Source of the DNA: a virus | Reading direction: 5' to 3' (one strand) | IMG/VR virus record: IMGVR_UViG_3300018074_000013 | Location: 1 to 33,910 of that record | DNA length: 33,910 nucleotides | Part shown: positions 1-33,910 of the stretch, one piece after another | Position numbering within the stretch: position 1 is the stretch's first letter | Layout of the letters: every line of letters starts with the position of its first letter | Program-made: the position numbers and the translations under genes | Notes under the pieces: model-generated | What the model was told of the DNA's origin: nothing | What the model saw: only the letters and a program-made list of their open reading frames with translations | The model's database searches: none

Positions 1-408
1 GAGGTACGCCAGGCGTATCTCCGGGAGGTAGCCGCTACTGGGCTTCTCTGCCGATCGGCCTTTAGGCTGGACTTCTGGACTGGGCCCTTCAAGGATCTTA
101 GGAAAAAGGATCCTGAGTTCGATACCCAGGTTAAGGAAGCCCTCGCCCTCTACGGGGAGCTGCTCGAGGCCGAGGCTCATCGGAGGGGGGTGGACGGATG
201 GGAGGAGCCGGTCTTTTTCCACGGCGCCGAGTGTGGTAGGATCAAGAAGCACGACGGGCGCCTCCTCGAGCTGAAGCTCAAACGGTTCGTGCCCGAGTAC
301 CGGGAGCGGGTGAGTGTGGACGCAGCCCTTACCGGCGGGGTGCTGATCGTCAACCGACCGGCCGCGAGCGCTGAGGAATGGGTGCAGAGGGCAGCGGAGA
401 AATCTTGA
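1..408 (+). CDS. Terminase small subunit-like protein, 5' truncated
   Basis: The frame is open from the first base and runs 135 codons to TGA, so the true start lies outside the window. The visible part has a helical stretch ending in a LLEAEAHRRGVDGWEEPVFF segment, then KHDGRLLELKLKRFVPEYRERV. This order (EA.RR.V.G.EEPVF, short hairpin, D.LL...LK...P.KYR.R) is the usual C-terminal pattern of HTH-type small terminase subunits that recognise phage DNA for packaging. The N-terminal HTH itself is not in view. The typical 'SDTLLIFLLK' segment is replaced by a charged variant. In many phages this gene directly precedes the large subunit; here that gene lies 6.6 kb downstream. The assignment rests on remembered family pattern, not a search. 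Confidence 0.7.
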   Translation, partial: EVRQAYLREVAATGLLCRSAFRLDFWTGPFKDLRKKDPEFDTQVKEALALYGELLEAEAHRRGVDGWEEPVFFHGAECGRIKKHDGRLLELKLKRFVPEYRERVSVDAALTGGVLIVNRPAASAEEWVQRAAEKS

Positions 409-427
409 TTCTAAGGAGGGAAGGAAC

Positions 428-1171
428 ATGCCTATAGCAGCTACCGACCTGATCGCTTACGAGGCGCTCAATAGGCCAGATGACGATGTGACCCTGACGG
501 GTGGTGGGATCGATATTGATCACCGCACGGTTTTCACCCAGATGACTGCTAACTCGAATCTTGAGGTTGTAAGCTCTAACGCAGGCGACACGACCCAGAG
601 TTTCACTGTCAAGGGCCGGAATGCGGCTGGCGTGATCGTGACTGGCACAGGGACCCTTAACGGGACGACTGCGGTCGCGGTTCCGAATGGTCCCTACGAG
701 AGGATACTCAGATTCTTTATCGGTGCCGATGCGACTGGGACCGTGACGCTCCGGAACACGGCGGCCGGTACGACCTGGGGGACGGTCCCGCCGGCGGAAC
801 GTGGCTTTCACAGCGCATTTTATGATTCGGCCAGCGAGGCCGCGATCGCGATCCGCTTCCACAAGGTCCATTGGAGAAATTCGCACGCAACTCTTACGGG
901 AACCAACGCGAAGGTGAGACTCTCTGCTGATCCAGACGCTCGGATCCGTCAAGCCATAGAGACGGCAAAAGGTGATACGACCACGATCGCGAACCGGAAG
1001 ACTACCCCCGCGGGTGTTACGTTCGTGGATGACAACGTGGACCAGACCGTGCCGACTGGAAATCTCGCGGCAGGAGAGAATATCGGCGTCTGGTATGAGC
1101 AGAATCTTCCGGCGAGCGATACAGTTCATCGAACGACTTACACGAGCCAGCTAACCGTCACTACCGTCTGA
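428..1171 (+). CDS. Unknown virion-type protein, 247 aa
   Basis: ATG start behind a strong SD (AAGGAGGGAAGGAAC). The protein is rich in Thr, Ala, Gly and Val with alternating polar/hydrophobic stretches, no signal peptide and no membrane segment, which suggests an all-beta structural protein. A glycine/threonine-rich central part (about residues 55-120, with GTGTLNGTTAVAVPNGPYER) resembles jelly-roll or decoration proteins of phages in style only. The C-terminal third ends in IGVWYEQNLPASDTVHRTTY and a short Thr/Val tail. It overlaps the next gene by one base (TGATG), so the two are probably translationally coupled. Its place among other virion-like genes supports a capsid-surface or fibre role, but no family was recognised. 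Confidence 0.75.
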   Translation: MPIAATDLIAYEALNRPDDDVTLTGGGIDIDHRTVFTQMTANSNLEVVSSNAGDTTQSFTVKGRNAAGVIVTGTGTLNGTTAVAVPNGPYERILRFFIGADATGTVTLRNTAAGTTWGTVPPAERGFHSAFYDSASEAAIAIRFHKVHWRNSHATLTGTNAKVRLSADPDARIRQAIETAKGDTTTIANRKTTPAGVTFVDDNVDQTVPTGNLAAGENIGVWYEQNLPASDTVHRTTYTSQLTVTTV

Positions 1172-1377
1172 TGAATCGGATAATCTATAATTGCAGGGGA
1201 CGTCGGCAGCTTACCAATGACGATTCGCAGGTACTTTATACCAACGAACGCCTTGGCTGTGGGGAGGACGTGACACCGGTGATTGAGGCCGTGATGGCTG
1301 ATGGCCAGGATCATGAGATCCAGTGTCCGAAGTGTAGTATGCGGATCAGTGTCAAGAAGATACCTATAGGAGGATGA
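1171..1377 (+). CDS. Small putative zinc-binding protein, 68 aa
   Basis: ATG overlaps the stop of the previous gene (ATGA). The product has four cysteines, C8, C30, C52 and C55, the last two as CPKC. This could form a single treble-clef or zinc-ribbon site, although the first half has unusually wide spacing. Acidic middle (GEDVTPVIEAVMADGQDHE) and a basic C-terminus. It ends just before the GTG start of the next gene, in an AGGAGGATGATGTG context that also provides that gene's SD. Function unknown; small zinc-ribbon proteins are common accessory genes in phage operons. Confidence 0.7.
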   Translation: MNRIIYNCRGRRQLTNDDSQVLYTNERLGCGEDVTPVIEAVMADGQDHEIQCPKCSMRISVKKIPIGG

Positions 1378-1378
1378 T

Positions 1379-2056
1379 GTGGCCGGACCAGTAGCGACGT
1401 TCGTTCAGCTCCCGACCGATGCAGGAAATACCGGGAAAAAGGTCCGCACCCAGAGTCTTGTAGTTGGGCCGGACACGGTCCACCACCACTTCTTCGTACC
1501 GACGAGCGTAAGGAAGGTCGTCGGGATGTACTACTTCAACAGCGGTATTCTGACCGGCCACACGACCGCCCACAACGGTACCGGGACGGCGTACTTTTGG
1601 CTCGAGATGCCGACTGGGCAATCCATCCGCGCTCGCCTACGTAGGATGAGAGTCATCTTGAATAATGGGGCGTCTATAGGGGCTGATGTGACGACCATCT
1701 CCAGGTACGCATTGGCTCGTTTCACCTTCACCGGGGCGGCGTCCGGAGCCACGATAACGCCCGCCAAAAGGCACCTGACGAGCGATGCCGCGAACGTGGC
1801 GAATATACGTACGGCCAGTACCGGCATGACGATCACCTTGGGGGCCATCGCGTGGAGTACGATCAACCCCGCCATTGAGTTCACTACGTCTGGGATCTTT
1901 GGGATTGCCACTGAGTACGTATGGGATCCGGTCGTCGAGGACGAGTACCTGGATATTGGTTCCGGCGAGGGCCTGCTCTTTTATGGCCCTGACGCGGGCG
2001 TCGCCCAGTGGCGGCTCAGCTTCAACGGCGTCTGGGACGAGTATGATAATGCATAG
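1379..2056 (+). CDS. Unknown virion-type protein, 225 aa
   Basis: GTG start one base after the upstream TGA, with AGGAGG about five bases before it. The sequence is beta-rich, with many Thr, Gly, Ala and aromatic residues, and no signal peptide. Motifs such as VHHHFFVPTSVRKVVGMYYF near the N-terminus and EGLLFYGPDAGVAQWRLSFNG near the C-terminus look like jelly-roll strands of phage receptor-binding or capsid fibre proteins. No named family was recognised. It belongs to the same close-packed run of genes (428-6200) and is likely a virion surface component by context only. Confidence 0.75.
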   Translation: MAGPVATFVQLPTDAGNTGKKVRTQSLVVGPDTVHHHFFVPTSVRKVVGMYYFNSGILTGHTTAHNGTGTAYFWLEMPTGQSIRARLRRMRVILNNGASIGADVTTISRYALARFTFTGAASGATITPAKRHLTSDAANVANIRTASTGMTITLGAIAWSTINPAIEFTTSGIFGIATEYVWDPVVEDEYLDIGSGEGLLFYGPDAGVAQWRLSFNGVWDEYDNA

Positions 2057-2068
2057 AGAGGAGGAGAC

Positions 2069-2278
2069 ATGTGGTACGTGCAGATCACTGGCCGTCTCTC
2101 GAGTCTCGGGACGGTGCTCGCCGATCCGCTTGCGCCTAGATACGTATCCCGGCCCGACCTGTCGAAATATGACTTTCGTCCTCCTACCTCCACCGCGCGA
2201 CAGAGTCAAGGAGGTCATAGATGCCCTGATGTCGAGCATGAATGGTGCCGACATGATAAAGTCACAGGTGGTGGATAA
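2069..2278 (+). CDS. Small unknown protein, probably frameshifted
   Basis: ATG at 2069 behind a strong SD (GAGAGGAGGAGAC). The first 36 residues (ending RPDLSKYDF) look like normal protein. The rest of this frame (RPPTSTARQSQGG... to the stop at 2278) is low quality and unlike its start. From the same point, the +1 frame reads VLLPPPRDRVKEVIDALM and continues to 2306 as a convincing amphipathic helix. The likely full product is about 78 aa and crosses frames at TTT C (2174-2177). Either one base is missing or extra in the assembly, or a +1 frameshift is used. No function recognised. Confidence 0.5.
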   Translation: MWYVQITGRLSSLGTVLADPLAPRYVSRPDLSKYDFRPPTSTARQSQGGHRCPDVEHEWCRHDKVTGGG

Positions 2279-2306
2279 ATTCGGGGCATGGCGGAACGGG
2301 CCGTGA
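2169..2306 (+). CDS. +1-frame continuation of the small protein at 2069
   Basis: From ATG 2169 this frame encodes 45 residues: MTFVLLPPPRDRVKEVIDAL, then a helical tail with NGADMIKSQVVDKFGAWRNG, ending at TGA 2304-2306, one base before the next ATG. The ATG has no SD (the preceding bases are CTGTCGAAAT), so independent initiation is weakly supported. Better reading: it is the C-terminal half of the 2069 gene, reached by a +1 shift. Its stop fits the tight gene spacing of the operon (next start at 2308) better than the 0-frame stop at 2278. Confidence 0.45.
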   Translation: MTFVLLPPPRDRVKEVIDALMSSMNGADMIKSQVVDKFGAWRNGP

Positions 2307-2307
2307 C

Positions 2308-3129
2308 ATGGGTGACTGGCCGGCTACTCTTGGACATGGGAAGATTGTGCAATATGGGATAAGTCCCTCTAATTCTTTAGGTACCTCGACGACCAGCGGC
2401 ACGGCGAACGCCAAGAGTCCGTGGACGCAGCTCACGCCGTTGTCGAGTATCAGCGCCCACGGGTTCTTCCTCCAAATACTCTCCCAGGGTTTAAACGACA
2501 ACTTAGTCGATGTTGGGATCGGCGAGAGCGGCGCGGTTAAGGTCATCGTCTCTAATGTCCTTTATACTTGTGGCAGCATCGCCGACCAGCTCTTCTTCTA
2601 TGCCCCTGTCTCTATAGCGGCTAATAGTAAGGTATGGGCGCGCCACCAGAGTACCGGGAGCTCGGGGGATACCATCTACGTGAGCGCGCTCCTGTGCGCC
2701 CATGGGTTTCTTGGGCTGCGTCCGGTGTCTAAGTTCGTGACCTTTGGTGCCATGACGAGCGACAGCGGAGGAACTGAGGTGGACCCGGGTGGGACCGCGA
2801 ACACGAAGGGAGCCTGGACCGAAATCGTCGCCTCTATTGCGATTAAGGTCCGCATGCTCTATGTCGCTATCGGGAACCGCGATCTCGCCACCAGGGCCAC
2901 AATGAGCTTGTTCATTGATATTGGGATCGGGGCCTCGGGAGCCGAGAAGGTGCTCATGTCAAACCTCTATTGTTTGTCCGAGGACGGAGGTGACACGTGG
3001 ACGCCACAGATGTTCGGCCCATTCTTCACGCAGGTCCCATCTGGAACCAGGCTGTCTGCCAGGGCCCAGTGCAGCTCCGCCACCATCAACGAGCGGCTAT
3101 TCGATGTGGTCTTGTACGGAGCTCCGTAG
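2308..3129 (+). CDS. Duplicated-domain virion-type protein A, 273 aa
   Basis: ATG one base after the upstream stop. The protein has two copies of a beta-rich domain of about 130 residues. Each copy has GTAN.K..WT near its start, a D[VI]GIG.SGA.KV centre (residues about 68 and 203) and a Y.P or FGPFF...P...R..AR late segment, so the gene arose by internal duplication. It starts MGDWP, as does its neighbour at 3133, and the two are tandem paralogs. No signal peptide or membrane segment. The domain style suggests a virion surface or fibre-like protein; no family name can be given. Weak SD, so translation is probably coupled to the upstream gene. Confidence 0.8.
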   Translation: MGDWPATLGHGKIVQYGISPSNSLGTSTTSGTANAKSPWTQLTPLSSISAHGFFLQILSQGLNDNLVDVGIGESGAVKVIVSNVLYTCGSIADQLFFYAPVSIAANSKVWARHQSTGSSGDTIYVSALLCAHGFLGLRPVSKFVTFGAMTSDSGGTEVDPGGTANTKGAWTEIVASIAIKVRMLYVAIGNRDLATRATMSLFIDIGIGASGAEKVLMSNLYCLSEDGGDTWTPQMFGPFFTQVPSGTRLSARAQCSSATINERLFDVVLYGAP

Positions 3130-3132
3130 GTC

Positions 3133-3960
3133 ATGGGCGATTGGCCTATCGCGATTGGTACGAGCGAGCTGCTGGATCAGGGTTTAAATACTGCGAGTAC
3201 CACCCTGACCTCTGTGACCAGCAGTGCCACGCCGAACGCCATGGGCTCCTGGACCCAGATCGTCGCGTCCTCGCCGATCGACGCCCAGATGGTCCACGTC
3301 ATGCTGTCGGTCGACGACTCTACCCGGGATAGTCTCATGGATCTCGGGATCGGGGCGGTCGGGGCCGAGAAGATCGTTTTTCCCAAGATGCTCCTCACTA
3401 ATTCCAATAACGATCGTATGGCGTGGTCTTTCCTGATGCCTGTCCCTGTTAAGGCCGGGATCCGGATAGTCGCCAGGGTACAGACCTCGTCCATATCTCT
3501 AGTAAGGAGGATCGGCCTCCACTTAATGGGTAGGAGCTTTCTTGGGTTCAGCGCCATGGGTCGCGTCCTCGCATGGGGAGCTGACATATTGACGAGCAGC
3601 GGGACCCTGGTCGATCCCGGTACCGTCGCGAATACCTTCGGCGCCTGGTCCGAGCTAGTCTCTTCTACGATTAACAAAGTGAGGGCGCTTTACGTCATGG
3701 TCGGGAATAATAATCTCTCGGTTCGCGGGACGTGCGCGGCGCACCTTCAGATAGGAATAGGGGCGGCAGGATCGGAAAAGGTGCTGATCCCGCAGATGCA
3801 GCTTAGGAGTCAGACTGCGACTGATCTCTGGACCCCGCGCGTCTTCGGACCGTTTTTCGCACAGGTCCCTGCGGGCGTCCGGATCTCGGCCAAGGCCCAG
3901 TGCAGTATCACGACCGCCACTGAGCGTCTGATACCTGTGGTAGTATACGGAGTGGATTGA
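3133..3960 (+). CDS. Duplicated-domain virion-type protein B, 275 aa
   Basis: Tandem paralog of the preceding gene, separated from it by three bases. It shares the MGDWP start, two copies of the same domain (D[LI]GIGA.G.EK[IV] at about residues 74 and 205), F[LM].PVPVKAGIR or FGPFFAQVPAGVR strands, and a common C-terminus (KAQCS...ERL...V[VL]YG). With its neighbour this gives four copies of the domain in 1.65 kb. Identity between the genes is clear but far from complete, so the duplication is old. Function unknown; most likely a virion structural protein, perhaps forming hetero-oligomers with its paralog. Confidence 0.8.
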   Translation: MGDWPIAIGTSELLDQGLNTASTTLTSVTSSATPNAMGSWTQIVASSPIDAQMVHVMLSVDDSTRDSLMDLGIGAVGAEKIVFPKMLLTNSNNDRMAWSFLMPVPVKAGIRIVARVQTSSISLVRRIGLHLMGRSFLGFSAMGRVLAWGADILTSSGTLVDPGTVANTFGAWSELVSSTINKVRALYVMVGNNNLSVRGTCAAHLQIGIGAAGSEKVLIPQMQLRSQTATDLWTPRVFGPFFAQVPAGVRISAKAQCSITTATERLIPVVVYGVD

Positions 3961-3964
3961 AGCT

Positions 3965-4306
3965 ATGCCAAGCCTAGAAGCGAGCGGAACCCAGGCGGCC
4001 ACGGTAGGCGTCGAGCATCTCCTAGCTACGGTGACGAGTAACAAGACCCTCGTCTTCATGGTCGACGCTAATGCAATGACGAACGGTAACTCGACGGACG
4101 CCGCAGATGAACTGGAGCTTAAGATCGAGACTTCGGTCTTATCTGCCGGAGCGTCGAGAGTCGCGTACCTTGCATCGTTCTTCGGGGCCCAAGCGGAACC
4201 GATCCTGATATCGGTCCCAGTACCCTCCGACATACAGTCGATCTTCAGGCTGAAGCAGACGGCCGGCGTGGATAGATCCTTCCCGTGGAAAGTACTGGGA
4301 TTGTGA
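3965..4306 (+). CDS. Unknown virion-type protein, 113 aa
   Basis: ATG four bases after the preceding stop. The short beta-rich protein opens with MPSLEASGTQAATVGVEHLL and has a regular pattern of strands (KTLVFMVDANAM, ELELKIETSVLSAG, PILISVPVPSDIQSIFRLKQ). It contains no cysteine, no signal peptide and no membrane segment. Small beta-sandwich proteins of this size occur beside phage fibre genes as adaptors or decoration proteins, but no specific family is recognised. The next gene begins two bases after its TGA. Confidence 0.75.
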   Translation: MPSLEASGTQAATVGVEHLLATVTSNKTLVFMVDANAMTNGNSTDAADELELKIETSVLSAGASRVAYLASFFGAQAEPILISVPVPSDIQSIFRLKQTAGVDRSFPWKVLGL

Positions 4307-4307
4307 C

Positions 4308-5891
4308 GTGTCCGTCGCCCTCAGACACACAGCGGAGTACATTCCGCTCTTTAAGTGGCTTCTCCATGATTCCGTTCCGCCGTTCGCTGGATTCGAGTCG
4401 TCCCCGGCAGAGAACGGATGGGCGATGCATGATTCCGTCCCTCCGTTCCAGAGTTTTGAGCCGGCCCCCGCGGCCGACACCTGGATACTTCACGATTCGA
4501 TCCCACCGTTCCGGGATTTTATTCCGGAGATCCCCGTCACTCGCTTTCTCGTCCACCCGTGGGAGGCCCTACGAGGTATTCTGCGCGACAGGACTCAACC
4601 CTGGGAGTCTTTTGGCACACAGAGTCAGGTCGCTGAACAGTTCTGGGAGGCGATGGCGAGAATCCAGAAGACCGATCAGCAGTTCTGGGAATCGCTCCTC
4701 GGTGTGCGCCCGACCGCGGCTCAGCCTTGGGAGGCGCTTTCCGGAATCCGCCCGACCGCGGCTCAGCCTTGGGAGGCGCTTTCCGGAATCCGCCCGACCG
4801 CGGCTCAGCCTTGGGAGGCGCTTTCCGGAATCCGCCCGACCGCGGCTCAGCCTTGGGAGGCGATGGCGAGAATCCAGAAGACCGATCAGCAGTTCTGGGA
4901 ATCGCTCCTCGGCCTTCGACCAGTTGCGGTTCAGCCCTGGGAGGCCTTGTCGTCTATTGCGAGTGGAGTGTCTCAGCCATGGGAAGCTATGGCTCTCATC
5001 TCGAGAGCGGCCGTGCAGCCCTGGGAGGCTATGGCACTCATCGCACGCATCGCGATGCAGCCGTGGGAGAGCCTACTAGGCCTCGCGCGGACGGCGGCGC
5101 AGCCGTGGGAATCGCTTCAGGGTATACGGCCAATTGTCTCACAGCCCTGGGAGGCGATGGCCATCATCACTCCTCTCGCAGCCCAGCCATGGGCCTCCGG
5201 GAGGACTCAACAGGCATCGGCCGGTCAGCCATGGGAGAGCCTGGTCCAGCTCGCTCGAATGGCCGCACAACCCTGGGAATCGCTAGCGACCGCGCTCCGG
5301 ATCGCTGGACAGCCCTGGGAAGCACTCCTCGGTCTTCGCCCTCTCGCCCAGCAGCCGTGGGAGGCTGGCGGTACACAGCAGAACGCGGCGATTCAGTCCT
5401 GGGAGGCGATGGCCCTACGTCAGGTCTCCGCCGGGCAGACGTGGGAGTCCATCCGGAGCGTGCTCCGAACCGCGGGCCAGTCATGGGAGAGCCTTGTTGC
5501 CCTGACCCGGACCCAGAATCAGTTCTGGGAATCTCTGATAGGTCTATCGGCGTTTGCCCAGCAGCCATGGGCATCCACCGGGGTGATTGTGGTCACGGCT
5601 GCTCAGCCGTGGGAATCGAGGGTTCTTCTGGTCGTCTCAACGGCCCAGCCCTGGGAGGCTCTGGTTGGCATATCTCGTCAGGCCGCCCAGCCCTGGGAGG
5701 CGAGGAGCATGAGGACCGCTTTCGCCATTCAGCCTTGGGAGGGTATAATCAAGCTTGTATTTGATGGTACCGTGGTCAATATTTGGTTCGTTCCTATTGG
5801 TGGAGCGGGCTGGCAGATACCTTCAGGTGGTAACATCTGGACCGTACAGGATGACGAGGATCTCTGGACTGTACCGAAGGGGGAGGAGTAG
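4308..5891 (+). CDS. Trp-Glu tandem repeat protein, 527 aa
   Basis: GTG start one base after the upstream stop. Residues 20-82 are three 21-residue repeats, each starting HDS[VI]PPF. Residues 83-488 are 29 consecutive, gap-free 14-residue repeats with consensus QPWE[AS][LM]xGIRxxAx. The Trp is present in every copy, and Glu in all but two. The C-terminus (490-527) has further Trp motifs (IWFVP, GWQIP, IWTVQ, LWTVP). There is no signal peptide and no cysteine in the array. Lengths of 14 and 21 are multiples of seven, so an amphipathic helical or solenoid rod with a Trp stripe is possible. It may be a virion fibre or spacer protein, like its neighbours, and the following gene resembles a fibre adaptor. 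No family recognised; function inferred from context only. Confidence 0.85.
   Translation: MSVALRHTAEYIPLFKWLLHDSVPPFAGFESSPAENGWAMHDSVPPFQSFEPAPAADTWILHDSIPPFRDFIPEIPVTRFLVHPWEALRGILRDRTQPWESFGTQSQVAEQFWEAMARIQKTDQQFWESLLGVRPTAAQPWEALSGIRPTAAQPWEALSGIRPTAAQPWEALSGIRPTAAQPWEAMARIQKTDQQFWESLLGLRPVAVQPWEALSSIASGVSQPWEAMALISRAAVQPWEAMALIARIAMQPWESLLGLARTAAQPWESLQGIRPIVSQPWEAMAIITPLAAQPWASGRTQQASAGQPWESLVQLARMAAQPWESLATALRIAGQPWEALLGLRPLAQQPWEAGGTQQNAAIQSWEAMALRQVSAGQTWESIRSVLRTAGQSWESLVALTRTQNQFWESLIGLSAFAQQPWASTGVIVVTAAQPWESRVLLVVSTAQPWEALVGISRQAAQPWEARSMRTAFAIQPWEGIIKLVFDGTVVNIWFVPIGGAGWQIPSGGNIWTVQDDEDLWTVPKGEE
4365..5771 (+). repeat. In-frame 63-bp and 42-bp coding repeat array
   Basis: Three 63-bp units (4365-4553) are followed without a gap by 29 units of 42 bp (4554-5771). 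All are in frame and encode the HDSxPPF and QPWE repeats. Because 42 is a multiple of three, the other two frames stay open too, giving a long spurious overlapping frame at 4727-5764. Most units have diverged at synonymous sites, so the array is old apart from a recent homogenised core. Confidence 0.9.
4707..4863 (+). repeat. Near-identical 42-bp tandem repeats
   Basis: About 3.7 copies of one 42-bp unit (units starting near 4708, 4750, 4792 and 4834; core GGCTCAGCCTTGGGAGGCG) are identical at the DNA level. A separate 59-bp stretch at 4644-4702 recurs exactly at 4854-4912, a distance of 210 bp or five units. This indicates recent slippage or unequal recombination within the gene, so copy number may vary between related phages. 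It is also a place where short-read assembly could miscount. Confidence 0.85.
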
Positions 5892-5894
5892 CCA

Positions 5895-6200
5895 ATGGCG
5901 GGCGTGAAGACGGCCCCGGAGGTACTACTAAAGACGGTCGACGAAGTGGTGCTCGCGGACTTCGACTTCGCGGCCAACATGGCCTCGACCGAGACGATAT
6001 CGACATTTGTTTCTCTGACGATTACCCCATCGGGCGCCGGCCACTTGGTAAAGGACGCGCACGTGATCAGCGGGCAGAAGGTACAGCTCAGGCTCTCCGC
6101 CGGGATCCTAAACACAAGCTACTCTCTCGACCTGAAGGTGACTACTTCTTTACTGCAAACACTTGAGGGATGCGGATTTATGAAGGTGAAGGCATGTTGA
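5895..6200 (+). CDS. Fibre-tail adaptor-like protein, 101 aa
   Basis: ATG with a strong SD (GGGGGAGGAG) six bases upstream. The sequence reads as a small immunoglobulin-like beta domain: an N-terminal charged strand (VDEVVLADFDF), TISTFVSLTITPSGAG, ISGQKVQLRLSAG and SYSLDLKVTTSLLQTLEG. This order (polar strand, 'SGxKVQxRLSxG', 'YxLxxxVTTSxxQxLEG') matches the pattern of small phage proteins often annotated as fibre-tail adaptors or Ig-like virion domains. It follows the Trp-Glu repeat protein directly, which fits an adaptor for that protein. The family call is from memory and moderate in confidence. Confidence 0.6.
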   Translation: MAGVKTAPEVLLKTVDEVVLADFDFAANMASTETISTFVSLTITPSGAGHLVKDAHVISGQKVQLRLSAGILNTSYSLDLKVTTSLLQTLEGCGFMKVKAC

Positions 6201-6277
6201 TAGATCCTCTGACAGGGGACGATGAAGACGACGATGATGATCTTGATCCTTTCGTCGCTGCTCGGCGGCTGCGCTAG
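6194..6277 (+). CDS. Possible 27-aa acidic micro-ORF
   Basis: ATG overlapping the previous stop (GCATGTTGA), with a GAAGGTGAAGG SD-like run before it. It encodes 27 residues with a DDEDDDDD run and a basic end (AARRLR), stopping at TAG 6275-6277. It overlaps the start of the lipoprotein gene in another frame, and much of the acidic run comes from the GATGATGAT stretch of that gene's start. It may be a coupling leader rather than a functional protein, or simply chance. Confidence 0.25.
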   Translation: MLIDPLTGDDEDDDDDLDPFVAARRLR

Positions 6278-6539
6278 GTTCTCCCGGGTGGAGGCGCTCA
6301 AACTCCCCGGAGAGGAGTGGAGGATCTATTCGGTCGCAGGCGTGCGACTCGGGGAGACCTCACATCTGGACCTGGGGGTCGGGCATCGGCTCGACCTTGG
6401 GTCCCTCGAGGACACTCCGATCGCGCAGGCTGCGTTCCGGATCGCCGGAGAAGGCGGCGGATCGATCTCGGGCCGGGTGGATTACGCCCCGGAAATTGGC
6501 GAGGTGACCGGATCGATCGGAGTGGAGGTGGAATGGTGA
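6222..6539 (+). CDS. Small phage lipoprotein, 105 aa
   Basis: ATG behind CAGGGGACG. The N-terminus is a textbook lipoprotein signal: basic MKTT, a hydrophobic core (MMILILSS) and a lipobox LLGGC with the modified cysteine at residue 17. The mature part (about 89 aa) begins CARFSRVEALKLPGEEWRIY and is beta-rich, with alternating charged and Gly residues (LDLGVGHRLDLGS, GGGSISGRVDY). This suggests export and anchoring to a bacterial membrane. Possible roles are an outer-membrane spanin partner, superinfection exclusion or host-surface modification; none can be chosen from sequence. Seven-base overlap with the next gene. Confidence 0.75.
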   Translation: MKTTMMILILSSLLGGCARFSRVEALKLPGEEWRIYSVAGVRLGETSHLDLGVGHRLDLGSLEDTPIAQAAFRIAGEGGGSISGRVDYAPEIGEVTGSIGVEVEW

Positions 6540-6769
6540 GCGACATTACGCTGCCTGAGGCCACAATGGAGGATATCCTGGATGAGATTGGGCGCCGTGC
6601 CCGGGCCGTGGTCGTGACTATGCTCGTGACCCCTCGAACACACCGGCGCGGCAGCGAGGGAATCAAGATATACTTCCGAGGGGATACCGTCGCGTGCATC
6701 GGGCTGACCAACGCCACCACCGTCAGGCTGATGTCGCAGGTGCGACCATGCGACCCGGAGGAGCTATGA
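6533..6769 (+). CDS. Unknown small protein, 78 aa
   Basis: ATG GTG start inside the 3' end of the lipoprotein gene, preceded by GGAGGTGGA, which makes this the natural start; the frame is open further upstream but has no better site. The product MVSDITLPEATMEDILDEIG... has an N-terminal helix followed by two strands (AVVVTMLVTPRTHR, IKIYFRGDTVACIG) and a short acidic tail. Four-base ATGA overlap with the next gene. No recognised family; soluble, with a fold compatible with a small regulatory or accessory protein. Confidence 0.7.
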   Translation: MVSDITLPEATMEDILDEIGRRARAVVVTMLVTPRTHRRGSEGIKIYFRGDTVACIGLTNATTVRLMSQVRPCDPEEL

Positions 6770-7023
6770 GAGAGAGTAAAATCAAGGAGTTCCGGCGCCT
6801 CCTGCGGGCCGTCGGTCTAAGCACCCTCTCACACCGCGTCTGGAAGCGTCTGCTCCGGCTCTATCGGGAGACGCCAGCGGGTGAGAAGGCCGAGTTCGTT
6901 ATTCTTTTGCCACAGATGGTCTCGAGGGCCAGCGATCAAGCTTTAACCGCCGCGTGGGGCCGCATGAACGACGAGCAGCGGGCCAAGGCCCCGGCGGCCG
7001 TACGCGGGAGGTTTGAGTCATGA
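6766..7023 (+). CDS. Small basic helical protein upstream of terL, 85 aa
   Basis: ATG at 6766 follows CCCGGAGGAGCT, a clear SD, and overlaps the upstream TGA. The protein is basic and helical (KIKEFRRLLRAVGLSTLSHRVWKRLLRLYRET), with a C-terminal part ALTAAWGRMNDEQRAKAPAAV. It sits directly before the large terminase with a four-base overlap, where many phages carry the small terminase subunit or a packaging cofactor. A DNA-binding role would fit, but no small-terminase motif was recognised and a better candidate for that role is at 1-408. Confidence 0.7.
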   Translation: MRESKIKEFRRLLRAVGLSTLSHRVWKRLLRLYRETPAGEKAEFVILLPQMVSRASDQALTAAWGRMNDEQRAKAPAAVRGRFES

Positions 7024-8552
7024 GCGGCTGCGACTGCGGGGCGGAGATGGTGAAGGATTCGACCCACGCCGACTGGTGTTCGCGCTTGGAATGGCAGGAT
7101 ACCGACGCTGGGCCGCGTCCAATCTATGAAGGGAAAAATGTCGTCTGGGCACCGCAACCCAGAGGACAGCAGCTCTTCCTCGAGTGCCCGATCTTCGAGG
7201 CCCTTGCCGAAGGGAACAGGGGCGGGGGCAAGACCGAGGCTCTCCTCATGGACTTTTGCCAGCACGTGGGCGCGGGATACGGGAGCGAGCACCGCGGGAT
7301 CGTGATCCGCAGAACCTATGTCCAACTGGCCGACTTCGTGATCAAGACCAAGAAATGGATACCGGCAATCTGGCCTTACGCGTGCTTCAACGAGGCGAAG
7401 ATGCAGTGGGCGTGGCCGACCGGCGAGACCCTGCGCCTGGCATACTTAGATCGAGAGGAGGACTTCCAGGGCTATCTTGGAGCGGCGTTCACATGGATTG
7501 GCTTCGAGGAGCTCACGACGTGGCCCGACGACAAGTGCTACCGGCTCATGATGTCTTGCATCCGATCAGCGGTGCGGGGGATACCGCTGAAGATTCGGGC
7601 CACCACTAATCCCTACGGCCCCGGCCACAACTGGGTCAAGACGCGGTTCGCCTTACCGATAGCTTTTGGCCAACGCATCGGGAGGATCGTTCGGGAGGAG
7701 GGCGAGCAGGCACGGGTCGCAATTCATTGCCCGAGGGAGGAGAATCGGATCCTCACCACGGCGGATCCCTCATACGATTCCCGGATCCGGGAGGCGGCGT
7801 CGAATCCGGCTCAGAGGAAAGCATGGGAGGAGGGATCCTGGGATGTTGTAGCTGGCGGGATGTTCGATGGCGATTGGCATCCGGAATATCATATGATCCC
7901 GGACGTGACGGCTAAGCAGATACCAGCGGAATGGCTGGTCAGCTTGTCGTATGATCATGGGATGACAAAACCCTGGTCGCTCGGTGTGTGGGCTGAGTCC
8001 AACGGGGAGCCGATCGAGGCGGAGGGCCGAAAGATTGGAACCGTCAAGGGGGATCTGATCCGAATCTACGAGCTCTATGGATGGACCGGCGTTCCCAATG
8101 AGGGTTTACGGATGCTGACGGTTGAGATCGCTGCCAGGATCAGGGATAAGCTGAAGGAATGGGACCTTTGGCGTCGGATCAGGTGGCCGGGGATAGCCGA
8201 CTCTTCGATCTTCGATAATATCTACGAGCCCGGCAAATCGGTGGCCGGAGACCACGCCAGGATGGGTGTGCAGTGGGCACCGGCCGATAAGGGACCTGGA
8301 TCGCGGATCCAGGGCTGGCAGCAGATGCGGAACATGCTGTGTGGCGCTCTGCCGGGCCCCCAGGGGATCCGCGAACGTCGCGGCCTGTTCGCTTGTCGCA
8401 GATGTGAGCAGTACAGGCGCACTTTGCCCGTACTTCCGAGGGACCCGAAGACCCCGGATGACGTGGACACGAATTCCGAGGACCACGTCGCAGATGAGGT
8501 CCGGTATAGGATCCGCGAGAAGGATCGCAGAATAGCTTTCAGGGACTTCTAA
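7020..8552 (+). CDS. terL: Terminase large subunit
   Basis: ATP-driven DNA packaging motor and headful or cos nuclease, acting at the portal vertex. Visible: Walker A GNRGGGKT at residues 65-72; a Walker B-like segment FTWIGFEE at 157-164; coupling motif ATTN at 194-197; RNase H-like nuclease acidic residues in YDHG (D312), GIADSS (D394) and EDHVADEVRY (D488, D492). Length 510 aa is normal. The N-terminus adds a likely zinc knuckle (C4, C6, H17, C20), and a CRRC pair occurs near 459-462, both unusual additions. The ATG overlaps the upstream stop. The gene is followed after 16 bases by the portal gene. Confidence 0.95.
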   Translation: MSGCDCGAEMVKDSTHADWCSRLEWQDTDAGPRPIYEGKNVVWAPQPRGQQLFLECPIFEALAEGNRGGGKTEALLMDFCQHVGAGYGSEHRGIVIRRTYVQLADFVIKTKKWIPAIWPYACFNEAKMQWAWPTGETLRLAYLDREEDFQGYLGAAFTWIGFEELTTWPDDKCYRLMMSCIRSAVRGIPLKIRATTNPYGPGHNWVKTRFALPIAFGQRIGRIVREEGEQARVAIHCPREENRILTTADPSYDSRIREAASNPAQRKAWEEGSWDVVAGGMFDGDWHPEYHMIPDVTAKQIPAEWLVSLSYDHGMTKPWSLGVWAESNGEPIEAEGRKIGTVKGDLIRIYELYGWTGVPNEGLRMLTVEIAARIRDKLKEWDLWRRIRWPGIADSSIFDNIYEPGKSVAGDHARMGVQWAPADKGPGSRIQGWQQMRNMLCGALPGPQGIRERRGLFACRRCEQYRRTLPVLPRDPKTPDDVDTNSEDHVADEVRYRIREKDRRIAFRDF

Positions 8553-8568
8553 GAAAGGGACTTCTAAG
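8542..8568 (+). repeat. 12-bp direct repeat at the terL/portal junction
   Basis: GGGACTTCTAAG occurs at 8542-8553 and again at 8557-8568, separated by AAA. The first copy encodes the last codons and stop of the terminase (GAC TTC TAA); the second lies just before the portal ATG, where AAAGGG acts as its SD. It looks like a small tandem duplication that created or moved the ribosome binding site. Confidence 0.7.
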
Positions 8569-9990
8569 ATGTTGACTCCTGATTCCCCGTCGGCTGCTTG
8601 GCATTCCATGATCCGAACATGGGATAAGATAGATGCTGTATTGTCCGGCACAGAGGCGATCCGCCTGAAGGGGGAGACGTATCTACCTCGCTACGAGAGC
8701 GAGAAAGAAACTAATTATCGGAATAGGCTGATTCGGGCCGTCCTGACGAACGTATCCTCCCAGACCCTGGAGTCCTGGGTTGGACGCCCGTTTTCGGATC
8801 CGATTGTCATGACGGACATCCCCGAGGTGCTCTCGGGTGTGCTCGAGGATGTGGACCTCCAGGGGAATGCCGTCGGCGTCTTCGCCAGGAAGTGGTTCCG
8901 GGAGGGGCTCGGCAAAGCCTTGGCCCACGTCTTAGTGGACTTCCCGGCGATCTCCATAGAGGGGGAACGGCAGAGGACTTTGGCCGACGACTTACGAGAG
9001 GGGCGCAGGCCCTTTTGGTCGTTTATCAAGCCCGAGAATCTGATCTTCGCGGCGTCCATAGTGCGGAATGGCAAAGAGATCCTCACACACGTCCGCATCC
9101 GGGAAGGCGAGAGCGCCCGCGATGAATGGGGAGAGAAATATCTGCGACGTGTCAGGACGTTCGACCATGATCCAGATACCGGCATCACGGAATTCTCCGT
9201 CTATGAGCCGGGCGAGAAGCAGGAAGAATGGAGACGGATCGTTGGCCCATCCAGGATCGACCTGGATCGGATACCGCTTGTGACCTTCTACGCCGATCGA
9301 GTCGGGCTCATGACGGGTAAGCCTCCGATCGAGGATCTCGTGGATCTGAACGTATCCCACTGGCAGCACTCATCGGATCAGGATAATATCCTGATAGTCG
9401 CTCGGTTCCCCCTCTTGTGTGCCAGCGGCGTCTCACAGGAGCAGGTTGACCACGTGGTTCTTTCGCCGAGGAAGATCCTGTCCACGCCAACGGAGGGCGG
9501 GCGGTGGTACTTCACGGAGCACTCCGGGGCCGCGATCGCTGCTGGTCGAGAGCACATCCGAGACCTGGAGGAGAGGATGTCTCACTACGGGGCGGAGTTC
9601 CTTCGTCGCCGGCCCGGGACGGAAACGGCCACCGCCCGGGCGTTGGATTCGGCGGAGGCTACGTCGCCGCTCCAGGACGCAGCCGTCAGGTTCAATGATG
9701 TCCTGGCCCAGGCCCTGTGGCTCACGGCTAGGTGGATGGGGATCGAGGAGCCGGGGAAGATCGAAATCACGACGGACATGGGACCCGAGACGACCCAGGC
9801 ATCCGATCTCCAGACCTTGACCACAGCCCGACAGATGCGGGAGATCAGCCGAGAAACCTATCTGGAGGAACTTAAGCGCCGGGGCCTCTTGGCAGACGAC
9901 TTCGACCCTGAGGAGGATCGGGCAAAGGTGGAGGCCGAGATGATGACCGGTCGAGCGGAGACAATGATCGATGGACAGGCGGAAGTGTAG
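8569..9990 (+). CDS. Portal protein (DUF4055-like)
   Basis: Dodecameric ring protein at the head-tail vertex through which DNA enters. The 473-aa protein has the pattern of the SPP1 gp6-like/DUF4055 portal family: an N-terminal W..I....SGTEAIRLKGETYLPRYESE....Y..R motif, then SQTLESWVGRPFSDP, a middle beta region (LIFAASIVRNGKEILTHVRI), a conserved PLV.FYADR...PPIEDL.DLN..HWQ..SDQ segment, and a C-terminal GAEFL.RRPGTETATARALDSAE helix. Position between terL and MuF is canonical. SD AAAGGG nine bases before the ATG. The 3' end overlaps the next gene by 20 bases. Confidence 0.9.
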   Translation: MLTPDSPSAAWHSMIRTWDKIDAVLSGTEAIRLKGETYLPRYESEKETNYRNRLIRAVLTNVSSQTLESWVGRPFSDPIVMTDIPEVLSGVLEDVDLQGNAVGVFARKWFREGLGKALAHVLVDFPAISIEGERQRTLADDLREGRRPFWSFIKPENLIFAASIVRNGKEILTHVRIREGESARDEWGEKYLRRVRTFDHDPDTGITEFSVYEPGEKQEEWRRIVGPSRIDLDRIPLVTFYADRVGLMTGKPPIEDLVDLNVSHWQHSSDQDNILIVARFPLLCASGVSQEQVDHVVLSPRKILSTPTEGGRWYFTEHSGAAIAAGREHIRDLEERMSHYGAEFLRRRPGTETATARALDSAEATSPLQDAAVRFNDVLAQALWLTARWMGIEEPGKIEITTDMGPETTQASDLQTLTTARQMREISRETYLEELKRRGLLADDFDPEEDRAKVEAEMMTGRAETMIDGQAEV

Positions 9991-10186
9991 AAGGTGCGGA
10001 ACACGCGTCCCGGAGGGCAGGGACATATGCCCCAATACTGCTTGCATGAGCTTTCTTCCGAGCGACGTGGTGCGAGACATGGCGTGCCCGCTCTGCGGCG
10101 GGGAAGTTTTATATATCGGCGTGACTCCGCCGGCGCTAGAGTGTAATTCGTCGTGGTGCACGAATTTTAGGATGGTACTGAGATGA
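9971..10186 (+). CDS. Double zinc-ribbon small protein, 71 aa
   Basis: Begins inside the portal 3' end. Eight cysteines fall into two zinc-ribbon-like units: C6-xx-C9 with C20 and C25, and C39-xx-C42 with C58 and C63. Such tiny zinc-ribbon proteins are often found in phage packaging operons but their role is not established. Basic N-terminus (MDRRKCRRCGTR). It overlaps the following gene by four bases (ATGA), consistent with coupled translation. Confidence 0.75.
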   Translation: MDRRKCRRCGTRVPEGRDICPNTACMSFLPSDVVRDMACPLCGGEVLYIGVTPPALECNSSWCTNFRMVLR

Positions 10187-10428
10187 ACCTACCGCCGCTG
10201 ATCCAGGAACCCCTCGTGAGCGTGGATTGCACGCCGGACCATGAGTATCCGATCCGGATCCTGCGCGCGCATCGGGCAAACTGCAATTGCCGATGGAAGA
10301 CGAGCGGCCTGTCGGCGGAGCAGACGAGGTTCTATGAACTGATGAATCACGTCTGCGAGCTCAGGGCGCAGATCCTGGATGACGCGATCAGGAAATTAGA
10401 ATTGGCGCCCGCCGGCCCGCTCATCTGA
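10183..10428 (+). CDS. Unknown small protein, 81 aa
   Basis: ATG overlaps the preceding stop. The N-terminal half has a CNC motif and a late cysteine (HRANCNCRWKTSGLS; HVCELRAQ), plus DCTPDHE near residue 15, so a metal site is possible but not certain. The C-terminal half is one helix (EQTRFYELMNHVCELRAQIL). No family recognised. It is followed by a 70-base gap containing GGTAGCGGAGAATACC, which could form only a short hairpin, and an AT-rich stretch before the next SD. Confidence 0.7.
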   Translation: MNLPPLIQEPLVSVDCTPDHEYPIRILRAHRANCNCRWKTSGLSAEQTRFYELMNHVCELRAQILDDAIRKLELAPAGPLI

Positions 10429-10498
10429 TGATGCTGAGGCCTGAGATAAGGTAGCGGAGAATACCGGCGGCGCCTTTTATTTATAGAAAGGGAGAACA

Positions 10499-10735
10499 AT
10501 GAATCTGAGCGATGAGAGACTCGATGAGATTCTTTTGAAATTGATCCGAGGAGAGCACCCGGATCATAAGGACCTGGAACGAATCATCCTTGAGTTGAAA
10601 TGTCAGCGATCGAGGACATGGATGTGGTTGTTGCAGCCTCAGCCTTTGCAGCCTTACTATATTTACCCGAACCCGAACCAGCCACCATCGGTATTACCCA
10701 TCTACTGCGAGACTGGCGGCCTTGGCGACTGCTAA
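10499..10735 (+). CDS. Unknown small protein with Pro/Tyr-rich tail, 78 aa
   Basis: ATG behind AGAAAGGGAGAACA, a good SD. Residues 1-40 form an acidic/basic helical region (MNLSDERLDEILLKLIRGEH). Residues 41-70 switch to a Pro/Gln/Tyr/Trp-rich stretch (LLQPQPLQPYYIYPNPNQPP), ending near a cysteine. The stop overlaps the TTG start of the MuF gene. Another frame (10600-10773) is open across the second half, so the exact C-terminus is less certain than the start. No function recognised. Confidence 0.6.
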   Translation: MNLSDERLDEILLKLIRGEHPDHKDLERIILELKCQRSRTWMWLLQPQPLQPYYIYPNPNQPPSVLPIYCETGGLGDC

Positions 10736-12791
10736 CGAGAAGCTCCTCCGGGTCTCCCTCCGTCACCAGGTAGATGTCCGCAGGTTCGCGGCCGGTGAGG
10801 TACGGGCGATCTTGCGCCTCCTTGAGGGGGCGGATCGGGAGTTGGTCGAAAAGCTTCGGGTGCGCCTCGCCCGCCTCGGGGCAGTGACTGACTTCACCAG
10901 CCGGCGATATCGGGCCGTGCTTGAGGAGATCAGGGAACTGCGCCGTACGGTCGTGGACGCGGTGCGGCGCCGGACTGCGGGGAAGCTCGAGGCGCTCGCG
11001 GCCCAAGAAATCCGGGCCGAGGGCAGGGCCATCAAGGCATCCATCCCGATCCGCGTCGAGTTGGCCCGCCTCCCGATTCAATCGGCCGCGGCCATCGCTA
11101 CCGAGCGCCCGTTCCAAGGGAAGCTCCTCGGGGAATGGTTCTCCGAACTCCGGGCAACTGACCAGCGGAACCTCGTCCAAGAGATCCAGCTCGGGTTGGC
11201 ACAGGGGGAAGGGGTACAGCAGATCGTTCGCCGGGTGGCTGGGACCCGCGCCAATGGGTTCCAGGACGGAGTCCTGGCGATCACCAGGAGGAATGCGGAG
11301 GCGGTGGTGCGGACCGCGGTGAACCACGTCTCAAATGCGGCCCGAGAAGCGGTCTGGGAGGGCAACGAGGATATCGTATCGGCCCTCCGGTGGACGGCCA
11401 CCCTTGATGGCCGGACATCTGCGATCTGTCGGTCCCGAGACGGGGCGCTCGTGATGCTGGACGATCGGCCACTGCCGGAGGGAGAGCGAGCACTGGAGCC
11501 AAATGGGGCGCGGCCTCCTGCCCACGTAAATTGTTTACTTGGCGATAGTTATGTATTGCCCTGTGGCGGGATCACGGCCGCTATGAAACGGTTTTATGCA
11601 GGAGAGATTGTGGTCATCCGCACGGCGTCGAAACACGAACTGACCTGCACCCCAAATCACCCGATACTCACAGATCGAGGATGGGTCGCAGCGAAGCTCC
11701 TGGATCGCAGCGACCGCGTAATCTGCTACCTTGGGAGTAAGGATCCATTTAGCGGTGTCGAACACGAACACCAGGATGGACCATCTCGAATCGAGAATGT
11801 AGCGCGTCCGCTTCTCGAAGGTCCGGGTATGAATTTGGTCTCGACTTCTGGATGCGACTTCCACGGCGATGCGATCGATGGCGAAGTCTGTATTATAGGG
11901 ACCAAAAGCCTTCTGAAACGTGTCGAAGCAGAGCCCGCGCTCCAGCATCATATCGTTAAACAATCTCTCGAGAGTAGAGGATCGAGAGTCCATCTTTCCC
12001 TCCCTGGTTCTGGCACTAAGGCATTTCTCCTGGAGAGACCTCGTTCGTCCTCTAGACGCAATATGGGCGGCCGAAATCTGGGCCGCCCTATCCTCCGGTG
12101 TTCTTCTATCCCAGATTCCCTGATTAGCCTCACAGCCTCGTCTTCTCTTCTCGGGATCTCTCCATGCCAGGCGACGAGCCTCTCCGGCACTTCGTCTCGA
12201 TATTCCTCGTTCCTTGAGAATTCGATAGAGGACGATGTCCGAGAATTCGCGATTTCGGCAGATGTCATGGACTCCCTCTCCGGACACGTATCGTGTGACG
12301 AGATCGTCGATATCGAACGGCGTGATTTTTCGGGCCACGTGTTTAACCTCCAAACCGGTTCCGGAATTTATTTTGCCACATTCGGTAACATAATAACACA
12401 TAACTGCCGATCCGTCATGGTCTCCGTGATCGATGGTGAGGCCCTGGTGGGTAACCGGCCCTTCGTCAGCGATGCCCGCCGGCCAGACGAGCGTCTGGCT
12501 GACTTCCGGGCCGAGGCTAGGCGCACCGGACGCCCGATCGGGGAGATCCGCGAGGAATGGGCCGATGAGAACATTGGGAGCGTGCCGGCCAAGATCACTT
12601 ACGGGGAGTGGCTCGGGGACCAGTCAGCAGCGTTCCAAGACGAGGTCCTGGGTCCAACCCGCGGAGCACTATTCCGTCGCGGCGGGCTGGAGATCCATGA
12701 GTTTACTGATCGGAGGGGAAATGAACTGACCCTCGAGGAGCTGGAGGCCCGGCACGGCGATGCCTTTGAAGAAGCGAACTTAGGGGATTGA
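10722..12791 (+). CDS. MuF-like head morphogenesis protein interrupted by an intein
   Basis: SPP1 gp7/Mu gpF-like minor head protein that binds the portal. TTG start at 10722 gives the usual N-terminus (ATANEKLLRVSLRHQVDVRR); no ATG is available upstream in frame. Extein residues 1-270 are helical, then the MuF core WTATLDGRTSAICRSRDG (224-241) and PPAHVN (265-270). The conserved H-x-N-C-R-S motif is split: after N270 comes a 291-aa intein (271-561), and C562-R-S continues the extein to residue 689. After splicing the protein would be 398 aa, normal for the family. The intein tract is more AT-rich than the exteins. Confidence 0.9.
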   Translation: MATANEKLLRVSLRHQVDVRRFAAGEVRAILRLLEGADRELVEKLRVRLARLGAVTDFTSRRYRAVLEEIRELRRTVVDAVRRRTAGKLEALAAQEIRAEGRAIKASIPIRVELARLPIQSAAAIATERPFQGKLLGEWFSELRATDQRNLVQEIQLGLAQGEGVQQIVRRVAGTRANGFQDGVLAITRRNAEAVVRTAVNHVSNAAREAVWEGNEDIVSALRWTATLDGRTSAICRSRDGALVMLDDRPLPEGERALEPNGARPPAHVNCLLGDSYVLPCGGITAAMKRFYAGEIVVIRTASKHELTCTPNHPILTDRGWVAAKLLDRSDRVICYLGSKDPFSGVEHEHQDGPSRIENVARPLLEGPGMNLVSTSGCDFHGDAIDGEVCIIGTKSLLKRVEAEPALQHHIVKQSLESRGSRVHLSLPGSGTKAFLLERPRSSSRRNMGGRNLGRPILRCSSIPDSLISLTASSSLLGISPCQATSLSGTSSRYSSFLENSIEDDVREFAISADVMDSLSGHVSCDEIVDIERRDFSGHVFNLQTGSGIYFATFGNIITHNCRSVMVSVIDGEALVGNRPFVSDARRPDERLADFRAEARRTGRPIGEIREEWADENIGSVPAKITYGEWLGDQSAAFQDEVLGPTRGALFRRGGLEIHEFTDRRGNELTLEELEARHGDAFEEANLGD
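11532..12404 (+). mobile_element. Intein in MuF, 291 aa, with nested antisense endonuclease gene
   Basis: Self-splicing protein element. It begins with Cys (block A CLLGDSYVLP), has block B TCTPNHPILTDRGW with TxxH at intein residues 40-43, a block F-like segment DFSGHVFNLQTGSGIYF, and ends in block G NIITHN followed by extein Cys: a class 1 Cys1/Asn-Cys+1 design. Only about 68 N-terminal and 37 C-terminal residues look like splicing domain. The 185 residues between have no LAGLIDADG or HNH motif and are Ser/Arg/Leu-rich filler. The opposite strand carries an endonuclease gene over almost the whole element. Insertion is at the catalytically or structurally conserved HVN/CRS motif, as is typical for inteins. 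Confidence 0.9.
11535..12338 (-). CDS. Antisense Vsr-like (EDxHD/PD-(D/E)XK) homing endonuclease inside the intein
   Basis: 267 codons from GTG (complement of 12336-12338) to TAA, the complement of intein codon 2. GGAGG (complement of 12347-12351) lies eight bases before the GTG. An upstream in-frame ATG, the complement of the intein's penultimate His codon, gives 288 aa but has no SD. Domains: N-terminal HTH (about 9-55, DDLVTRYVSGEG...ILKERGISRRS), basic linker, then a nuclease core: E124 (STLERLF), QKAFGPYNTDFAID with D151, IAVEV with E160, H170, RTRYILDSRWSILVF, and a C-terminal EYRVIWG. This matches the layout of phage homing endonucleases related to Vsr/I-Bth0305I. The usual 'GG.WH' after VEV is not seen, so activity is uncertain. 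It would cut intein-free MuF alleles. Confidence 0.8.
   Translation of the reverse strand: MARKITPFDIDDLVTRYVSGEGVHDICRNREFSDIVLYRILKERGISRRSAGEARRLAWRDPEKRRRGCEANQGIWDRRTPEDRAAQISAAHIASRGRTRSLQEKCLSARTREGKMDSRSSTLERLFNDMMLERGLCFDTFQKAFGPYNTDFAIDRIAVEVASRSRDQIHTRTFEKRTRYILDSRWSILVFVFDTAKWILTPKVADYAVAAIQELRCDPSSICEYRVIWGAGQFVFRRRADDHNLSCIKPFHSGRDPATGQYITIAK
12347..12418 (-). promoter_or_regulatory. Candidate minus-strand promoter and SD for the antisense endonuclease
   Basis: Read on the minus strand: -35-like ATGACG (complement of 12413-12418), a 17-base spacer, -10-like TATTAT (complement of 12390-12395), then about 40 bases to GGAGG (complement of 12347-12351) and the GTG. The -10 matches five of six sigma-70 consensus bases and the -35 four of six. 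The -35 lies in the C-extein and the -10 in the codons of block G (NIIT), so the element spans the junction. The SD uses the codons of block F (FNL). Pattern match only. Confidence 0.45.
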
Positions 12792-12792
12792 C

Positions 12793-13011
12793 TTGTATTC
12801 AAACTGCTCTTATGATGGGATGCTTGTGACGTACAGATTAACCAAATTCGAGAAGTTCATGCTGATAACGGCCCTCGTGGTCGTCTCGTTCTGGGTCTAC
12901 ATGTCCTTCCGCGACCATGGTCTCGGAGTTCTCAACCGACAATACGAGATCCACACACAGGAGCGGGAGAATCTGCTCGAAGAGCTGAGTGAAGGAATCA
13001 AAGGTGGCTAA
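12793..13011 (+). CDS. Small single-pass membrane protein, 72 aa
   Basis: TTG start with AGGGG six bases upstream, one base after the MuF stop; an internal ATG at 12820 lacks an SD. One membrane segment (MLITALVVVSFWVYM, about residues 23-37) is followed by a charged, probably coiled-coil C-terminus (YEIHTQERENLLEELSE), so an N-in/C-out topology is possible. Could be a holin-like, spanin-like or unrelated head-gene-cluster membrane protein; not decidable. Overlaps the next short gene by eight bases. Confidence 0.65.
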   Translation: MYSNCSYDGMLVTYRLTKFEKFMLITALVVVSFWVYMSFRDHGLGVLNRQYEIHTQERENLLEELSEGIKGG

Positions 13012-13096
13012 GCACGGCTCAGCATACAAGGCGTACGTGGTCAAGGGGAAGAAGCGCCCCAAGAAGCCGATCCCGATCACGAAGACCAAGAAGTAA
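13004..13096 (+). CDS. Very small Lys-rich protein, 30 aa
   Basis: GTG at 13004 behind GAAGGAATCAAA, overlapping the previous stop in another frame. The product starts AKHGSAYKAYVVKGKKR and continues with KKPIPITK, ending KTKK before TAA at 13094-13096. Strongly basic, with no hydrophobic core. The next gene starts four bases later with a short SD that overlaps this stop (AAGTAAGGAC). Spacing and SD support translation. It may bind nucleic acid or act at the capsid interior; no evidence beyond charge. Confidence 0.55.
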   Translation: MAKHGSAYKAYVVKGKKRPKKPIPITKTKK

Positions 13097-13100
13097 GGAC

Positions 13101-13298
13101 ATGCCACTATGTGTGAGTAAGCGGGGTGAGAAGTTTCGAGTCATAGAGTGCCGTACGGGCGACATCGCGAAGAACGACGCTGGTACGGCCATTGATGGCG
13201 GTGGATTTCGGAATAAGGCAGACGCCACCAGACAGATGAACGCGGTGAACCTCAGGAAGATGGGTCGGAGGGATGTTCCTCCGGCGCCGAGAAAGTAG
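13101..13298 (+). CDS. Small conserved-type phage protein, 65 aa
   Basis: ATG with AAGGAC just upstream. Sequence pattern MPLCVSKRGEKFRVIECRTG, then KNDAGTAIDGGGF and KADATRQMNAVN resembles the tiny phage proteins that have an RG.K(Y/F)RV strand, a 'DGGG' turn and a 'KA.A..Q..A.N' helix. These are frequently found beside capsid genes without known role. Basic C-terminus. No signal or membrane segment. Confidence 0.65.
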   Translation: MPLCVSKRGEKFRVIECRTGDIAKNDAGTAIDGGGFRNKADATRQMNAVNLRKMGRRDVPPAPRK

Positions 13299-13305
13299 AG
13301 GAAAA

Positions 13306-13623
13306 ATGATCAAGGAATTTTTGAAATTCTTCTCTCGCATGTGTCGGCGAGAGAGCCCGTTGTCTCGGCTGATCCAGGTCGAGTGGCAGATTGACAGACT
13401 TCGAGAGGAGCGGATCAGACTCCGCAGGACTCTGAATCCTACCCTGGAGATGACCGCGACGGAGAAGATTACGCTCGGCTTGACGCCGGGCAGCCCCTAC
13501 TACTCGAAGAACATTAAGAGGGCGAGGATCTTTCGTCGAGACGAGCTGCCCAACGCTCTCAGGTGGCTCCCGGACATGAATCGAATGTACGCGGAGCCGA
13601 CGCATCTCAAGTGGCCGGTCTAA
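13306..13623 (+). CDS. Unknown protein upstream of scaffold, 105 aa
   Basis: ATG at 13306 follows AGAGGAAAA, a good SD, and is preferred to an upstream in-frame ATG at 13273 that lies inside the previous gene. The N-terminus is basic/hydrophobic (MIKEFLKFFSRMCRRES), followed by a helical heptad region (QVEWQIDRLREERIRLRRT). Residues 50-57 read EKITLGLT, nearly the same as EKISLGLE near the C-terminus of the adjacent scaffold-like protein. A shared capsid-binding peptide is possible. No family recognised. Confidence 0.65.
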   Translation: MIKEFLKFFSRMCRRESPLSRLIQVEWQIDRLREERIRLRRTLNPTLEMTATEKITLGLTPGSPYYSKNIKRARIFRRDELPNALRWLPDMNRMYAEPTHLKWPV

Positions 13624-13641
13624 GAAGACGAGGAGGATGTA

Positions 13642-14421
13642 GTGGATTTCGACTTCTCTCAGAACTTGATGGTCAAGGACATCACGCTGGTACCGGAGGA
13701 CTTTCGCGCCCTTTACGCGGAGGACAAGGTTGCCGGTGATCACAAGATCAAGAGCGATGATCCGACCGTAAAGGGCGCAGTGGCGGCCCTCGTCGGCATG
13801 TCGAAGGCACTCAAAGCGCGCCGGATTGAGAAGCCGATCGACCTCACACCTCTTGGCGAGTACGGTCGTAACCCTGAGGAGGTTGTCACCTGGATCAAAA
13901 CGAAGGTCGACGACTACGAGACCCGGCTGGCGAGCAAAGCGAAAATCGATCTCGAGAAGCTCAAGACCGAGCTTAACGCGCCGCTCCTCAAGGAGAACCA
14001 CGTCCTGAAAGAGATCAATGGATCCGTCACCGGGCAGCTCAAGGCCGTCCTCGTGGACACCGCCATCAGGTCGGCGCTGGGTGACAAGGCCATCGATCAA
14101 GATTTAGTCATGCCGCATGTCAAGGACAAGCTCCAAGTGAGCCAGGAGGATGGCAAGTTCCAGGTTTTCGTGGTGGATATTGACGGCAGGCAGCGGGTCT
14201 CGGGAACGACTGCCCAGCCCCTGACGATCGATGAGCTGGTCAAGGAGATGCGGGCCTCGCCAAAGTACGCTCCGCTCTTTAAGAGCGATGCCCCAAGGGG
14301 ATCGGGATCCTCTCCGGGCGCTTCCTCGACCAGGTCTCTCGGGTCGGAGGTGAAGTTGTCTTCCCTCGAGAAGATTAGTCTGGGACTTGAGCGCGGCGAG
14401 CACCGTCGGAACAGGAGCTAG
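13642..14421 (+). CDS. Scaffold-like protein, 259 aa
   Basis: GTG start with GAGGAGGATGTA upstream. Position immediately before the capsid region, high charge and helical content (LEKLKTELNAPLLKENHVLKE), a middle globular segment (LKAVLVDTAIRSALGDKAID; FQVFVVDIDGRQRV) and a flexible Ser/Gly tail ending in a short conserved helix (SSLEKISLGLERG) are typical of phage capsid scaffolds. These proteins form an internal core during procapsid assembly and leave or are cleaved. The C-terminal helix is where scaffolds usually bind capsid protein. No protease gene was found in the window. Confidence 0.75.
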   Translation: MDFDFSQNLMVKDITLVPEDFRALYAEDKVAGDHKIKSDDPTVKGAVAALVGMSKALKARRIEKPIDLTPLGEYGRNPEEVVTWIKTKVDDYETRLASKAKIDLEKLKTELNAPLLKENHVLKEINGSVTGQLKAVLVDTAIRSALGDKAIDQDLVMPHVKDKLQVSQEDGKFQVFVVDIDGRQRVSGTTAQPLTIDELVKEMRASPKYAPLFKSDAPRGSGSSPGASSTRSLGSEVKLSSLEKISLGLERGEHRRNRS

Positions 14422-14424
14422 TGG

Positions 14425-14643
14425 ATGGACTACTCCGAGACCTCTCCGGGCGTTAATGACTCCTCGATCAGTAAGCAGACCGTGGTCATTCGCGGAAAAG
14501 ACGGATCGTTTCTAATCAAGGATGCAGCCTCTGGCCCCCTGATCATGGGTCTTCAGAAGAAGAGACGGAGGGCAAGCAATATCCAGCTCCCTCCTCCTGG
14601 CGTGCCGATCCGGCTCGAAGCGATGCCCCCTAGCGCTCGGTAG
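14425..14643 (+). CDS. Unknown small protein between scaffold and capsid, 72 aa
   Basis: ATG with AGGAGCTAGTGG upstream, three bases after the scaffold stop. Residues 20-42 look like a small beta hairpin (QTVVIRGKDGSFLIKDAASG), followed by a basic segment KKRRRASN and a proline-rich end (QLPPPGVPIRLEAMPPS). Soluble. Its place hints at a head assembly accessory, but nothing in the sequence identifies it. Confidence 0.65.
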   Translation: MDYSETSPGVNDSSISKQTVVIRGKDGSFLIKDAASGPLIMGLQKKRRRASNIQLPPPGVPIRLEAMPPSAR

Positions 14644-14654
14644 AAATTTTTCTC

Positions 14655-14791
14655 TTGACTTATTCCCTGGTCTGATATTATCCTCGCATCTTAGGTGGCC
14701 GGGGGATCCGGCGCCGAGTGTGCCCTCCTGAGGGGGATCCGACGGTCGGGGCGAATCGTCGAGAAACATGGAATTCAGGAGGTAACCTACC
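14655..14791 (+). promoter_or_regulatory. Candidate capsid promoter and structured leader
   Basis: TTGACT (14655-14660) and TATTAT (14676-14681) with a TG one base before it form an extended -10 promoter-like element, with a short spacer of 15. The leader of about 100 bases contains two copies of GGGGGATCCG (near 14700 and 14732) and CCCTCCTGAGGG, which could fold. It ends in AGGAGGTAA nine bases before the capsid GTG, a near-perfect SD. This is the only clear sense-strand gap with such a signal in the head region. A separate promoter would fit the high demand for capsid protein. Confidence 0.5.
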
Positions 14792-15742
14792 GTGCCAAGC
14801 GTAACCCTCGCAGAATCGGCCAAGCTGTCTCTGGACATGCTAGTGTCTGGCGTCATCGAAAATGTCATCGTCGTCGATCAGATGTTCGAGTTTCTCCCTT
14901 TCTCCGAGATCGAGGGCAACTCGCTCGCGTATAACCGAGAGAACGCACTTGGCTCGGCCGGTGTGGCGGGAGTTGGTACCCTCGTCTCGACGGCCGTCAA
15001 TCCAATCGACAGCTCCACCAACGCCAAGAACCCGGCTACATTCACCCAGGTCAATGTTTCGCTGACCACAATCCTGGCAGACGCCGAGGTGAATGGCCTG
15101 ATTCAGGCGACCCGGAGCACCATCAATGATCAGAAGGGCGCCCAGGTTGCATCGAAGGCTAAGCATCTCGGGTACATCTTCCAGCACATGTTCATCAACG
15201 GTACGGGCGCGGCGAACCAGTTCAACGGCCTCCTGAACCTCGTACCGACCGGTCAGAAGGTGGCCACCGGCGCGAATGGCGGAGCGTTGTCCTTCGAATT
15301 CTTGGACCAGCTGCTCGACCTGGTGACGGCTAATAACCAAAGAGTGGACTTCCTCCTCATGCCGAGTCGGACCATCAGGTCCTATAAGGCCCTCCTCCGG
15401 ACGGCCGGGGGCGGAACCATCGAGGAGTTCATCACGATGCCGAGCGGGGACAAGGTACCATCGTACAGCAGTGTGCCGATCTTCCGGAACGACCGGATCC
15501 CCGTGAACCAGGTGAAGGGGACCGGGTCCAATCAGACCACGATCTTCGCCGGGGCCTGGGATAATGGCTCCATGACCGGCGGAATCTCGGGCCTCACTGC
15601 CAAAGGGGCGGCTGGAATCCGCGTCGAAGACGTGGGGATCGCCGAGGACAAGGACGAGACTATTACCCGGCTCAAGTGGTACGCGAGCCTGGCCCTCTTT
15701 AGCGAGAAGGCCATCTCGAGCGCCGACGGCATCACCAACTAG
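14792..15742 (+). CDS. Major capsid protein (HK97 fold)
   Basis: Main shell protein. GTG start with AGGAGGTAACCTACC before it. The N-terminus MPSVTLAESAKLSLDMLVSG, then VIENVIVVDQMFEFLPF and EGNSLAYNRENALGSAGV, is the characteristic start of a widespread HK97-fold capsid group. The middle has the long helix TRSTINDQKGAQVASKAKHLG and a FINGTG segment; later VDFLLMPSRTIRSYKALLRTAGG and the SVPIFRNDRIPVNQ strand, ending KWYASLALFSEKAIS. Length 316 aa is usual for a capsid lacking an N-terminal cleaved domain. No delta domain is visible, in agreement with a separate scaffold gene. Confidence 0.92.
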   Translation: MPSVTLAESAKLSLDMLVSGVIENVIVVDQMFEFLPFSEIEGNSLAYNRENALGSAGVAGVGTLVSTAVNPIDSSTNAKNPATFTQVNVSLTTILADAEVNGLIQATRSTINDQKGAQVASKAKHLGYIFQHMFINGTGAANQFNGLLNLVPTGQKVATGANGGALSFEFLDQLLDLVTANNQRVDFLLMPSRTIRSYKALLRTAGGGTIEEFITMPSGDKVPSYSSVPIFRNDRIPVNQVKGTGSNQTTIFAGAWDNGSMTGGISGLTAKGAAGIRVEDVGIAEDKDETITRLKWYASLALFSEKAISSADGITN

Positions 15743-15752
15743 GTCTATCCGG

Positions 15753-15782
15753 GTCGGGATCAGCGACGAGCTGGTCCCAGAC
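15753..15782 (+). terminator. Hairpin after the capsid gene
   Basis: GGGATCAGC (15756-15764) pairs with GCTGGTCCC (15770-15778) around a GACGA loop: nine pairs with one G-U. GTC/GAC can add three more pairs across a one-base bulge. It lies 10 bases after the capsid stop. There is no T-run after it, so it is not a standard intrinsic terminator. It could protect the 3' end of capsid mRNA or act as a partial terminator or processing site. Confidence 0.5.
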
Positions 15783-15799
15783 TTACATAGGAGAAATCG

Positions 15800-16618
15800 A
15801 TGGCTTACTTTTTCGTGGAGCTCCCTACTGGATCTCTCAATGCGACCCGGTTCGACGGCGTCGGTACATATCTCGTTGAGGCAGCCAATGCCACCGAGGC
15901 GAAAAATATGTGTCGAGCTGAGCATTCCGGTGATTTCGGGTGGGAGGACGCTACGGCTACGCAGATCACGGGCGCTTTCGCGGCTGATCTGCTCGGTTGG
16001 GAATACCGCGTACGGGTCAGTCTCGCATCAGGTGGGGAGCCCGATCTGGTCGATGTGAGTGGAAAGGTGGCTGCTGGGCAGATCGGCGTCACCTCCATCA
16101 CCCTCGGGGCTGGAGGTACTGGCTACACCGTCAACGATGTGCTCACCGTCTCGGGCGGGACGTTCACCGCCTCGGCCCGGCTGAAGGCGACGACCGTAGC
16201 GGCTGGCGCCGTGACCGCGGCCGTTGTGATTGATCCAGGGCTCTATACGACCCTGCCGACGAATCCTGCTGCCGTCACCGGCGGGACCGGGACTGGGGCG
16301 ACCTTTAACCTCACTGGTACATCGAGTCTGAACAACGTCGTGATGTGCGGCGTCCTGACGAAGAAGTTGCAGGATACGGCGCCAATCGCCGGTGCGACCT
16401 TCGAGCCGGCGAGCAATCTGCTGACTGTGGCGGCTGCTAGTGACAACCTGGGCGATCGGACGCTGCGGGTGGAGACGTTTCCCCCAGGCGCTAAGGAACT
16501 GATGCCGTCGAGCCCGCTGGTGGGTACAATCGTCCACCAGGGCGCGGTTGGCGCGGCCTTGACGGTCGTCCTTCCGCTCCCAACCCCGATCCCAGTTGTC
16601 ATTCGGAGATTAAAATAA
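15800..16618 (+). CDS. Capsid decoration-like protein carrying a GGTGYTV module, 272 aa
   Basis: ATG with CATAGGAGAAATCG upstream. The N-terminal 90 residues start MAYFFVELPTGSLNATRFDG and contain VEAANATEAKNMCRAEHSGD, probably a small alpha/beta domain. Residues about 102-172 are a Gly/Thr/Ala-rich beta module ([19 protein letters not shown]...[12 protein letters not shown]) also found in the tail tube and tail-tip proteins. The C-terminal 100 residues include a DRTLRVETFPPG segment and a hydrophobic LTVVLPLPTPIPVVIRR end. Position directly after the capsid gene suggests a head decoration or capsid-stabilising protein; family not recognised. Confidence 0.7.
   Translation: MAYFFVELPTGSLNATRFDGVGTYLVEAANATEAKNMCRAEHSGDFGWEDATATQITGAFAADLLGWEYRVRVSLASGGEPDLVDVSGKVAAGQIGVTSITLGAGGTGYTVNDVLTVSGGTFTASARLKATTVAAGAVTAAVVIDPGLYTTLPTNPAAVTGGTGTGATFNLTGTSSLNNVVMCGVLTKKLQDTAPIAGATFEPASNLLTVAAASDNLGDRTLRVETFPPGAKELMPSSPLVGTIVHQGAVGAALTVVLPLPTPIPVVIRRLK
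16103..16315 (+). repeat. GGTGYTV coding module, copy 1
   Basis: About 71 codons. Landmarks: [31 protein letters not shown], a short variable strand with Y, PTNPAA and [12 protein letters not shown]. Homologous to the modules in the tail tube (19337-19552) and the tail-tip protein (three copies from 24416). Related at protein level and partly at DNA level (GGCGGGACCGG). Confidence 0.85.
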
Positions 16619-16821
16619 TGGGTAGTGTAATCCTGCGGCACATCAAGACTACCCCCGAGGGATGGAGTACGTACTCTGCGAGATGGAGCAACGTCGGGGA
16701 GGGTCTGCCACGCAGGCCGCAGCGCATGGCTCCAGAGATGCTCATTCCACAGAGAGAGACCGATAGGCGCTTCATCCCGAGGGGTGTCGATCGGAACACT
16801 CCGGGGGGCGGGAGACTGTGA
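16618..16821 (+). CDS. Unknown small basic protein, 67 aa
   Basis: ATG overlaps the upstream TAA (TAATG) and the gene ends right before the next GTG start (TGAGTG). The product (MGSVILRHIKTTPEGWSTYS...) is basic and rich in Arg, Pro and Gly, with little predicted structure after residue 30 and an Arg/Gly end. No family or motif was recognised. Tight coupling on both sides supports it as a real gene in the head-completion block. Confidence 0.65.
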   Translation: MGSVILRHIKTTPEGWSTYSARWSNVGEGLPRRPQRMAPEMLIPQRETDRRFIPRGVDRNTPGGGRL

Positions 16822-17331
16822 GTGGCATTCCTCATCCAGAACGATTCCGGCTCCGTGAGCGGGGCTAACGCCTACGTCACCGCCGCCGAGTTCAAGGCCT
16901 ACCATGCGGACCGAGGGGCGGACGTGGCCGGCGAGGCGGATGCCGACGTCCAGATCGCGATCATCAAGGCGACCGACTATATGGACCACCGCTTCCGCTT
17001 CCGGGGGGACCGCTCGACCGTCGCCCAGCGGACGGCGTGGCCCAGGACGCTCCCGGAGGATGACGACCAACATGCCAGGAGTGGCATACCACAGGAGGTT
17101 AAGGAGGCGTGCATGGACTACGCGCTGATCGCGTTGACCTCCGAGCTGAACCCGATCCCCACGCGGGACGCCGCAGGGGCCGTGGTCCAGTCCAGGAGCG
17201 AGCAGGTCGGGCCGGTGTCGGAGTCCACCAGCTACGTCGGTGGCGCCACGTTCTCGGAGCCCCGCTACCCGAAGGCCGACTTCAAACTCCGCGGGCTGAT
17301 CGAGCAGTCCGGTTACCTCGTGAGAGGATAG
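16822..17331 (+). CDS. Head-tail adaptor (DnaT-like domain family), 169 aa
   Basis: GTG start overlapping the upstream stop. The N-terminus has SVSGANAYVTAAEFKAYHAD, then VQIAIIKATDYMDHRFRFRGDR, QRTAWPRT, and a helical IPQEVKEACMDYALIAL. This 'ANAYVS...F..Y...A........A.I.ATDY.D..YRWRG......Q...WPR......IP..V..A' pattern is that of phage head-tail adaptor proteins often named DnaT-like ssDNA-binding by domain search. They sit on the portal and extend the connector. Location after the capsid genes and before other connector genes fits. Confidence 0.8.
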   Translation: MAFLIQNDSGSVSGANAYVTAAEFKAYHADRGADVAGEADADVQIAIIKATDYMDHRFRFRGDRSTVAQRTAWPRTLPEDDDQHARSGIPQEVKEACMDYALIALTSELNPIPTRDAAGAVVQSRSEQVGPVSESTSYVGGATFSEPRYPKADFKLRGLIEQSGYLVRG

Positions 17332-17332
17332 G

Positions 17333-17704
17333 ATGGCCCGGTTCGACATCCTGATCGCCACCGCCAAGCGGCTGCTGGCCAGGAACGGGGAGACCTCCAC
17401 GCTGTCCCGGGCTACCCCCGGGACACCGGCGGATCCGGCGAAGCCGTGGGAGCCCGGGGCGCCGGGCGTGACGAACACGAAAGTATCCGCGGTCTGGCTC
17501 AATGAGTCGGTCCTCCGCCGAGCCACGCTTGTCAAGGAGGGCGAGGTGTTCGCCATCCTGGCCGGGAAGGATCTCAAATCCGATCCGGACCCGGCGACGG
17601 ACGTCCTGATCAGGGCCGACAAGAGCCGGTGGGCGCTGATCGAGGTCAGGCCTCTGAACCCCAATGGGCAGAATCTTATCTTCGAGGTTACGGCGAGGCA
17701 GTAG
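17333..17704 (+). CDS. Putative head-tail connector / head-closure protein, 123 aa
   Basis: ATG behind GAGAGGATAGG, two bases after the previous stop. N-terminal helix FDILIATAKRLLARNGETSTL, then Pro-rich loop (TPGTPADPAKPWEPG), and a beta barrel-like C-terminal half (KVSAVWLNESV, EVFAILAGKDL, DVLIRADKSRWALIEVRPLNP). This layout, with 'I..DG..W.V..V.PL.P.G...LY.V..R' near the end, resembles small head-closure proteins that follow the adaptor gene. Function is assigned mainly by gene order. Confidence 0.7.
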   Translation: MARFDILIATAKRLLARNGETSTLSRATPGTPADPAKPWEPGAPGVTNTKVSAVWLNESVLRRATLVKEGEVFAILAGKDLKSDPDPATDVLIRADKSRWALIEVRPLNPNGQNLIFEVTARQ

Positions 17705-17706
17705 GT

Positions 17707-18156
17707 ATGCCGACGACCTTCGACGCAGCCAGGGATGAGATCCTCGGGGCCTTCAGGACGCGGTGGGAGGCCGACGCGGCGGCGATCGTCGGGTTCGTAC
17801 CCGACGTGTTTTACGACGGAGTACCGAGGACTAGCGCCCCATCTCCGGATAAGCCATGGGCCGATGTGACGATTCGGCACACGTCGGGTGCCCAAGCGAC
17901 CCTCGCCCAGGACACGGGCAAGCGGCGCTTCGAGAAGACCGGGATCGTGACCGTGGGCGTGTTCGCCCCCCTCGGGCAGAACCGCGGCCTCGAGGACGGC
18001 GAGAAGCTGGCTATGGTGGCTAAGAAGGCCTTCGAGGGTAAGGCGACCGCCGGCGGCGTCTGGTTTCGGAACGTGCGGATCTCGGAGGTGGGACAGGACG
18101 GGCCCTGGTTCGCTTTTCAAATTTTGGCCGAGATGCGATATGACGAGTTCGTGTGA
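17707..18156 (+). CDS. Tail terminator-like protein (DUF4128-like), 149 aa
   Basis: ATG at 17707, two bases after the upstream TAG; the frame is open upstream but overlapping the previous gene, so this start is chosen. N-terminal helix with DEILGAFRTRWEADAAAIVG, a VFYDGVPRTSAPSPDKPWADVTIRH segment and a QATLAQDTGKRRFEKTGIVTVGVFAPLG strand pair. This is the pattern of tail terminator proteins, which cap the tail tube and join it to the head. Typical length and position before the tail tube gene. Confidence 0.75.
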   Translation: MPTTFDAARDEILGAFRTRWEADAAAIVGFVPDVFYDGVPRTSAPSPDKPWADVTIRHTSGAQATLAQDTGKRRFEKTGIVTVGVFAPLGQNRGLEDGEKLAMVAKKAFEGKATAGGVWFRNVRISEVGQDGPWFAFQILAEMRYDEFV

Positions 18157-18184
18157 CGTGGTAGAATTACGGAGGAGTAAATAG

Positions 18185-19981
18185 ATGGTCGCTGTTCTTA
18201 AGATCGACAGTAACGTCGTGGGTCTCCGCATCGCGGAGGAGACGAGCCTGAAGGTCCTTCCGGGGACTCCAATCTGGGATCCGTTCGAGCCGAACTCCTT
18301 CGCCGACTTCGGCGGGGAGATCACGACAGTCGCCAGAAATCCCATTAACCCGGGGCGTCAGCGCAAGAAGGGCGTGACGACCGACCTCGACGCGAGCGGC
18401 GGGTTCAATACGGATCTGACACAGACGAACCTCCAGAAGCACCTCCAGGGGTTCTTCTTCGCGGACCTGCGGATCAAGACCGACCTGGACGTGGCGATCG
18501 TGGACACCGGCGATACCGGCGACGACTATGAGCCGGCGTCCGGCGGGACCGGCTTCCGGGTGAACGACCTGCTCTTTGCCTCGGGGTTCGCCGTCTCGCA
18601 GAATAACGGCCTGAAGGTAGTGACCGGCACCGTGACCGCGACGAGCGTCCCGGTGATCACGCCCCTAACCCCAGCTACCGGGCAGACCGGCAAGATCACT
18701 CGGGTCGGGCATCAGTTCGCCACGGGCGACGCCCGGATCGATACGTCCGGAGCCCTCCCGAAGTTGGTCACGACCACCAAGGATCTGACCCAGCTCGGGG
18801 TGATCCCGGGCGAGTACCTCTTCGTCGGCGGGGACGCGACCGCCGAACAGTTCGCCACGGTCGGGAACAATGGCTTCGCTCGGGTGCGCTCAGTCGCCAC
18901 GAACGCGATCGAATTCGATAAAACGGCCGGCAATATGGCGACCGACCTTGGGACTGGCAAGACCATCCGGGTCTTCCACGGGGCCAGGGTCCTCAAGAAT
19001 GAGACCGGTACCCTGATCAAGCGGCGCACGTATCAGCTCGAGCGGACCCTCGGGGCGCCGGACGACGCGCTTCCGACCCAGGTCCAGAGTGAGTACGTCG
19101 TGGGAGCCGTTACGAATGAGCTGACACTGAACATCCCGGTGGCCGACAAAGTAACGCTGGACCTGACCTACGTCGGGCTGGACGTGGAGCAGAGGACCGG
19201 CGCGACTGGCGTGAAGTCCGGCACCAGGCCGGCCCTCATCGAGGCCGACGCGTTCAACACGAGTTCTGACTTCTCCAGGATCAAGCTGGCCCGATTCGGG
19301 GCCAGCACGACGAATCGGGAGGCGCTCACGGCGACGGTGGGTGCCGGCGGTACGGGATATACCGTGAACGACATTCTAACGATCGTCGGCGGGACCTTCG
19401 CGGTCGCGGCCAAGTTCAAGGTGACGACCGTGAGCGCCGGCGCGGTGACCGCCGTCGTGGTGGACACCCGCGGTAGCTACACGATCACGCCGTCGAACCC
19501 GGCGGCCACGACCGGCGGGACCGGCACCGGGGCGACTCTGAACGTGACTTACGCGTTCATCGACACGTGGGCCAATCCGACTCCGCTCTTCGCGTTCGCC
19601 AGCGACCTGAGCCTGACCGTGAACAACAATGCGGACCCCCTGAAGGCGGTCGGTGTCCTGGGGGCCTTCGAGGTGGGCGTGGGGACCTTCGAGGTCGGCG
19701 GGTCGATGACCGTCTTCCTCGCCGACATCCCGGCGATCCAGGCCGTGAGGGACAACAGCGATGTGACGCTCGACGTGCACCTCGTGAAGTCCAATGCCGG
19801 GATCTCGGTCGACGTGCCTCTTCTGACCCTCGGCGACGGGAGGCCGGATGTTGCTCAAGATGAGCCTATCACGCTGCCCCTAACGATCAATGCGTCCACC
19901 GGGGCGAAGATCAGCACGAGTCTGGACCATACGCTTTTGATCTGCTTCTATGATTTTCTCCCAAGTGCTGCTGACGTGTAA
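18185..19981 (+). CDS. Tail tube protein with inserted GGTGYTV module, 598 aa
   Basis: ATG with ACGGAGGAGTAAAT upstream, a strong SD. The N-terminus has the tail tube pattern: [20 protein letters not shown], then [40 protein letters not shown] and [10 protein letters not shown]. At 598 aa it is far longer than a usual major tail protein because of extra domains. Residues 385-456 carry one full GGTGYTV module, and residues about 115-134 hold a degenerate one ([17 protein letters not shown]). The C-terminal part ([22 protein letters not shown]) returns to a tail-tube-like beta domain. Extra domains probably decorate the outside of the tail. Confidence 0.82.
19337..19552 (+). repeat. GGTGYTV coding module, copy 2
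   Basis: About 72 codons inside the tail tube gene: [55 protein letters not shown]. Clearly the same module as at 16103-16315. A shortened relative lies near 18527-18590. Confidence 0.85.
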
Positions 19982-20343
19982 TGCCTCCTGGATCCTATTA
20001 CCGAGACCAGTTCCTCTCGGACGTCCGGCTCAGCTCCGGCGAGCACTCCGGCGCGGCGGTCACGACCGTCGTCCCGGGGGCCGCGGGTCTCCGGACGTTC
20101 ATCTTTCACATGCATTTCTCCGGGAACAATATCGCCGTCAGCGCGGCGGACATGGCGATCGACCTAGGGACGATGGGCGCGCACTTCAAGTGTCGGATAC
20201 CTCTGAGCGGTCATCAGACCATCGAGGTCAACTTCGGGGACTACCCGCTGATCGTCTCGGCGGGGCAGGGCGTCAGCATAGCGACGTTCTCTCCGTGGCT
20301 CGGTCAGTGCTCCGGGACGTTCCAGTGGGTGCAGGCGGCGTAA
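19981..20343 (+). CDS. Unknown tail-region protein, 120 aa
   Basis: ATG overlaps the stop of the tail tube gene (TAATG). Small beta-rich protein: FLSDVRLSSGEHSGAAVTTV, GLRTFIFHMHFSGNN, IDLGTMGAHFKCRIPLSGHQ, VNFGDYPLIVSAGQGVSIAT. The layout looks like a small jelly-roll or decoration protein, with faint similarity in style to the 2308/3133 proteins. No signal peptide. Its coupling to the tube gene suggests a tail accessory role. Confidence 0.7.
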   Translation: MPPGSYYRDQFLSDVRLSSGEHSGAAVTTVVPGAAGLRTFIFHMHFSGNNIAVSAADMAIDLGTMGAHFKCRIPLSGHQTIEVNFGDYPLIVSAGQGVSIATFSPWLGQCSGTFQWVQAA

Positions 20344-20373
20344 GAACCGATTTCTTTCATAAGGAGGAATCTC

Positions 20374-20778
20374 TTGAGCCTATATAAACTTTTCAAGACG
20401 GATCCCAGGTGCGAAACAGAAGGCGTGACCCTGGACTACGGGGACGGGGTCAAGATTCGGATCGCCAGGGCTGGGGGGAGCAACAAGAACTACATCAAGG
20501 CCATGGACAGGCTCGGGCGCAAATACCATCGCGAGCTTGGTCTGGACATTCTCCCTGAGGAAACGGCCACTCGCCTTTACCAGGAGCTATACGCTGACTC
20601 GGTGATCCTCGGCTGGGAAGGTGTCTCGGATGAGGCCGGGAATCTCCTGCCCTTCTCCCGTGAGGCCGTACTGAAGGTGTTCGCAGACCTGCCGGACCTC
20701 TGGAACGACGTTCGAGCCCAAGCTCAGAGCATCGAGCTCTTCCGGGCCGATCTCACGGAGCGCGAGGCAAAAAACTAG
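20374..20778 (+). CDS. Tail assembly chaperone, short form (G-like)
   Basis: TTG start with AAGGAGGAATCTC upstream, a perfect SD. The 134-aa protein starts MSLYKLFKTDPRCETEGVTL and has LDYGDGVKIRIARAGGSNKNY followed by helices, the usual pattern of the first tail assembly chaperone. It is placed between the tail tube and the tape measure genes. Its last codons GCA AAA AAC TAG contain a -1 slippery heptamer, so part of the ribosomes would continue into the extension at 20775-21167. Chaperones of this type coat the tape measure protein and recruit tube subunits. Confidence 0.85.
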   Translation: MSLYKLFKTDPRCETEGVTLDYGDGVKIRIARAGGSNKNYIKAMDRLGRKYHRELGLDILPEETATRLYQELYADSVILGWEGVSDEAGNLLPFSREAVLKVFADLPDLWNDVRAQAQSIELFRADLTEREAKN

Positions 20779-20808
20779 CCGAGGTCCTCCTCCATGAGTT
20801 GGAGGTGG
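20769..20808 (+). promoter_or_regulatory. Programmed -1 frameshift site (A AAA AAC) and hairpin
   Basis: AAAAAAC at 20769-20775 is in the X XXY YYZ phase of the chaperone frame, with the stop TAG right after it. Ten bases downstream, CCTCCTCC (20786-20793) can pair with GGAGGTGG (20801-20808) around ATGAGTT: five inner pairs, one U-U mismatch, two more pairs. The -1 frame is open across the site to 21167. Gene position matches the lambda G/GT arrangement. Confidence 0.85.
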
Positions 20809-21167
20809 GCCGAAGCGAGGCGGCGGTGATCGAGCAGTGCCGGCGCGAGCGGCGCTCGCTACCGCCGAAGATAGCCAATGCTCCGGAGCTCTTCGTCGGT
20901 CTGGAGTGGGTATGGGATGCATTTAGAGACCTCAGCACTTGCCGGCCGGCAGGGTTCAGTGGCCCGATGCCAATTCCGTGGACGGCAGCGGCCCAGTACG
21001 CCGAGGCCCATGGGATCGAAGGGGAGATGTTTGACAGACTCAACATTTACGTCAAGTACATGGACGCGGCTTTCCTGAAATGGTATGATAGGACCCATGG
21101 CCAGAAGATTAAATCTGGCGGAATTTCACAGGCGCATGGAGGTGCGAGCTATAGGCGTCATCGCTGA
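20775..21167 (+). CDS. Tail assembly chaperone -1 frame extension (GT-like)
   Basis: Expressed as a fusion: codons 20374-20775 joined to 20775-21167, total 264 aa. The extension begins LAEVLLHELEVGRSEAAVIE and has a central part (LFVGLEWVWDAFRDLSTCRP; PIPWTAAAQYAEAHGIEG; FDRLNIYVKYMDAAFLKW) typical of the second chaperone module in siphoviruses. There is an internal TTG at 20799 but the SD-like GGAGG lies after it, not before, so independent start is unlikely. It overlaps the next gene in another frame by 71 bases. Confidence 0.8.
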   Translation, partial: LAEVLLHELEVGRSEAAVIEQCRRERRSLPPKIANAPELFVGLEWVWDAFRDLSTCRPAGFSGPMPIPWTAAAQYAEAHGIEGEMFDRLNIYVKYMDAAFLKWYDRTHGQKIKSGGISQAHGGASYRRHR

Positions 21168-21546
21168 GTTGGAGAAAACTATGCGGAAGGCGGCTCTTAG
21201 AGCTGATCAGGTAGCGGTCCTCGCTACTCCGGTCGATACCGGCAGGGCCCGGGCGAACTGGATTGCATCTACTGGTCAACCGGTATCGGAGGCTCCGGAG
21301 GGATCGCAGTCAGGGAGCACGAAAGAGGCTAGAGGAGCCAATGCGGCGGCAAAGGCGTTACAGCAGGCACAGAAGATCGTACAGGAATATACCTTGAGTC
21401 AGGGCAGCATCTTCCTTTCAAACAACGTCGAATATATCGTCCCGCTCGATCAGGGCAGTTCCAGACAGGCGCCCGCCGGCATGAGTGCCGCAGCAACTGC
21501 AGCGGCGACGGATGTGTTCCGGCGGGCAAGGCTACTCAGGAAATGA
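21097..21546 (+). CDS. HK97 gp10-like protein, 149 aa
   Basis: ATG at 21097 is chosen (product starts MARRLNLAEFHRR); ATG 21085 would add four residues. Pattern: N-terminal helix VRAIGVIAELEKTMRKAALR, then ATPVDTGRARANWIASTGQP, a Ser/Ala-rich middle, and ISL-type end with NNVEYIVPLDQGSSRQAPAGM. 'TPVDTGR.R.NW' and 'N..EY...LE.G...QAP.GM' are the markers of the HK97-gp10/neck protein family, usually encoded just after the adaptor genes. Its position after the chaperone genes is unusual. It probably acts at the head-tail joint or tail end. Confidence 0.82.
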   Translation: MARRLNLAEFHRRMEVRAIGVIAELEKTMRKAALRADQVAVLATPVDTGRARANWIASTGQPVSEAPEGSQSGSTKEARGANAAAKALQQAQKIVQEYTLSQGSIFLSNNVEYIVPLDQGSSRQAPAGMSAAATAAATDVFRRARLLRK

Positions 21547-21765
21547 CAGTAGAGACCTTAGGTGGGCAGCCTCCCGCTCTGCGCGTGCAGCCTCAAGCTC
21601 TCGAAGGATACGTGTCTGGATGTACGCCGGTCGCTGGACCCCGAATATCTCGTACTCGATCCGATTGTTCTCTTCGTCGATGGCTCGGATCGCCGCAAAG
21701 AAGCCTCGGCAAAAGCCACATCCAGTGAGACAGGTTAAGATTAGACCCAGAAGCAACGTTTTCAT
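21532..21765 (-). CDS. Antisense small lipoprotein, 77 aa
   Basis: Reads against all neighbouring genes. ATG (complement of 21763-21765) has AAGGGAG (complement of 21774-21780) eight bases before it, a strong SD. Lipoprotein signal MKTLLLGLILTCLTGC with lipobox LTGC, cysteine at residue 16, then CGFCRGFFAAIRAIDEENNR and a helical end (RILRELEAARAEREAAHLRS) likely to form a coiled coil. It fills the otherwise empty 263-base gap between the gp10-like and tape measure genes and overlaps the former's last codons. Could be a moron gene (exclusion or host envelope change) or spanin-like; no promoter was convincing. Confidence 0.7.
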   Translation of the reverse strand: MKTLLLGLILTCLTGCGFCRGFFAAIRAIDEENNRIEYEIFGVQRPAYIQTRILRELEAARAEREAAHLRSLLSFPE

Positions 21766-21809
21766 GACATCAACTCCCTTCAGGGACAAGATACAATGGT
21801 CTGAGGATT

Positions 21810-23927
21810 ATGGCCACTGAACGCATCGTAATAGAGATATCCGAGAGTGGGGCTCGCACTGTGAATCGTAGCCTCGAGGGTATCGGACGAACTGCCAGTG
21901 GGACGGGGCGCTCGATCGGCTTGCTTCGCCAGGCTCTGGTTTCCTTGGGCGCTGCCTTCGCGCTCCGGGTTACAGCCCAGTTCGGAGATGCCCTGGCCCG
22001 GGTCAGGGCCGTTAGTGGACTCACCGCTGATGCATTCTCCGATCTGAGGGAGGAAATCCTTCGGCTCAGTGCGGCCAGCGGCACAGATCCGGCCGGCGCA
22101 GCCCAGGCCCTATTCCAGCTCCAAAGGTCCGGGCTCGGTGCCGCAGCCGCCATGAAAACTCTGAAACAAGCCATGAAACTAGCAGATGTTGGAGGCCAAT
22201 CCCTGGCCGAGAGCACCGAGGCTGTAGCGCGGGTAACGACCGCCTTCGGCGTAACCGGCAAGCAGGCGGCAAACGTCCTAGGGGCAGCGTCTCTGCGAAG
22301 CCAGGAATCGGTCACGGAGCTAACCGCGAGCATCACCAGGTCGGCCAACGCGGCACGGGCGGCCAACGTCGGGCTGGAGGACGTGACGGCCGCGATCATC
22401 ACTCTGAGTCGATCCGGGGCCGAGGGGCGTATCGCCATAGCTGGCCTTCGCGAGGGCCTTGAGGCGCTTGAGACTCCGACCCAGAAGGAAAGGGCGCTCT
22501 TCCAGGAGCTCGGACTGAATCTCGATCGGCTTCGCCCATCGGTGACAGGGATTACCGGTTCCCTCCAGGAGCTGGCGCGGGCCGGCGTGAGTTTTGAGGT
22601 CCTCGGGGTACGTGGTGGTGCCGCCCTGGATGTTCTCGCCGCCAGGACGGGCGACGTGCGGGATCTCGTCGAGGAGATGGGCCGTGCCGGGAAGATCACG
22701 GACGACTTCGCTAAGGCGATCGACGAGTCGCTGGGCAAAGCGTTCAAGGAGCTATTGGCCTCGGTAAAGGCCCTGATCCTTTCCTTCGGCGGCGAAGGCG
22801 GCGAGGCGGGCCTTGCCGCCGCCGTGCGGGTGGTGGCGGAGGAGATTCAAGGTCTTGCGGTAATTACTGGCCAAGCCAGCCAAGGTCTCCAGCGATTCTT
22901 CGAGTTCTTCACCGTCGCCCAGGAGGACAAAGTCGAGAGAGCCCGGCTCAGGACCGCCGGATTGAGGGTGGAGATCGAAAAACTCATGAGGACGACGCGC
23001 GCGGGGGCGGAAGCGCGCGGCATCATCGAAATCGGCCCCCCCTCGCCAGTATCTACCACCCTGGACGAGGCATTTCCCCAGCGCGCTCGTGCGCCCACCC
23101 GCGAGGAGCGGCTCCGGACGGGGGAGGCCGGGGCACTGCGCGCCGAGGAAGAGGCGATCAGGAGGCGGAGCGCGATCCGGGACCAGGCGATAAGCCAGGC
23201 ACGAGAGATCGCCGACCAGCAGGATAGGCTCCGCATCTCGGAGGAGGCTTTGATAGAGGCAGTGAACCTTGGGACCGTCTCCCGGCAGCAGGCAAACCGG
23301 GCCCTAGCGGAACTGAGGCTCCAGATGCCTGAGGCCATTTCCGGGCTTCAGGGCATGCAGGCAGCGCTCTTCGCCGTGGACACCTCCGCCGGGGCGCTCG
23401 GTGCATCGATCGGACAGTCGCTGGTCGGGGCGATTGATACGGCGAGTGGGGCGCTGGCTGAGTTCGCGATCAGTGGCGCTAGGAACACGGAGGATCTCCG
23501 GGAGGCATTTGCCAAGCTATTGGAGGATTTGGGAAAGCAAATCTTGCAGTTAATTATAAAAACATTGATTCTCAAGGCGATCCAGATAGCTATAGGTGAT
23601 GTAGCGGGGGGAGGTGGGGGTGCAGCGGCGCCAATACTTACTGGGAGCAGCCTTGGAACCGGGTTCCAGGCCGGCGGGCCAGTGAGGCGCGGTCAGATCG
23701 GTCTAGTTGGCGAACGGGGTCCAGAGTTAGTACAATTCGGAGGAGCCGGACACGTGGTGCCGGCCGGAGAAACCGCTGAGATGCTGGAACCTCAGGTAAA
23801 TATTCGGGTTATAAACGTAACAGATCCAAACGAGATCACGAGCACGATGAACAGTCCGACTGGCGAGCAGGTGATCCTGAATGTCCTAAGTCGGAATGCA
23901 CGAGCGATGCGGAGAATCCTGGGATAA
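21810..23927 (+). CDS. Tail tape measure protein
   Basis: Sets tail length and is injected ahead of DNA. ATG with CTGAGG close upstream. 705 aa, mostly alpha-helical and Ala/Arg/Glu-rich. Residues about 40-280 have the TP901 core-like pattern: FGDALARVRAVSGLTADAF, SAASGTDPAGAAQALFQLQR, ALAESTEA-type TTAFGVTGKQAANVLGAASL, and SRSGAEGRIAIAGLREGLEA. Then a coiled-coil part (QAREIADQQDRLRISEE). A hydrophobic segment ILKAIQIAIGDVAGG comes before the C-terminal GGPVRRGQIGLVGERGPELV motif, which is common at tape measure ends. The length corresponds to a tail in the order of 100 nm. Confidence 0.9.
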   Translation: MATERIVIEISESGARTVNRSLEGIGRTASGTGRSIGLLRQALVSLGAAFALRVTAQFGDALARVRAVSGLTADAFSDLREEILRLSAASGTDPAGAAQALFQLQRSGLGAAAAMKTLKQAMKLADVGGQSLAESTEAVARVTTAFGVTGKQAANVLGAASLRSQESVTELTASITRSANAARAANVGLEDVTAAIITLSRSGAEGRIAIAGLREGLEALETPTQKERALFQELGLNLDRLRPSVTGITGSLQELARAGVSFEVLGVRGGAALDVLAARTGDVRDLVEEMGRAGKITDDFAKAIDESLGKAFKELLASVKALILSFGGEGGEAGLAAAVRVVAEEIQGLAVITGQASQGLQRFFEFFTVAQEDKVERARLRTAGLRVEIEKLMRTTRAGAEARGIIEIGPPSPVSTTLDEAFPQRARAPTREERLRTGEAGALRAEEEAIRRRSAIRDQAISQAREIADQQDRLRISEEALIEAVNLGTVSRQQANRALAELRLQMPEAISGLQGMQAALFAVDTSAGALGASIGQSLVGAIDTASGALAEFAISGARNTEDLREAFAKLLEDLGKQILQLIIKTLILKAIQIAIGDVAGGGGGAAAPILTGSSLGTGFQAGGPVRRGQIGLVGERGPELVQFGGAGHVVPAGETAEMLEPQVNIRVINVTDPNEITSTMNSPTGEQVILNVLSRNARAMRRILG

Positions 23928-23934
23928 TGAAAGC

Positions 23935-24275
23935 CCCAACCCACGCCCTACCGCGCTTCGCCTGCCGAGCCGTGCCGGGCCGTGCCCAGCCGTGCCCAGC
24001 CACACCTGCCAAGCCGCGCCGTGCCTTACCAAGCCGCGCCCAGCCTTACCATGCCGAGCCATGCCGATCCACGCCTGCCATGCCTTGCCGGACCACGCCA
24101 AGCCGCGCAATGCCTTGCCAAACCGTGCCATGCCTCGCCTGCCATGCCTTGCCGGATCGTGCCGTGCCCTGCCGTGCCGCGCCCTGCCGAGCCGAGCCCT
24201 GCCTGCCATGCCTTACCGAGCCAAGCCAAGCCAAGCCACATGCCGAGCCGAGCCGCGCCACGCATACAATGTTCT
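23935..24275 (+). repeat. Non-coding GCCNN pentanucleotide array with 64-bp higher-order period
   Basis: This 395-base gene-free stretch between the tape measure and tail-tip genes is almost entirely GCCNN units (GCCGA, GCCGT, GCCAA, GCCAT, GCCTT and so on), with rare 4-base GCCT units that shift the phase. The block GCCTGCCATGCCTT recurs at 24073, 24137 and 24201, exactly 64 bases apart. Plus strand is C-rich, minus strand G-rich. All three plus frames are open, but the 5-base period makes any translation a rotating low-complexity string with no SD, so it is treated as non-coding. Function unknown. Confidence 0.85.
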
Positions 24276-24322
24276 GCCAGTGCAGTACATGATACGATGT
24301 TTACGACAGAGGATGCAAGCTA

Positions 24323-26089
24323 ATGCCCATTGACACCGGAACTGCGACATCGTACATAGACCTCCTCAACCAGCTCCGCCTGTTCTCGACTGGCACTTCC
24401 GCCGCTACCGCCGTCGTCTCCGCCGGCGGCACAGGCTACACTGTGGGCGATGTTTTGACCCTGACCGGCGGGACCTTCTCGAAGGCCGCACAACTCCGGG
24501 TCACAACGGTCGCCGCCGGAGTGGTTACTGGCGTCGTAATCCATAGGCATGGCGTGGCTTACACCGTGAACCCGTCGAACCCAGTCTCCTCCACCGGCGG
24601 CACCGGGACCGGCGCCACGTTCACGGTGACATTCGCCTCGGTTGGCTGGAGCACCAAGCGCGAATCGAAGGAGGCCGTTTCTGCCACTGTAAGTGCCGGT
24701 GGAACCGGACACGCCGTAAATGATATCCTGACGCTCGTCGGTGGAACCGCCCCGGTTCTGGCTGCGCAATTTAAAGTAACAGCCATAAGCGCCGGCGCCG
24801 TAACGACGGTCGTCCGGTGGTCCCGGGGCAATTACCCTGAGACCCCGGCCAATCCAGCTTCCACCACTTCCTCGGGCGCTGGCACTGGATGCACTCTGAC
24901 GGTCATCTATCAGGTAGTGCTCCTCGATTCGGATCAAGAGATAAGTGCCGCAGCCATTGTCTCGGGTGGAACCGGTTATACTGTAGCCGACATTCTCACT
25001 GTTACTGGTGGAACATTTACGACCGCCGCCCAGCTCAGGGTCCTCACGATTTCCGCCGGAGTGATTACGACAGTGGCGGTCCACACAAAGGGCGAGTACT
25101 CGATCAATCCGACGAACCCGGTAAGCGTAACGGGCGGCACCGGCACTGGGGCGACGTTCAATCTGACTTTCGTCGGTGTCCATCCGGATAACAATAAAGA
25201 GCTGATCCTCGAGGGAGTCGGTTCTGGAGCCGATCAGGTGTTCGTCGGCATGCGGACCGAGCAGCACGACCCGAGCGGGTCGCGCTACTGGAACCTGGCG
25301 GGCTTCACGGGCTACCAGGCCGCATCGACCTTCGATACGCAGCCGAGCCGATCGACCGTCGGGGCGCTCTTCACGAACAGCCTCGCCTCCCAGACCTACT
25401 GGTTCTTCGCGAATGGGCGCCGAATCATAGTCATAGCCAGGATCGGCTCCTCCTACCTGAGCTGTCACCTCGGATGGATTAACCCGTTCGCAACAGCGAT
25501 TCAATATCCGTACCCCATGGCGATCATCGGGTGCTCCTCGACATCGATCCGCCTCCCCTCCGAAACCGGGATCAGCCTAAGCGGGATCGTGGATCCAATC
25601 GGGCATACTAGCAGTGCCGTAGGCCCGGCCTTCATCCGGGATCCTGGGGGGAGCTGGAAGATAATCAAGAACAGCGAAGAGATTGGCGGAGGGGCCAGGA
25701 ACTACACGAGTGATCTCAATCTCTTTCCCGCTGGATCCGTGGACAATGGCGGAGCGGGGTTCAACCCCCAGGACTTTTCAGGCGGGGCATACACGACCCG
25801 GACCTTCGTGCCAGTAACCGGCAGCCCGGGGACGGTGACGATCAGGCACGCGCAGATACCGGATTCGCCGAACCACAGGTCGATTCTTTTCCCGACTATG
25901 ATCGTTGAGCGGACGCCCGTGCAGCAGGCGTATGGGGAACTGGCCGACGTCTATTGGGTCAGCACGCTCGGGAACGTCACGAATCTTGTAGCGGAGGATC
26001 TGATTGTGAGTGGGACCGATAGGTATATCGTCTTCCAGCAGGCGAACAGATCCGATCTGCATGCGCACTTCGCGGTGAAGGAGGGATAG
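24323..26089 (+). CDS. Tail-tip/fibre-like protein with three GGTGYTV modules, 588 aa
   Basis: ATG behind AGAGGATGCAAGCTA. N-terminal 25 residues (IDTGTATSYIDLLNQLRLF) resemble those of the next gene (YETGVASSQEDFLTKLSTF). Residues 32-104, 122-196 and 212-283 are three GGTGYTV beta modules. From residue 290 (NNKELILEGVGSGADQVFVG) the protein again follows the next gene's layout, including YWFFANGRRIIVIARIG against YHFFAGSVFLHVALEYA. It is therefore a paralog of the 26105 gene with a module cassette inserted near the N-terminus. No signal peptide. Position after the tape measure suggests a distal tail or fibre protein. Confidence 0.75.
   Translation: MPIDTGTATSYIDLLNQLRLFSTGTSAATAVVSAGGTGYTVGDVLTLTGGTFSKAAQLRVTTVAAGVVTGVVIHRHGVAYTVNPSNPVSSTGGTGTGATFTVTFASVGWSTKRESKEAVSATVSAGGTGHAVNDILTLVGGTAPVLAAQFKVTAISAGAVTTVVRWSRGNYPETPANPASTTSSGAGTGCTLTVIYQVVLLDSDQEISAAAIVSGGTGYTVADILTVTGGTFTTAAQLRVLTISAGVITTVAVHTKGEYSINPTNPVSVTGGTGTGATFNLTFVGVHPDNNKELILEGVGSGADQVFVGMRTEQHDPSGSRYWNLAGFTGYQAASTFDTQPSRSTVGALFTNSLASQTYWFFANGRRIIVIARIGSSYLSCHLGWINPFATAIQYPYPMAIIGCSSTSIRLPSETGISLSGIVDPIGHTSSAVGPAFIRDPGGSWKIIKNSEEIGGGARNYTSDLNLFPAGSVDNGGAGFNPQDFSGGAYTTRTFVPVTGSPGTVTIRHAQIPDSPNHRSILFPTMIVERTPVQQAYGELADVYWVSTLGNVTNLVAEDLIVSGTDRYIVFQQANRSDLHAHFAVKEG
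24416..25171 (+). repeat. Three tandem GGTGYTV coding modules, copies 3-5
   Basis: Copies at about 24416-24634, 24686-24910 and 24956-25171, each 72-75 codons. Shared marks are S[AG]GGTG[YH][TA]V.DILTLTGGT, AQ[LF][RK]V..[IV][SA]AG.[VI]T..V, P.NP and G[TA]GTG.T. Copies 3 and 5 are closest to copies 1 and 2; copy 4 has drifted (GGTAPVLAAQ, SSGAGTGCT). Linkers of about 16 residues hold charged segments such as STKRESKEAV. Confidence 0.85.
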
Positions 26090-26104
26090 CCTCAAGGTGA
26101 TCCG

Positions 26105-27067
26105 ATGGCATACGAGACAGGAGTAGCATCTAGTCAGGAAGACTTTCTAACGAAGCTCTCAACGTTCGCCCAGGCTAATGGGTGGACGCAGGACGAACTG
26201 GACGTGCCGAACAAGGAGCTGGCGATCCGCAGAAACAACGTCTTCATCTCCTTCCGCTGGGACGCGGTGGCCACCACCGGCGGGATCGCGATCTTCCAGG
26301 CGCTGGGCTTTACCATGGGGAACACGCCGGGGAACCATCCGAATGACTCGGGCTCAGGCCTGATCAGTGGCACTCCCATCAGCTCCCAGCGGCGGCTCGA
26401 TCGGATTGGGAATGGGCCATTCACGGCCTATCACTTTTTCGCCGGTAGCGTCTTCTTGCACGTAGCGTTAGAATATGCGCCCGGATTGTACAGGCACTGC
26501 TCCTTCGGGGAGCTGGTGAAGAACGGGACATGGACCGGCGGGGAATACTGCGCTGGGCACACGTGGGCCGGTGACCCGGACTCGCCGGCGAACCCGTCCC
26601 ACTGCGTGCTGGTTGATTGGCGGAGCCAGTTATCTAATCTCGAAGGTGCCACGGTCCACGTCGAGGGGATGCCGGGCGAAGGCGGGACGAGCAAGTGGGG
26701 CGTGGTCATCGACAGCACGACCGTCGGGAACGACCGCGCCGGCATCGCCCGCGTGACGTGTCTCGGCGGGCTGAGGGACGGGTTCCTGTTCAATGCGCTG
26801 CATTTTATTCGATCGAATCCTGGCAACGGCTTCGTCTCTATGGCTCCGCTCCAGGTCTATTATCGACGTCTCCTCTCTCCCGAGCAGTGGTTCAAATTGG
26901 GCACGATCCCAGGTATGCGTGGGATCAACATACATTTCATCAACCCAGCAGAAGCGTTTACGATTGGAGCAGATACTTGGCGCTGCTTCCCATACGTACG
27001 AAAACAGTTCCTGCAACTAAATACCGATGAATCTGGCAATTGGGGAATAGCCTACCGTCAGGCGTAA
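26105..27067 (+). CDS. Tail-tip/fibre-like protein, paralog without modules, 320 aa
   Basis: ATG with CAAGGTGATCCG upstream. N-terminus AYETGVASSQEDFLTKLSTF, then GWTQDELDVPNKELAIRRNN and VFISFRWDAV. Rich in Gly, aromatic residues and His in the middle (FTAYHFFAGSVFLHVALEYA; CSFGELVKNGTWTGGEYCAG), with several cysteines. It lines up end to end with the non-module parts of the upstream protein. Likely a virion protein at the tail tip, probably beta-rich; no enzyme motif seen. No named family recognised. Confidence 0.75.
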   Translation: MAYETGVASSQEDFLTKLSTFAQANGWTQDELDVPNKELAIRRNNVFISFRWDAVATTGGIAIFQALGFTMGNTPGNHPNDSGSGLISGTPISSQRRLDRIGNGPFTAYHFFAGSVFLHVALEYAPGLYRHCSFGELVKNGTWTGGEYCAGHTWAGDPDSPANPSHCVLVDWRSQLSNLEGATVHVEGMPGEGGTSKWGVVIDSTTVGNDRAGIARVTCLGGLRDGFLFNALHFIRSNPGNGFVSMAPLQVYYRRLLSPEQWFKLGTIPGMRGINIHFINPAEAFTIGADTWRCFPYVRKQFLQLNTDESGNWGIAYRQA

Positions 27068-27070
27068 ATC

Positions 27071-28789
27071 ATGGCGGAATTTGATGGCGTCCTAGGCAAA
27101 GGGATGACTGATCAGGCCGGCTCCGCCGGTGCCCGTCTGATTGAGTTCCCGCAGCCCAACCCTCCGCCGCAGTGGCAGGCCGAGACGCTCAATTTCGACA
27201 AGATGCAGGCCCTCGCCGAGGATTATCAGGACGGTCCGTTTCAGCACATCCAGGCGGTCGCCCTGGTATCGACCCGCGCGGGGCTGGTCACCCTCGGGGC
27301 CGGGGACGAGACGTGGTTCGAGAACGTCTTCGCCTTCCCCCGGCGGATCGATGCCGGGCTGGTCCTCGTGACGCAGGTTTTCCAGCTCGACCTGTACAAC
27401 GCCTACCGACTGGTCCCGAGGGTCTTCACCTCCTTTGTGAATAACGTCGGGGGTGGGATCGTGATCACGAACCTACCGGCGCTGCCGTTCACCCTCCAGG
27501 AACAACGGAGTCTTGCGCTTACCTTGAACGTGCTCGCGGACGGCCCGCCGAGGATCGCCGGGACGCTCGATTTCGCCTTCGACGACGGGACGGTAATGAT
27601 CGTCCTGACCGGGGATCGGGCGATCCTCCTCATCGTGGAACCCGTGGTACCGGTCGTGGAAATCTTGGAGTTCCTGACTGACGTGGTCCTGAAGCGCGAC
27701 GGCAAGGAACAGCGGATCTCCCTCCGGGCCAACCCCCGGCAATCCTTCGATCTGGTCTACGAGATCGAGGGCTTCGACCGCGGGTTCCTCGAGACGCGGC
27801 TCTTCGGCGGCCAGGACCGGAGCTTTGGGATCCCGGTCTGGCACGAGCCGTCGCTCCTGACCATCGCGATCCAGATCGGCAACACGGTGGCGACGGTAGA
27901 CTCCACCGCGTTCGCCGACTTCCGGGTCGACGACCTGGCCATCGCTTTCGTGGACACCGATAACTTCGAGGTGCTGGATGTGCAGAGCCTCACGGCCACG
28001 ACCATCACCTTCACGAGCGCCTTCACGAGGGCTTTTCCCGTAGGAACCCGGGTTATGCCGATCCGGAACGTTCGCCTCTCTCCGACGACCCGGGGCGAGA
28101 AGTTCCCGAGGAAGCTCCAGAGGACGCGCCTCTTGGCTGAGGTGCTCGATAACCCGGTGGGTCTCGCGAGCACGGCCGCCTTTCCGAGCTTCTCCGGGAA
28201 GGTGCTGCTGGACGATGGCAATCGGATCGAGAGTTCCCTCGGTGAAAGCTTCGAGCGTCGGATCCAGGAGGTGGATTCCGAGACAGGCCTCTTTGAGACG
28301 ACGAGTTATGAGACGGCCAGCCGGCGCGGGTCTATCAAGACATTCTTTACCCGCACTAGGCAGCGGCTGTGGGAGGTGAGGCAGCTCCTCCACGCTCTGC
28401 GGGGGCGAGCCGTCTCGTTCTATCTCCCGACCTTCTTCGACGAGTTCGTCCTCACTCAGCCAATTACCTCCGGGTCCGCGACCCTGGTCTTCCGGAATGT
28501 TGGGTTCGCGGATTTCGTCGGGGTAAAGCTGCCCAGGAACGCGCTCCGGGTGGTCTTAAGGGATGGCACGAAAATTGCAAGGACTATTCTGACCGCGACG
28601 GAGATCGACTCCCTGACGGAACAGGTGACGGTGGACGCCGCCTGGGGGGTTAACGCCGCGATCGCGGATGTTGACTACGTGGACTTCGTAGAGAAGGTCA
28701 GGATCGACTCGGACGAGGTGCGGATCACGCACCTGAACTCGCCGGGGCAGGCGACGATCGAGCTGCCGATCAAGGCGGTGCTGATGTGA
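27071..28789 (+). CDS. Distal tail / tail-hub-associated protein, 572 aa
   Basis: ATG three bases after the preceding stop. Predominantly beta protein. Notable parts are SFDLVYEIEGFDRGFLETRL, FGIPVWHEPSLLTIAIQIGN, a long middle domain with DLAIAFVDTDNFEVLDVQSL, and a late LWEVRQLLHALRGRAVSFYL. 'IPVW.E...L......G' and 'R..L..L.GR...FYLPTF' are typical of distal tail proteins that precede the BR0599-like gene in siphovirus tail-tip operons. It ends by overlap (ATGTGA) with that next gene. Function assigned from these motifs and gene order. Confidence 0.75.
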   Translation: MAEFDGVLGKGMTDQAGSAGARLIEFPQPNPPPQWQAETLNFDKMQALAEDYQDGPFQHIQAVALVSTRAGLVTLGAGDETWFENVFAFPRRIDAGLVLVTQVFQLDLYNAYRLVPRVFTSFVNNVGGGIVITNLPALPFTLQEQRSLALTLNVLADGPPRIAGTLDFAFDDGTVMIVLTGDRAILLIVEPVVPVVEILEFLTDVVLKRDGKEQRISLRANPRQSFDLVYEIEGFDRGFLETRLFGGQDRSFGIPVWHEPSLLTIAIQIGNTVATVDSTAFADFRVDDLAIAFVDTDNFEVLDVQSLTATTITFTSAFTRAFPVGTRVMPIRNVRLSPTTRGEKFPRKLQRTRLLAEVLDNPVGLASTAAFPSFSGKVLLDDGNRIESSLGESFERRIQEVDSETGLFETTSYETASRRGSIKTFFTRTRQRLWEVRQLLHALRGRAVSFYLPTFFDEFVLTQPITSGSATLVFRNVGFADFVGVKLPRNALRVVLRDGTKIARTILTATEIDSLTEQVTVDAAWGVNAAIADVDYVDFVEKVRIDSDEVRITHLNSPGQATIELPIKAVLM

Positions 28790-29589
28790 CATTCGCCGCC
28801 TTCGAGATCGCCGCTGAGACCGGGCAGCCCGTCGAGCTCTACGAGTTCGCAATCGGCGGCATCACGCACCGCTTCACCTCCAATCAAGTCAGCGTCACAG
28901 TGGGCTCCCTACTATATACTGCGATCCCGATCCAGCGCAGTCGGCTCGAGCGAGGGAGCGAGGAGAAACTTTCCGTGCGGCTCCCGTCGAGCATCTCATT
29001 CACCAAGGACTTCATACTCAACTCGCCCGGAAAGCGAGTCGTGTTGATCCTCAAGCGGTACCACCGGAATGATCCGGACATACAGGTTGTTGTCTTTTTC
29101 AAGGGCGTAGTCCAGAGCGTGAGTTACGTTAACGAAGGGCGGGAGGTAGAGATGCTCGCCCTGCCGGCACAGACCGCGCATTCCAGGCCGATACCGCGCT
29201 TCGGGTACGCCGCGCAGTGTCAACATCTTCTTTTTGACCCTAGATGCAAGATCCTCGAGACGGACCCCGCATTTCAGAAATCTTTGCTAGTCACAGCCGT
29301 CTCGGGGAACACCATCACGGCCCAGAATGCCGGGTCCTTTGGGGCGGACTTCTTCGAGGCCGGATTCGTGACGAGCGGCGGGGAGCATAGGATGATTACC
29401 GCCCAGGCCGGCGACGTGCTGACACTGCTCGTCCCCTTCTTCGCCTCCCCGATTAGTCAAACAGTTCTGGTACACGCCGGTTGTAAACTCAGGATCGTGA
29501 TAGACTGCTTGAACAAATTCAATAACGTAATCAATTACGGTGGATTCCCCCACGTGCCGACTAAAAATCCATTTGAAGGACTGGATTAA
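28786..29589 (+). CDS. BR0599/DUF2163-like tail tip protein, 267 aa
   Basis: GTG start overlapping the upstream TGA. N-terminus AAETGQPVELYEFAIGGITH, then RFTSNQVSVTVGSLLYTAIP and RSRLERGSEEKLSVRLPSS, the usual start of the DUF2163/BR0599 group. The C-terminal half carries its cysteine motifs: YAAQCQHLLFDPRCKI, HAGCKLRIVIDCLNKF, and the hallmark FNNVINYGGFPHVPTKNPF. These proteins form part of the baseplate hub in siphoviruses and gene transfer agents. Length is normal. No NlpC/P60 peptidase gene follows it, although one often does in related operons. Confidence 0.88.
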   Translation: MTFAAFEIAAETGQPVELYEFAIGGITHRFTSNQVSVTVGSLLYTAIPIQRSRLERGSEEKLSVRLPSSISFTKDFILNSPGKRVVLILKRYHRNDPDIQVVVFFKGVVQSVSYVNEGREVEMLALPAQTAHSRPIPRFGYAAQCQHLLFDPRCKILETDPAFQKSLLVTAVSGNTITAQNAGSFGADFFEAGFVTSGGEHRMITAQAGDVLTLLVPFFASPISQTVLVHAGCKLRIVIDCLNKFNNVINYGGFPHVPTKNPFEGLD

Positions 29590-29592
29590 ACA

Positions 29593-32478
29593 ATGATACT
29601 CGCCGAAGTCGGTCTCGTCGCGGTAATAGTCATCGGCCTCATCCTGTCCGCTGTCACTGTCGCCCTGAGCGAGCTCCTGCGCCCAAAGCCGAAGTTCGAA
29701 AACGCCCGACCGGCCGGGATCGGGGAATTCAAGTTCCCGACGGCGATAGAGGGTCGGCCCGTGCCGATTGTCTTCGGAACCGTAAAGTACAAAGGGCCGA
29801 ACGTCGTCTGGTATGGCGACCTGCGCCAGACGGCCATAAGGACCAAGATCAAAACTGGGCTCTGGTCCTCGCGGAAGATCACGACCGGCTTCCAGTACCG
29901 GGTCGGATTCCAGCTCGGCCTGTGTCGAGGTCCGATCGCCGCCCTGACCAAGGTCTGGGTCGGAGATGTGGAGGTCTTCTCGGGCTCCGTCACCGTTGAG
30001 GCAGCCGGAATCGTAATCAATAATTCCCTCCTCTTCGGCGGCGATGATCTCGGGACCGGGGGCGTGGACGGAACGCTCCGGCTCCACCTGGGAAGCGAGA
30101 CGCAGGCGGCGGATGTCTATCTAGGGACCGTCCAGTCGCCCATACCGAGCTACCGCGGGACATGCTATGTCGTCTGGGAGGGTGGGTACATAGGCAACTC
30201 GACTCAGATCAAGCCGTGGGCCTTCGAGATCCAGCGGTTCCCGAACTCCCTCGGGCTGCCGAGCGGACAACACATCGTCGCGATCTTCGAGGCAAACCCC
30301 GCCGCGGTGATCTACGAGTTTCTGACGGATGGCGATTGGGGCCTTGGACTCCCGACCTCTGATGTGGATTCGACGAGCTTCCTCGCGGCGGGCGCCACGC
30401 TATTCACGGAGGGCAACGGATTCTCGTTTGTCCTCGATCAGGTGCGGGACGCGAGCGAGTTCCTGCGGGAAGTCGAGCGACAGATCGACGGGATAGTGTT
30501 CCTGGATCCAGGGACTGGGAAACTAAAGCTCAAATTGACGCGGGCCGACTATGACATCAACACAGTACCGCAAATCGACGCGACGAACGTCAAGGAGGTC
30601 AAGGATTTCATGCGCGGGACCTGGGACGAGACCACGAATCAGATCCGAATCCAGTTCACGGATCGTGACAAAAAATACTCCGAGAGCTTCGCCCAGGCGC
30701 ACGATCTCGCGAACCAGCGGGTGCAGGGCGGGGAAATCGTGGCCGTCACCGAGAACTTTCCAGGGGTAAAGAGCCGGGCATTAGCGAATAATATAGCCTC
30801 CCGTTCTCTCCGCCAGCTCAGCGCGCCGCTGGCGAAGGCGAACATCGTGATCGATCGAACCGGTTGGAACCTCAACCTCGGGGACGCGGTGGCGTGGACC
30901 GATGCGACCCTTGGGTTTACGAAGCTTGCCATGCGGATCATCCGAGTGGACATTGGGAGCGAGATCGAAGGGAGCATAGAGCTGGGCATGATTCAAGACG
31001 TGTTCTCGTTCGCGAGCCCATTCTTCGGGCAGCCCGACAATACGCTCTGGACGCTACCGAGCCAAAATGTGGATCCCTTCCCGACGGCCAATCAGCGAGC
31101 GATCGAGGCCCCCAAGGCGCTGACGGACCGCGACGAGGCGTTACCGGGCGTGGCGGACCGGATCTTCGCGACCGGCCGACTCGTCACCGGGAACGAGATA
31201 ACGCATCGGATCTGGCAGCGAAACGCAGTCGGTGCGCCGAGCGGATCATTCATCCTCTCGGGCGAGGTCTACGGATTCTGCCTGATGGGTGAGCTGCGGA
31301 CGGCGCTCACCGCCGGGACCGGTAATCCAATGACCGTGCAAATGAATGGGACGCCCGACACCTTGGCCGCCCTCCAGGCGGCATTCACAGTTTCGCCGTC
31401 AGCCGGTGATATCGGGCAGAACCTGGTGAACCTGATCCTGGTGGACGACGAGTTCATGGCGATCACGACGGTGGTGAACCAAACGACCCACCTTGACCTC
31501 CAGAATACCTACCGAGGGATGCTGGACACCGCGCCGGCGGCCCACGCGGTAAATGCGAAGATATTCCTGGTATTCGTCGGATCGGGCCTCTCTGACGTCA
31601 CGATCCCGCCCACGAACAACGTCGACGTAAAGCTGCGACCCAGGAGCAGGACCGACGAGGTGACCGAGGCGGAAGCCGTCACGATCAGTTTCACGATGGC
31701 CAACCGGGCGCGCCGGCCCTACCCGCCGACCCAGCTCAAGCTGAACACGGTCCTCTATCCGACGAGCGTAGATTTTGATACCCTCAAAAGTGGAGGGACA
31801 ACTCTCGACGATCGCGGGATCGATTCGGCCTATACGCGGCGGGACTTCCGGCGGCTGGACGAGGTCCAGCAGATCCTGACGGACGCCGGCACGCTCGATC
31901 CGACCTTCCCGGCTGCGAACAACACCAAGTACAAGGCGAAGCTGATCAAGGATCCGGCGGGAACTCCTGTGACGCTCTTCGAGACGGTATTCAATACCGG
32001 GCAGGCGACGATCTTCCTCTCGAGGACCCGGATCCTCCGGAATAACGCCGGGGTGAAGCCGACGAGCCTCCGAGTGGAGATCACGGCCCGGCACGACCTT
32101 GAGGGCGTCACCTCCGACGCTATTCAACTCCTGCGGTTCGACTTCTCGGTGGGCGCATCCACGTTGGACAATGATACCAATATGGGAGTAATTGCCCAGA
32201 ACGTGACCAGCTCCCCCTTCACGGCGCCCACCGCCGGTACGTACACATTCACGATCGGGACCGTACTGCCAGTCTCCGGGACCGTGGAGGCTAACATCAA
32301 CGGCGGGGTCTTCACCACCGTGATTGCGGCCGGCCTCACGACCGGGACCCTGGCCGGAGTCGCGGTCTCGGACCTGATCCGCACTAGGCACACGTCGAGC
32401 GGCTCCGGGATCGAGACTTTTCTTGAGGTCGACTCCCCGGGTGGAAGCACGGTGGATGGGTACGCGATACTCGTGTGA
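29593..32478 (+). CDS. Central tail-tip (J-like host specificity) protein, 961 aa
   Basis: ATG with AAGGACTGGATTAAACA upstream. Largest gene in the window. N-terminal hydrophobic helix (GLVAVIVIGLILSAVTVAL, about 7-25), then a region with IEGRPVPIVFGTVKYKGPNV and YRVGFQLGLCRGPIAALTKV, NPAAVIYEFLTDGDWGLGLP and FLREVERQIDGIVFLDPGTG. These are hallmarks of the tail tip attachment or central hub proteins related to lambda J and GTA hub proteins. The C-terminal third has fibronectin-like and beta domains (TGTLAGVAVSDLIR), probably receptor-contacting. It ends the tail operon. Confidence 0.87.
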   Translation: MILAEVGLVAVIVIGLILSAVTVALSELLRPKPKFENARPAGIGEFKFPTAIEGRPVPIVFGTVKYKGPNVVWYGDLRQTAIRTKIKTGLWSSRKITTGFQYRVGFQLGLCRGPIAALTKVWVGDVEVFSGSVTVEAAGIVINNSLLFGGDDLGTGGVDGTLRLHLGSETQAADVYLGTVQSPIPSYRGTCYVVWEGGYIGNSTQIKPWAFEIQRFPNSLGLPSGQHIVAIFEANPAAVIYEFLTDGDWGLGLPTSDVDSTSFLAAGATLFTEGNGFSFVLDQVRDASEFLREVERQIDGIVFLDPGTGKLKLKLTRADYDINTVPQIDATNVKEVKDFMRGTWDETTNQIRIQFTDRDKKYSESFAQAHDLANQRVQGGEIVAVTENFPGVKSRALANNIASRSLRQLSAPLAKANIVIDRTGWNLNLGDAVAWTDATLGFTKLAMRIIRVDIGSEIEGSIELGMIQDVFSFASPFFGQPDNTLWTLPSQNVDPFPTANQRAIEAPKALTDRDEALPGVADRIFATGRLVTGNEITHRIWQRNAVGAPSGSFILSGEVYGFCLMGELRTALTAGTGNPMTVQMNGTPDTLAALQAAFTVSPSAGDIGQNLVNLILVDDEFMAITTVVNQTTHLDLQNTYRGMLDTAPAAHAVNAKIFLVFVGSGLSDVTIPPTNNVDVKLRPRSRTDEVTEAEAVTISFTMANRARRPYPPTQLKLNTVLYPTSVDFDTLKSGGTTLDDRGIDSAYTRRDFRRLDEVQQILTDAGTLDPTFPAANNTKYKAKLIKDPAGTPVTLFETVFNTGQATIFLSRTRILRNNAGVKPTSLRVEITARHDLEGVTSDAIQLLRFDFSVGASTLDNDTNMGVIAQNVTSSPFTAPTAGTYTFTIGTVLPVSGTVEANINGGVFTTVIAAGLTTGTLAGVAVSDLIRTRHTSSGSGIETFLEVDSPGGSTVDGYAILV

Positions 32479-32498
32479 TATAATCGACGTTGCTCCCC

Positions 32499-32738
32499 AT
32501 GATGCCCGAGGACGTACGAGACATAGTCCGAGAGACCGTCCGAGAGACCCTAGAGAGCCTCGGATTCGACCTGCGGAACCCAACGGAGACCCAGGCGGAC
32601 ATGCAGGCTCTGCGCGAGTGGCGTTTGATAGTAAGGAGGGCTCGGGGGCACGTAGTGATCACGCTCCTGGGGATCTTGGTGACCGGCGCGTGCGCTGCGT
32701 TGTGGCTGGGTCTAAAGACCTGGATGAGACGAGAATAG
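32499..32738 (+). CDS. Small C-terminally anchored membrane protein, holin-like
   Basis: ATG ATG at 32499/32502; an in-frame TTG at 32490 is possible. No good SD is present (ATAATCGACGTTGCTCCCC), so the start is uncertain. 79 aa: helical N-terminal half MPEDVRDIVRETVRETLESL, then ADMQALREWRLIVRRARGHV and one membrane segment ITLLGILVTGACAALWLGL near the C-terminus, ending KTWMRRE. Small proteins with this 'EWR..V...R....LL.LLVT......W.G.K' ending are frequent after tail-tip genes and are often suspected holins. Overlaps the next start (TAGTG). Confidence 0.65.
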   Translation: MMPEDVRDIVRETVRETLESLGFDLRNPTETQADMQALREWRLIVRRARGHVVITLLGILVTGACAALWLGLKTWMRRE

Positions 32739-33058
32739 TGGCCTCCCTCAGAGACGTGATCCGATTCTGTCAGGACGGCGAGCTCCTATGGGTCCTTGAG
32801 AAGACCGTCATCGACCTCGGCTTTGAGAACGATCCAGAGGTCCGGGGCGCGCGCCGCAGTCGTGCCTTCGTCGGGATTCCTGCCGCCGTCTTCAAAAGAT
32901 TATTCGACGAGAAAGGAAAAAACATTGCCTTTGCACAAGCTTCCACCAGAGAAGATCGAGAAGCTGATCGCCCTCCGCAAACAGGGCCTATCCCTCAGGA
33001 AGATAGCTACCCGACTCGGGATCCACTACACGACGTGCCTGAACTACCTGAAGGATGA
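32738..33058 (+). CDS. Unknown protein, 106 aa, with out-of-frame 3' overlap
   Basis: GTG overlaps the upstream TAG (TAGTG). Residues 1-64 look normal (ASLRDVIRFCQDGELLWVLE; RSRAFVGIPAAVFKRLFDEK). Residues 65-106 (STREDREADRPPQTGPIPQ...) are read from the same DNA as the HTH of the next gene and are low in structure. The overlap is 134 bases, long for this genome. Either the tail is tolerated filler or the stop has been lost or moved. Function unknown. Confidence 0.6.
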   Translation: MASLRDVIRFCQDGELLWVLEKTVIDLGFENDPEVRGARRSRAFVGIPAAVFKRLFDEKGKNIAFAQASTREDREADRPPQTGPIPQEDSYPTRDPLHDVPELPEG

Positions 33059-33910
33059 TTACAGCCCCCACGAGGGGCGCGGTCAGGCACCCCCGGAGCC
33101 GACCGAGAAGATCGTAGATAGGCGAGAAATCGATGGCTCGATCGAGATGACGAGCCACGACCGGCTTCTAAGCGCAGAGGAGCTGATGAGGATCTGCCGG
33201 GCGGATCCAAAAGTATGGATTCCCGAGTATCACAAGCCGAACGTCTGGCAAGGATTTTATAAGCTGAAGAATTGGCTTCCCCACGAGAAGATCAAGAAGA
33301 TCATCGCGATGGCGGAGGCGGGGAGGTCGATCCAGCAGATCCAGGAGGAGATCCAGTCTCCGCAATATGGCCACTGCAAGGTCAACCTCTTCCAATCCAG
33401 ATTGATCCTACGCCGAGCCGTGCCGGAGCCGCTGGAGAAGGCGATCCTCGAGTTCGTCAGGAAGAATGTTCGACCGATCGCGGCGCCTAAGAAAACTAAG
33501 AAACGCACCGGCGAGTTCATGGTATGCGCCGGACTGTGGGATGCCCATTTAGGCATGTACGCTTGGCACTCCGAGACCGGAAACGACTTCGATGTGAAGA
33601 TCGCGCGGAGGAGAATAATCAATTCCGTGGACGGCCTGATCGAAGAACTGAAACCATACCGCATCGAACGTCTGATCATGCCGATCGGGAACGACCTGAT
33701 GCACTTCGATTCCGTCAGGCAGAAGACGGCGTTCGGAGATCACCTCCTGGATACCGACAGCCGCTTCGCCAAGGTCTACGTAACGGCCCTCGAATGCCTC
33801 TCGTATCTAGTCGATCGCTCCCTCGAGATGTGCGACGACGTGGATCTTCTCTACTGTCCGGGCAATCACGATACGACATCGAGCTTTACTCTCTGCGCCG
33901 CACTAGCCCA
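32925..33910 (+). CDS. HTH-metallophosphoesterase, 3' truncated
   Basis: TTG start with GAAAGGAAAAAACA upstream; the frame runs off the window after 328 codons. Residues 8-44 are a helix-turn-helix (EKLIALRKQGLSLRKIATRL). After a long linker, a calcineurin-like metallophosphoesterase begins: WDAHLG (D206, H208), IGNDLMHFD (N256, D257) and CPGNHDTTSSF (GNHD 313-316). These are the metal-binding motifs of Mre11/SbcD-type phosphoesterases. Similar phage proteins appear to act as nucleases or phosphodiesterases on DNA. The remaining C-terminal motifs (GH.H) are outside the window. It begins the non-structural part of the genome. Confidence 0.82.
   Translation, partial: MPLHKLPPEKIEKLIALRKQGLSLRKIATRLGIHYTTCLNYLKDDYSPHEGRGQAPPEPTEKIVDRREIDGSIEMTSHDRLLSAEELMRICRADPKVWIPEYHKPNVWQGFYKLKNWLPHEKIKKIIAMAEAGRSIQQIQEEIQSPQYGHCKVNLFQSRLILRRAVPEPLEKAILEFVRKNVRPIAAPKKTKKRTGEFMVCAGLWDAHLGMYAWHSETGNDFDVKIARRRIINSVDGLIEELKPYRIERLIMPIGNDLMHFDSVRQKTAFGDHLLDTDSRFAKVYVTALECLSYLVDRSLEMCDDVDLLYCPGNHDTTSSFTLCAALA

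Follow-up and report, generated by a model that had tools for sequence, protein, structure and literature searches.

We found, in a 33,910-nt stretch of phage DNA (IMG/VR record IMGVR_UViG_3300018074_000013, here called the window), a gene encoding 29 tandem 14-residue units that belongs to a wider family of phage arrays, is maintained by selection, and is linked in many phages to a gene for a conserved partner protein of ~250 aa. The array protein is probably a free-standing, non-enzymatic structural virion component, most likely of tail-fibre type and of recombination-adjustable length, which would be joined by a Gp77-family protein and work together with the partner. Arrays within tail proteins are of a known kind; the stand-alone array with its partner is a new variation on it.

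Terminase, portal, scaffold, major head, tape measure and tail proteins were recognised in the window with PHROGs. Its portal is 48–50% identical to those of Bordetella phage CN2 and Pseudomonas phage PAE1, and by this measure the window reads as a siphophage fragment whose portal is of Mesyanzhinovviridae type. The array gene lies within a run of co-oriented small genes ahead of the terminase, upstream of TerL and outside the tail operon. The products of the tandem duplicate genes in this run (2308–3129 and 3133–3960) gave no family match.

Table 1. Features of the window around the array gene (L numbers are our labels for other records)
Feature	Position	Strand	Remarks
Partner gene	428..1171	+	247 aa, family A6; 56–58% identical to L067 and L091 partners
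273-aa protein	2308..3129	+	41% identical to product of next gene
275-aa protein	3133..3960	+	duplicate of 2308–3129 product
113-aa protein	3965..4306	+	directly upstream of array gene
Array gene	4308..5891	+	527 aa, GTG start
Three 21-residue units HDS[VI]PPFxxF	4365..4553	+	residues 20–82
29 gap-free 14-residue units	4554..5771	+	residues 83–488
Recent expansion within array	4707..4862	+	3.7 identical 42-nt copies (100%)
Four C-terminal 9-residue Trp units	5778..5885	+
Gp77-family protein	5895..6200	+	101 aa; Pfam PF23148 'fiber-tail adaptor', 46.2 bits, cut-off 27

The repeat layout described in the first-pass annotation was confirmed. Tryptophan falls at residues 85, 99 and so on to 477, each step exactly 14; the HDSxPPF starts are at residues 20, 41 and 62 (step 21), and one more such step leads to residue 83, the H that opens the first PWE unit, so the three longer units run into the 29 shorter ones without a gap (nt 4365–5771). 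Its consensus, QPWE[AS][LM]xGIRxxAx, fairly describes the majority of units, and the strictest positions are W (29/29), Q (28/29), A or S at +2 (28/29), E (27/29), P (22/29) and A at +10 (21/29). The Trp-rich VP motifs that it placed beyond the array are present, more exactly as four W at a step of 9 (residues 493, 502, 511 and 520), so that the common factor of seven it proposed holds for the 14- and 21-residue units but not for the C-terminal ones. A minority of units form a W[EA][AS]GGT-like subtype, which also occurs in the arrays of L067 and L031, and residues 421–445 are rich in valine. The same gene, with the same 29 units and zero base differences, is found in a twin contig, IMGVR_UViG_3300018031_000018 (L004). 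The twin extends upstream of the window start; there its positions 1–1400 hold an open frame containing a SAVD/SAVN-type repeat of four residues and, beyond it, a frame resembling a methyltransferase.

The array gene product is a real, selected protein. The longest in-phase run of W in 20,000 shuffles of the protein was 6, reached once, against the 29 observed. Agreement between units at codon positions 1, 2 and 3 is 0.546, 0.578 and 0.388, and identical residues are encoded by different codons in 1052 of 1941 between-unit comparisons; this codon-position pattern, together with the synonymous changes, indicates that the older units have been kept at the protein level. Units have also been duplicated recently, and the expansion at 4707–4862 is the sole fresh exact one of 42-nt units.

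IMG/VR was scanned for W-E, P-Y, P-Y-E and P-I-E-W patterns at a 42-nt step. Most matches were look-alikes, and clear arrays were found in L067, L031, L148, L169, L037, L091, L077/L083, L183 and L191–L193; BLASTP matches of the window array to several of these range from 1e-50 to 1e-13, values that are inflated by repetition. The window unit is one member of a broader family in which phi-E-[AS]-L-x-x-[LVI] recurs at a 14-residue step (phiESL), for which one profile (A3) was built from eight units and a second from four. The window has both the exact 14-residue step and a partner nearby on the same strand; the four-unit profile matched the twin's copy of the array, which had also supplied profile rows, at 4.7e-106 and at exactly this step. 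Unit statistics draw on 401 units in the 36 array ORFs that remained once six near-identical ones had been removed, and were counted in the 30 array ORFs having at least three units. Position phi is W in 28, Y in 23, I in 14, V in 11, F in 10 and H in 7 per cent; Ala or Ser stands at +2 in 76%, Leu at +3 in 64%, and Leu, Val or Ile at +6 in 71%, the frequencies for E, +2 and +3 not being independent results because the search required Glu at +1 and limited +2 and +3. The Trp/Glu stripes that had been suggested from the window therefore do not generalise: Trp is peculiar to this and some other arrays, and with so variable a phi position an aromatic sugar-binding stripe is not a common feature of the family. 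Loci L191–L193 carry PIEW-type arrays of 1000–1200 aa, adjoined by one to four copies of a phrog_2448-like gene of ~340 aa, while L084, L141 and L157 have 14-step aromatic arrays of other consensus, with 14, 17 and 13 in-phase residues.

No match to the array was found among 50,697 named phage records (direct tblastn, 1e-5) or, by sequence, in the PDB below E 0.4, and phrase-bound searches of a partial literature collection returned no paper describing this repeat by its title or abstract start. The view that this is not a described repeat family stands for Pfam, where nothing scored above cut-off (best OGG_N, 20.3 bits against 23, and TPR_5, 11.8 against 24.2), but must be qualified for PHROGs, since the 'tail protein' profile phrog_6079 matches the arrays of the window, L067, L037, L191 and L084. 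The match to L067 is at 4.3e-20 and that to the window array at 3.9e-12, over profile positions 59–171 of 605; it thus covers the Trp array region, ends short of the C-terminal tail domain, and may partly reflect the shared Trp step.

Comparison of neighbours brought out a protein of ~250 aa near the arrays of L067, L083, L091 and L148, and the same protein is encoded in the window, ~3.1 kb upstream of the array gene on the same strand. It is present in 12 of 19 array records, namely 12 of the 13 of phiESL type and none of the six with other 14-residue array types; the single phiESL record without a match, L192, is a 14-kb fragment. Rows of the partner profile came from five of the 13 phiESL records, and seven of the other eight matched it, one being a near duplicate of a row. 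The partner was absent from all 30 array-less records, an empty answer that is weak.

Linkage was also evident in reverse. Partner loci were sought without reference to arrays (n=49), and 38 of these had an array ORF, as did 28 of the 39 not seen before; there was none in 42 control loci, which were look-alike hits of the same scans, of varied length and not a matched sample, and none among reversed ORFs. With the four-unit profile 37 of the 49 matched, including L333, which the first profile had missed. Some of the weakest hits (E 1e-4 to 1e-6) may be false, and the independent loci are fewer than 49 because of the near duplicates L314/L315, L337/L338, L328/L330/L331, L334/L335 and L340/L341. 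Measured to stop-to-stop frames, array and partner are at most 150 nt apart in 18 of 38 cases and at most 3.1 kb apart in 36, and all 42 array ORFs are on the same strand as the partner. In L091 two adjacent array genes (6945–9220 and 10131–12203) occur with two partner genes, an apparent co-duplication. Contig IMGVR_UViG_2835558653_000001, which carries the pair, has an identifier in the style of an isolate. Partners of the window, L067, L083 and L148 gave no Pfam match above cut-off; at the thresholds used the partner matched none of the 50,697 named phage records and, by sequence, nothing in the PDB up to E 1, and its profile gave one partial match among 398 genomes from the same phylum as a Methylobacter genome.

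We infer a virion location and a fibre role from context. The Gp77-family gene begins 3 nt past the array gene (Pfam match E 6.9e-12); its solved relative is PDB 8jou_D (E 9.6e-6), and its putative function as a fiber-tail adaptor is taken from the Pfam name. Likeness to Gp77 of podophage GP4 (PF23148, PDB 8jou), whose paper is cited within the DEV preprint (PMC10925440, in excerpt), concerns this neighbour and not the array itself. In Burkholderia phage BcepMigl a Gp77-like gene adjoins genes annotated as tail fiber, and in L067 the tape measure gene comes first, then the array, then the partner and a Gp77 domain. The Gp77 gene directly downstream, the array position in L067 and the phrog_6079 match together support a fibre, and of the capsid fibre that the first-pass annotation had imagined the fibre fits this context, with a tail location fitting better than a capsid one. 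Several observations weaken a tail-fibre role: the window array is upstream of TerL and outside the tail operon, Pfam recognised no receptor-binding or tip domain in the array protein, and Gp77 scored above cut-off in only five of 19 array records (the window's twin among them) and one of 39 further partner records. None of the 30 array-less records had Gp77 above cut-off. Gp77 is not obligatory beside arrays.

A tail-fibre role also draws support from comparable 14-residue arrays fused to tail hubs, C-terminally in the Aeromonas Casjensviridae phages vB_C4 and AVP3 and N-terminally in Stenotrophomonas phage S1. In the N-terminal part of S1 gp21 Trp recurs at a step of 14, as in the window array, and a gpP-like tail domain comes after it; gp21 matches phrog_6079 over positions 2–604 (574 bits), whereas the window array matches only 59–171, and its units do not keep the E-[AS]-L core. 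The tail proteins of vB_C4 and AVP3 carry C-terminal 14-residue PY units, each starting with proline and an aromatic residue, again without E-[AS]-L. These arrays share a chain with a hub (phrog_1101, with PDB 8vjh and 8rk3 as relatives), whereas the window array is free-standing; 8VJH is from phage Chi, which according to PMC11945409 encodes no extended fibre for its distal tip. Between the L067 array and AVP3 there is a match at 1e-5. Neither S1 nor the two Aeromonas phages has a phiESL profile match or the partner, and for want of a profile match we call these arrays analogous or distant; the PY arrays, L084, L178 and S1 were accordingly set aside as members of the family. L009 (4079–8659) and L010 (4189–8574) encode Aeromonas Casjensviridae PY-array tail proteins, the repeats being absent from their annotation.

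If the array protein is a tail-fibre component, its 14-residue units would build an elongated body of adjustable length, with the 21-residue repeats and the 9-residue repeats forming its N- and C-terminal ends. The small Gp77-like protein would join it to the tail, and the conserved partner would act alongside it within one particle. Length would vary through unequal recombination between 42-nt units, while selection would keep the phi-E-[AS]-L core.

The fold of the units is unsettled, as AlphaFold2 gave a mean pLDDT of 37.3 for the whole protein from one sequence and of 41.6 (pTM 0.20) for eight units with 14 rows; these scores speak neither for nor against the stiff helical or solenoid rod suggested in the first-pass annotation. 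One possibility, which we hold tentatively, is a trimeric beta-structured shaft, with one strand-turn-strand per unit and the three chains wound round one another. The triple beta-spiral shafts form a class of animal-virus fibres. They resemble the array in being built of short tandem units, and a fibre role is what we propose for the array. Pro or Asn at the unit start (position −1) and GGT-type units would disfavour long helices; with the beta-looking sister arrays (L084 and the Aeromonas PY arrays, in which hydrophobic residues alternate) they lean to strands, and the valine-rich window residues 421–445 were modelled as strands at low confidence. However, the phiESL profile finds no match in these sister arrays, and the hydrophobic moment over the 30 arrays is helix-like, with its maximum of 0.556 at 103 degrees against 0.357 at 180. 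The best hydrophobicity repeat, 3.5 residues across the same arrays, likewise leans to helix. We give the same tentative standing to a solenoid of short helices, in which each unit would be one helix of two to three turns (P-phi-E-A-L-x-x-phi) plus a loop, stacked as a rod: hydrophobic positions 0, 3 and 6 and the helix-start-like P/N-phi-E suit it, and short helices are what the eight-unit model draws, as a further point against a beta shaft. The low scores of that very model, and the GGT-type units of the window, L067 and L031, speak against the solenoid.

A stiff fibre might not be needed at all, if the array were a multivalent docking scaffold on which each phi-E-[AS]-L unit binds one partner or partner oligomer. 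The partner is the best linked gene, L091 has two of each gene, and a chain that took up its fold only when bound to the partner would be consistent with low AlphaFold confidence; but the partner was found in none of the six records with other 14-residue array types, and linkage by itself does not prove contact. We consider such a scaffold rather unlikely, and it draws on the same linkage evidence as the tail-fibre role.

Array-bearing phages differ in their head genes: the window has portal phrog_145 and terminase phrog_2, L031 has terminase phrog_9, portal phrog_12 and major head phrog_10, and the L192 portal is phrog_156; contigs with partner loci range up to 174 kb. The array and partner pair thus behaves like an exchanged cassette, and its recurrence in many unrelated uncultured phages gives it the look of an undescribed swappable virion part. 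A bolder proposal, which we regard as speculative and unlikely, is that this two-gene virion cassette serves polyvalent display, the number of units setting how many partner copies are carried, so that recombination between 42-nt units would tune the valency of host attachment. If the tail-fibre reading is right, a fibre-type module found repeatedly in environmental phages, but at the thresholds used in none of the 50,697 named records, would gain a genetic definition; the 14-residue unit would join a short list of fibrous repeats, and unit number would be a simple handle on possible variation in phage attachment.

In extended form, 14 residues span roughly the length of one tail-tube ring. 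On this general geometry the array could be a ruler or strap along the tail with one unit per ring, and 29 units is near the ring count expected from the window's 705-aa tape measure, but L067 combines a longer tape measure (1106 aa) with a shorter array (26 units); as the two lengths run opposite in these two phages, we set this very improbable reading aside. Although artefact look-alikes are common (none of 68 GTDB loci that have W-E-[AS] four times in phase, sought as bacterial chromosomal relatives, looked by eye like a true array, and they were rejected as low-complexity frames), it is almost inconceivable that the window array is an unselected open frame across a DNA tandem repeat, which the codon-position and synonymous-change analysis refutes and the conserved neighbours and relatives contradict.

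Some further features of the window can be recorded. Between the Gp77-family gene and the terminase region, 6222–6539 encodes a small protein with a lipoprotein-like signal (LGGC). A GC-rich stretch at 23963–24212, flanked by the tape-measure gene and the gene at 24323, comprises 50.8 imperfect copies of a 5-bp unit (62% match) and is open in more than one frame. A phrog_9703/phrog_32129 domain is common to three virion genes (15800–16618, 18185–19981 and 24323–26089), the last of which has three stretches of it, as in a spread decoration-type domain.

Follow-up and report, generated by a model that had tools for sequence, protein, structure and literature searches.

The window analyzed here, the whole 33,910-nucleotide stretch of the IMG/VR virus record IMGVR_UViG_3300018074_000013, carries on its plus strand a MuF, or minor head morphogenesis, gene (positions 10722 to 12791) that matches both Pfam Phage_Mu_F (4e-11) and phrog_241, head morphogenesis (1.8e-124). 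Its 689-aa ORF includes an intein of 291 residues (11532 to 12404, plus strand), which begins with C1, ends with N291 and is followed by Cys+1 at 12405; the exteins lie at 10722 to 11531 and 12405 to 12788 on the same strand, with the stop codon at 12789 to 12791. Block B (TPNHPILT, 11649 to 11672) and block G (GNIITHN, 12384 to 12404, including the terminal Asn) are encoded on the plus strand, and C1, T40, H43, and N291 were invariant across 50 sense inteins. With a C terminus of THN and C as the next residue, the window's intein meets the splice-block criteria (blocks A, B, F, and G and a nucleophilic +1 residue). The Pfam Intein_splicing match to the sense protein (1.4e-7) was under that family's curated cut-off, and TIGR01445, intein_Nterm (NCBIfam), scored 24.7 bits, over its cut-off. 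Consistent with the Hint fold, the AlphaFold2 model of the sense protein matched intein structures with a Z of 13.7 over 111 residues at 1.3 Å. Confidence was high over residues 1 to 70 and 251 to 291 (block means >85) and low, mostly <50, over approximately residues 128 to 236, and by this model the central region, a sense translation of the antisense gene described below, is mostly unstructured. Pfam and NCBIfam matched no endonuclease domain in frame with the splicing domain, and the criterion for a nested in-frame endonuclease was not met. Joined exteins of relatives, not of the window itself, matched intein-free phages contiguously (780/780 and 732/732). Profile and fold matches thus show that the sense strand encodes an intein, while protein splicing itself is inferred. 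An earlier note, made from the sequence alone, had claimed that an intein with blocks A, B, F, and G interrupts MuF, which held, and that its center lacks LAGLIDADG, HNH, or GIY-YIG motifs, which held insofar as no endonuclease domain was matched.

On the minus strand, positions 11535 to 12401 form an open reading frame whose codon register exactly matches that of the intein. Within it lies a homing-endonuclease-like gene of 267 aa (11535 to 12338, with a GTG start at 12338 to 12336 and a TAA stop at 11537 to 11535), supported by intact full-length relatives and by an AlphaFold2 model with a mean pLDDT of 86.3. A Shine-Dalgarno (SD) sequence, GGAGG (12347 to 12351, minus strand), falls within the codons that encode block F (HVFNLQ) on the sense strand, and in 116 related elements an SD of the GGAGG or GAGGT type, together with a start, was found within the block F codons. 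GTG 12338, not ATG 12401, is the likely start of the gene. The earlier note had placed the antisense TAA at intein codon 2, which held, and the start near the last codons of the intein, which is corrected here to block F; its residue numbers E124, D151, and E160 agree with a start at GTG 12338. A candidate promoter, ATGACG-17-TATTAT with an extended TG (12390 to 12418, minus strand), lies inside the block G codons. Across the block F/G region of relatives, the extended -10-like box reached 5.74 in the antisense direction versus 4.60 in synonymous shuffles (p=1e-13), with a smaller excess in the sense direction (4.93 versus 4.51) and no excess over synonymous shuffles in extein controls. The antisense gene likely has its own promoter in block G, although this evidence is only suggestive and antisense expression is inferred. 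The length of an antisense ORF alone proves nothing here, because chance antisense ORFs reach 700 aa in the same GC-rich window, and the case for the antisense gene therefore rests on comparison. The 700-aa ORF in question (16243 to 18345, minus strand) is longer than the real antisense gene and probably reflects chance in a GC-rich genome.

Single-sequence searches of Pfam, NCBIfam, and the PDB with the window's antisense protein returned nothing useful, and only profiles and fold were informative. A profile of the antisense family matched the catalytic domain of I-Bth0305I (PDB 3R3P, E=1.2e-5), as well as the Vsr-like protein 3HRL and HTH proteins. Pfam MTES_1575 was found in 10 of 18 family members, and Pfam DUF559 and HTH models matched many of them. 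At the level of structure, the antisense model matched Vsr (1CW0; Z 10.3, 111 residues, 2.4 Å), I-Bth0305I (3R3P; Z 9.1, 94/97 residues), and 3HRL (Z 8.1); Foldseek alone ranked I-Bth0305I at the top, at a weak E of 0.057. An N-terminal HTH (residues 4 to 46; 12201 to 12329, minus strand) was assigned from AlphaFold2 helices, a match to a resolvase HTH (Z 6.1), and HTH_7 in 12 of 18 relatives, and a Vsr-like PD-(D/E)XK nuclease domain (residues 119 to 238; 11625 to 11984, minus strand) from the fold matches. The claim that the minus strand encodes an HTH plus a PD-(D/E)XK, Vsr-like pattern was thus upheld by profile, Pfam, and fold, and the possibility that the minus-strand protein would match no nuclease was ruled out by the same searches.

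Three acidic residues of this protein are candidates for catalysis, all encoded on the minus strand. E124 (11967 to 11969) was ≥90% conserved in 73 relatives, where the residue was not fixed by the search pattern, and equally among relatives chosen by tblastn. D151 (11886 to 11888) and E160 (GAA, the complement of sense F110; 11859 to 11861) were invariant in the 18 tblastn-chosen relatives. This conservation fits a PD-(D/E)XK-like site. No histidine was present in the invariant or near-invariant columns of either the 18 or the 73 relatives. Because the strict EDxHD motif requires a conserved histidine, the antisense protein was not filed as EDxHD and catalysis by E124, D151, and E160 is assigned only by analogy. 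DNA cleavage is likewise inferred.

We scrutinized phage records by tblastn with the antisense protein. There were 121 matching records, 105 of them covering at least 80% of that protein, with E values down to 6e-22, from phages infecting Salmonella, Vibrio, Pantoea, Pseudomonas, Gordonia, Klebsiella, and others. Where a match carried annotation, it fell in a gene for a head or minor-capsid protein or in an ORF without a name. In the relatives retrieved, the antisense ORF was intact and shared its codon register with a sense intein. A back-translated DNA pattern of the nuclease core, scanned over IMG/VR, identified at least 120 stretches, essentially every one at a locus encoding the antisense family, and genome contigs added seven elements. 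This pattern imposes Y, N, D, and [IV]AVE, so that their invariance in the A3 set is partly by construction; the A1 set, comprising the 18 relatives picked by tblastn, is free of this bias. In total, 148 elements were examined, selected on the antisense protein alone, and in 147 the complementary register was stop-free across the endonuclease, the lone exception being a free-standing copy with 12 stops in that register. Among candidates for a decayed antisense copy beside an intact sense intein, L151, L152, and L154, picked up through sense similarity, proved intact on both strands, the element of Escherichia phage vB-Eco-KMB36 (L150) was also open through its endonuclease gene, L153 is a frameshifted and unverified record, and in Rhodococcus REQ3 the antisense ORF is shortened. 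Frequent minus-strand stops in homologous inteins were not found, as more than 100 of them keep full-length ORFs. Only one further contig in the viral collection, searched with the protein of either strand, carries the window's own element, and since its protein is identical, selection was measured on relatives.

Three codons, TTA, CTA, and TCA, give stops on the sense strand when complemented. None of them was used in 109 endonuclease genes, against 599.7 expected (sd 21) from the extein codon usage of the same genes, and they were absent even from elements of 37 to 45% GC. By comparison, the antisense register of N-exteins was stop-free in 0 of 101. With the codons in this alignment, the first sense position corresponds to the third antisense position, and differences per codon at sense positions 1/2/3 were determined for 17 independent pairs. 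N-exteins gave.303/.237/.470 and the region just outside the antisense stop.147/.126/.529. Inside the antisense gene, values were.221/.078/.228 for its tail opposite blocks A/B,.323/.125/.230 for the catalytic domain, and.391/.176/.288 for the HTH part, and in the splice blocks beyond the antisense start they were.118/.075/.324. Extein pairs were sense-type in 17 of 17, whereas endonuclease-body pairs were antisense-type in 15 of 17 (sign test p=0.002; Wilcoxon p=5e-4), with variation greater at sense position 1 than at position 3. Constraint therefore changes strand at the ends of the endonuclease gene and is dual where the antisense tail overlaps splice blocks A/B, and purifying selection restricted to the plus frame is not what was observed. 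The antisense/sense asymmetry of substitutions in the endonuclease body was modest (1272 versus 924), so the constraint on the endonuclease is weaker or more complex than that on an ordinary gene.

Conservation on the sense strand was not restricted to the splice blocks. A sense FHGD motif (F110 to D113; 11859 to 11870, plus strand) overlaps the antisense core VAVE and was ≥90% conserved in sense. In relatives, the codons for A158, V159, and E160 were GCC in 97/103, GTG in 98/102, and GAA in 96/103, compared with usages of 45%, 20%, and 46%, respectively, elsewhere in the same antisense genes; freezing of these third positions is not imposed by the DNA search pattern. The frozen codons GCC GTG GAA keep sense F-H-G-D, and since the motif is conserved beyond the needs of antisense VAVE, the sense strand is not mere filler. 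FHGD is held in place by some function, as yet unidentified, of the sense strand or of the DNA itself. The earlier note had described the intein center as Ser/Arg/Leu-rich filler and had proposed that the sense strand need only stay open and splice; both claims failed in part, given this independently conserved motif opposite the nuclease core.

Presence/absence polymorphism was evident among close relatives. The joined exteins of Gordonia phage Fosterous match the intein-free phages Geodirt (97.9%) and Rofo (97.6%) over 780/780 bases, and Nordenberg, 98.0% identical to the Fosterous flanks, bears an 825-bp insert at the Fosterous insertion site. The insert of Keitabear has the same length as that of Nordenberg, and the Keitabear allele is very different from the 948-bp allele of Fosterous; length is the sole basis for inferring that Nordenberg has the allele of Keitabear. 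In Jerseyvirus, MuF is either occupied (816 bp) or empty (FSL SP-101, 732/732 at 93.4%). The element is mobile, because phages with flanks more than 97% identical either lack it or hold another allele at that position, and the Gordonia phages and Jerseyvirus meet the homing-endonuclease criterion of presence/absence at identical sites in close relatives. A related element in vB-Eco-KMB36 (805 to 2775) occupies the same gene at a site other than the Jerseyvirus one; the record annotates a "minor head protein with inserted intein" and leaves the antisense endonuclease unannotated. Acinetobacter phage P1068 (locus L017, 1656 to 2549) has a free-standing intact endonuclease gene, annotated as hypothetical (WHB31326.1), that is convergent with an uninterrupted, intein-free MuF and overlaps the MuF stop. 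We regard this locus as an intronless-homing arrangement, homing again being inferred.

Host genes interrupted by these elements encode MuF, minor capsid 2, UDG, dCMP deaminase, terminase large subunit, head maturation protease, and others. In two elements (L034 and L140), UDG and DNA polymerase A domains lie in a single ORF whose UDG part holds the intein. In Virus Rctr197k (L011, 616 to 1968), a dCMP deaminase interrupted by the element is annotated as "putative head morphogenesis protein". The profile phrog_15127 ("head protein") recognizes the intein and its antisense shadow even where the interrupted genes are unrelated, so that it can mislabel intein-bearing dCMP deaminases and terminases as head proteins. 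One contig, IMGVR_UViG_3300025130_000006 (L024), holds two different antisense-endonuclease inteins (149 to 943 and 1085 to 1882), which apparently share a single MuF-like gene, one with Ser+1 and the other with Cys+1.

That both frames are conserved, that both are under protein-level selection, that both folds are matched, and that presence or absence is site-specific is shown by these data. We consider it very likely (probability approximately 0.87) that the element is a mobile intein consisting of two proteins encoded codon-on-codon on opposite strands; in the absence of biochemical data, splicing, antisense expression, DNA cleavage, and homing are inferred. In the proposed mechanism, the sense strand would be translated within MuF and the cis-splicing intein would excise itself post-translationally, while the antisense strand would serve as a separate gene for an HTH plus Vsr-like PD-(D/E)XK nuclease. 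During co-infection this nuclease would recognize intein-free alleles of the host gene and cut them at the insertion site, and repair from the occupied copy would insert the element. A bolder reading, in which we have scarcely less confidence, is that these inteins constitute a widespread selfish class with both strands selected even at the nuclease active site and with splice blocks that double as signals, block F as the ribosome-binding site and block G as the promoter of the antisense gene. The earlier proposal of a dual-coding selfish gene is thus supported, whereas its premise that the antisense product drives homing is still an inference.

Among alternative readings, the one that survives best, though very unlikely, is that both strands are coding and the nuclease does not act in homing but excludes competing phages or takes part in repair, with an essential gene as its shelter. 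Repair roles are established for Vsr-like nucleases, and phage homing endonucleases can act in interference between co-infecting phages. Against this, the gene lies outside inteins in just 1 of 148 elements, the insertion sites are exact with near-identical empty alleles, and two unrelated alleles occur at one site, as homing to a single target predicts. A second alternative, all but excluded, is that only the sense intein is real and the antisense ORF is its shadow in a GC-rich gene whose register favors open antisense frames. The long chance antisense ORFs in the window and the strong conservation of sense motifs favor it, but antisense homologues are full length in many phages, with nuclease profiles, folds, and SDs, variation at sense position 1 exceeds that at position 3 in most pairs, low-GC elements lack TTA, CTA, and TCA, and in P1068 the endonuclease gene is intact without an intein. 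Nor would mutational bias suffice, as the exteins of the same genes show no such asymmetry. The converse, that only the antisense nuclease is functional and the sense intein is dead and open by chance, can be set aside almost as firmly as that shadow: although sense residues of approximately 128 to 236 are poorly predicted and show antisense-type substitutions, there are no sense stops in 147/148 elements, the four key residues C1, T40, H43, and N291 do not vary, the splice blocks show sense-type constraint, and the host proteins, structural or otherwise essential, would be broken if unspliced. A fractured gene, with split-intein halves flanking a free-standing endonuclease gene and joined in trans, is suggested by reports that such genes pair inteins with the Vsr-like endonuclease family (Dassa 2009, cited in PMC10448857), but is practically ruled out by a sense frame unbroken across the whole element in 147/148 cases, which fails the split-intein criterion.

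The reading of two overlapping proteins on opposite strands places the element near several known systems. The endonuclease of known inteins is fused to the intein in frame and translated along with it (PMC3943268). Canonical homing inteins of the LAGLIDADG or HNH type likewise have a Hint domain, a conserved host-gene site, a nested endonuclease credited with their spread, and presence/absence polymorphism; here, however, the same codons read on the opposite strand encode the endonuclease as a separate Vsr-like protein. The fractured genes of Dassa et al. 2009, which reportedly pair split inteins with a separate EDxHD or Vsr-like endonuclease, share an intein locus and a separate Vsr-like protein, but there the endonuclease gene lies between the split halves, whereas here the endonuclease is antisense to an unbroken sense gene, which it overlaps. 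I-Bth0305I shares its catalytic-domain profile and fold with the antisense protein; unlike the latter, it is encoded by a group I intron, and the EDxHD histidine is not conserved in the antisense family. The Vsr, DUF559, and MTES_1575 families have the same nuclease fold and Pfam matches, to which the antisense protein adds HTH domains and a location inside inteins. The nearest analogue is the Didymium iridis group I intron S956-2, in which an antisense homing endonuclease gene is reported to code for an active enzyme (PMC13182076): there, too, a self-splicing element carries an endonuclease gene that runs opposite to the host gene. That element is an RNA intron in an rRNA gene with no overlap of two protein-coding frames, in contrast to the shared codons found here. 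The homing intein is a known kind of element, and its antisense architecture has no precedent that we found among inteins. The full-text literature searched contained no earlier description of an antisense endonuclease in inteins, in agreement with the earlier note, but it did not cover Dassa 2009, and priority is unproven.

If this reading is true, inteins gained a homing endonuclease by a route new for inteins: it came as an antisense gene of its own and not as a domain fused in frame. The element is apparently a clear example from nature of one set of codons that specifies two unrelated proteins, both folded, one on each strand, and it recurs often enough to measure how selection is partitioned among codon positions. 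This two-in-one design, present in well over a hundred viruses, had gone unnoticed in the literature we searched. It would explain the conserved "filler" (DFHGD) of annotated phage head proteins, and likewise the profile phrog_15127, and implies that sequenced phages hold at least 100 endonuclease genes without annotation. It would also provide a new family of nucleases, potentially site-specific and directed at conserved genes. Because empty, occupied, re-occupied, and free-standing states coexist, the origin of intein-endonuclease partnerships becomes testable.

Follow-up and report, generated by a model that had tools for sequence, protein, structure and literature searches.

The head gene and its intein

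The window, meaning the whole stretch of 33,910 nucleotides of IMG/VR virus record IMGVR_UViG_3300018074_000013 that was analysed, carries a gene for a phage minor head protein interrupted in frame by an intein, with a second gene on the opposite strand of the intein (Table 1). The head gene was matched by Pfam Phage_Mu_F (4e-11) and by PHROG 241 (1.8e-124). The intein is inserted at PPAHVN|CRS, and in 812 of 1118 phage records an intein-free homolog could be aligned over the junction. Empty alleles of the site read PPAHPN|CRS and PPAHMN|CRS, which indicates a precise insertion. The exteins of ten less typical loci were checked and were also MuF or portal-MuF head genes.

The intein was matched by TIGR01445 and by Pfam Intein_splicing, the latter under its curated cut-off. 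The window has C1, the block B TPNH (TxxH), the C-terminal THN and the C+1 nucleophile, and Cys1, His43 and Asn291 were invariant across 43 family inteins. The AF2 model of the sense intein had high confidence at its two splicing ends but was poor in between, and its best PDB matches among those listed were inteins or related HINT domains (top E 7e-4). On the basis of its motifs, modelled fold and precise insertion the element can be classed as an intein with a HINT splicing domain that is predicted to splice. Its GC content was 52.6% compared with 60.4% for the genome.

Elsewhere in the window, 42-bp tandem repeats (14 codons) with GGGAGG were found at 4707-5069 inside a long plus-strand ORF (4308-5891), and a degenerate short-repeat array (GCCATGCCG-like) at 23963-24261 lies in a region of several overlapping ORFs (23896-24333).

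Table 1 Positions of the head gene, the intein and the antisense gene with its putative start signals
Feature	Position	Strand	Remarks
MuF/SPP1 gp7-type minor head (head morphogenesis) protein gene with in-frame intein	10722-12791	+	Pfam, PHROG
Exteins of the MuF-type head gene	10722-11531 and 12405-12791	+	
Intein, 291 codons	11532-12404	+	Cys1 (11532-11534) to Asn291 (12402-12404)
Intein block F codons HVFNLQ	12336-12353	+	CAC GTG TTT AAC CTC CAA
Intein block G codons NIITHN	12387-12404	+	
C+1 Cys of the C-extein	12405-12407	+	intein/extein border 12404/12405
Antisense homing-endonuclease-like gene (HEN), 267 aa	11535-12338	-	N-terminal HTH region and predicted Vsr-fold nuclease domain
HEN stop codon TAA	11537-11535	-	reverse complement of intein Leu2 TTA
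Conserved nuclease residues Glu124, Asp151 and Glu160 of YNxD..AVE	11859-11969	-	putative active site
HEN start codon GTG	12336-12338	-	opposite block F His CAC; family alignment begins here
Shine-Dalgarno (SD) GGAGG	12347-12351	-	8 nt before GTG; from block F AAC CTC C
-10 box TATTAT	12390-12395	-	reverse complement of block G ATA ATA (Ile-Ile)
-35-like ATGACG in the C-extein	12413-12418	-	17 bp from the -10; at chance level and perhaps irrelevant

The antisense gene and its family

The HEN stop codon stands opposite intein Leu2 in the window, so that the entire gene is contained within the intein. In general the stop is written opposite a TTA, CTA or TCA codon that the intein uses for Leu or Ser. 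The antisense ORF was matched in 121 phage records (tblastn, E<=0.01), mostly under the head genes of Jerseyvirus and other Guernseyvirinae and of phages of Vibrio, Gordonia, Pseudomonas, Klebsiella, Haemophilus and Aggregatibacter. Scans of IMG/VR gave approximately 150 more HEN loci, and species genomes gave a few more. HEN relatives were also seen on contigs of Chloroflexi, Thermoleophilia, Micromonospora, Glycomyces and Aggregatibacter genomes (L183, L184, L187, L188 and L189), and these contigs are probably prophages.

The HEN sequence of the window alone gave no useful match to Pfam, NCBIfam or PDB sequences, and family profiles were needed. The family profile matched I-Bth0305I (3r3p, E 1.9e-5), while Pfam MTES_1575 was found in 51 of the 62 HEN members and DUF559 in 19. 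An AF2 model of the protein (pLDDT 88) resembled Vsr (1cw0; Z 10.9, rmsd 2.4 over 111 residues) and I-Bth0305I (Z 9.7, rmsd 2.8 over 94 residues). Asp151 and Glu160 were invariant in 62 HEN homologs and Glu124 was conserved in at least 90% of them. The His of EDxHD is part of the family consensus (WH) but is missing at that place in the window. From the modelled fold of the catalytic domain and the acidic residues, the HEN can be assigned to the Vsr-like (EDxHD, I-Bth0305I-type) endonucleases, and it is predicted to cleave the intein-free allele. The first-pass annotation had read the minus-strand ORF as an endonuclease gene, and this was borne out by the family conservation, by the Vsr fold and by the codon-position and stop-avoidance tests given below.

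Two members of the family are free-standing (L011:2156-3046 and L165:2453-3394). Each is located tail-to-tail with an uninterrupted MuF gene that has an empty intein site (MCKCRA), and these HENs may target the MCKCRA site without an intein.

Coding on both strands

The sense frame was open over the whole HEN, in a single codon-on-codon register, in 131 of 134 loci, a set that includes a few overlapping fetches from one contig. Two familiar arrangements were set aside on this evidence. A split intein or fractured gene does not fit a sense ORF that is continuous in the window and in those 131 loci, and a conventional intein with a nested in-frame endonuclease does not fit an endonuclease that lies on the opposite strand in 131 of 131 intein loci.

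Any TTA, CTA or TCA codon in the HEN would create a stop in the sense frame. Among 3074 Leu and Ser codons of HENs inside inteins none was of this kind, compared with 523 expected, and the sense frame is thus kept stop-free, whereas the two free-standing relatives outside inteins had them at 12/39 and 13/42. The location of variable sites in the Guernseyvirinae changed along the gene in step with the coding. In the exteins they fell at the third position of the sense codons (0.88), in the middle of the HEN they shifted to sense position 1, which is HEN position 3 (0.63 vs 0.12 and 0.32), and in blocks F-G they were back at sense position 3 (0.60). Comparison among the loci shows both strands of the intein to be under selection, the HEN frame being conserved as a protein and the sense frame being protected from stops, as judged from these codon patterns.

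At locus L027 the sense frame does not span the HEN and 3 sense-stop codons were found among 33 Leu/Ser codons; L027 is either a decaying intein or a sequence error. A DFHGD motif on the sense strand (11850-11870 and equivalents) was conserved in these inteins. It seems to be no more than a reflection of the HEN motif AVE(V) from the opposite strand and could mislead intein annotation.

Start signals in the window

On the minus strand, the first-pass annotation had pointed out a GGAGG eight bases before a GTG, both within the codons of block F (HVFNLQ), a TATTAT within those of block G (NIIT), and an ATGACG in the C-extein 17 bases from the TATTAT. All of these positions were confirmed, the TATTAT being exactly the two Ile codons ATA ATA. 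Together with a TG contributed by the adjacent Thr codon ACA (12396-12398), it forms an extended -10 (tgtTATTAT).

Taken alone, the window was weak evidence and only partly bears out the start signals, with the SD and the -35 at chance level and the -10 moderately above it. Against a null of synonymous codons the SD was unremarkable for these amino acids (p=0.29), GGAGG or CCTCC occurring 183 times in the window, and the ATGACG gave p=0.44. The -10 and joint promoter scores gave p=0.007 and 0.010, and 0.033 with matched local AT3. ATA makes up 15% of the Ile codons in long ORFs of the window. A simple promoter scan of a 1.4 kb region found this promoter-like site only, while shuffles gave 0.7 such sites per region.

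Start signals across the family

A family test set of 81 loci was assembled, non-redundant at the DNA level and with recognisable blocks F and G as assigned by profiles and patterns; about 20 loci whose blocks F or G were not recognised by pattern were left out. The null kept the protein and redrew the codons from each locus's own usage.

The HEN start codon stood opposite the block F His in 58 of the 81 loci (53 ATG from CAT, 5 GTG from CAC), and this His was CAT in 53 of the 58 where 26.7 were expected. Loci without a block F His had another His within 4 codons in 15 of 23 cases, compared with 2 of 58 for the others (p=6e-9), and in 3 loci a Gln CAA supplies a TTG start. The block F Leu, whose CTC codon yields the GAG of the SD, was CTC in 50 of 70 loci (15.0 expected). 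The block G Ile was ATA in 25 of 45 (7.8 expected). A codon giving TG (NCA or GTA) stood two residues ahead of the final Asn in 44 of 75 (13.1 expected), the NCA form yielding an extended -10.

The joint test of the block F-G codons against the synonymous null gave an antisense promoter score of p<0.05 in 49 of the 81 loci (Fisher 8e-45), with promoter matrices and spacing penalties that were approximate, entered by hand and not fitted. A perfect TATAAT was present in 32 loci. The proportions of loci at p<0.05 in control regions were 5% for the N-extein, 2% for the C-extein, 5% for the HEN middle, 6% for the N part of the intein and 11% for the HEN N-terminus. The sense strand of the block F-G segment itself gave 11% (Fisher 1.4e-3), a mild composition effect. 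With a null weighted towards the AT content of third positions in the local sequence, the sense strand was flat (0.61), while the antisense strand still gave a Fisher value of 1.7e-30. Family loci share ancestry, which identity-filtered subsets lessen but do not remove, and with only HENs less than 35% identical the promoter test gave p=3e-11 (n=19). Twenty-one ordinary inteins, a control set assembled by motif search, were put through the same test and none was significant or had a TATAAT.

The bases of these signals had been expected from the first reading of the locus to be conserved among homologs beyond amino-acid need if they were functional, and this held for the SD, the start codon and the -10 and was missing from the ordinary inteins. 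That the start signals of the HEN are embedded in the codons of the splicing blocks and selected beyond amino-acid need is strongly supported, since the comparative data from the 81 loci lie far above chance while neighbouring regions and ordinary inteins are flat. At the family level a -10 with either a -35 or an extended -10 was above chance on the antisense strand only, as for a predicted sigma-70 promoter. The sigma-70-like boxes were weak or absent in the Gordonia, Klebsiella and some other members, so a sigma-70 promoter in this form is not universal.

Promoter layouts and alternative explanations

In 52 of the 81 loci the boxes lay at one of two fixed distances from C+1, +12 or +31, giving two layouts. 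In class 1 (31 loci including the window) the -10 has a constant position within block G and is often an extended TGnTATAAT. In class 2 (21 loci) the -10 is located 19 bases further along, within the F-G linker, and the -35 is in block G, where the box was enriched (Fisher 6e-10) and at best reads TTGACA. The whole class 2 promoter, its TTGACA in block G and its TATAAT in the linker, lies inside the intein. The window lineage is of class 1, with a predicted promoter (tgtTATTAT) that has a weak -35.

The first-pass annotation had proposed that only an intein in its proper insertion site may have a complete promoter, tying expression of the endonuclease to integration. The -35 position of class 1 loci, the window among them, does fall in the C-extein, and good boxes are present at this position in a few loci (L029 TTGACG, L002 TTGAAC). 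Boxes at this position, however, were not above synonymous chance (n=31, Fisher p=0.36; the p=0.44 of the window agrees), many of the class 1 -10 boxes are extended and the class 2 promoters do not extend beyond the intein. Promoters with an extended -10 (TGn) usually need no -35. The gating idea fails in that nothing shows the extein half of the promoter to matter and class 2 does without it, and we regard it as unlikely.

A second alternative is that a longer antisense transcript serves to express the HEN, or that the HEN starts at an upstream ATG (12401), and that the embedded signals are not used. The antisense frame of the window is indeed open upstream to 12401 and beyond, giving an open frame of 362 aa. 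Against this, the antisense frame was closed by stops upstream of the HEN start in 43 of the 81 loci, where the conserved upstream stretch is therefore non-coding, family members share a start at the block F codon and ATG 12401 is located upstream of the predicted -10. A longer HEN from ATG 12401 was set aside given the family start and the closed upstream frames, and the alternative as a whole is very improbable.

It might also be argued that the ATA, CTC and CAT codons serve the sense side, either the intein or the mRNA of the head gene, for instance through rare-codon pausing or RNA structure, or that they form a fixed endonuclease recognition site. Block G often has ATA, a rare Ile codon that could delay translation ahead of splicing. 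A constraint of this kind does not predict the shift of the class 2 TATAAT to the F-G linker together with a TTGACA in block G, start codons that have moved to a different His or to a Gln CAA, or a codon bias missing from other inteins, and it is very improbable. Chance or composition, by which an AT-richer mobile element happens to show an antisense TATAAT and GAGG, can draw on the lower GC content of the intein and on the chance-level SD and -35 of the window, but it is contradicted by the local-AT3-matched null, the flat flanking and HEN regions, the ordinary inteins and the fixed box positions, and is barely credible.

A proposed antisense-endonuclease intein

The explanation that we consider very probable, from the comparative sequence data, is an intein with a splicing element on its sense strand, a stand-alone Vsr-fold HEN opposite it and the start signals of the HEN in the splicing codons, a layout repeated in many phages that are only distantly related. 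The sense strand would encode an intein in a phage head gene that only has to splice itself out, and the opposite strand would encode the HEN in exact codon-on-codon register. Transcription of the HEN would proceed from a sigma-70 promoter in the block F-G codons, of either the class 1 or the class 2 layout, and translation would begin at the complement of the block F His codon with the complement of the block F Asn-Leu codons as SD. It is plausible that the HEN is transcribed independently of the late head operon and probably earlier, the timing being a reasonable guess. The enzyme would then cut intein-free head genes and drive homing, and empty alleles are common.

It is likely, at a somewhat lower confidence, that this is a distinct and widespread class of mobile intein in which one segment holds a splicing domain, an autonomous HEN on the opposite strand and a complete promoter, SD and start codon in the splicing-motif codons.

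Relation to known systems

Homing endonuclease genes in antisense orientation have been described from nuclear group I introns of Didymium (Dir.S956-2 and Dsq.L2066), where the gene likewise lies opposite a self-splicing element and is thought to be expressed from its own promoter (PMC9548176). Those elements are RNA introns in rDNA whose sense strand codes no protein and whose antisense gene is transcribed by the eukaryotic RNA polymerase II; unlike the intein described here they have neither double coding nor signals inside splicing-motif codons. Conventional large inteins (LAGLIDADG/HNH) are similar in being mobile and in having a HINT splicing domain with the endonuclease between blocks B and F. 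Their endonuclease is a domain of the intein polypeptide, whereas here it is a separate protein from the opposite strand and the sense linker is only a shadow of the HEN, partly of low confidence in the model.

In fractured genes the inteins are reportedly split with an endonuclease gene between the halves. These and I-Bth0305I (PDB 3R3P) share the Vsr-like fold with the HEN and are tied to inteins or introns in phage-type genes; the antisense-HEN intein, by contrast, has an unbroken sense gene that its endonuclease overlaps on the other strand. Vsr-like endonuclease genes near split inteins are attributed to Dassa et al. 2009 as cited in PMC3229294. The free-standing genes of Acinetobacter phage P1068 (L011) and L165 belong to the same HEN family and adjoin an uninterrupted MuF gene with an empty site, and differ in that the HEN is not in an intein, lies tail-to-tail downstream of the head gene and uses TTA, CTA and TCA freely.

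Inteins in the MuF-type head gene have been annotated in some phages (PMC8425127), and the L010 record also annotates an intein in this head gene. None of the public phage records examined with the intein form annotates the whole endonuclease gene, and one has a short fragment; the HEN family is consequently largely absent from phage annotation. No description of an intein with an opposite-strand endonuclease, with or without embedded start signals, was found in the open-access literature, where an earlier mention is possible, and the arrangement is apparently both widespread and undescribed.

If the proposed arrangement is true, inteins would have a second means of carrying a homing enzyme. 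With a promoter, SD and start codon of its own in the splicing codons, the HEN would be made early and without dependence on the late structural gene, which would solve a timing problem for a selfish element in such a gene by making the nuclease from its own promoter. The combination of double coding and regulatory coding in one stretch across many phages would also be a strong natural case in which the evolution of overlapping genes can be measured.

Follow-up and report, generated by a model that had tools for sequence, protein, structure and literature searches.

An intein and a putative homing nuclease encoded in codon register on opposite strands of the same phage DNA

Can one stretch of phage DNA carry conserved motifs of two unrelated proteins, one on each strand, and do both proteins constrain its bases? 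A window of 33,910 nucleotides (IMG/VR record IMGVR_UViG_3300018074_000013, positions 1-33,910) raises the question, because a sequence-only reading of it placed block B of an intein and the end of an endonuclease, EYRVIWGAGQF, on the same bases in opposite directions. I consider it highly probable that the element is a mobile intein of a wide family, with its splicing domain encoded on one strand of a DNA stretch and its homing endonuclease on the other, the two frames being in codon register.

Two reading frames on one stretch

The sense ORF (10722-12791, plus strand) reads unbroken from the first Cys of the intein through its terminal His-Asn into the Cys of the C-extein (Table 1). This continuity rules out a split intein or a fractured gene with a free-standing nuclease between its halves. 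By sequence and predicted Hint fold the element is an intein, from which its splicing activity is inferred. Cys1, TPNH, HN and Cys+1 are all present, TIGR01445 exceeds its cut-off, and Pfam Intein_splicing matches at E 1.4e-7, which is below its gathering score. Intein residues 1-66 and 250-291 are modelled with pLDDT mostly 84-97, and the top Foldseek match to the model is the Mtu RecA intein (prob 1.00, E 1e-3). The extein matches Phage_Mu_F (E 3.9e-11).

On the minus strand an ORF spans 12401-11535, codon for codon in register with the intein frame, and its stop TAA is the antisense of intein codon 2 (Leu TTA). The window nuclease sequence alone found no useful match in Pfam, NCBIfam or PDB, and family profiles were needed; the nuclease family profile matches 3r3p (E 4.6e-6). 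The structure model (mean pLDDT 86.0) aligns with Vsr at Z 11.0 over 111 residues and with the homing endonuclease I-Bth0305I at Z 9.7 over 94 residues. I-Bth0305I is also the top Foldseek match, but the E-values are weak (best 1.9e-2). Y148, N149, D151, A153, A158 and E160 are invariant in an alignment (A2) of 65 nuclease sequences, and the active-site codons are constrained in both frames. Thus, as modelled, the antisense protein has a Vsr/I-Bth0305I-like fold with a conserved acidic core, and cutting is inferred. The EDxHD signature includes a His-Asp pair; the alignment offers conserved E and D candidates and has no (nearly) invariant His-Asp pair after E160. The name of the EDxHD class of homing endonucleases is taken from PMC3943268. 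The family also has an N-terminal helix-turn-helix.

Table 1. Features of the element and its host gene, with positions in the window
Feature	Positions	Strand	Remarks
N-extein, MuF-like / SPP1 gp7-like minor head protein	10722-11531	+	phrog_241 E 2.8e-124; start codon is an ORF-tool prediction
Intein, 291 aa	11532-12404	+	Cys1 ... His-Asn, then Cys+1 of C-extein; within MuF-like minor head protein
Homing-endonuclease-like gene, 267 aa	11535-12338	-	Likely start GTG 12338-12336; stop TAA 11537-11535
Nuclease motif EYRVIWGAGQF, residues 224-234	11637-11669	-	Strand 224-229, turn, strand 233-239 in model
Intein block B TCTPNHPILT, codons 38-47	11643-11672	+	H43 invariant in 56 inteins
Nuclease core motif, D151 (11886-11888) to E160 (11859-11861)	11859-11888	-	Sense side includes start of FHGD
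Filler between splicing halves	11913-12224		Sense largely disordered; antisense encodes nuclease linker and DNA-binding part
Conserved Glu124 of nuclease	11967-11969	-	Nearly invariant in A2 (65 sequences)
Shine-Dalgarno GGAGG, 8 nt before GTG start	12347-12351	-	Antisense to block F (HVFNLQ)
Promoter-like site ATGACG - 17 nt - TATTAT, TG before -10	12390-12418	-	Sequence scan
C-extein of minor head protein	12405-12791	+	Begins CRSVMV

The coordinates bear out the shared stretch and the exact register of the two frames: intein TCTPNHPILT is the reverse complement of nuclease CEYRVIWGAG. The shared motifs were placed at 11535-11750, and the sharing is real; motif lies on motif over about 36 bases of that range, as follows from the positions of EYRVIWGAGQF and TCTPNHPILT. 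The YRVI.G.G motif named in that reading is the majority consensus (YRVIRGxG) of the 65 nuclease sequences.

The sense-strand DFHGD could be read as an intein motif in its own right. I do not adopt this as the main reading: DFHGD is the VAVE core of the nuclease in reverse complement, and a free-standing nuclease keeps this core without any intein. Both frames are constrained in this stretch and the sense model has fair confidence there, and a sense role is not excluded.

Family and selection on both frames

A degenerate-motif scan found 133 further loci. The nuclease is antisense to the intein at 133/133, the sense ORF is in register with the intein match at all of them, and at none (0/133) does the intein lie on the nuclease's own strand. 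Furthermore, of 99 dereplicated inteins, 92 have an antisense frame without a stop between intein codon 17 and codon -22, where extein codon usage would predict 7.0. Together these counts mean that the antisense overlap is more than chance. The intein set (n=128) draws on the scan (110), on phage records (17) and on the window; Cys1 is found in 126 of them and Cys at +1 in 125, and the terminal Asn was a filter requirement. Host genes encode MuF, DNA polymerase A, terminase, endolysin, a portal-MuF fusion and a dCMP-deaminase-like protein. The element is observed only sporadically at an identical site: with one extein the site is unbroken in 287 of 348 phage records, and with another, in Gordonia records, in 86 of 116.

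A nuclease homolog free of any intein occurs in Acinetobacter phages and on one IMG/VR contig, and a search for further free-standing relatives found only that one lineage. Its sense frame holds 7 to 16 stops. In the tree it lies beside four nested copies (100/97); the tree is unrooted and so gives no direction of escape or capture.

Do both proteins constrain the same bases, as had been supposed? Selection was estimated with a four-class overlapping-gene test on 21 independent pairs (sense, dNN/dSN; antisense, dNN/dNS). Codons 2-73 give 0.29 [0.20-0.39] in sense and 0.38 [0.29-0.51] in antisense, and block B gives 0.24 [0.11-0.43] and 0.36 [0.17-0.61], against 0.36 and 0.83 [0.73-0.94] in the N-extein control. 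The supposition is thus supported: codons 2-73 are under purifying selection in both frames. The exteins are constrained in the sense frame only and the filler mainly in antisense (0.76 in sense, 0.37 in antisense), and dNS exceeds dSN in 21/21 pairs in the middle and in 0/21 in the N-extein. The sense filler is almost without constraint, as follows from the nuclease having moved to the opposite strand, and its model falls below pLDDT 50 throughout 142-242 and at most positions of 130-140. In raw divergence, block B (10.1%) and codons 2-73 (13.6%) stay below the middle (19.6%) and the N-extein (28.1%).

One finding had been named that would reduce this motif to an accident of intein codons, a free-standing relative that lacks the EYRVI-like end. 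It is partly borne out, since the only free-standing nuclease lineage ends in YFKVLTIRSK, which keeps only part of YRVI (aromatic-basic-V-aliphatic) and lacks G.G; the G.G turn of the C-terminus is therefore not universal. The consequence drawn from it nevertheless fails. Against a null of extein codon usage, synonymous codons in block B preserve antisense Y.VI[RW]G.G: Y in 57/74 (10.3 expected), I in 52/69 (17.5) and G(-2) in 45/74 (16.2), with choice near expectation at +6 to +9. This test, which leaves out 25 of the 99 inteins not caught by the block B regex, rules out YRVI as an accident of TPNHPI codons, and the conclusion of dual constraint therefore stands. Codon analyses exclude records L045, L125, L132, L136 and L155, and those whose intein ends were not found.

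Start signals and competing explanations

In 102 of 127 family members the distance from the intein end inward to the nuclease start is exactly 20 codons; the window has GTG at a 22-codon offset where the family has ATG at 20. Across the family, again with extein codon usage as the null, the Leu codon of block F is CTC in 63/75 (18.4 expected) and its His codon CAT in 49/62 (22.7 expected). The -10 of the promoter-like site in the window is antisense to the Ile-Ile codons of block G, and its -35 is within the C-extein. A promoter scan of the window alone is weak (2 sites against 0.7 expected). Among the 99 dereplicated inteins, however, a -10-like hexamer occurs in 43 against 17.0 (sd 3.2) expected and an extended -10 in 22 against 3.2 (sd 1.6), with no -10-like excess in three control stretches; the other 56 lack a -10-like hexamer of 5/6. 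A control of unrelated actinobacterial inteins (first 5, then 15 of 30 parsed) is too small to carry weight: the -10 was found in 0/15 against 0.29 expected, and only 4 inteins had the Leu. These codon counts show here that the start signals are under selection at the codon level, and promoter activity and translation are inferred.

Could the antisense ORF be merely an echo of conserved intein codons, open and conserved by chance? Any conserved sense protein yields some antisense conservation, and GC-rich phages can have long chance-open antisense frames in register (that of L018 is open from 1 to 1914). Yet the filler and active-site stretches evolve as an antisense protein, the codons chosen in blocks B, F and G are far from those that usage predicts, the free-standing homolog persists with its sense frame full of stops, and the protein predicted to fold is the antisense one, where the sense filler is predicted to be disordered. 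Unless these tests share an unrecognised bias they contradict the echo, to which I give almost no credence. It is also very unlikely that the antisense protein, although real and selected, serves as a regulator or a phage repair nuclease and not in homing. There are no cutting data, the best structural match, Vsr, is a mismatch-repair nuclease, and N-terminal helix-turn-helix domains are typical of regulators too; however, the gene is strictly tied to inteins across several host genes, close relatives have the identical site occupied or empty, and the conserved nuclease core comes with a match to a homing endonuclease.

Homing nucleases are expected to decay once fixed, and the window's nuclease might already be doing so within a real intein, the overlap being only a relic. 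Its identity to relatives is only about 20-36%, its start departs from the family pattern as described above, and the relative KMB36 has an antisense stop and so a broken copy. On the other hand, the window frame is intact over 267 aa with E124, Y148, N149, D151, E160 and R177 present, and it retains the GGAGG and the -10-like site. Decay in the window seems unlikely, and an intein with an intact antisense homing endonuclease remains my preferred reading.

Proposed mechanism and known systems

For such a mobile intein, the sense product would be made together with the minor head protein and would then splice itself out. On the other strand an extended -10 promoter across block G, inferred from sequence, would drive a short leader, followed by the Shine-Dalgarno and start codon across block F. 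The ORF that follows encodes, opposite the filler, a helix-turn-helix for DNA binding; opposite filler and extended Hint region, a nuclease domain like those of Vsr and I-Bth0305I; and, opposite block B, a beta hairpin at the C-terminus with YRVI[RW]GxG. Its stop falls in or close to block A. By inference, the nuclease cuts host-gene alleles that lack the intein, whereupon repair copies the intein into them. The element holds the gene and most of the signals for its start, and so can move as one unit. I think it likely that mobile inteins of this kind form a large and ancient class that is still actively spreading, in which a splicing enzyme and a homing endonuclease of unrelated folds lie back to back on the same codons. 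Intein motifs would then double as nuclease signals: the -10 promoter lies in block G, the Shine-Dalgarno and start codon in F, the core hairpin in B and the stop in A.

In the textbook form of a mobile intein, the spliced protein contains the nuclease. Canonical homing-endonuclease inteins (Mtu RecA, VMA) resemble the present one in Hint fold, Cys1, block B TxxH, C-terminal Asn and Cys+1, and in nuclease-driven spread, which is inferred. Unlike in those, the nuclease here is separate from the intein protein: its gene lies antisense to the filler and to the splicing motifs, and these motifs themselves carry its start signals. I-Bth0305I and Vsr are alike in nuclease fold and profile similarity, but I-Bth0305I is listed as a 'mobile intron protein', and the present gene is instead antisense to an intein. 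A search of the open-access PMC literature, which leaves subscription papers and preprints out of scope, found no intein described as having its nuclease in antisense. A 2025 preprint by Gosselin, Arsenault and Gogarten (doi 10.1101/2025.01.02.630785), by its title on actinobacteriophage inteins with 'non-canonical architecture', may deal with related arrangements and cover the Gordonia members.

In Didymium, the homing endonuclease gene of I-DsqI, in a group I intron, likewise lies opposite the host-gene strand, with its own promoter proposed; it differs in that the intron is an RNA intron in nuclear rDNA with the gene in peripheral segment P9.2, and the other strand apparently encodes no second protein (PMC9548176). 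The ShiLan domain and other out-of-frame HNH insertions in phage methylases are also mobile phage insertions that leave the host frame open and conceal an endonuclease, but with a shifted frame, an HNH fold and no splicing domain (PMC11855218). An insertion of the ShiLan type is ruled out here, where the nuclease lies on the opposite strand in register, with a splicing domain and a Vsr-like fold.

The family shows the extent to which two unrelated enzymes fit one DNA stretch, and its more than 100 sequences are a natural set for testing theories of in-register sense-antisense coding. Rodin and Ohno are said to have proposed such coding for tRNA synthetases; this family, if the reading is true, would offer a present-day example, open to experiment, of two ancient enzyme folds on both strands in register. 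Finally, it points to a gene overlooked by annotation: in the phage records examined, annotation covers only a 402-bp piece of the antisense gene, in a single record, and the free-standing copies from Acinetobacter phages.

Two coding frames in the window intein

The window is a viral sequence of 33,910 bases whose plus strand carries genes for terminase and portal, together with those for the major head protein and a MuF-like minor head protein. The sequence-only reading held that intein block B of the minor head protein is read on the complement as the EYRVI motif of a nuclease, with the codons of the two frames in exact register, and the coordinates bear out both statements.

Positions of features in the window and in related records
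Feature	Record	Position	Strand	Remarks
Intein, 291 aa	window	11532-12404	+	in uninterrupted minor head ORF; Cys1, block B, C-terminal His-Asn, Cys+1
Antisense open frame	window	12401-11535	-	entirely within intein; exact codon register
Block B TCTPNHPILT	window	11643-11672	+	codon-by-codon reverse complement of CEYRVIWGAG
Nuclease motif EYRVIWGAGQF	window	11637-11669	-	
Sigma-70-like site TTGACT-17-TATGAT	window	12788-12816	+	at minor head gene end
Free-standing nuclease gene	L022 (Acinetobacter phage P1068)	1156-2049		
Free-standing nuclease gene	L160 (Acinetobacter phage IME285)	455-1348		
Related intein at second MuF site	L021 (Escherichia phage KMB36)	787-2757		
Part of antisense gene	L010 (Salmonella phage vB_StyS-sam)	1487-1888		annotated as ORF43, hypothetical protein

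In this register sense codon position 1 lies opposite antisense position 3, and every change was classed by its effect on each frame, nonsynonymous or synonymous, over 21 intein pairs that are 68-98% identical, with no locus used twice. The N-extein, the upstream part of the minor head protein, gave ratios of 0.83 [0.73-0.94] antisense and 0.36 sense, the pattern of a single coding strand. Both frames are low in intein codons 2-73, the stretch 11535-11750 named in the sequence-only reading (antisense 0.38 [0.29-0.51], sense 0.29 [0.20-0.39]), in block B, codons 31-50 (0.36 [0.17-0.61] and 0.24 [0.11-0.43]), and in the active-site stretch from four codons before to eleven after the sense tripeptide HGD (0.18 and 0.26). 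The filler between the splicing halves, proposed in the sequence-only reading as the comparison, gave 0.37 [0.29-0.46] antisense and 0.76 [0.64-0.89] sense. dNS exceeds dSN in 21/21 pairs in the middle and in 0/21 in the N-extein, and raw divergence rises from 10.1% in block B through 13.6% in codons 2-73 and 19.6% in the middle to 28.1% for the N-extein. These ratios and divergences, set against the controls, therefore show that both proteins constrain the same bases, as had been inferred.

The antisense nuclease and its terminal motif

The predicted structure of the antisense protein has a mean pLDDT of 86.0 and a pTM of 0.70; the sense intein is modelled with confidence chiefly over its splicing halves, with most of residues 130-242 below 50. 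Foldseek places I-Bth0305I first (probability 0.99, yet E 1.9e-2), a second structure aligner matches Vsr (Z 11.0, rmsd 2.5, 111 residues), I-Bth0305I (Z 9.7, rmsd 2.8, 94 residues) and 3hrl (Z 8.5), and a profile search finds 3r3p (E 4.6e-6). Pfam reports helix-turn-helix domains, MTES_1575 in 7/14 nucleases and DUF559 in 2/14. D151 and E160 never vary and E124 hardly does; with the His-Asp half of the EDxHD signature unconfirmed, I do not assign the protein to that class.

At the end of the Vsr-like domain the model predicts the YRVI motif as strand 224-229, which a turn connects to strand 233-239. Endonucleases of this type often have a YRVI.G.G motif near the end, and the consensus of 65 sequences, YRVIRGxG, agrees. 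Free-standing relatives without an EYRVI-like end would, it was argued, reduce the motif to an accident of intein codons, and this holds only in part: the sole free-standing lineage found (Acinetobacter phages P1068 and IME285, a third Acinetobacter record by count, and IMG/VR locus L157) ends YFKVLTIRSK and lacks the G.G turn, but it retains the core strand. In the nested copies that are sister to it the motif reads [HY].V[IV].C. The core strand is common to free-standing and nested nucleases and the turn is not. Codon choice in block B, for the given sense amino acids, was set against that of the gene's own exteins in 74 of 99 dereplicated inteins (the 25 without a regex fit were left out). 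Antisense Tyr is preserved in 57/74 (10.3 expected), Ile in 52/69 (17.5), Gly at -2 in 45/74 (16.2) and Gly/Cys at 0 in 66/74 (39.8); usage at +6 to +9 is close to expected.

In P1068 and IME285 the free-standing gene is convergent to an intein-less minor head gene, overlapping its 3' end by 7 bases.

Predicted start signals within the splicing motifs

In 102/127 inteins the best-scoring nuclease start is found exactly 20 codons in from the intein end, facing the His of HVYNL in block F, and 93 of those 102 have a Shine-Dalgarno at least 4 bases long. Since Shine-Dalgarno strength entered the choice of start, the position is informative and the signal strength partly selected. Less exposed to this bias is the codon test of block F, in which Leu is CTC, spelling antisense GAGG, in 63/75 dereplicated members (18.4 expected) and His is CAT, spelling antisense ATG, in 49/62 (22.7). 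Antisense to the last eight codons, a -10-like hexamer (at least 5/6) occurs in 43/99 inteins, where synonymous shuffles with the same third-position A/T give 17.0 (sd 3.2); extended -10 sites occur in 22/99, where the shuffles give 3.2 (sd 1.6). Three neighbouring control stretches had no -10 excess, and unrelated actinobacterial inteins, a small control with 15 of 30 parsed, had 0/15 (0.29 expected). The window has, in order, ATGACG-17-TATTAT with TG before the -10, GGAGG and GTG. The last 22 intein codons, upstream of the nuclease start, show no clear antisense coding, because the antisense ratio is 0.60 [0.29-1.59] (sense 0.09).

Family, host genes and mobility

Searched by tblastn, the antisense protein matches 122 records in a set of 50,697 from phages, and in 105 the match spans at least 80% of the protein; the sense intein matches 128, only 8 over 80%; at these distances the antisense reading is therefore better conserved than the sense outside the splicing blocks. 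Scanning for the nuclease core by a degenerate DNA pattern yielded at least 120 stretches in IMG/VR and 13 in bacterial genomes. Among the matches listed, the nuclease is encoded at 133/133 loci (E at worst 5.6e-26), each with an opposite-strand intein profile match and a sense ORF in register, and 0/133 have the intein profile on the nuclease's own strand. The pattern itself favours both the core of the nuclease and the mirror of that core, and mirrored columns are present in the intein profile; despite this, Cys1 is present in 126 and Cys+1 in 125 of the 128 inteins kept for codon work, 110 of which came from the scan.

Most of the host genes are MuF, assigned by insertion-site sequence. Others are a portal-MuF fusion (locus L089), DNA polymerase A (L031, L095, L126), terminase (L079, L140), a UDG-domain protein (L026), an endolysin/chitinase (L122) and, judged by eye, a dCMP-deaminase-like gene (L023); in a PHROGs search of ten exteins not resembling MuF, three had no match. 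As the same intein type sits in the phage DNA polymerase A and UDG-domain genes, the element has invaded unrelated host genes.

Antisense homing genes have been described for group I introns of the nucleus (PMC9548176), and phage methylases are known to harbour HNH genes out of frame (PMC11855218). No intein with an antisense nuclease turned up in the open-access literature, subscription papers and preprints being outside that scope. PMC11855218 cites a preprint from 2025 on inteins of 'non-canonical architecture' in actinobacteriophages, and this preprint may cover part of the present finding.

Joined-flank queries, counting a site as unbroken when a single place spans at least 80% of the query, found such sites in 287/348 records matching a Salmonella-phage MuF gene and 86/116 matching a Gordonia MuF gene; the interrupted Salmonella-phage records, among the matches listed, are broken at the identical base. 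Homing would leave just such a patchwork of occupied and empty sites among close relatives, cutting and homing themselves being inferred from sequence. The KMB36 intein follows DSRTST, upstream of the usual site by about 22 codons, and its antisense frame contains a stop, consistent with nuclease loss after fixation.

Two short members (L065 and L080) have a 191-aa intein with shortened filler and a nuclease ORF of 199 aa, from which part of the DNA-binding region seems absent. Among the intein-nested records opened, only vB_StyS-sam has any annotation of the antisense gene.

Follow-up and report, generated by a model that had tools for sequence, protein, structure and literature searches.

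One shuffled module, predicted to be a small beta-barrel, in the decoration, tail tube and tail fibre proteins of a YuA-like siphophage

Introduction

Domain mosaicism is well documented for phage tail proteins (PMC10684548). The phage Ig-like domains (Big_1, Big_2, I-set and FN3) occur in tail fibres, baseplate, tail tube, capsid and Hoc, are promiscuous across five classes of structural proteins and are often dispensable; in the work since 2006 that this review cites, the shuffled surface domains of phages are these Ig-like domains (PMC9022992). Strand beta1 of tube proteins lies in the outer sheet and beta2 in the inner sheet, and in the lambda tube the exterior Ig domain touches the beta1-beta2 loop of its neighbour (PMC8718954). 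Another surface element, domain I of the T4 tail sheath protein gp18, is a protruding insertion that makes no sheath-sheath contacts; it serves as a binding site for the baseplate and for the long tail fibres in their retracted state, and retraction is blocked when it is mutated (PMC3004832).

Here, we analyse a 33.9 kb viral record, IMG/VR IMGVR_UViG_3300018074_000013, over its whole length of 33,910 nucleotides (the window). It represents a YuA-like siphophage whose gene order matches that of Pseudomonas phage YuA: terminase, portal, head morphogenesis, scaffold, major capsid, decoration-like gene, connectors and tube are followed, as in YuA, by the chaperone, the tape measure, two fibre genes and the tail assembly genes. 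An Rfam scan of the window returned no match. Three of its virion proteins, the orthologues of YuA gp57 (decoration-like), gp66 (tail tube) and gp70 (tail fibre), share one module, and we propose a reading of what that module does. Coordinates are window positions, and all features lie on the plus strand.

Results

Five copies in three virion proteins

A profile made solely from the sequences of other viruses, with no window sequence in it, was run on the 185 open reading frames of the window and recovered five modules of about 73 residues each. The single decoration copy (16097..16312, residues 100-171) was matched over residues 96-176 (E 2e-28) and the single tube copy (19331..19546, residues 383-454) over residues 379-459 (E 1e-31). 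The three fibre copies stand in tandem at 24410..24628 (residues 30-102), 24683..24904 (residues 121-194) and 24950..25165 (residues 210-281), with profile matches over residues 26-107 (E 5e-30), 117-199 (E 2e-23) and 206-286 (E 1e-33), respectively. Scores ranged from 75 to 108 bits, against a best score of 9.6 bits in 900 shuffled copies of the three host proteins, and no further convincing module was found by this search among the 185 reading frames. The window copies are 50-69% identical to one another as proteins, and their conserved positions are chiefly turn-forming Gly, Pro, Asp and Thr. A preliminary description of this DNA, made from the letters alone, had reported one module five times in three virion proteins and suggested a profile search; the window-free profile confirms the claim, with all five copies recovered at E 1e-23 to 1e-33 and coordinates that agree within a few codons.

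The same description had also counted a degenerate sixth piece near position 18527. This stretch (18527..18640, about residues 115-152 of the tube protein, with the pattern ND/GDL-FA-GF---NNGLK-V) is a native part of the tube's peripheral domain, conserved across dozens of module-free orthologous tubes, and we therefore reject it as a decayed copy. The module profile gives it 12.9 bits (shuffles reach at most 8.9, and some relatives score 8-11 bits), a weak likeness that reflects either chance, convergence or very remote homology.

An insertion in the tail tube

The tail tube protein (598 aa, 18185..19981) matches PF18906 (Phage_tube_2) at 76.4 bits, above the cut-off of 27, and is 57% identical to tubes of the YuA group. 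It was modelled on an alignment of tubes alone, as mixed alignments misplaced module homologues, and the model shows the duplicated tube fold of T5 and P74-26, with structural matches to 8xan (Z 30.3), 8ed0 of P74-26 (Z 26.8) and T5 pb6 (Z 20-24). The full insertion (19295..19582) is about 96 residues long (371-466), against 5-9 residues at this place in relatives: the loop is 9 residues long in 59 of 62 aligned relatives and about 8 in 33 sampled loci. A set of 80 loci was collected by tube similarity alone and not by the module; one proved to be a contig of the window's own virus, and none of the other 79 carries a module in its tube.

In the model, the insertion falls between strands 363-370 and 472-480, which we read as the predicted beta1-beta2 loop of the second tube domain, linking the outer to the inner sheet. 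This loop is variable (entropy about 2 bits) and the ring-stacking loop conserved (0.9 bits). Model confidence is high for the tube body (pLDDT mostly >90 outside the module) and low in the module itself (40-62), so that the structure prediction suggested earlier as a check on exposure delivers a confident tube but not a readable direction for the module. The tube lumen is about 40 A wide and must let the tape measure and DNA pass, so the module likely faces outward, as the exterior Ig domain at this loop in lambda and the protruding domain I of T4 gp18 would also suggest.

The decoration-like protein

The decoration-like virion protein (272 aa, 15800..16618; phrog_15312, E 6e-17) is encoded directly after the major capsid gene. 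YuA gp57, annotated as a "phage particle protein," aligns to both halves of it, and the module splits the stretch that joins these halves. From the gene position and the YuA annotation, we infer that the protein sits on the outer face of the capsid. The site is empty in 19 of 20 other IMG/VR orthologues; the remaining one, L142, has a module at the same site as the window.

The tail fibre is the usual carrier

The protein with three copies (588 aa, 24323..26089) had been labelled a tail tip protein. It is instead a tail fibre of the JBD30 gp47/gp48 type: phmmer links it to 8rk3_c (1.3e-10), it matches phrog_687 (E 2e-39), and its model aligns to 8rk3_K of JBD30 at Z 31.2 over 303 residues, which identifies the JBD30-type fold. 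The JBD30 fibre gp47/gp48 (8rk3) and YuA gp70/gp71 share this fold and the gene order after the tape measure gene. Unlike the window fibre, the JBD30 fibre has no module of this size. The partner of the fibre protein, a second tail fibre of the YuA gp71 type (26105..27067; phrog_687, E 3e-35), contains no module in the window, although its orthologue in L060/L061 does.

The fibre modules sit between an N-terminal helix and the fibre core. In the locus set collected through the tube, the module is present at this one site in 16 of 23 fibre orthologues, and its copy number there varies among relatives from one to three or more. With 16/23 fibre, 1/20 decoration and 0/79 tube orthologues occupied, the fibre protein is the module's usual carrier in the YuA-like group. 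In some module-less relatives, this fibre site is occupied by a galactose-binding-like domain of the F5/8 type C; it scores 33.8 bits in L166, above the cut-off, and more weakly in L121 and in YuA gp70, which thus has an F5/8-type domain where the window fibre has modules.

Relatives in other phages

Relatives of the module were found in at least 289 viral contigs. Outside the YuA-like group, the module occurs in fibre proteins, a central tail hub (L014), many large structural proteins and Hoc-type proteins. The latter were found by a tblastn-type search with the three-module fibre stretch; the tube module had no tblastn match in named phages at E 1e-3. The Hoc-type head decoration proteins of Karamvirus (PG7) and Risingsunvirus, which belong to PHROG 9703, have one copy each of the window's module, followed by an SGNH/GDSL-hydrolase-type domain, and the body of the protein differs from the YuA gp57 type. 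A brief look at a cellular origin gave 21 matches in bacterial genome contigs. Searched against the sequences of solved structures, the module profile returned one chance antibody match only.

The module thus resembles the phage Ig-like domains in occupying several classes of virion protein (decoration, tube, fibre, hub and Hoc-type) and is unlike them in being one sequence family across three protein classes of one virion. The three window proteins gave no Pfam match to Big_1, Big_2, I-set or FN3 at E up to 1. The structure match list for the modules contains no Ig fold either, although absence from that list excludes nothing.

A fold like domain I of T4 gp18

In the fibre model, each module forms a compact all-beta unit with about six strands, modelled most confidently in the first copy (pLDDT about 90-94), and the predicted fold is a small beta-barrel. 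By VIA structure comparison, JBD30 is followed in rank by three tail-sheath chains, each matched at domain I. The third fibre module aligns to residues 99-188 of 3fo8 (Z 5.9, rmsd 2.6, 68 residues, 19% identity), followed by 3foa (Z 5.6) and the Klebsiella phage sheath 9f4a (Z 4.2), with unrelated chains at 3.5 or below. The beta-barrel fold of T4 gp18 domain I (residues 98-188) is therefore found at moderate Z; a value near 6 is weak taken alone and would point to a likeness of fold rather than prove descent. The likeness appears only in the VIA comparison and in Pfam: Foldseek, run with the whole fibre model against the PDB, found no significant match besides JBD30.

The Pfam family of this domain, PF22639 (Gp18_dom_I), matches exactly on modules in L026 (6e-6), L055 (8e-6) and L019, and, in searches of whole records, on modules in L043, L050, L058 and the Hoc protein of PG7. 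Its only match in the 33.9 kb of the window is to the tube copy (19325-19462, 13.1 bits). This score and those of the relatives (up to 26.5) lie below the curated cut-off of 27 bits, and the T4 and PG7 sheaths score 130-132. Aligning the module to sheath domain I by hhalign gave a probability of 53% (E 1e-4) with the GxxYxVGD motif in register; the single-sequence profile score of T4 gp18, though also in register, did not exceed the best of 3000 shuffles. Overall, the module is probably a distant relative of gp18 domain I and not a member of the PF22639 family. Both are small beta-barrels, the module by prediction, inserted in virion proteins; domain I sits in a contractile sheath, whereas the window modules are in the decoration, tube and fibre proteins of a siphophage.

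Capture and age of the modules

The preliminary description had called the module a shuffled domain and proposed a tree of its copies. In a tree of 124 modules, the window tube copy is sister to the middle copy of the fibre (98/91), and the decoration module of L142 branches from within a group of fibre modules (99/97). Elsewhere the tree is poorly resolved, with many open forks, as expected from only 72 columns, and the window decoration copy is left unplaced; the tree thus joins tube and middle fibre copies but is silent on the decoration copy. Together with the empty sites in orthologues and the carriers in unrelated phages, the tube-fibre sisterhood bears out the idea of shuffling. Likewise, two further lineages inserted the module independently into other tube loops: L053/L054 in a different loop within the peripheral domain, and L058 in a third loop between the two tube domains.

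Pairs of window copies share the codon at 20-49% of identical residues, close to the roughly 36% expected from codon usage; the tube-decoration pair has the highest sharing and is the only one with a mild excess. Nucleotide identity among the copies is 50-67%. Synonymous sites appear to be near saturation and yet the proteins are 50-69% identical, which suggests that the copies are old and their sequence has been kept. The same nucleotide identity and near-expected codon sharing lead us to reject a recent duplication or an assembly artefact.

Discussion

We propose, with a probability of about 0.62, that the module is a shuffled, exposed display or adhesion domain of the gp18-domain-I-like type, acting as an accessory, multivalent, low-affinity adhesin or as a spacer. 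Under this proposal, it would have entered the three virion proteins of this siphophage at loops that face the solvent; in this lineage, copies would have spread beyond the fibre, one into the decoration protein and another, nearest to the middle copy of the fibre, into the tail tube. The module would project from the particle, be dispensable for building head, tube or fibre, and bind a candidate partner such as a glycan of the cell surface. The copies, the empty sites, the tube-fibre kinship, the beta fold and the likeness to gp18 domain I were computed directly; we infer that the modules face outward on tube and head and bind something such as a cell-surface glycan. An accessory adhesin is our best guess because the module is dispensable in relatives, loops have received it recurrently, fibre copies stand in tandem, and a galactose-binding-like domain takes its place in some fibres. 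That F5/8-type domain at the same fibre site may also be the nearest hint of mucus or polysaccharide binding, a role already suggested in the preliminary description. The interpretation given there is partly supported: it keeps its shuffled domain and, as likely, its exposure, it loses the sixth piece and the tail tip, and the uniform particle surface that it proposed would be speculative.

Other explanations account for part of these observations. The modules could be tolerated spacers or stabilising caps that bind no ligand and that recombination in Gly-rich, GC-rich DNA has spread, and the mostly turn-forming Gly, Pro, Asp and Thr at their conserved positions are what a fold alone would lead one to expect. 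Protein identity has nevertheless been kept while synonymous sites are near saturation, insertion sites have been re-used independently, and relatives place a galactose-binding-like domain at the same site, all of which make this reading rather unlikely. We regard it as unlikely, too, that the modules are contacts inside the particle, with fibre modules docking on tube modules and so controlling the folding or release of the fibres. There is a precedent in T4, whose long tail fibres attach to domain I when retracted, as does the baseplate, and mutating this domain blocks their retraction (PMC3004832); moreover, the tube and middle fibre copies of the window are each other's closest kin. Most relatives with fibre modules, however, have none in the tube, so a partner module is not needed, and the decoration copy, far from the fibres, would go unexplained.

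For the tube copy in particular, the insertion adjoins strands that build the tube core, as a structural part of the tube wall or of the ring-ring interface would. But every other tube of the group manages without the module, the loop is variable (about 2 bits) next to a conserved stacking loop (0.9 bits), and in lambda it is an exterior Ig domain that reaches this loop (PMC8718954); a structural role in the wall is thus highly improbable. An exposed display or adhesion domain remains the reading that we prefer.

Promiscuous, shuffled surface domains were already known; what is new is this fold and its sharing among head, shaft and fibre of one virion. A non-Ig fold would here take the role of the phage Ig-like domains, and it recurs in hundreds of viral contigs. 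Pairs of orthologous proteins with and without the module make the question of its ligand directly testable. For the outward knob of the T4 sheath, we know of no clear general role so far. More tentatively, and with the odds against it, the gp18-domain-I-type barrel may be a general phage adhesion cassette, separate from the Ig-like domains, that has moved from the fibre to the shaft and head. If this were true, one polymer—host capsule, biofilm matrix or mucus—would be bound many times over by the whole particle.

The native peripheral domain of the tail tube protein (18512-18680) is slightly more similar to the start of the ~73-residue beta-barrel module than shuffled sequence is. This holds for the tube of the window as well as for those of several relatives. 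A very remote kinship between the peripheral domain and the module is possible.

The fibre proteins of related viruses vary at the site of the modules. In the YuA-type gp70 fibres of two relatives (L088:17600-19123 and L166:9691-11166), an F5/8 type C galactose-binding-like domain occupies the position at which other fibres carry modules. The module also occurs in the second fibre protein, of gp71 type, of another phage (L060:4068-5255 and L061:9678-10865), whereas the gp71-type protein of the window lacks it. In the window, ~300 bases of degenerate five-base, TGCCG-like repeat (23927-24280; 50.8 copies and 62% match in Tandem Repeats Finder) fill the space that separates the tape measure gene from the fibre genes.

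In the T4-like phage PG7 (L100:3647-5182), the sheath contains the fold of gp18 domain I, the T4 sheath knob. The PG7 Hoc protein weakly matches the same family as that sheath, Gp18_dom_I, and its C-terminal part is an SGNH-hydrolase-like domain.

One orthologue of the decoration-like protein (L107:6513-7478; 322 aa) appears to contain part of its own body as a second copy. Finally, the major capsid protein of the window (14792-15742) matches the Pfam model for SrpI-like encapsulins at 24 bits, slightly above the cut-off of 22.8 bits, in line with the capsid-encapsulin kinship noted for this phage family (PMC11946847).
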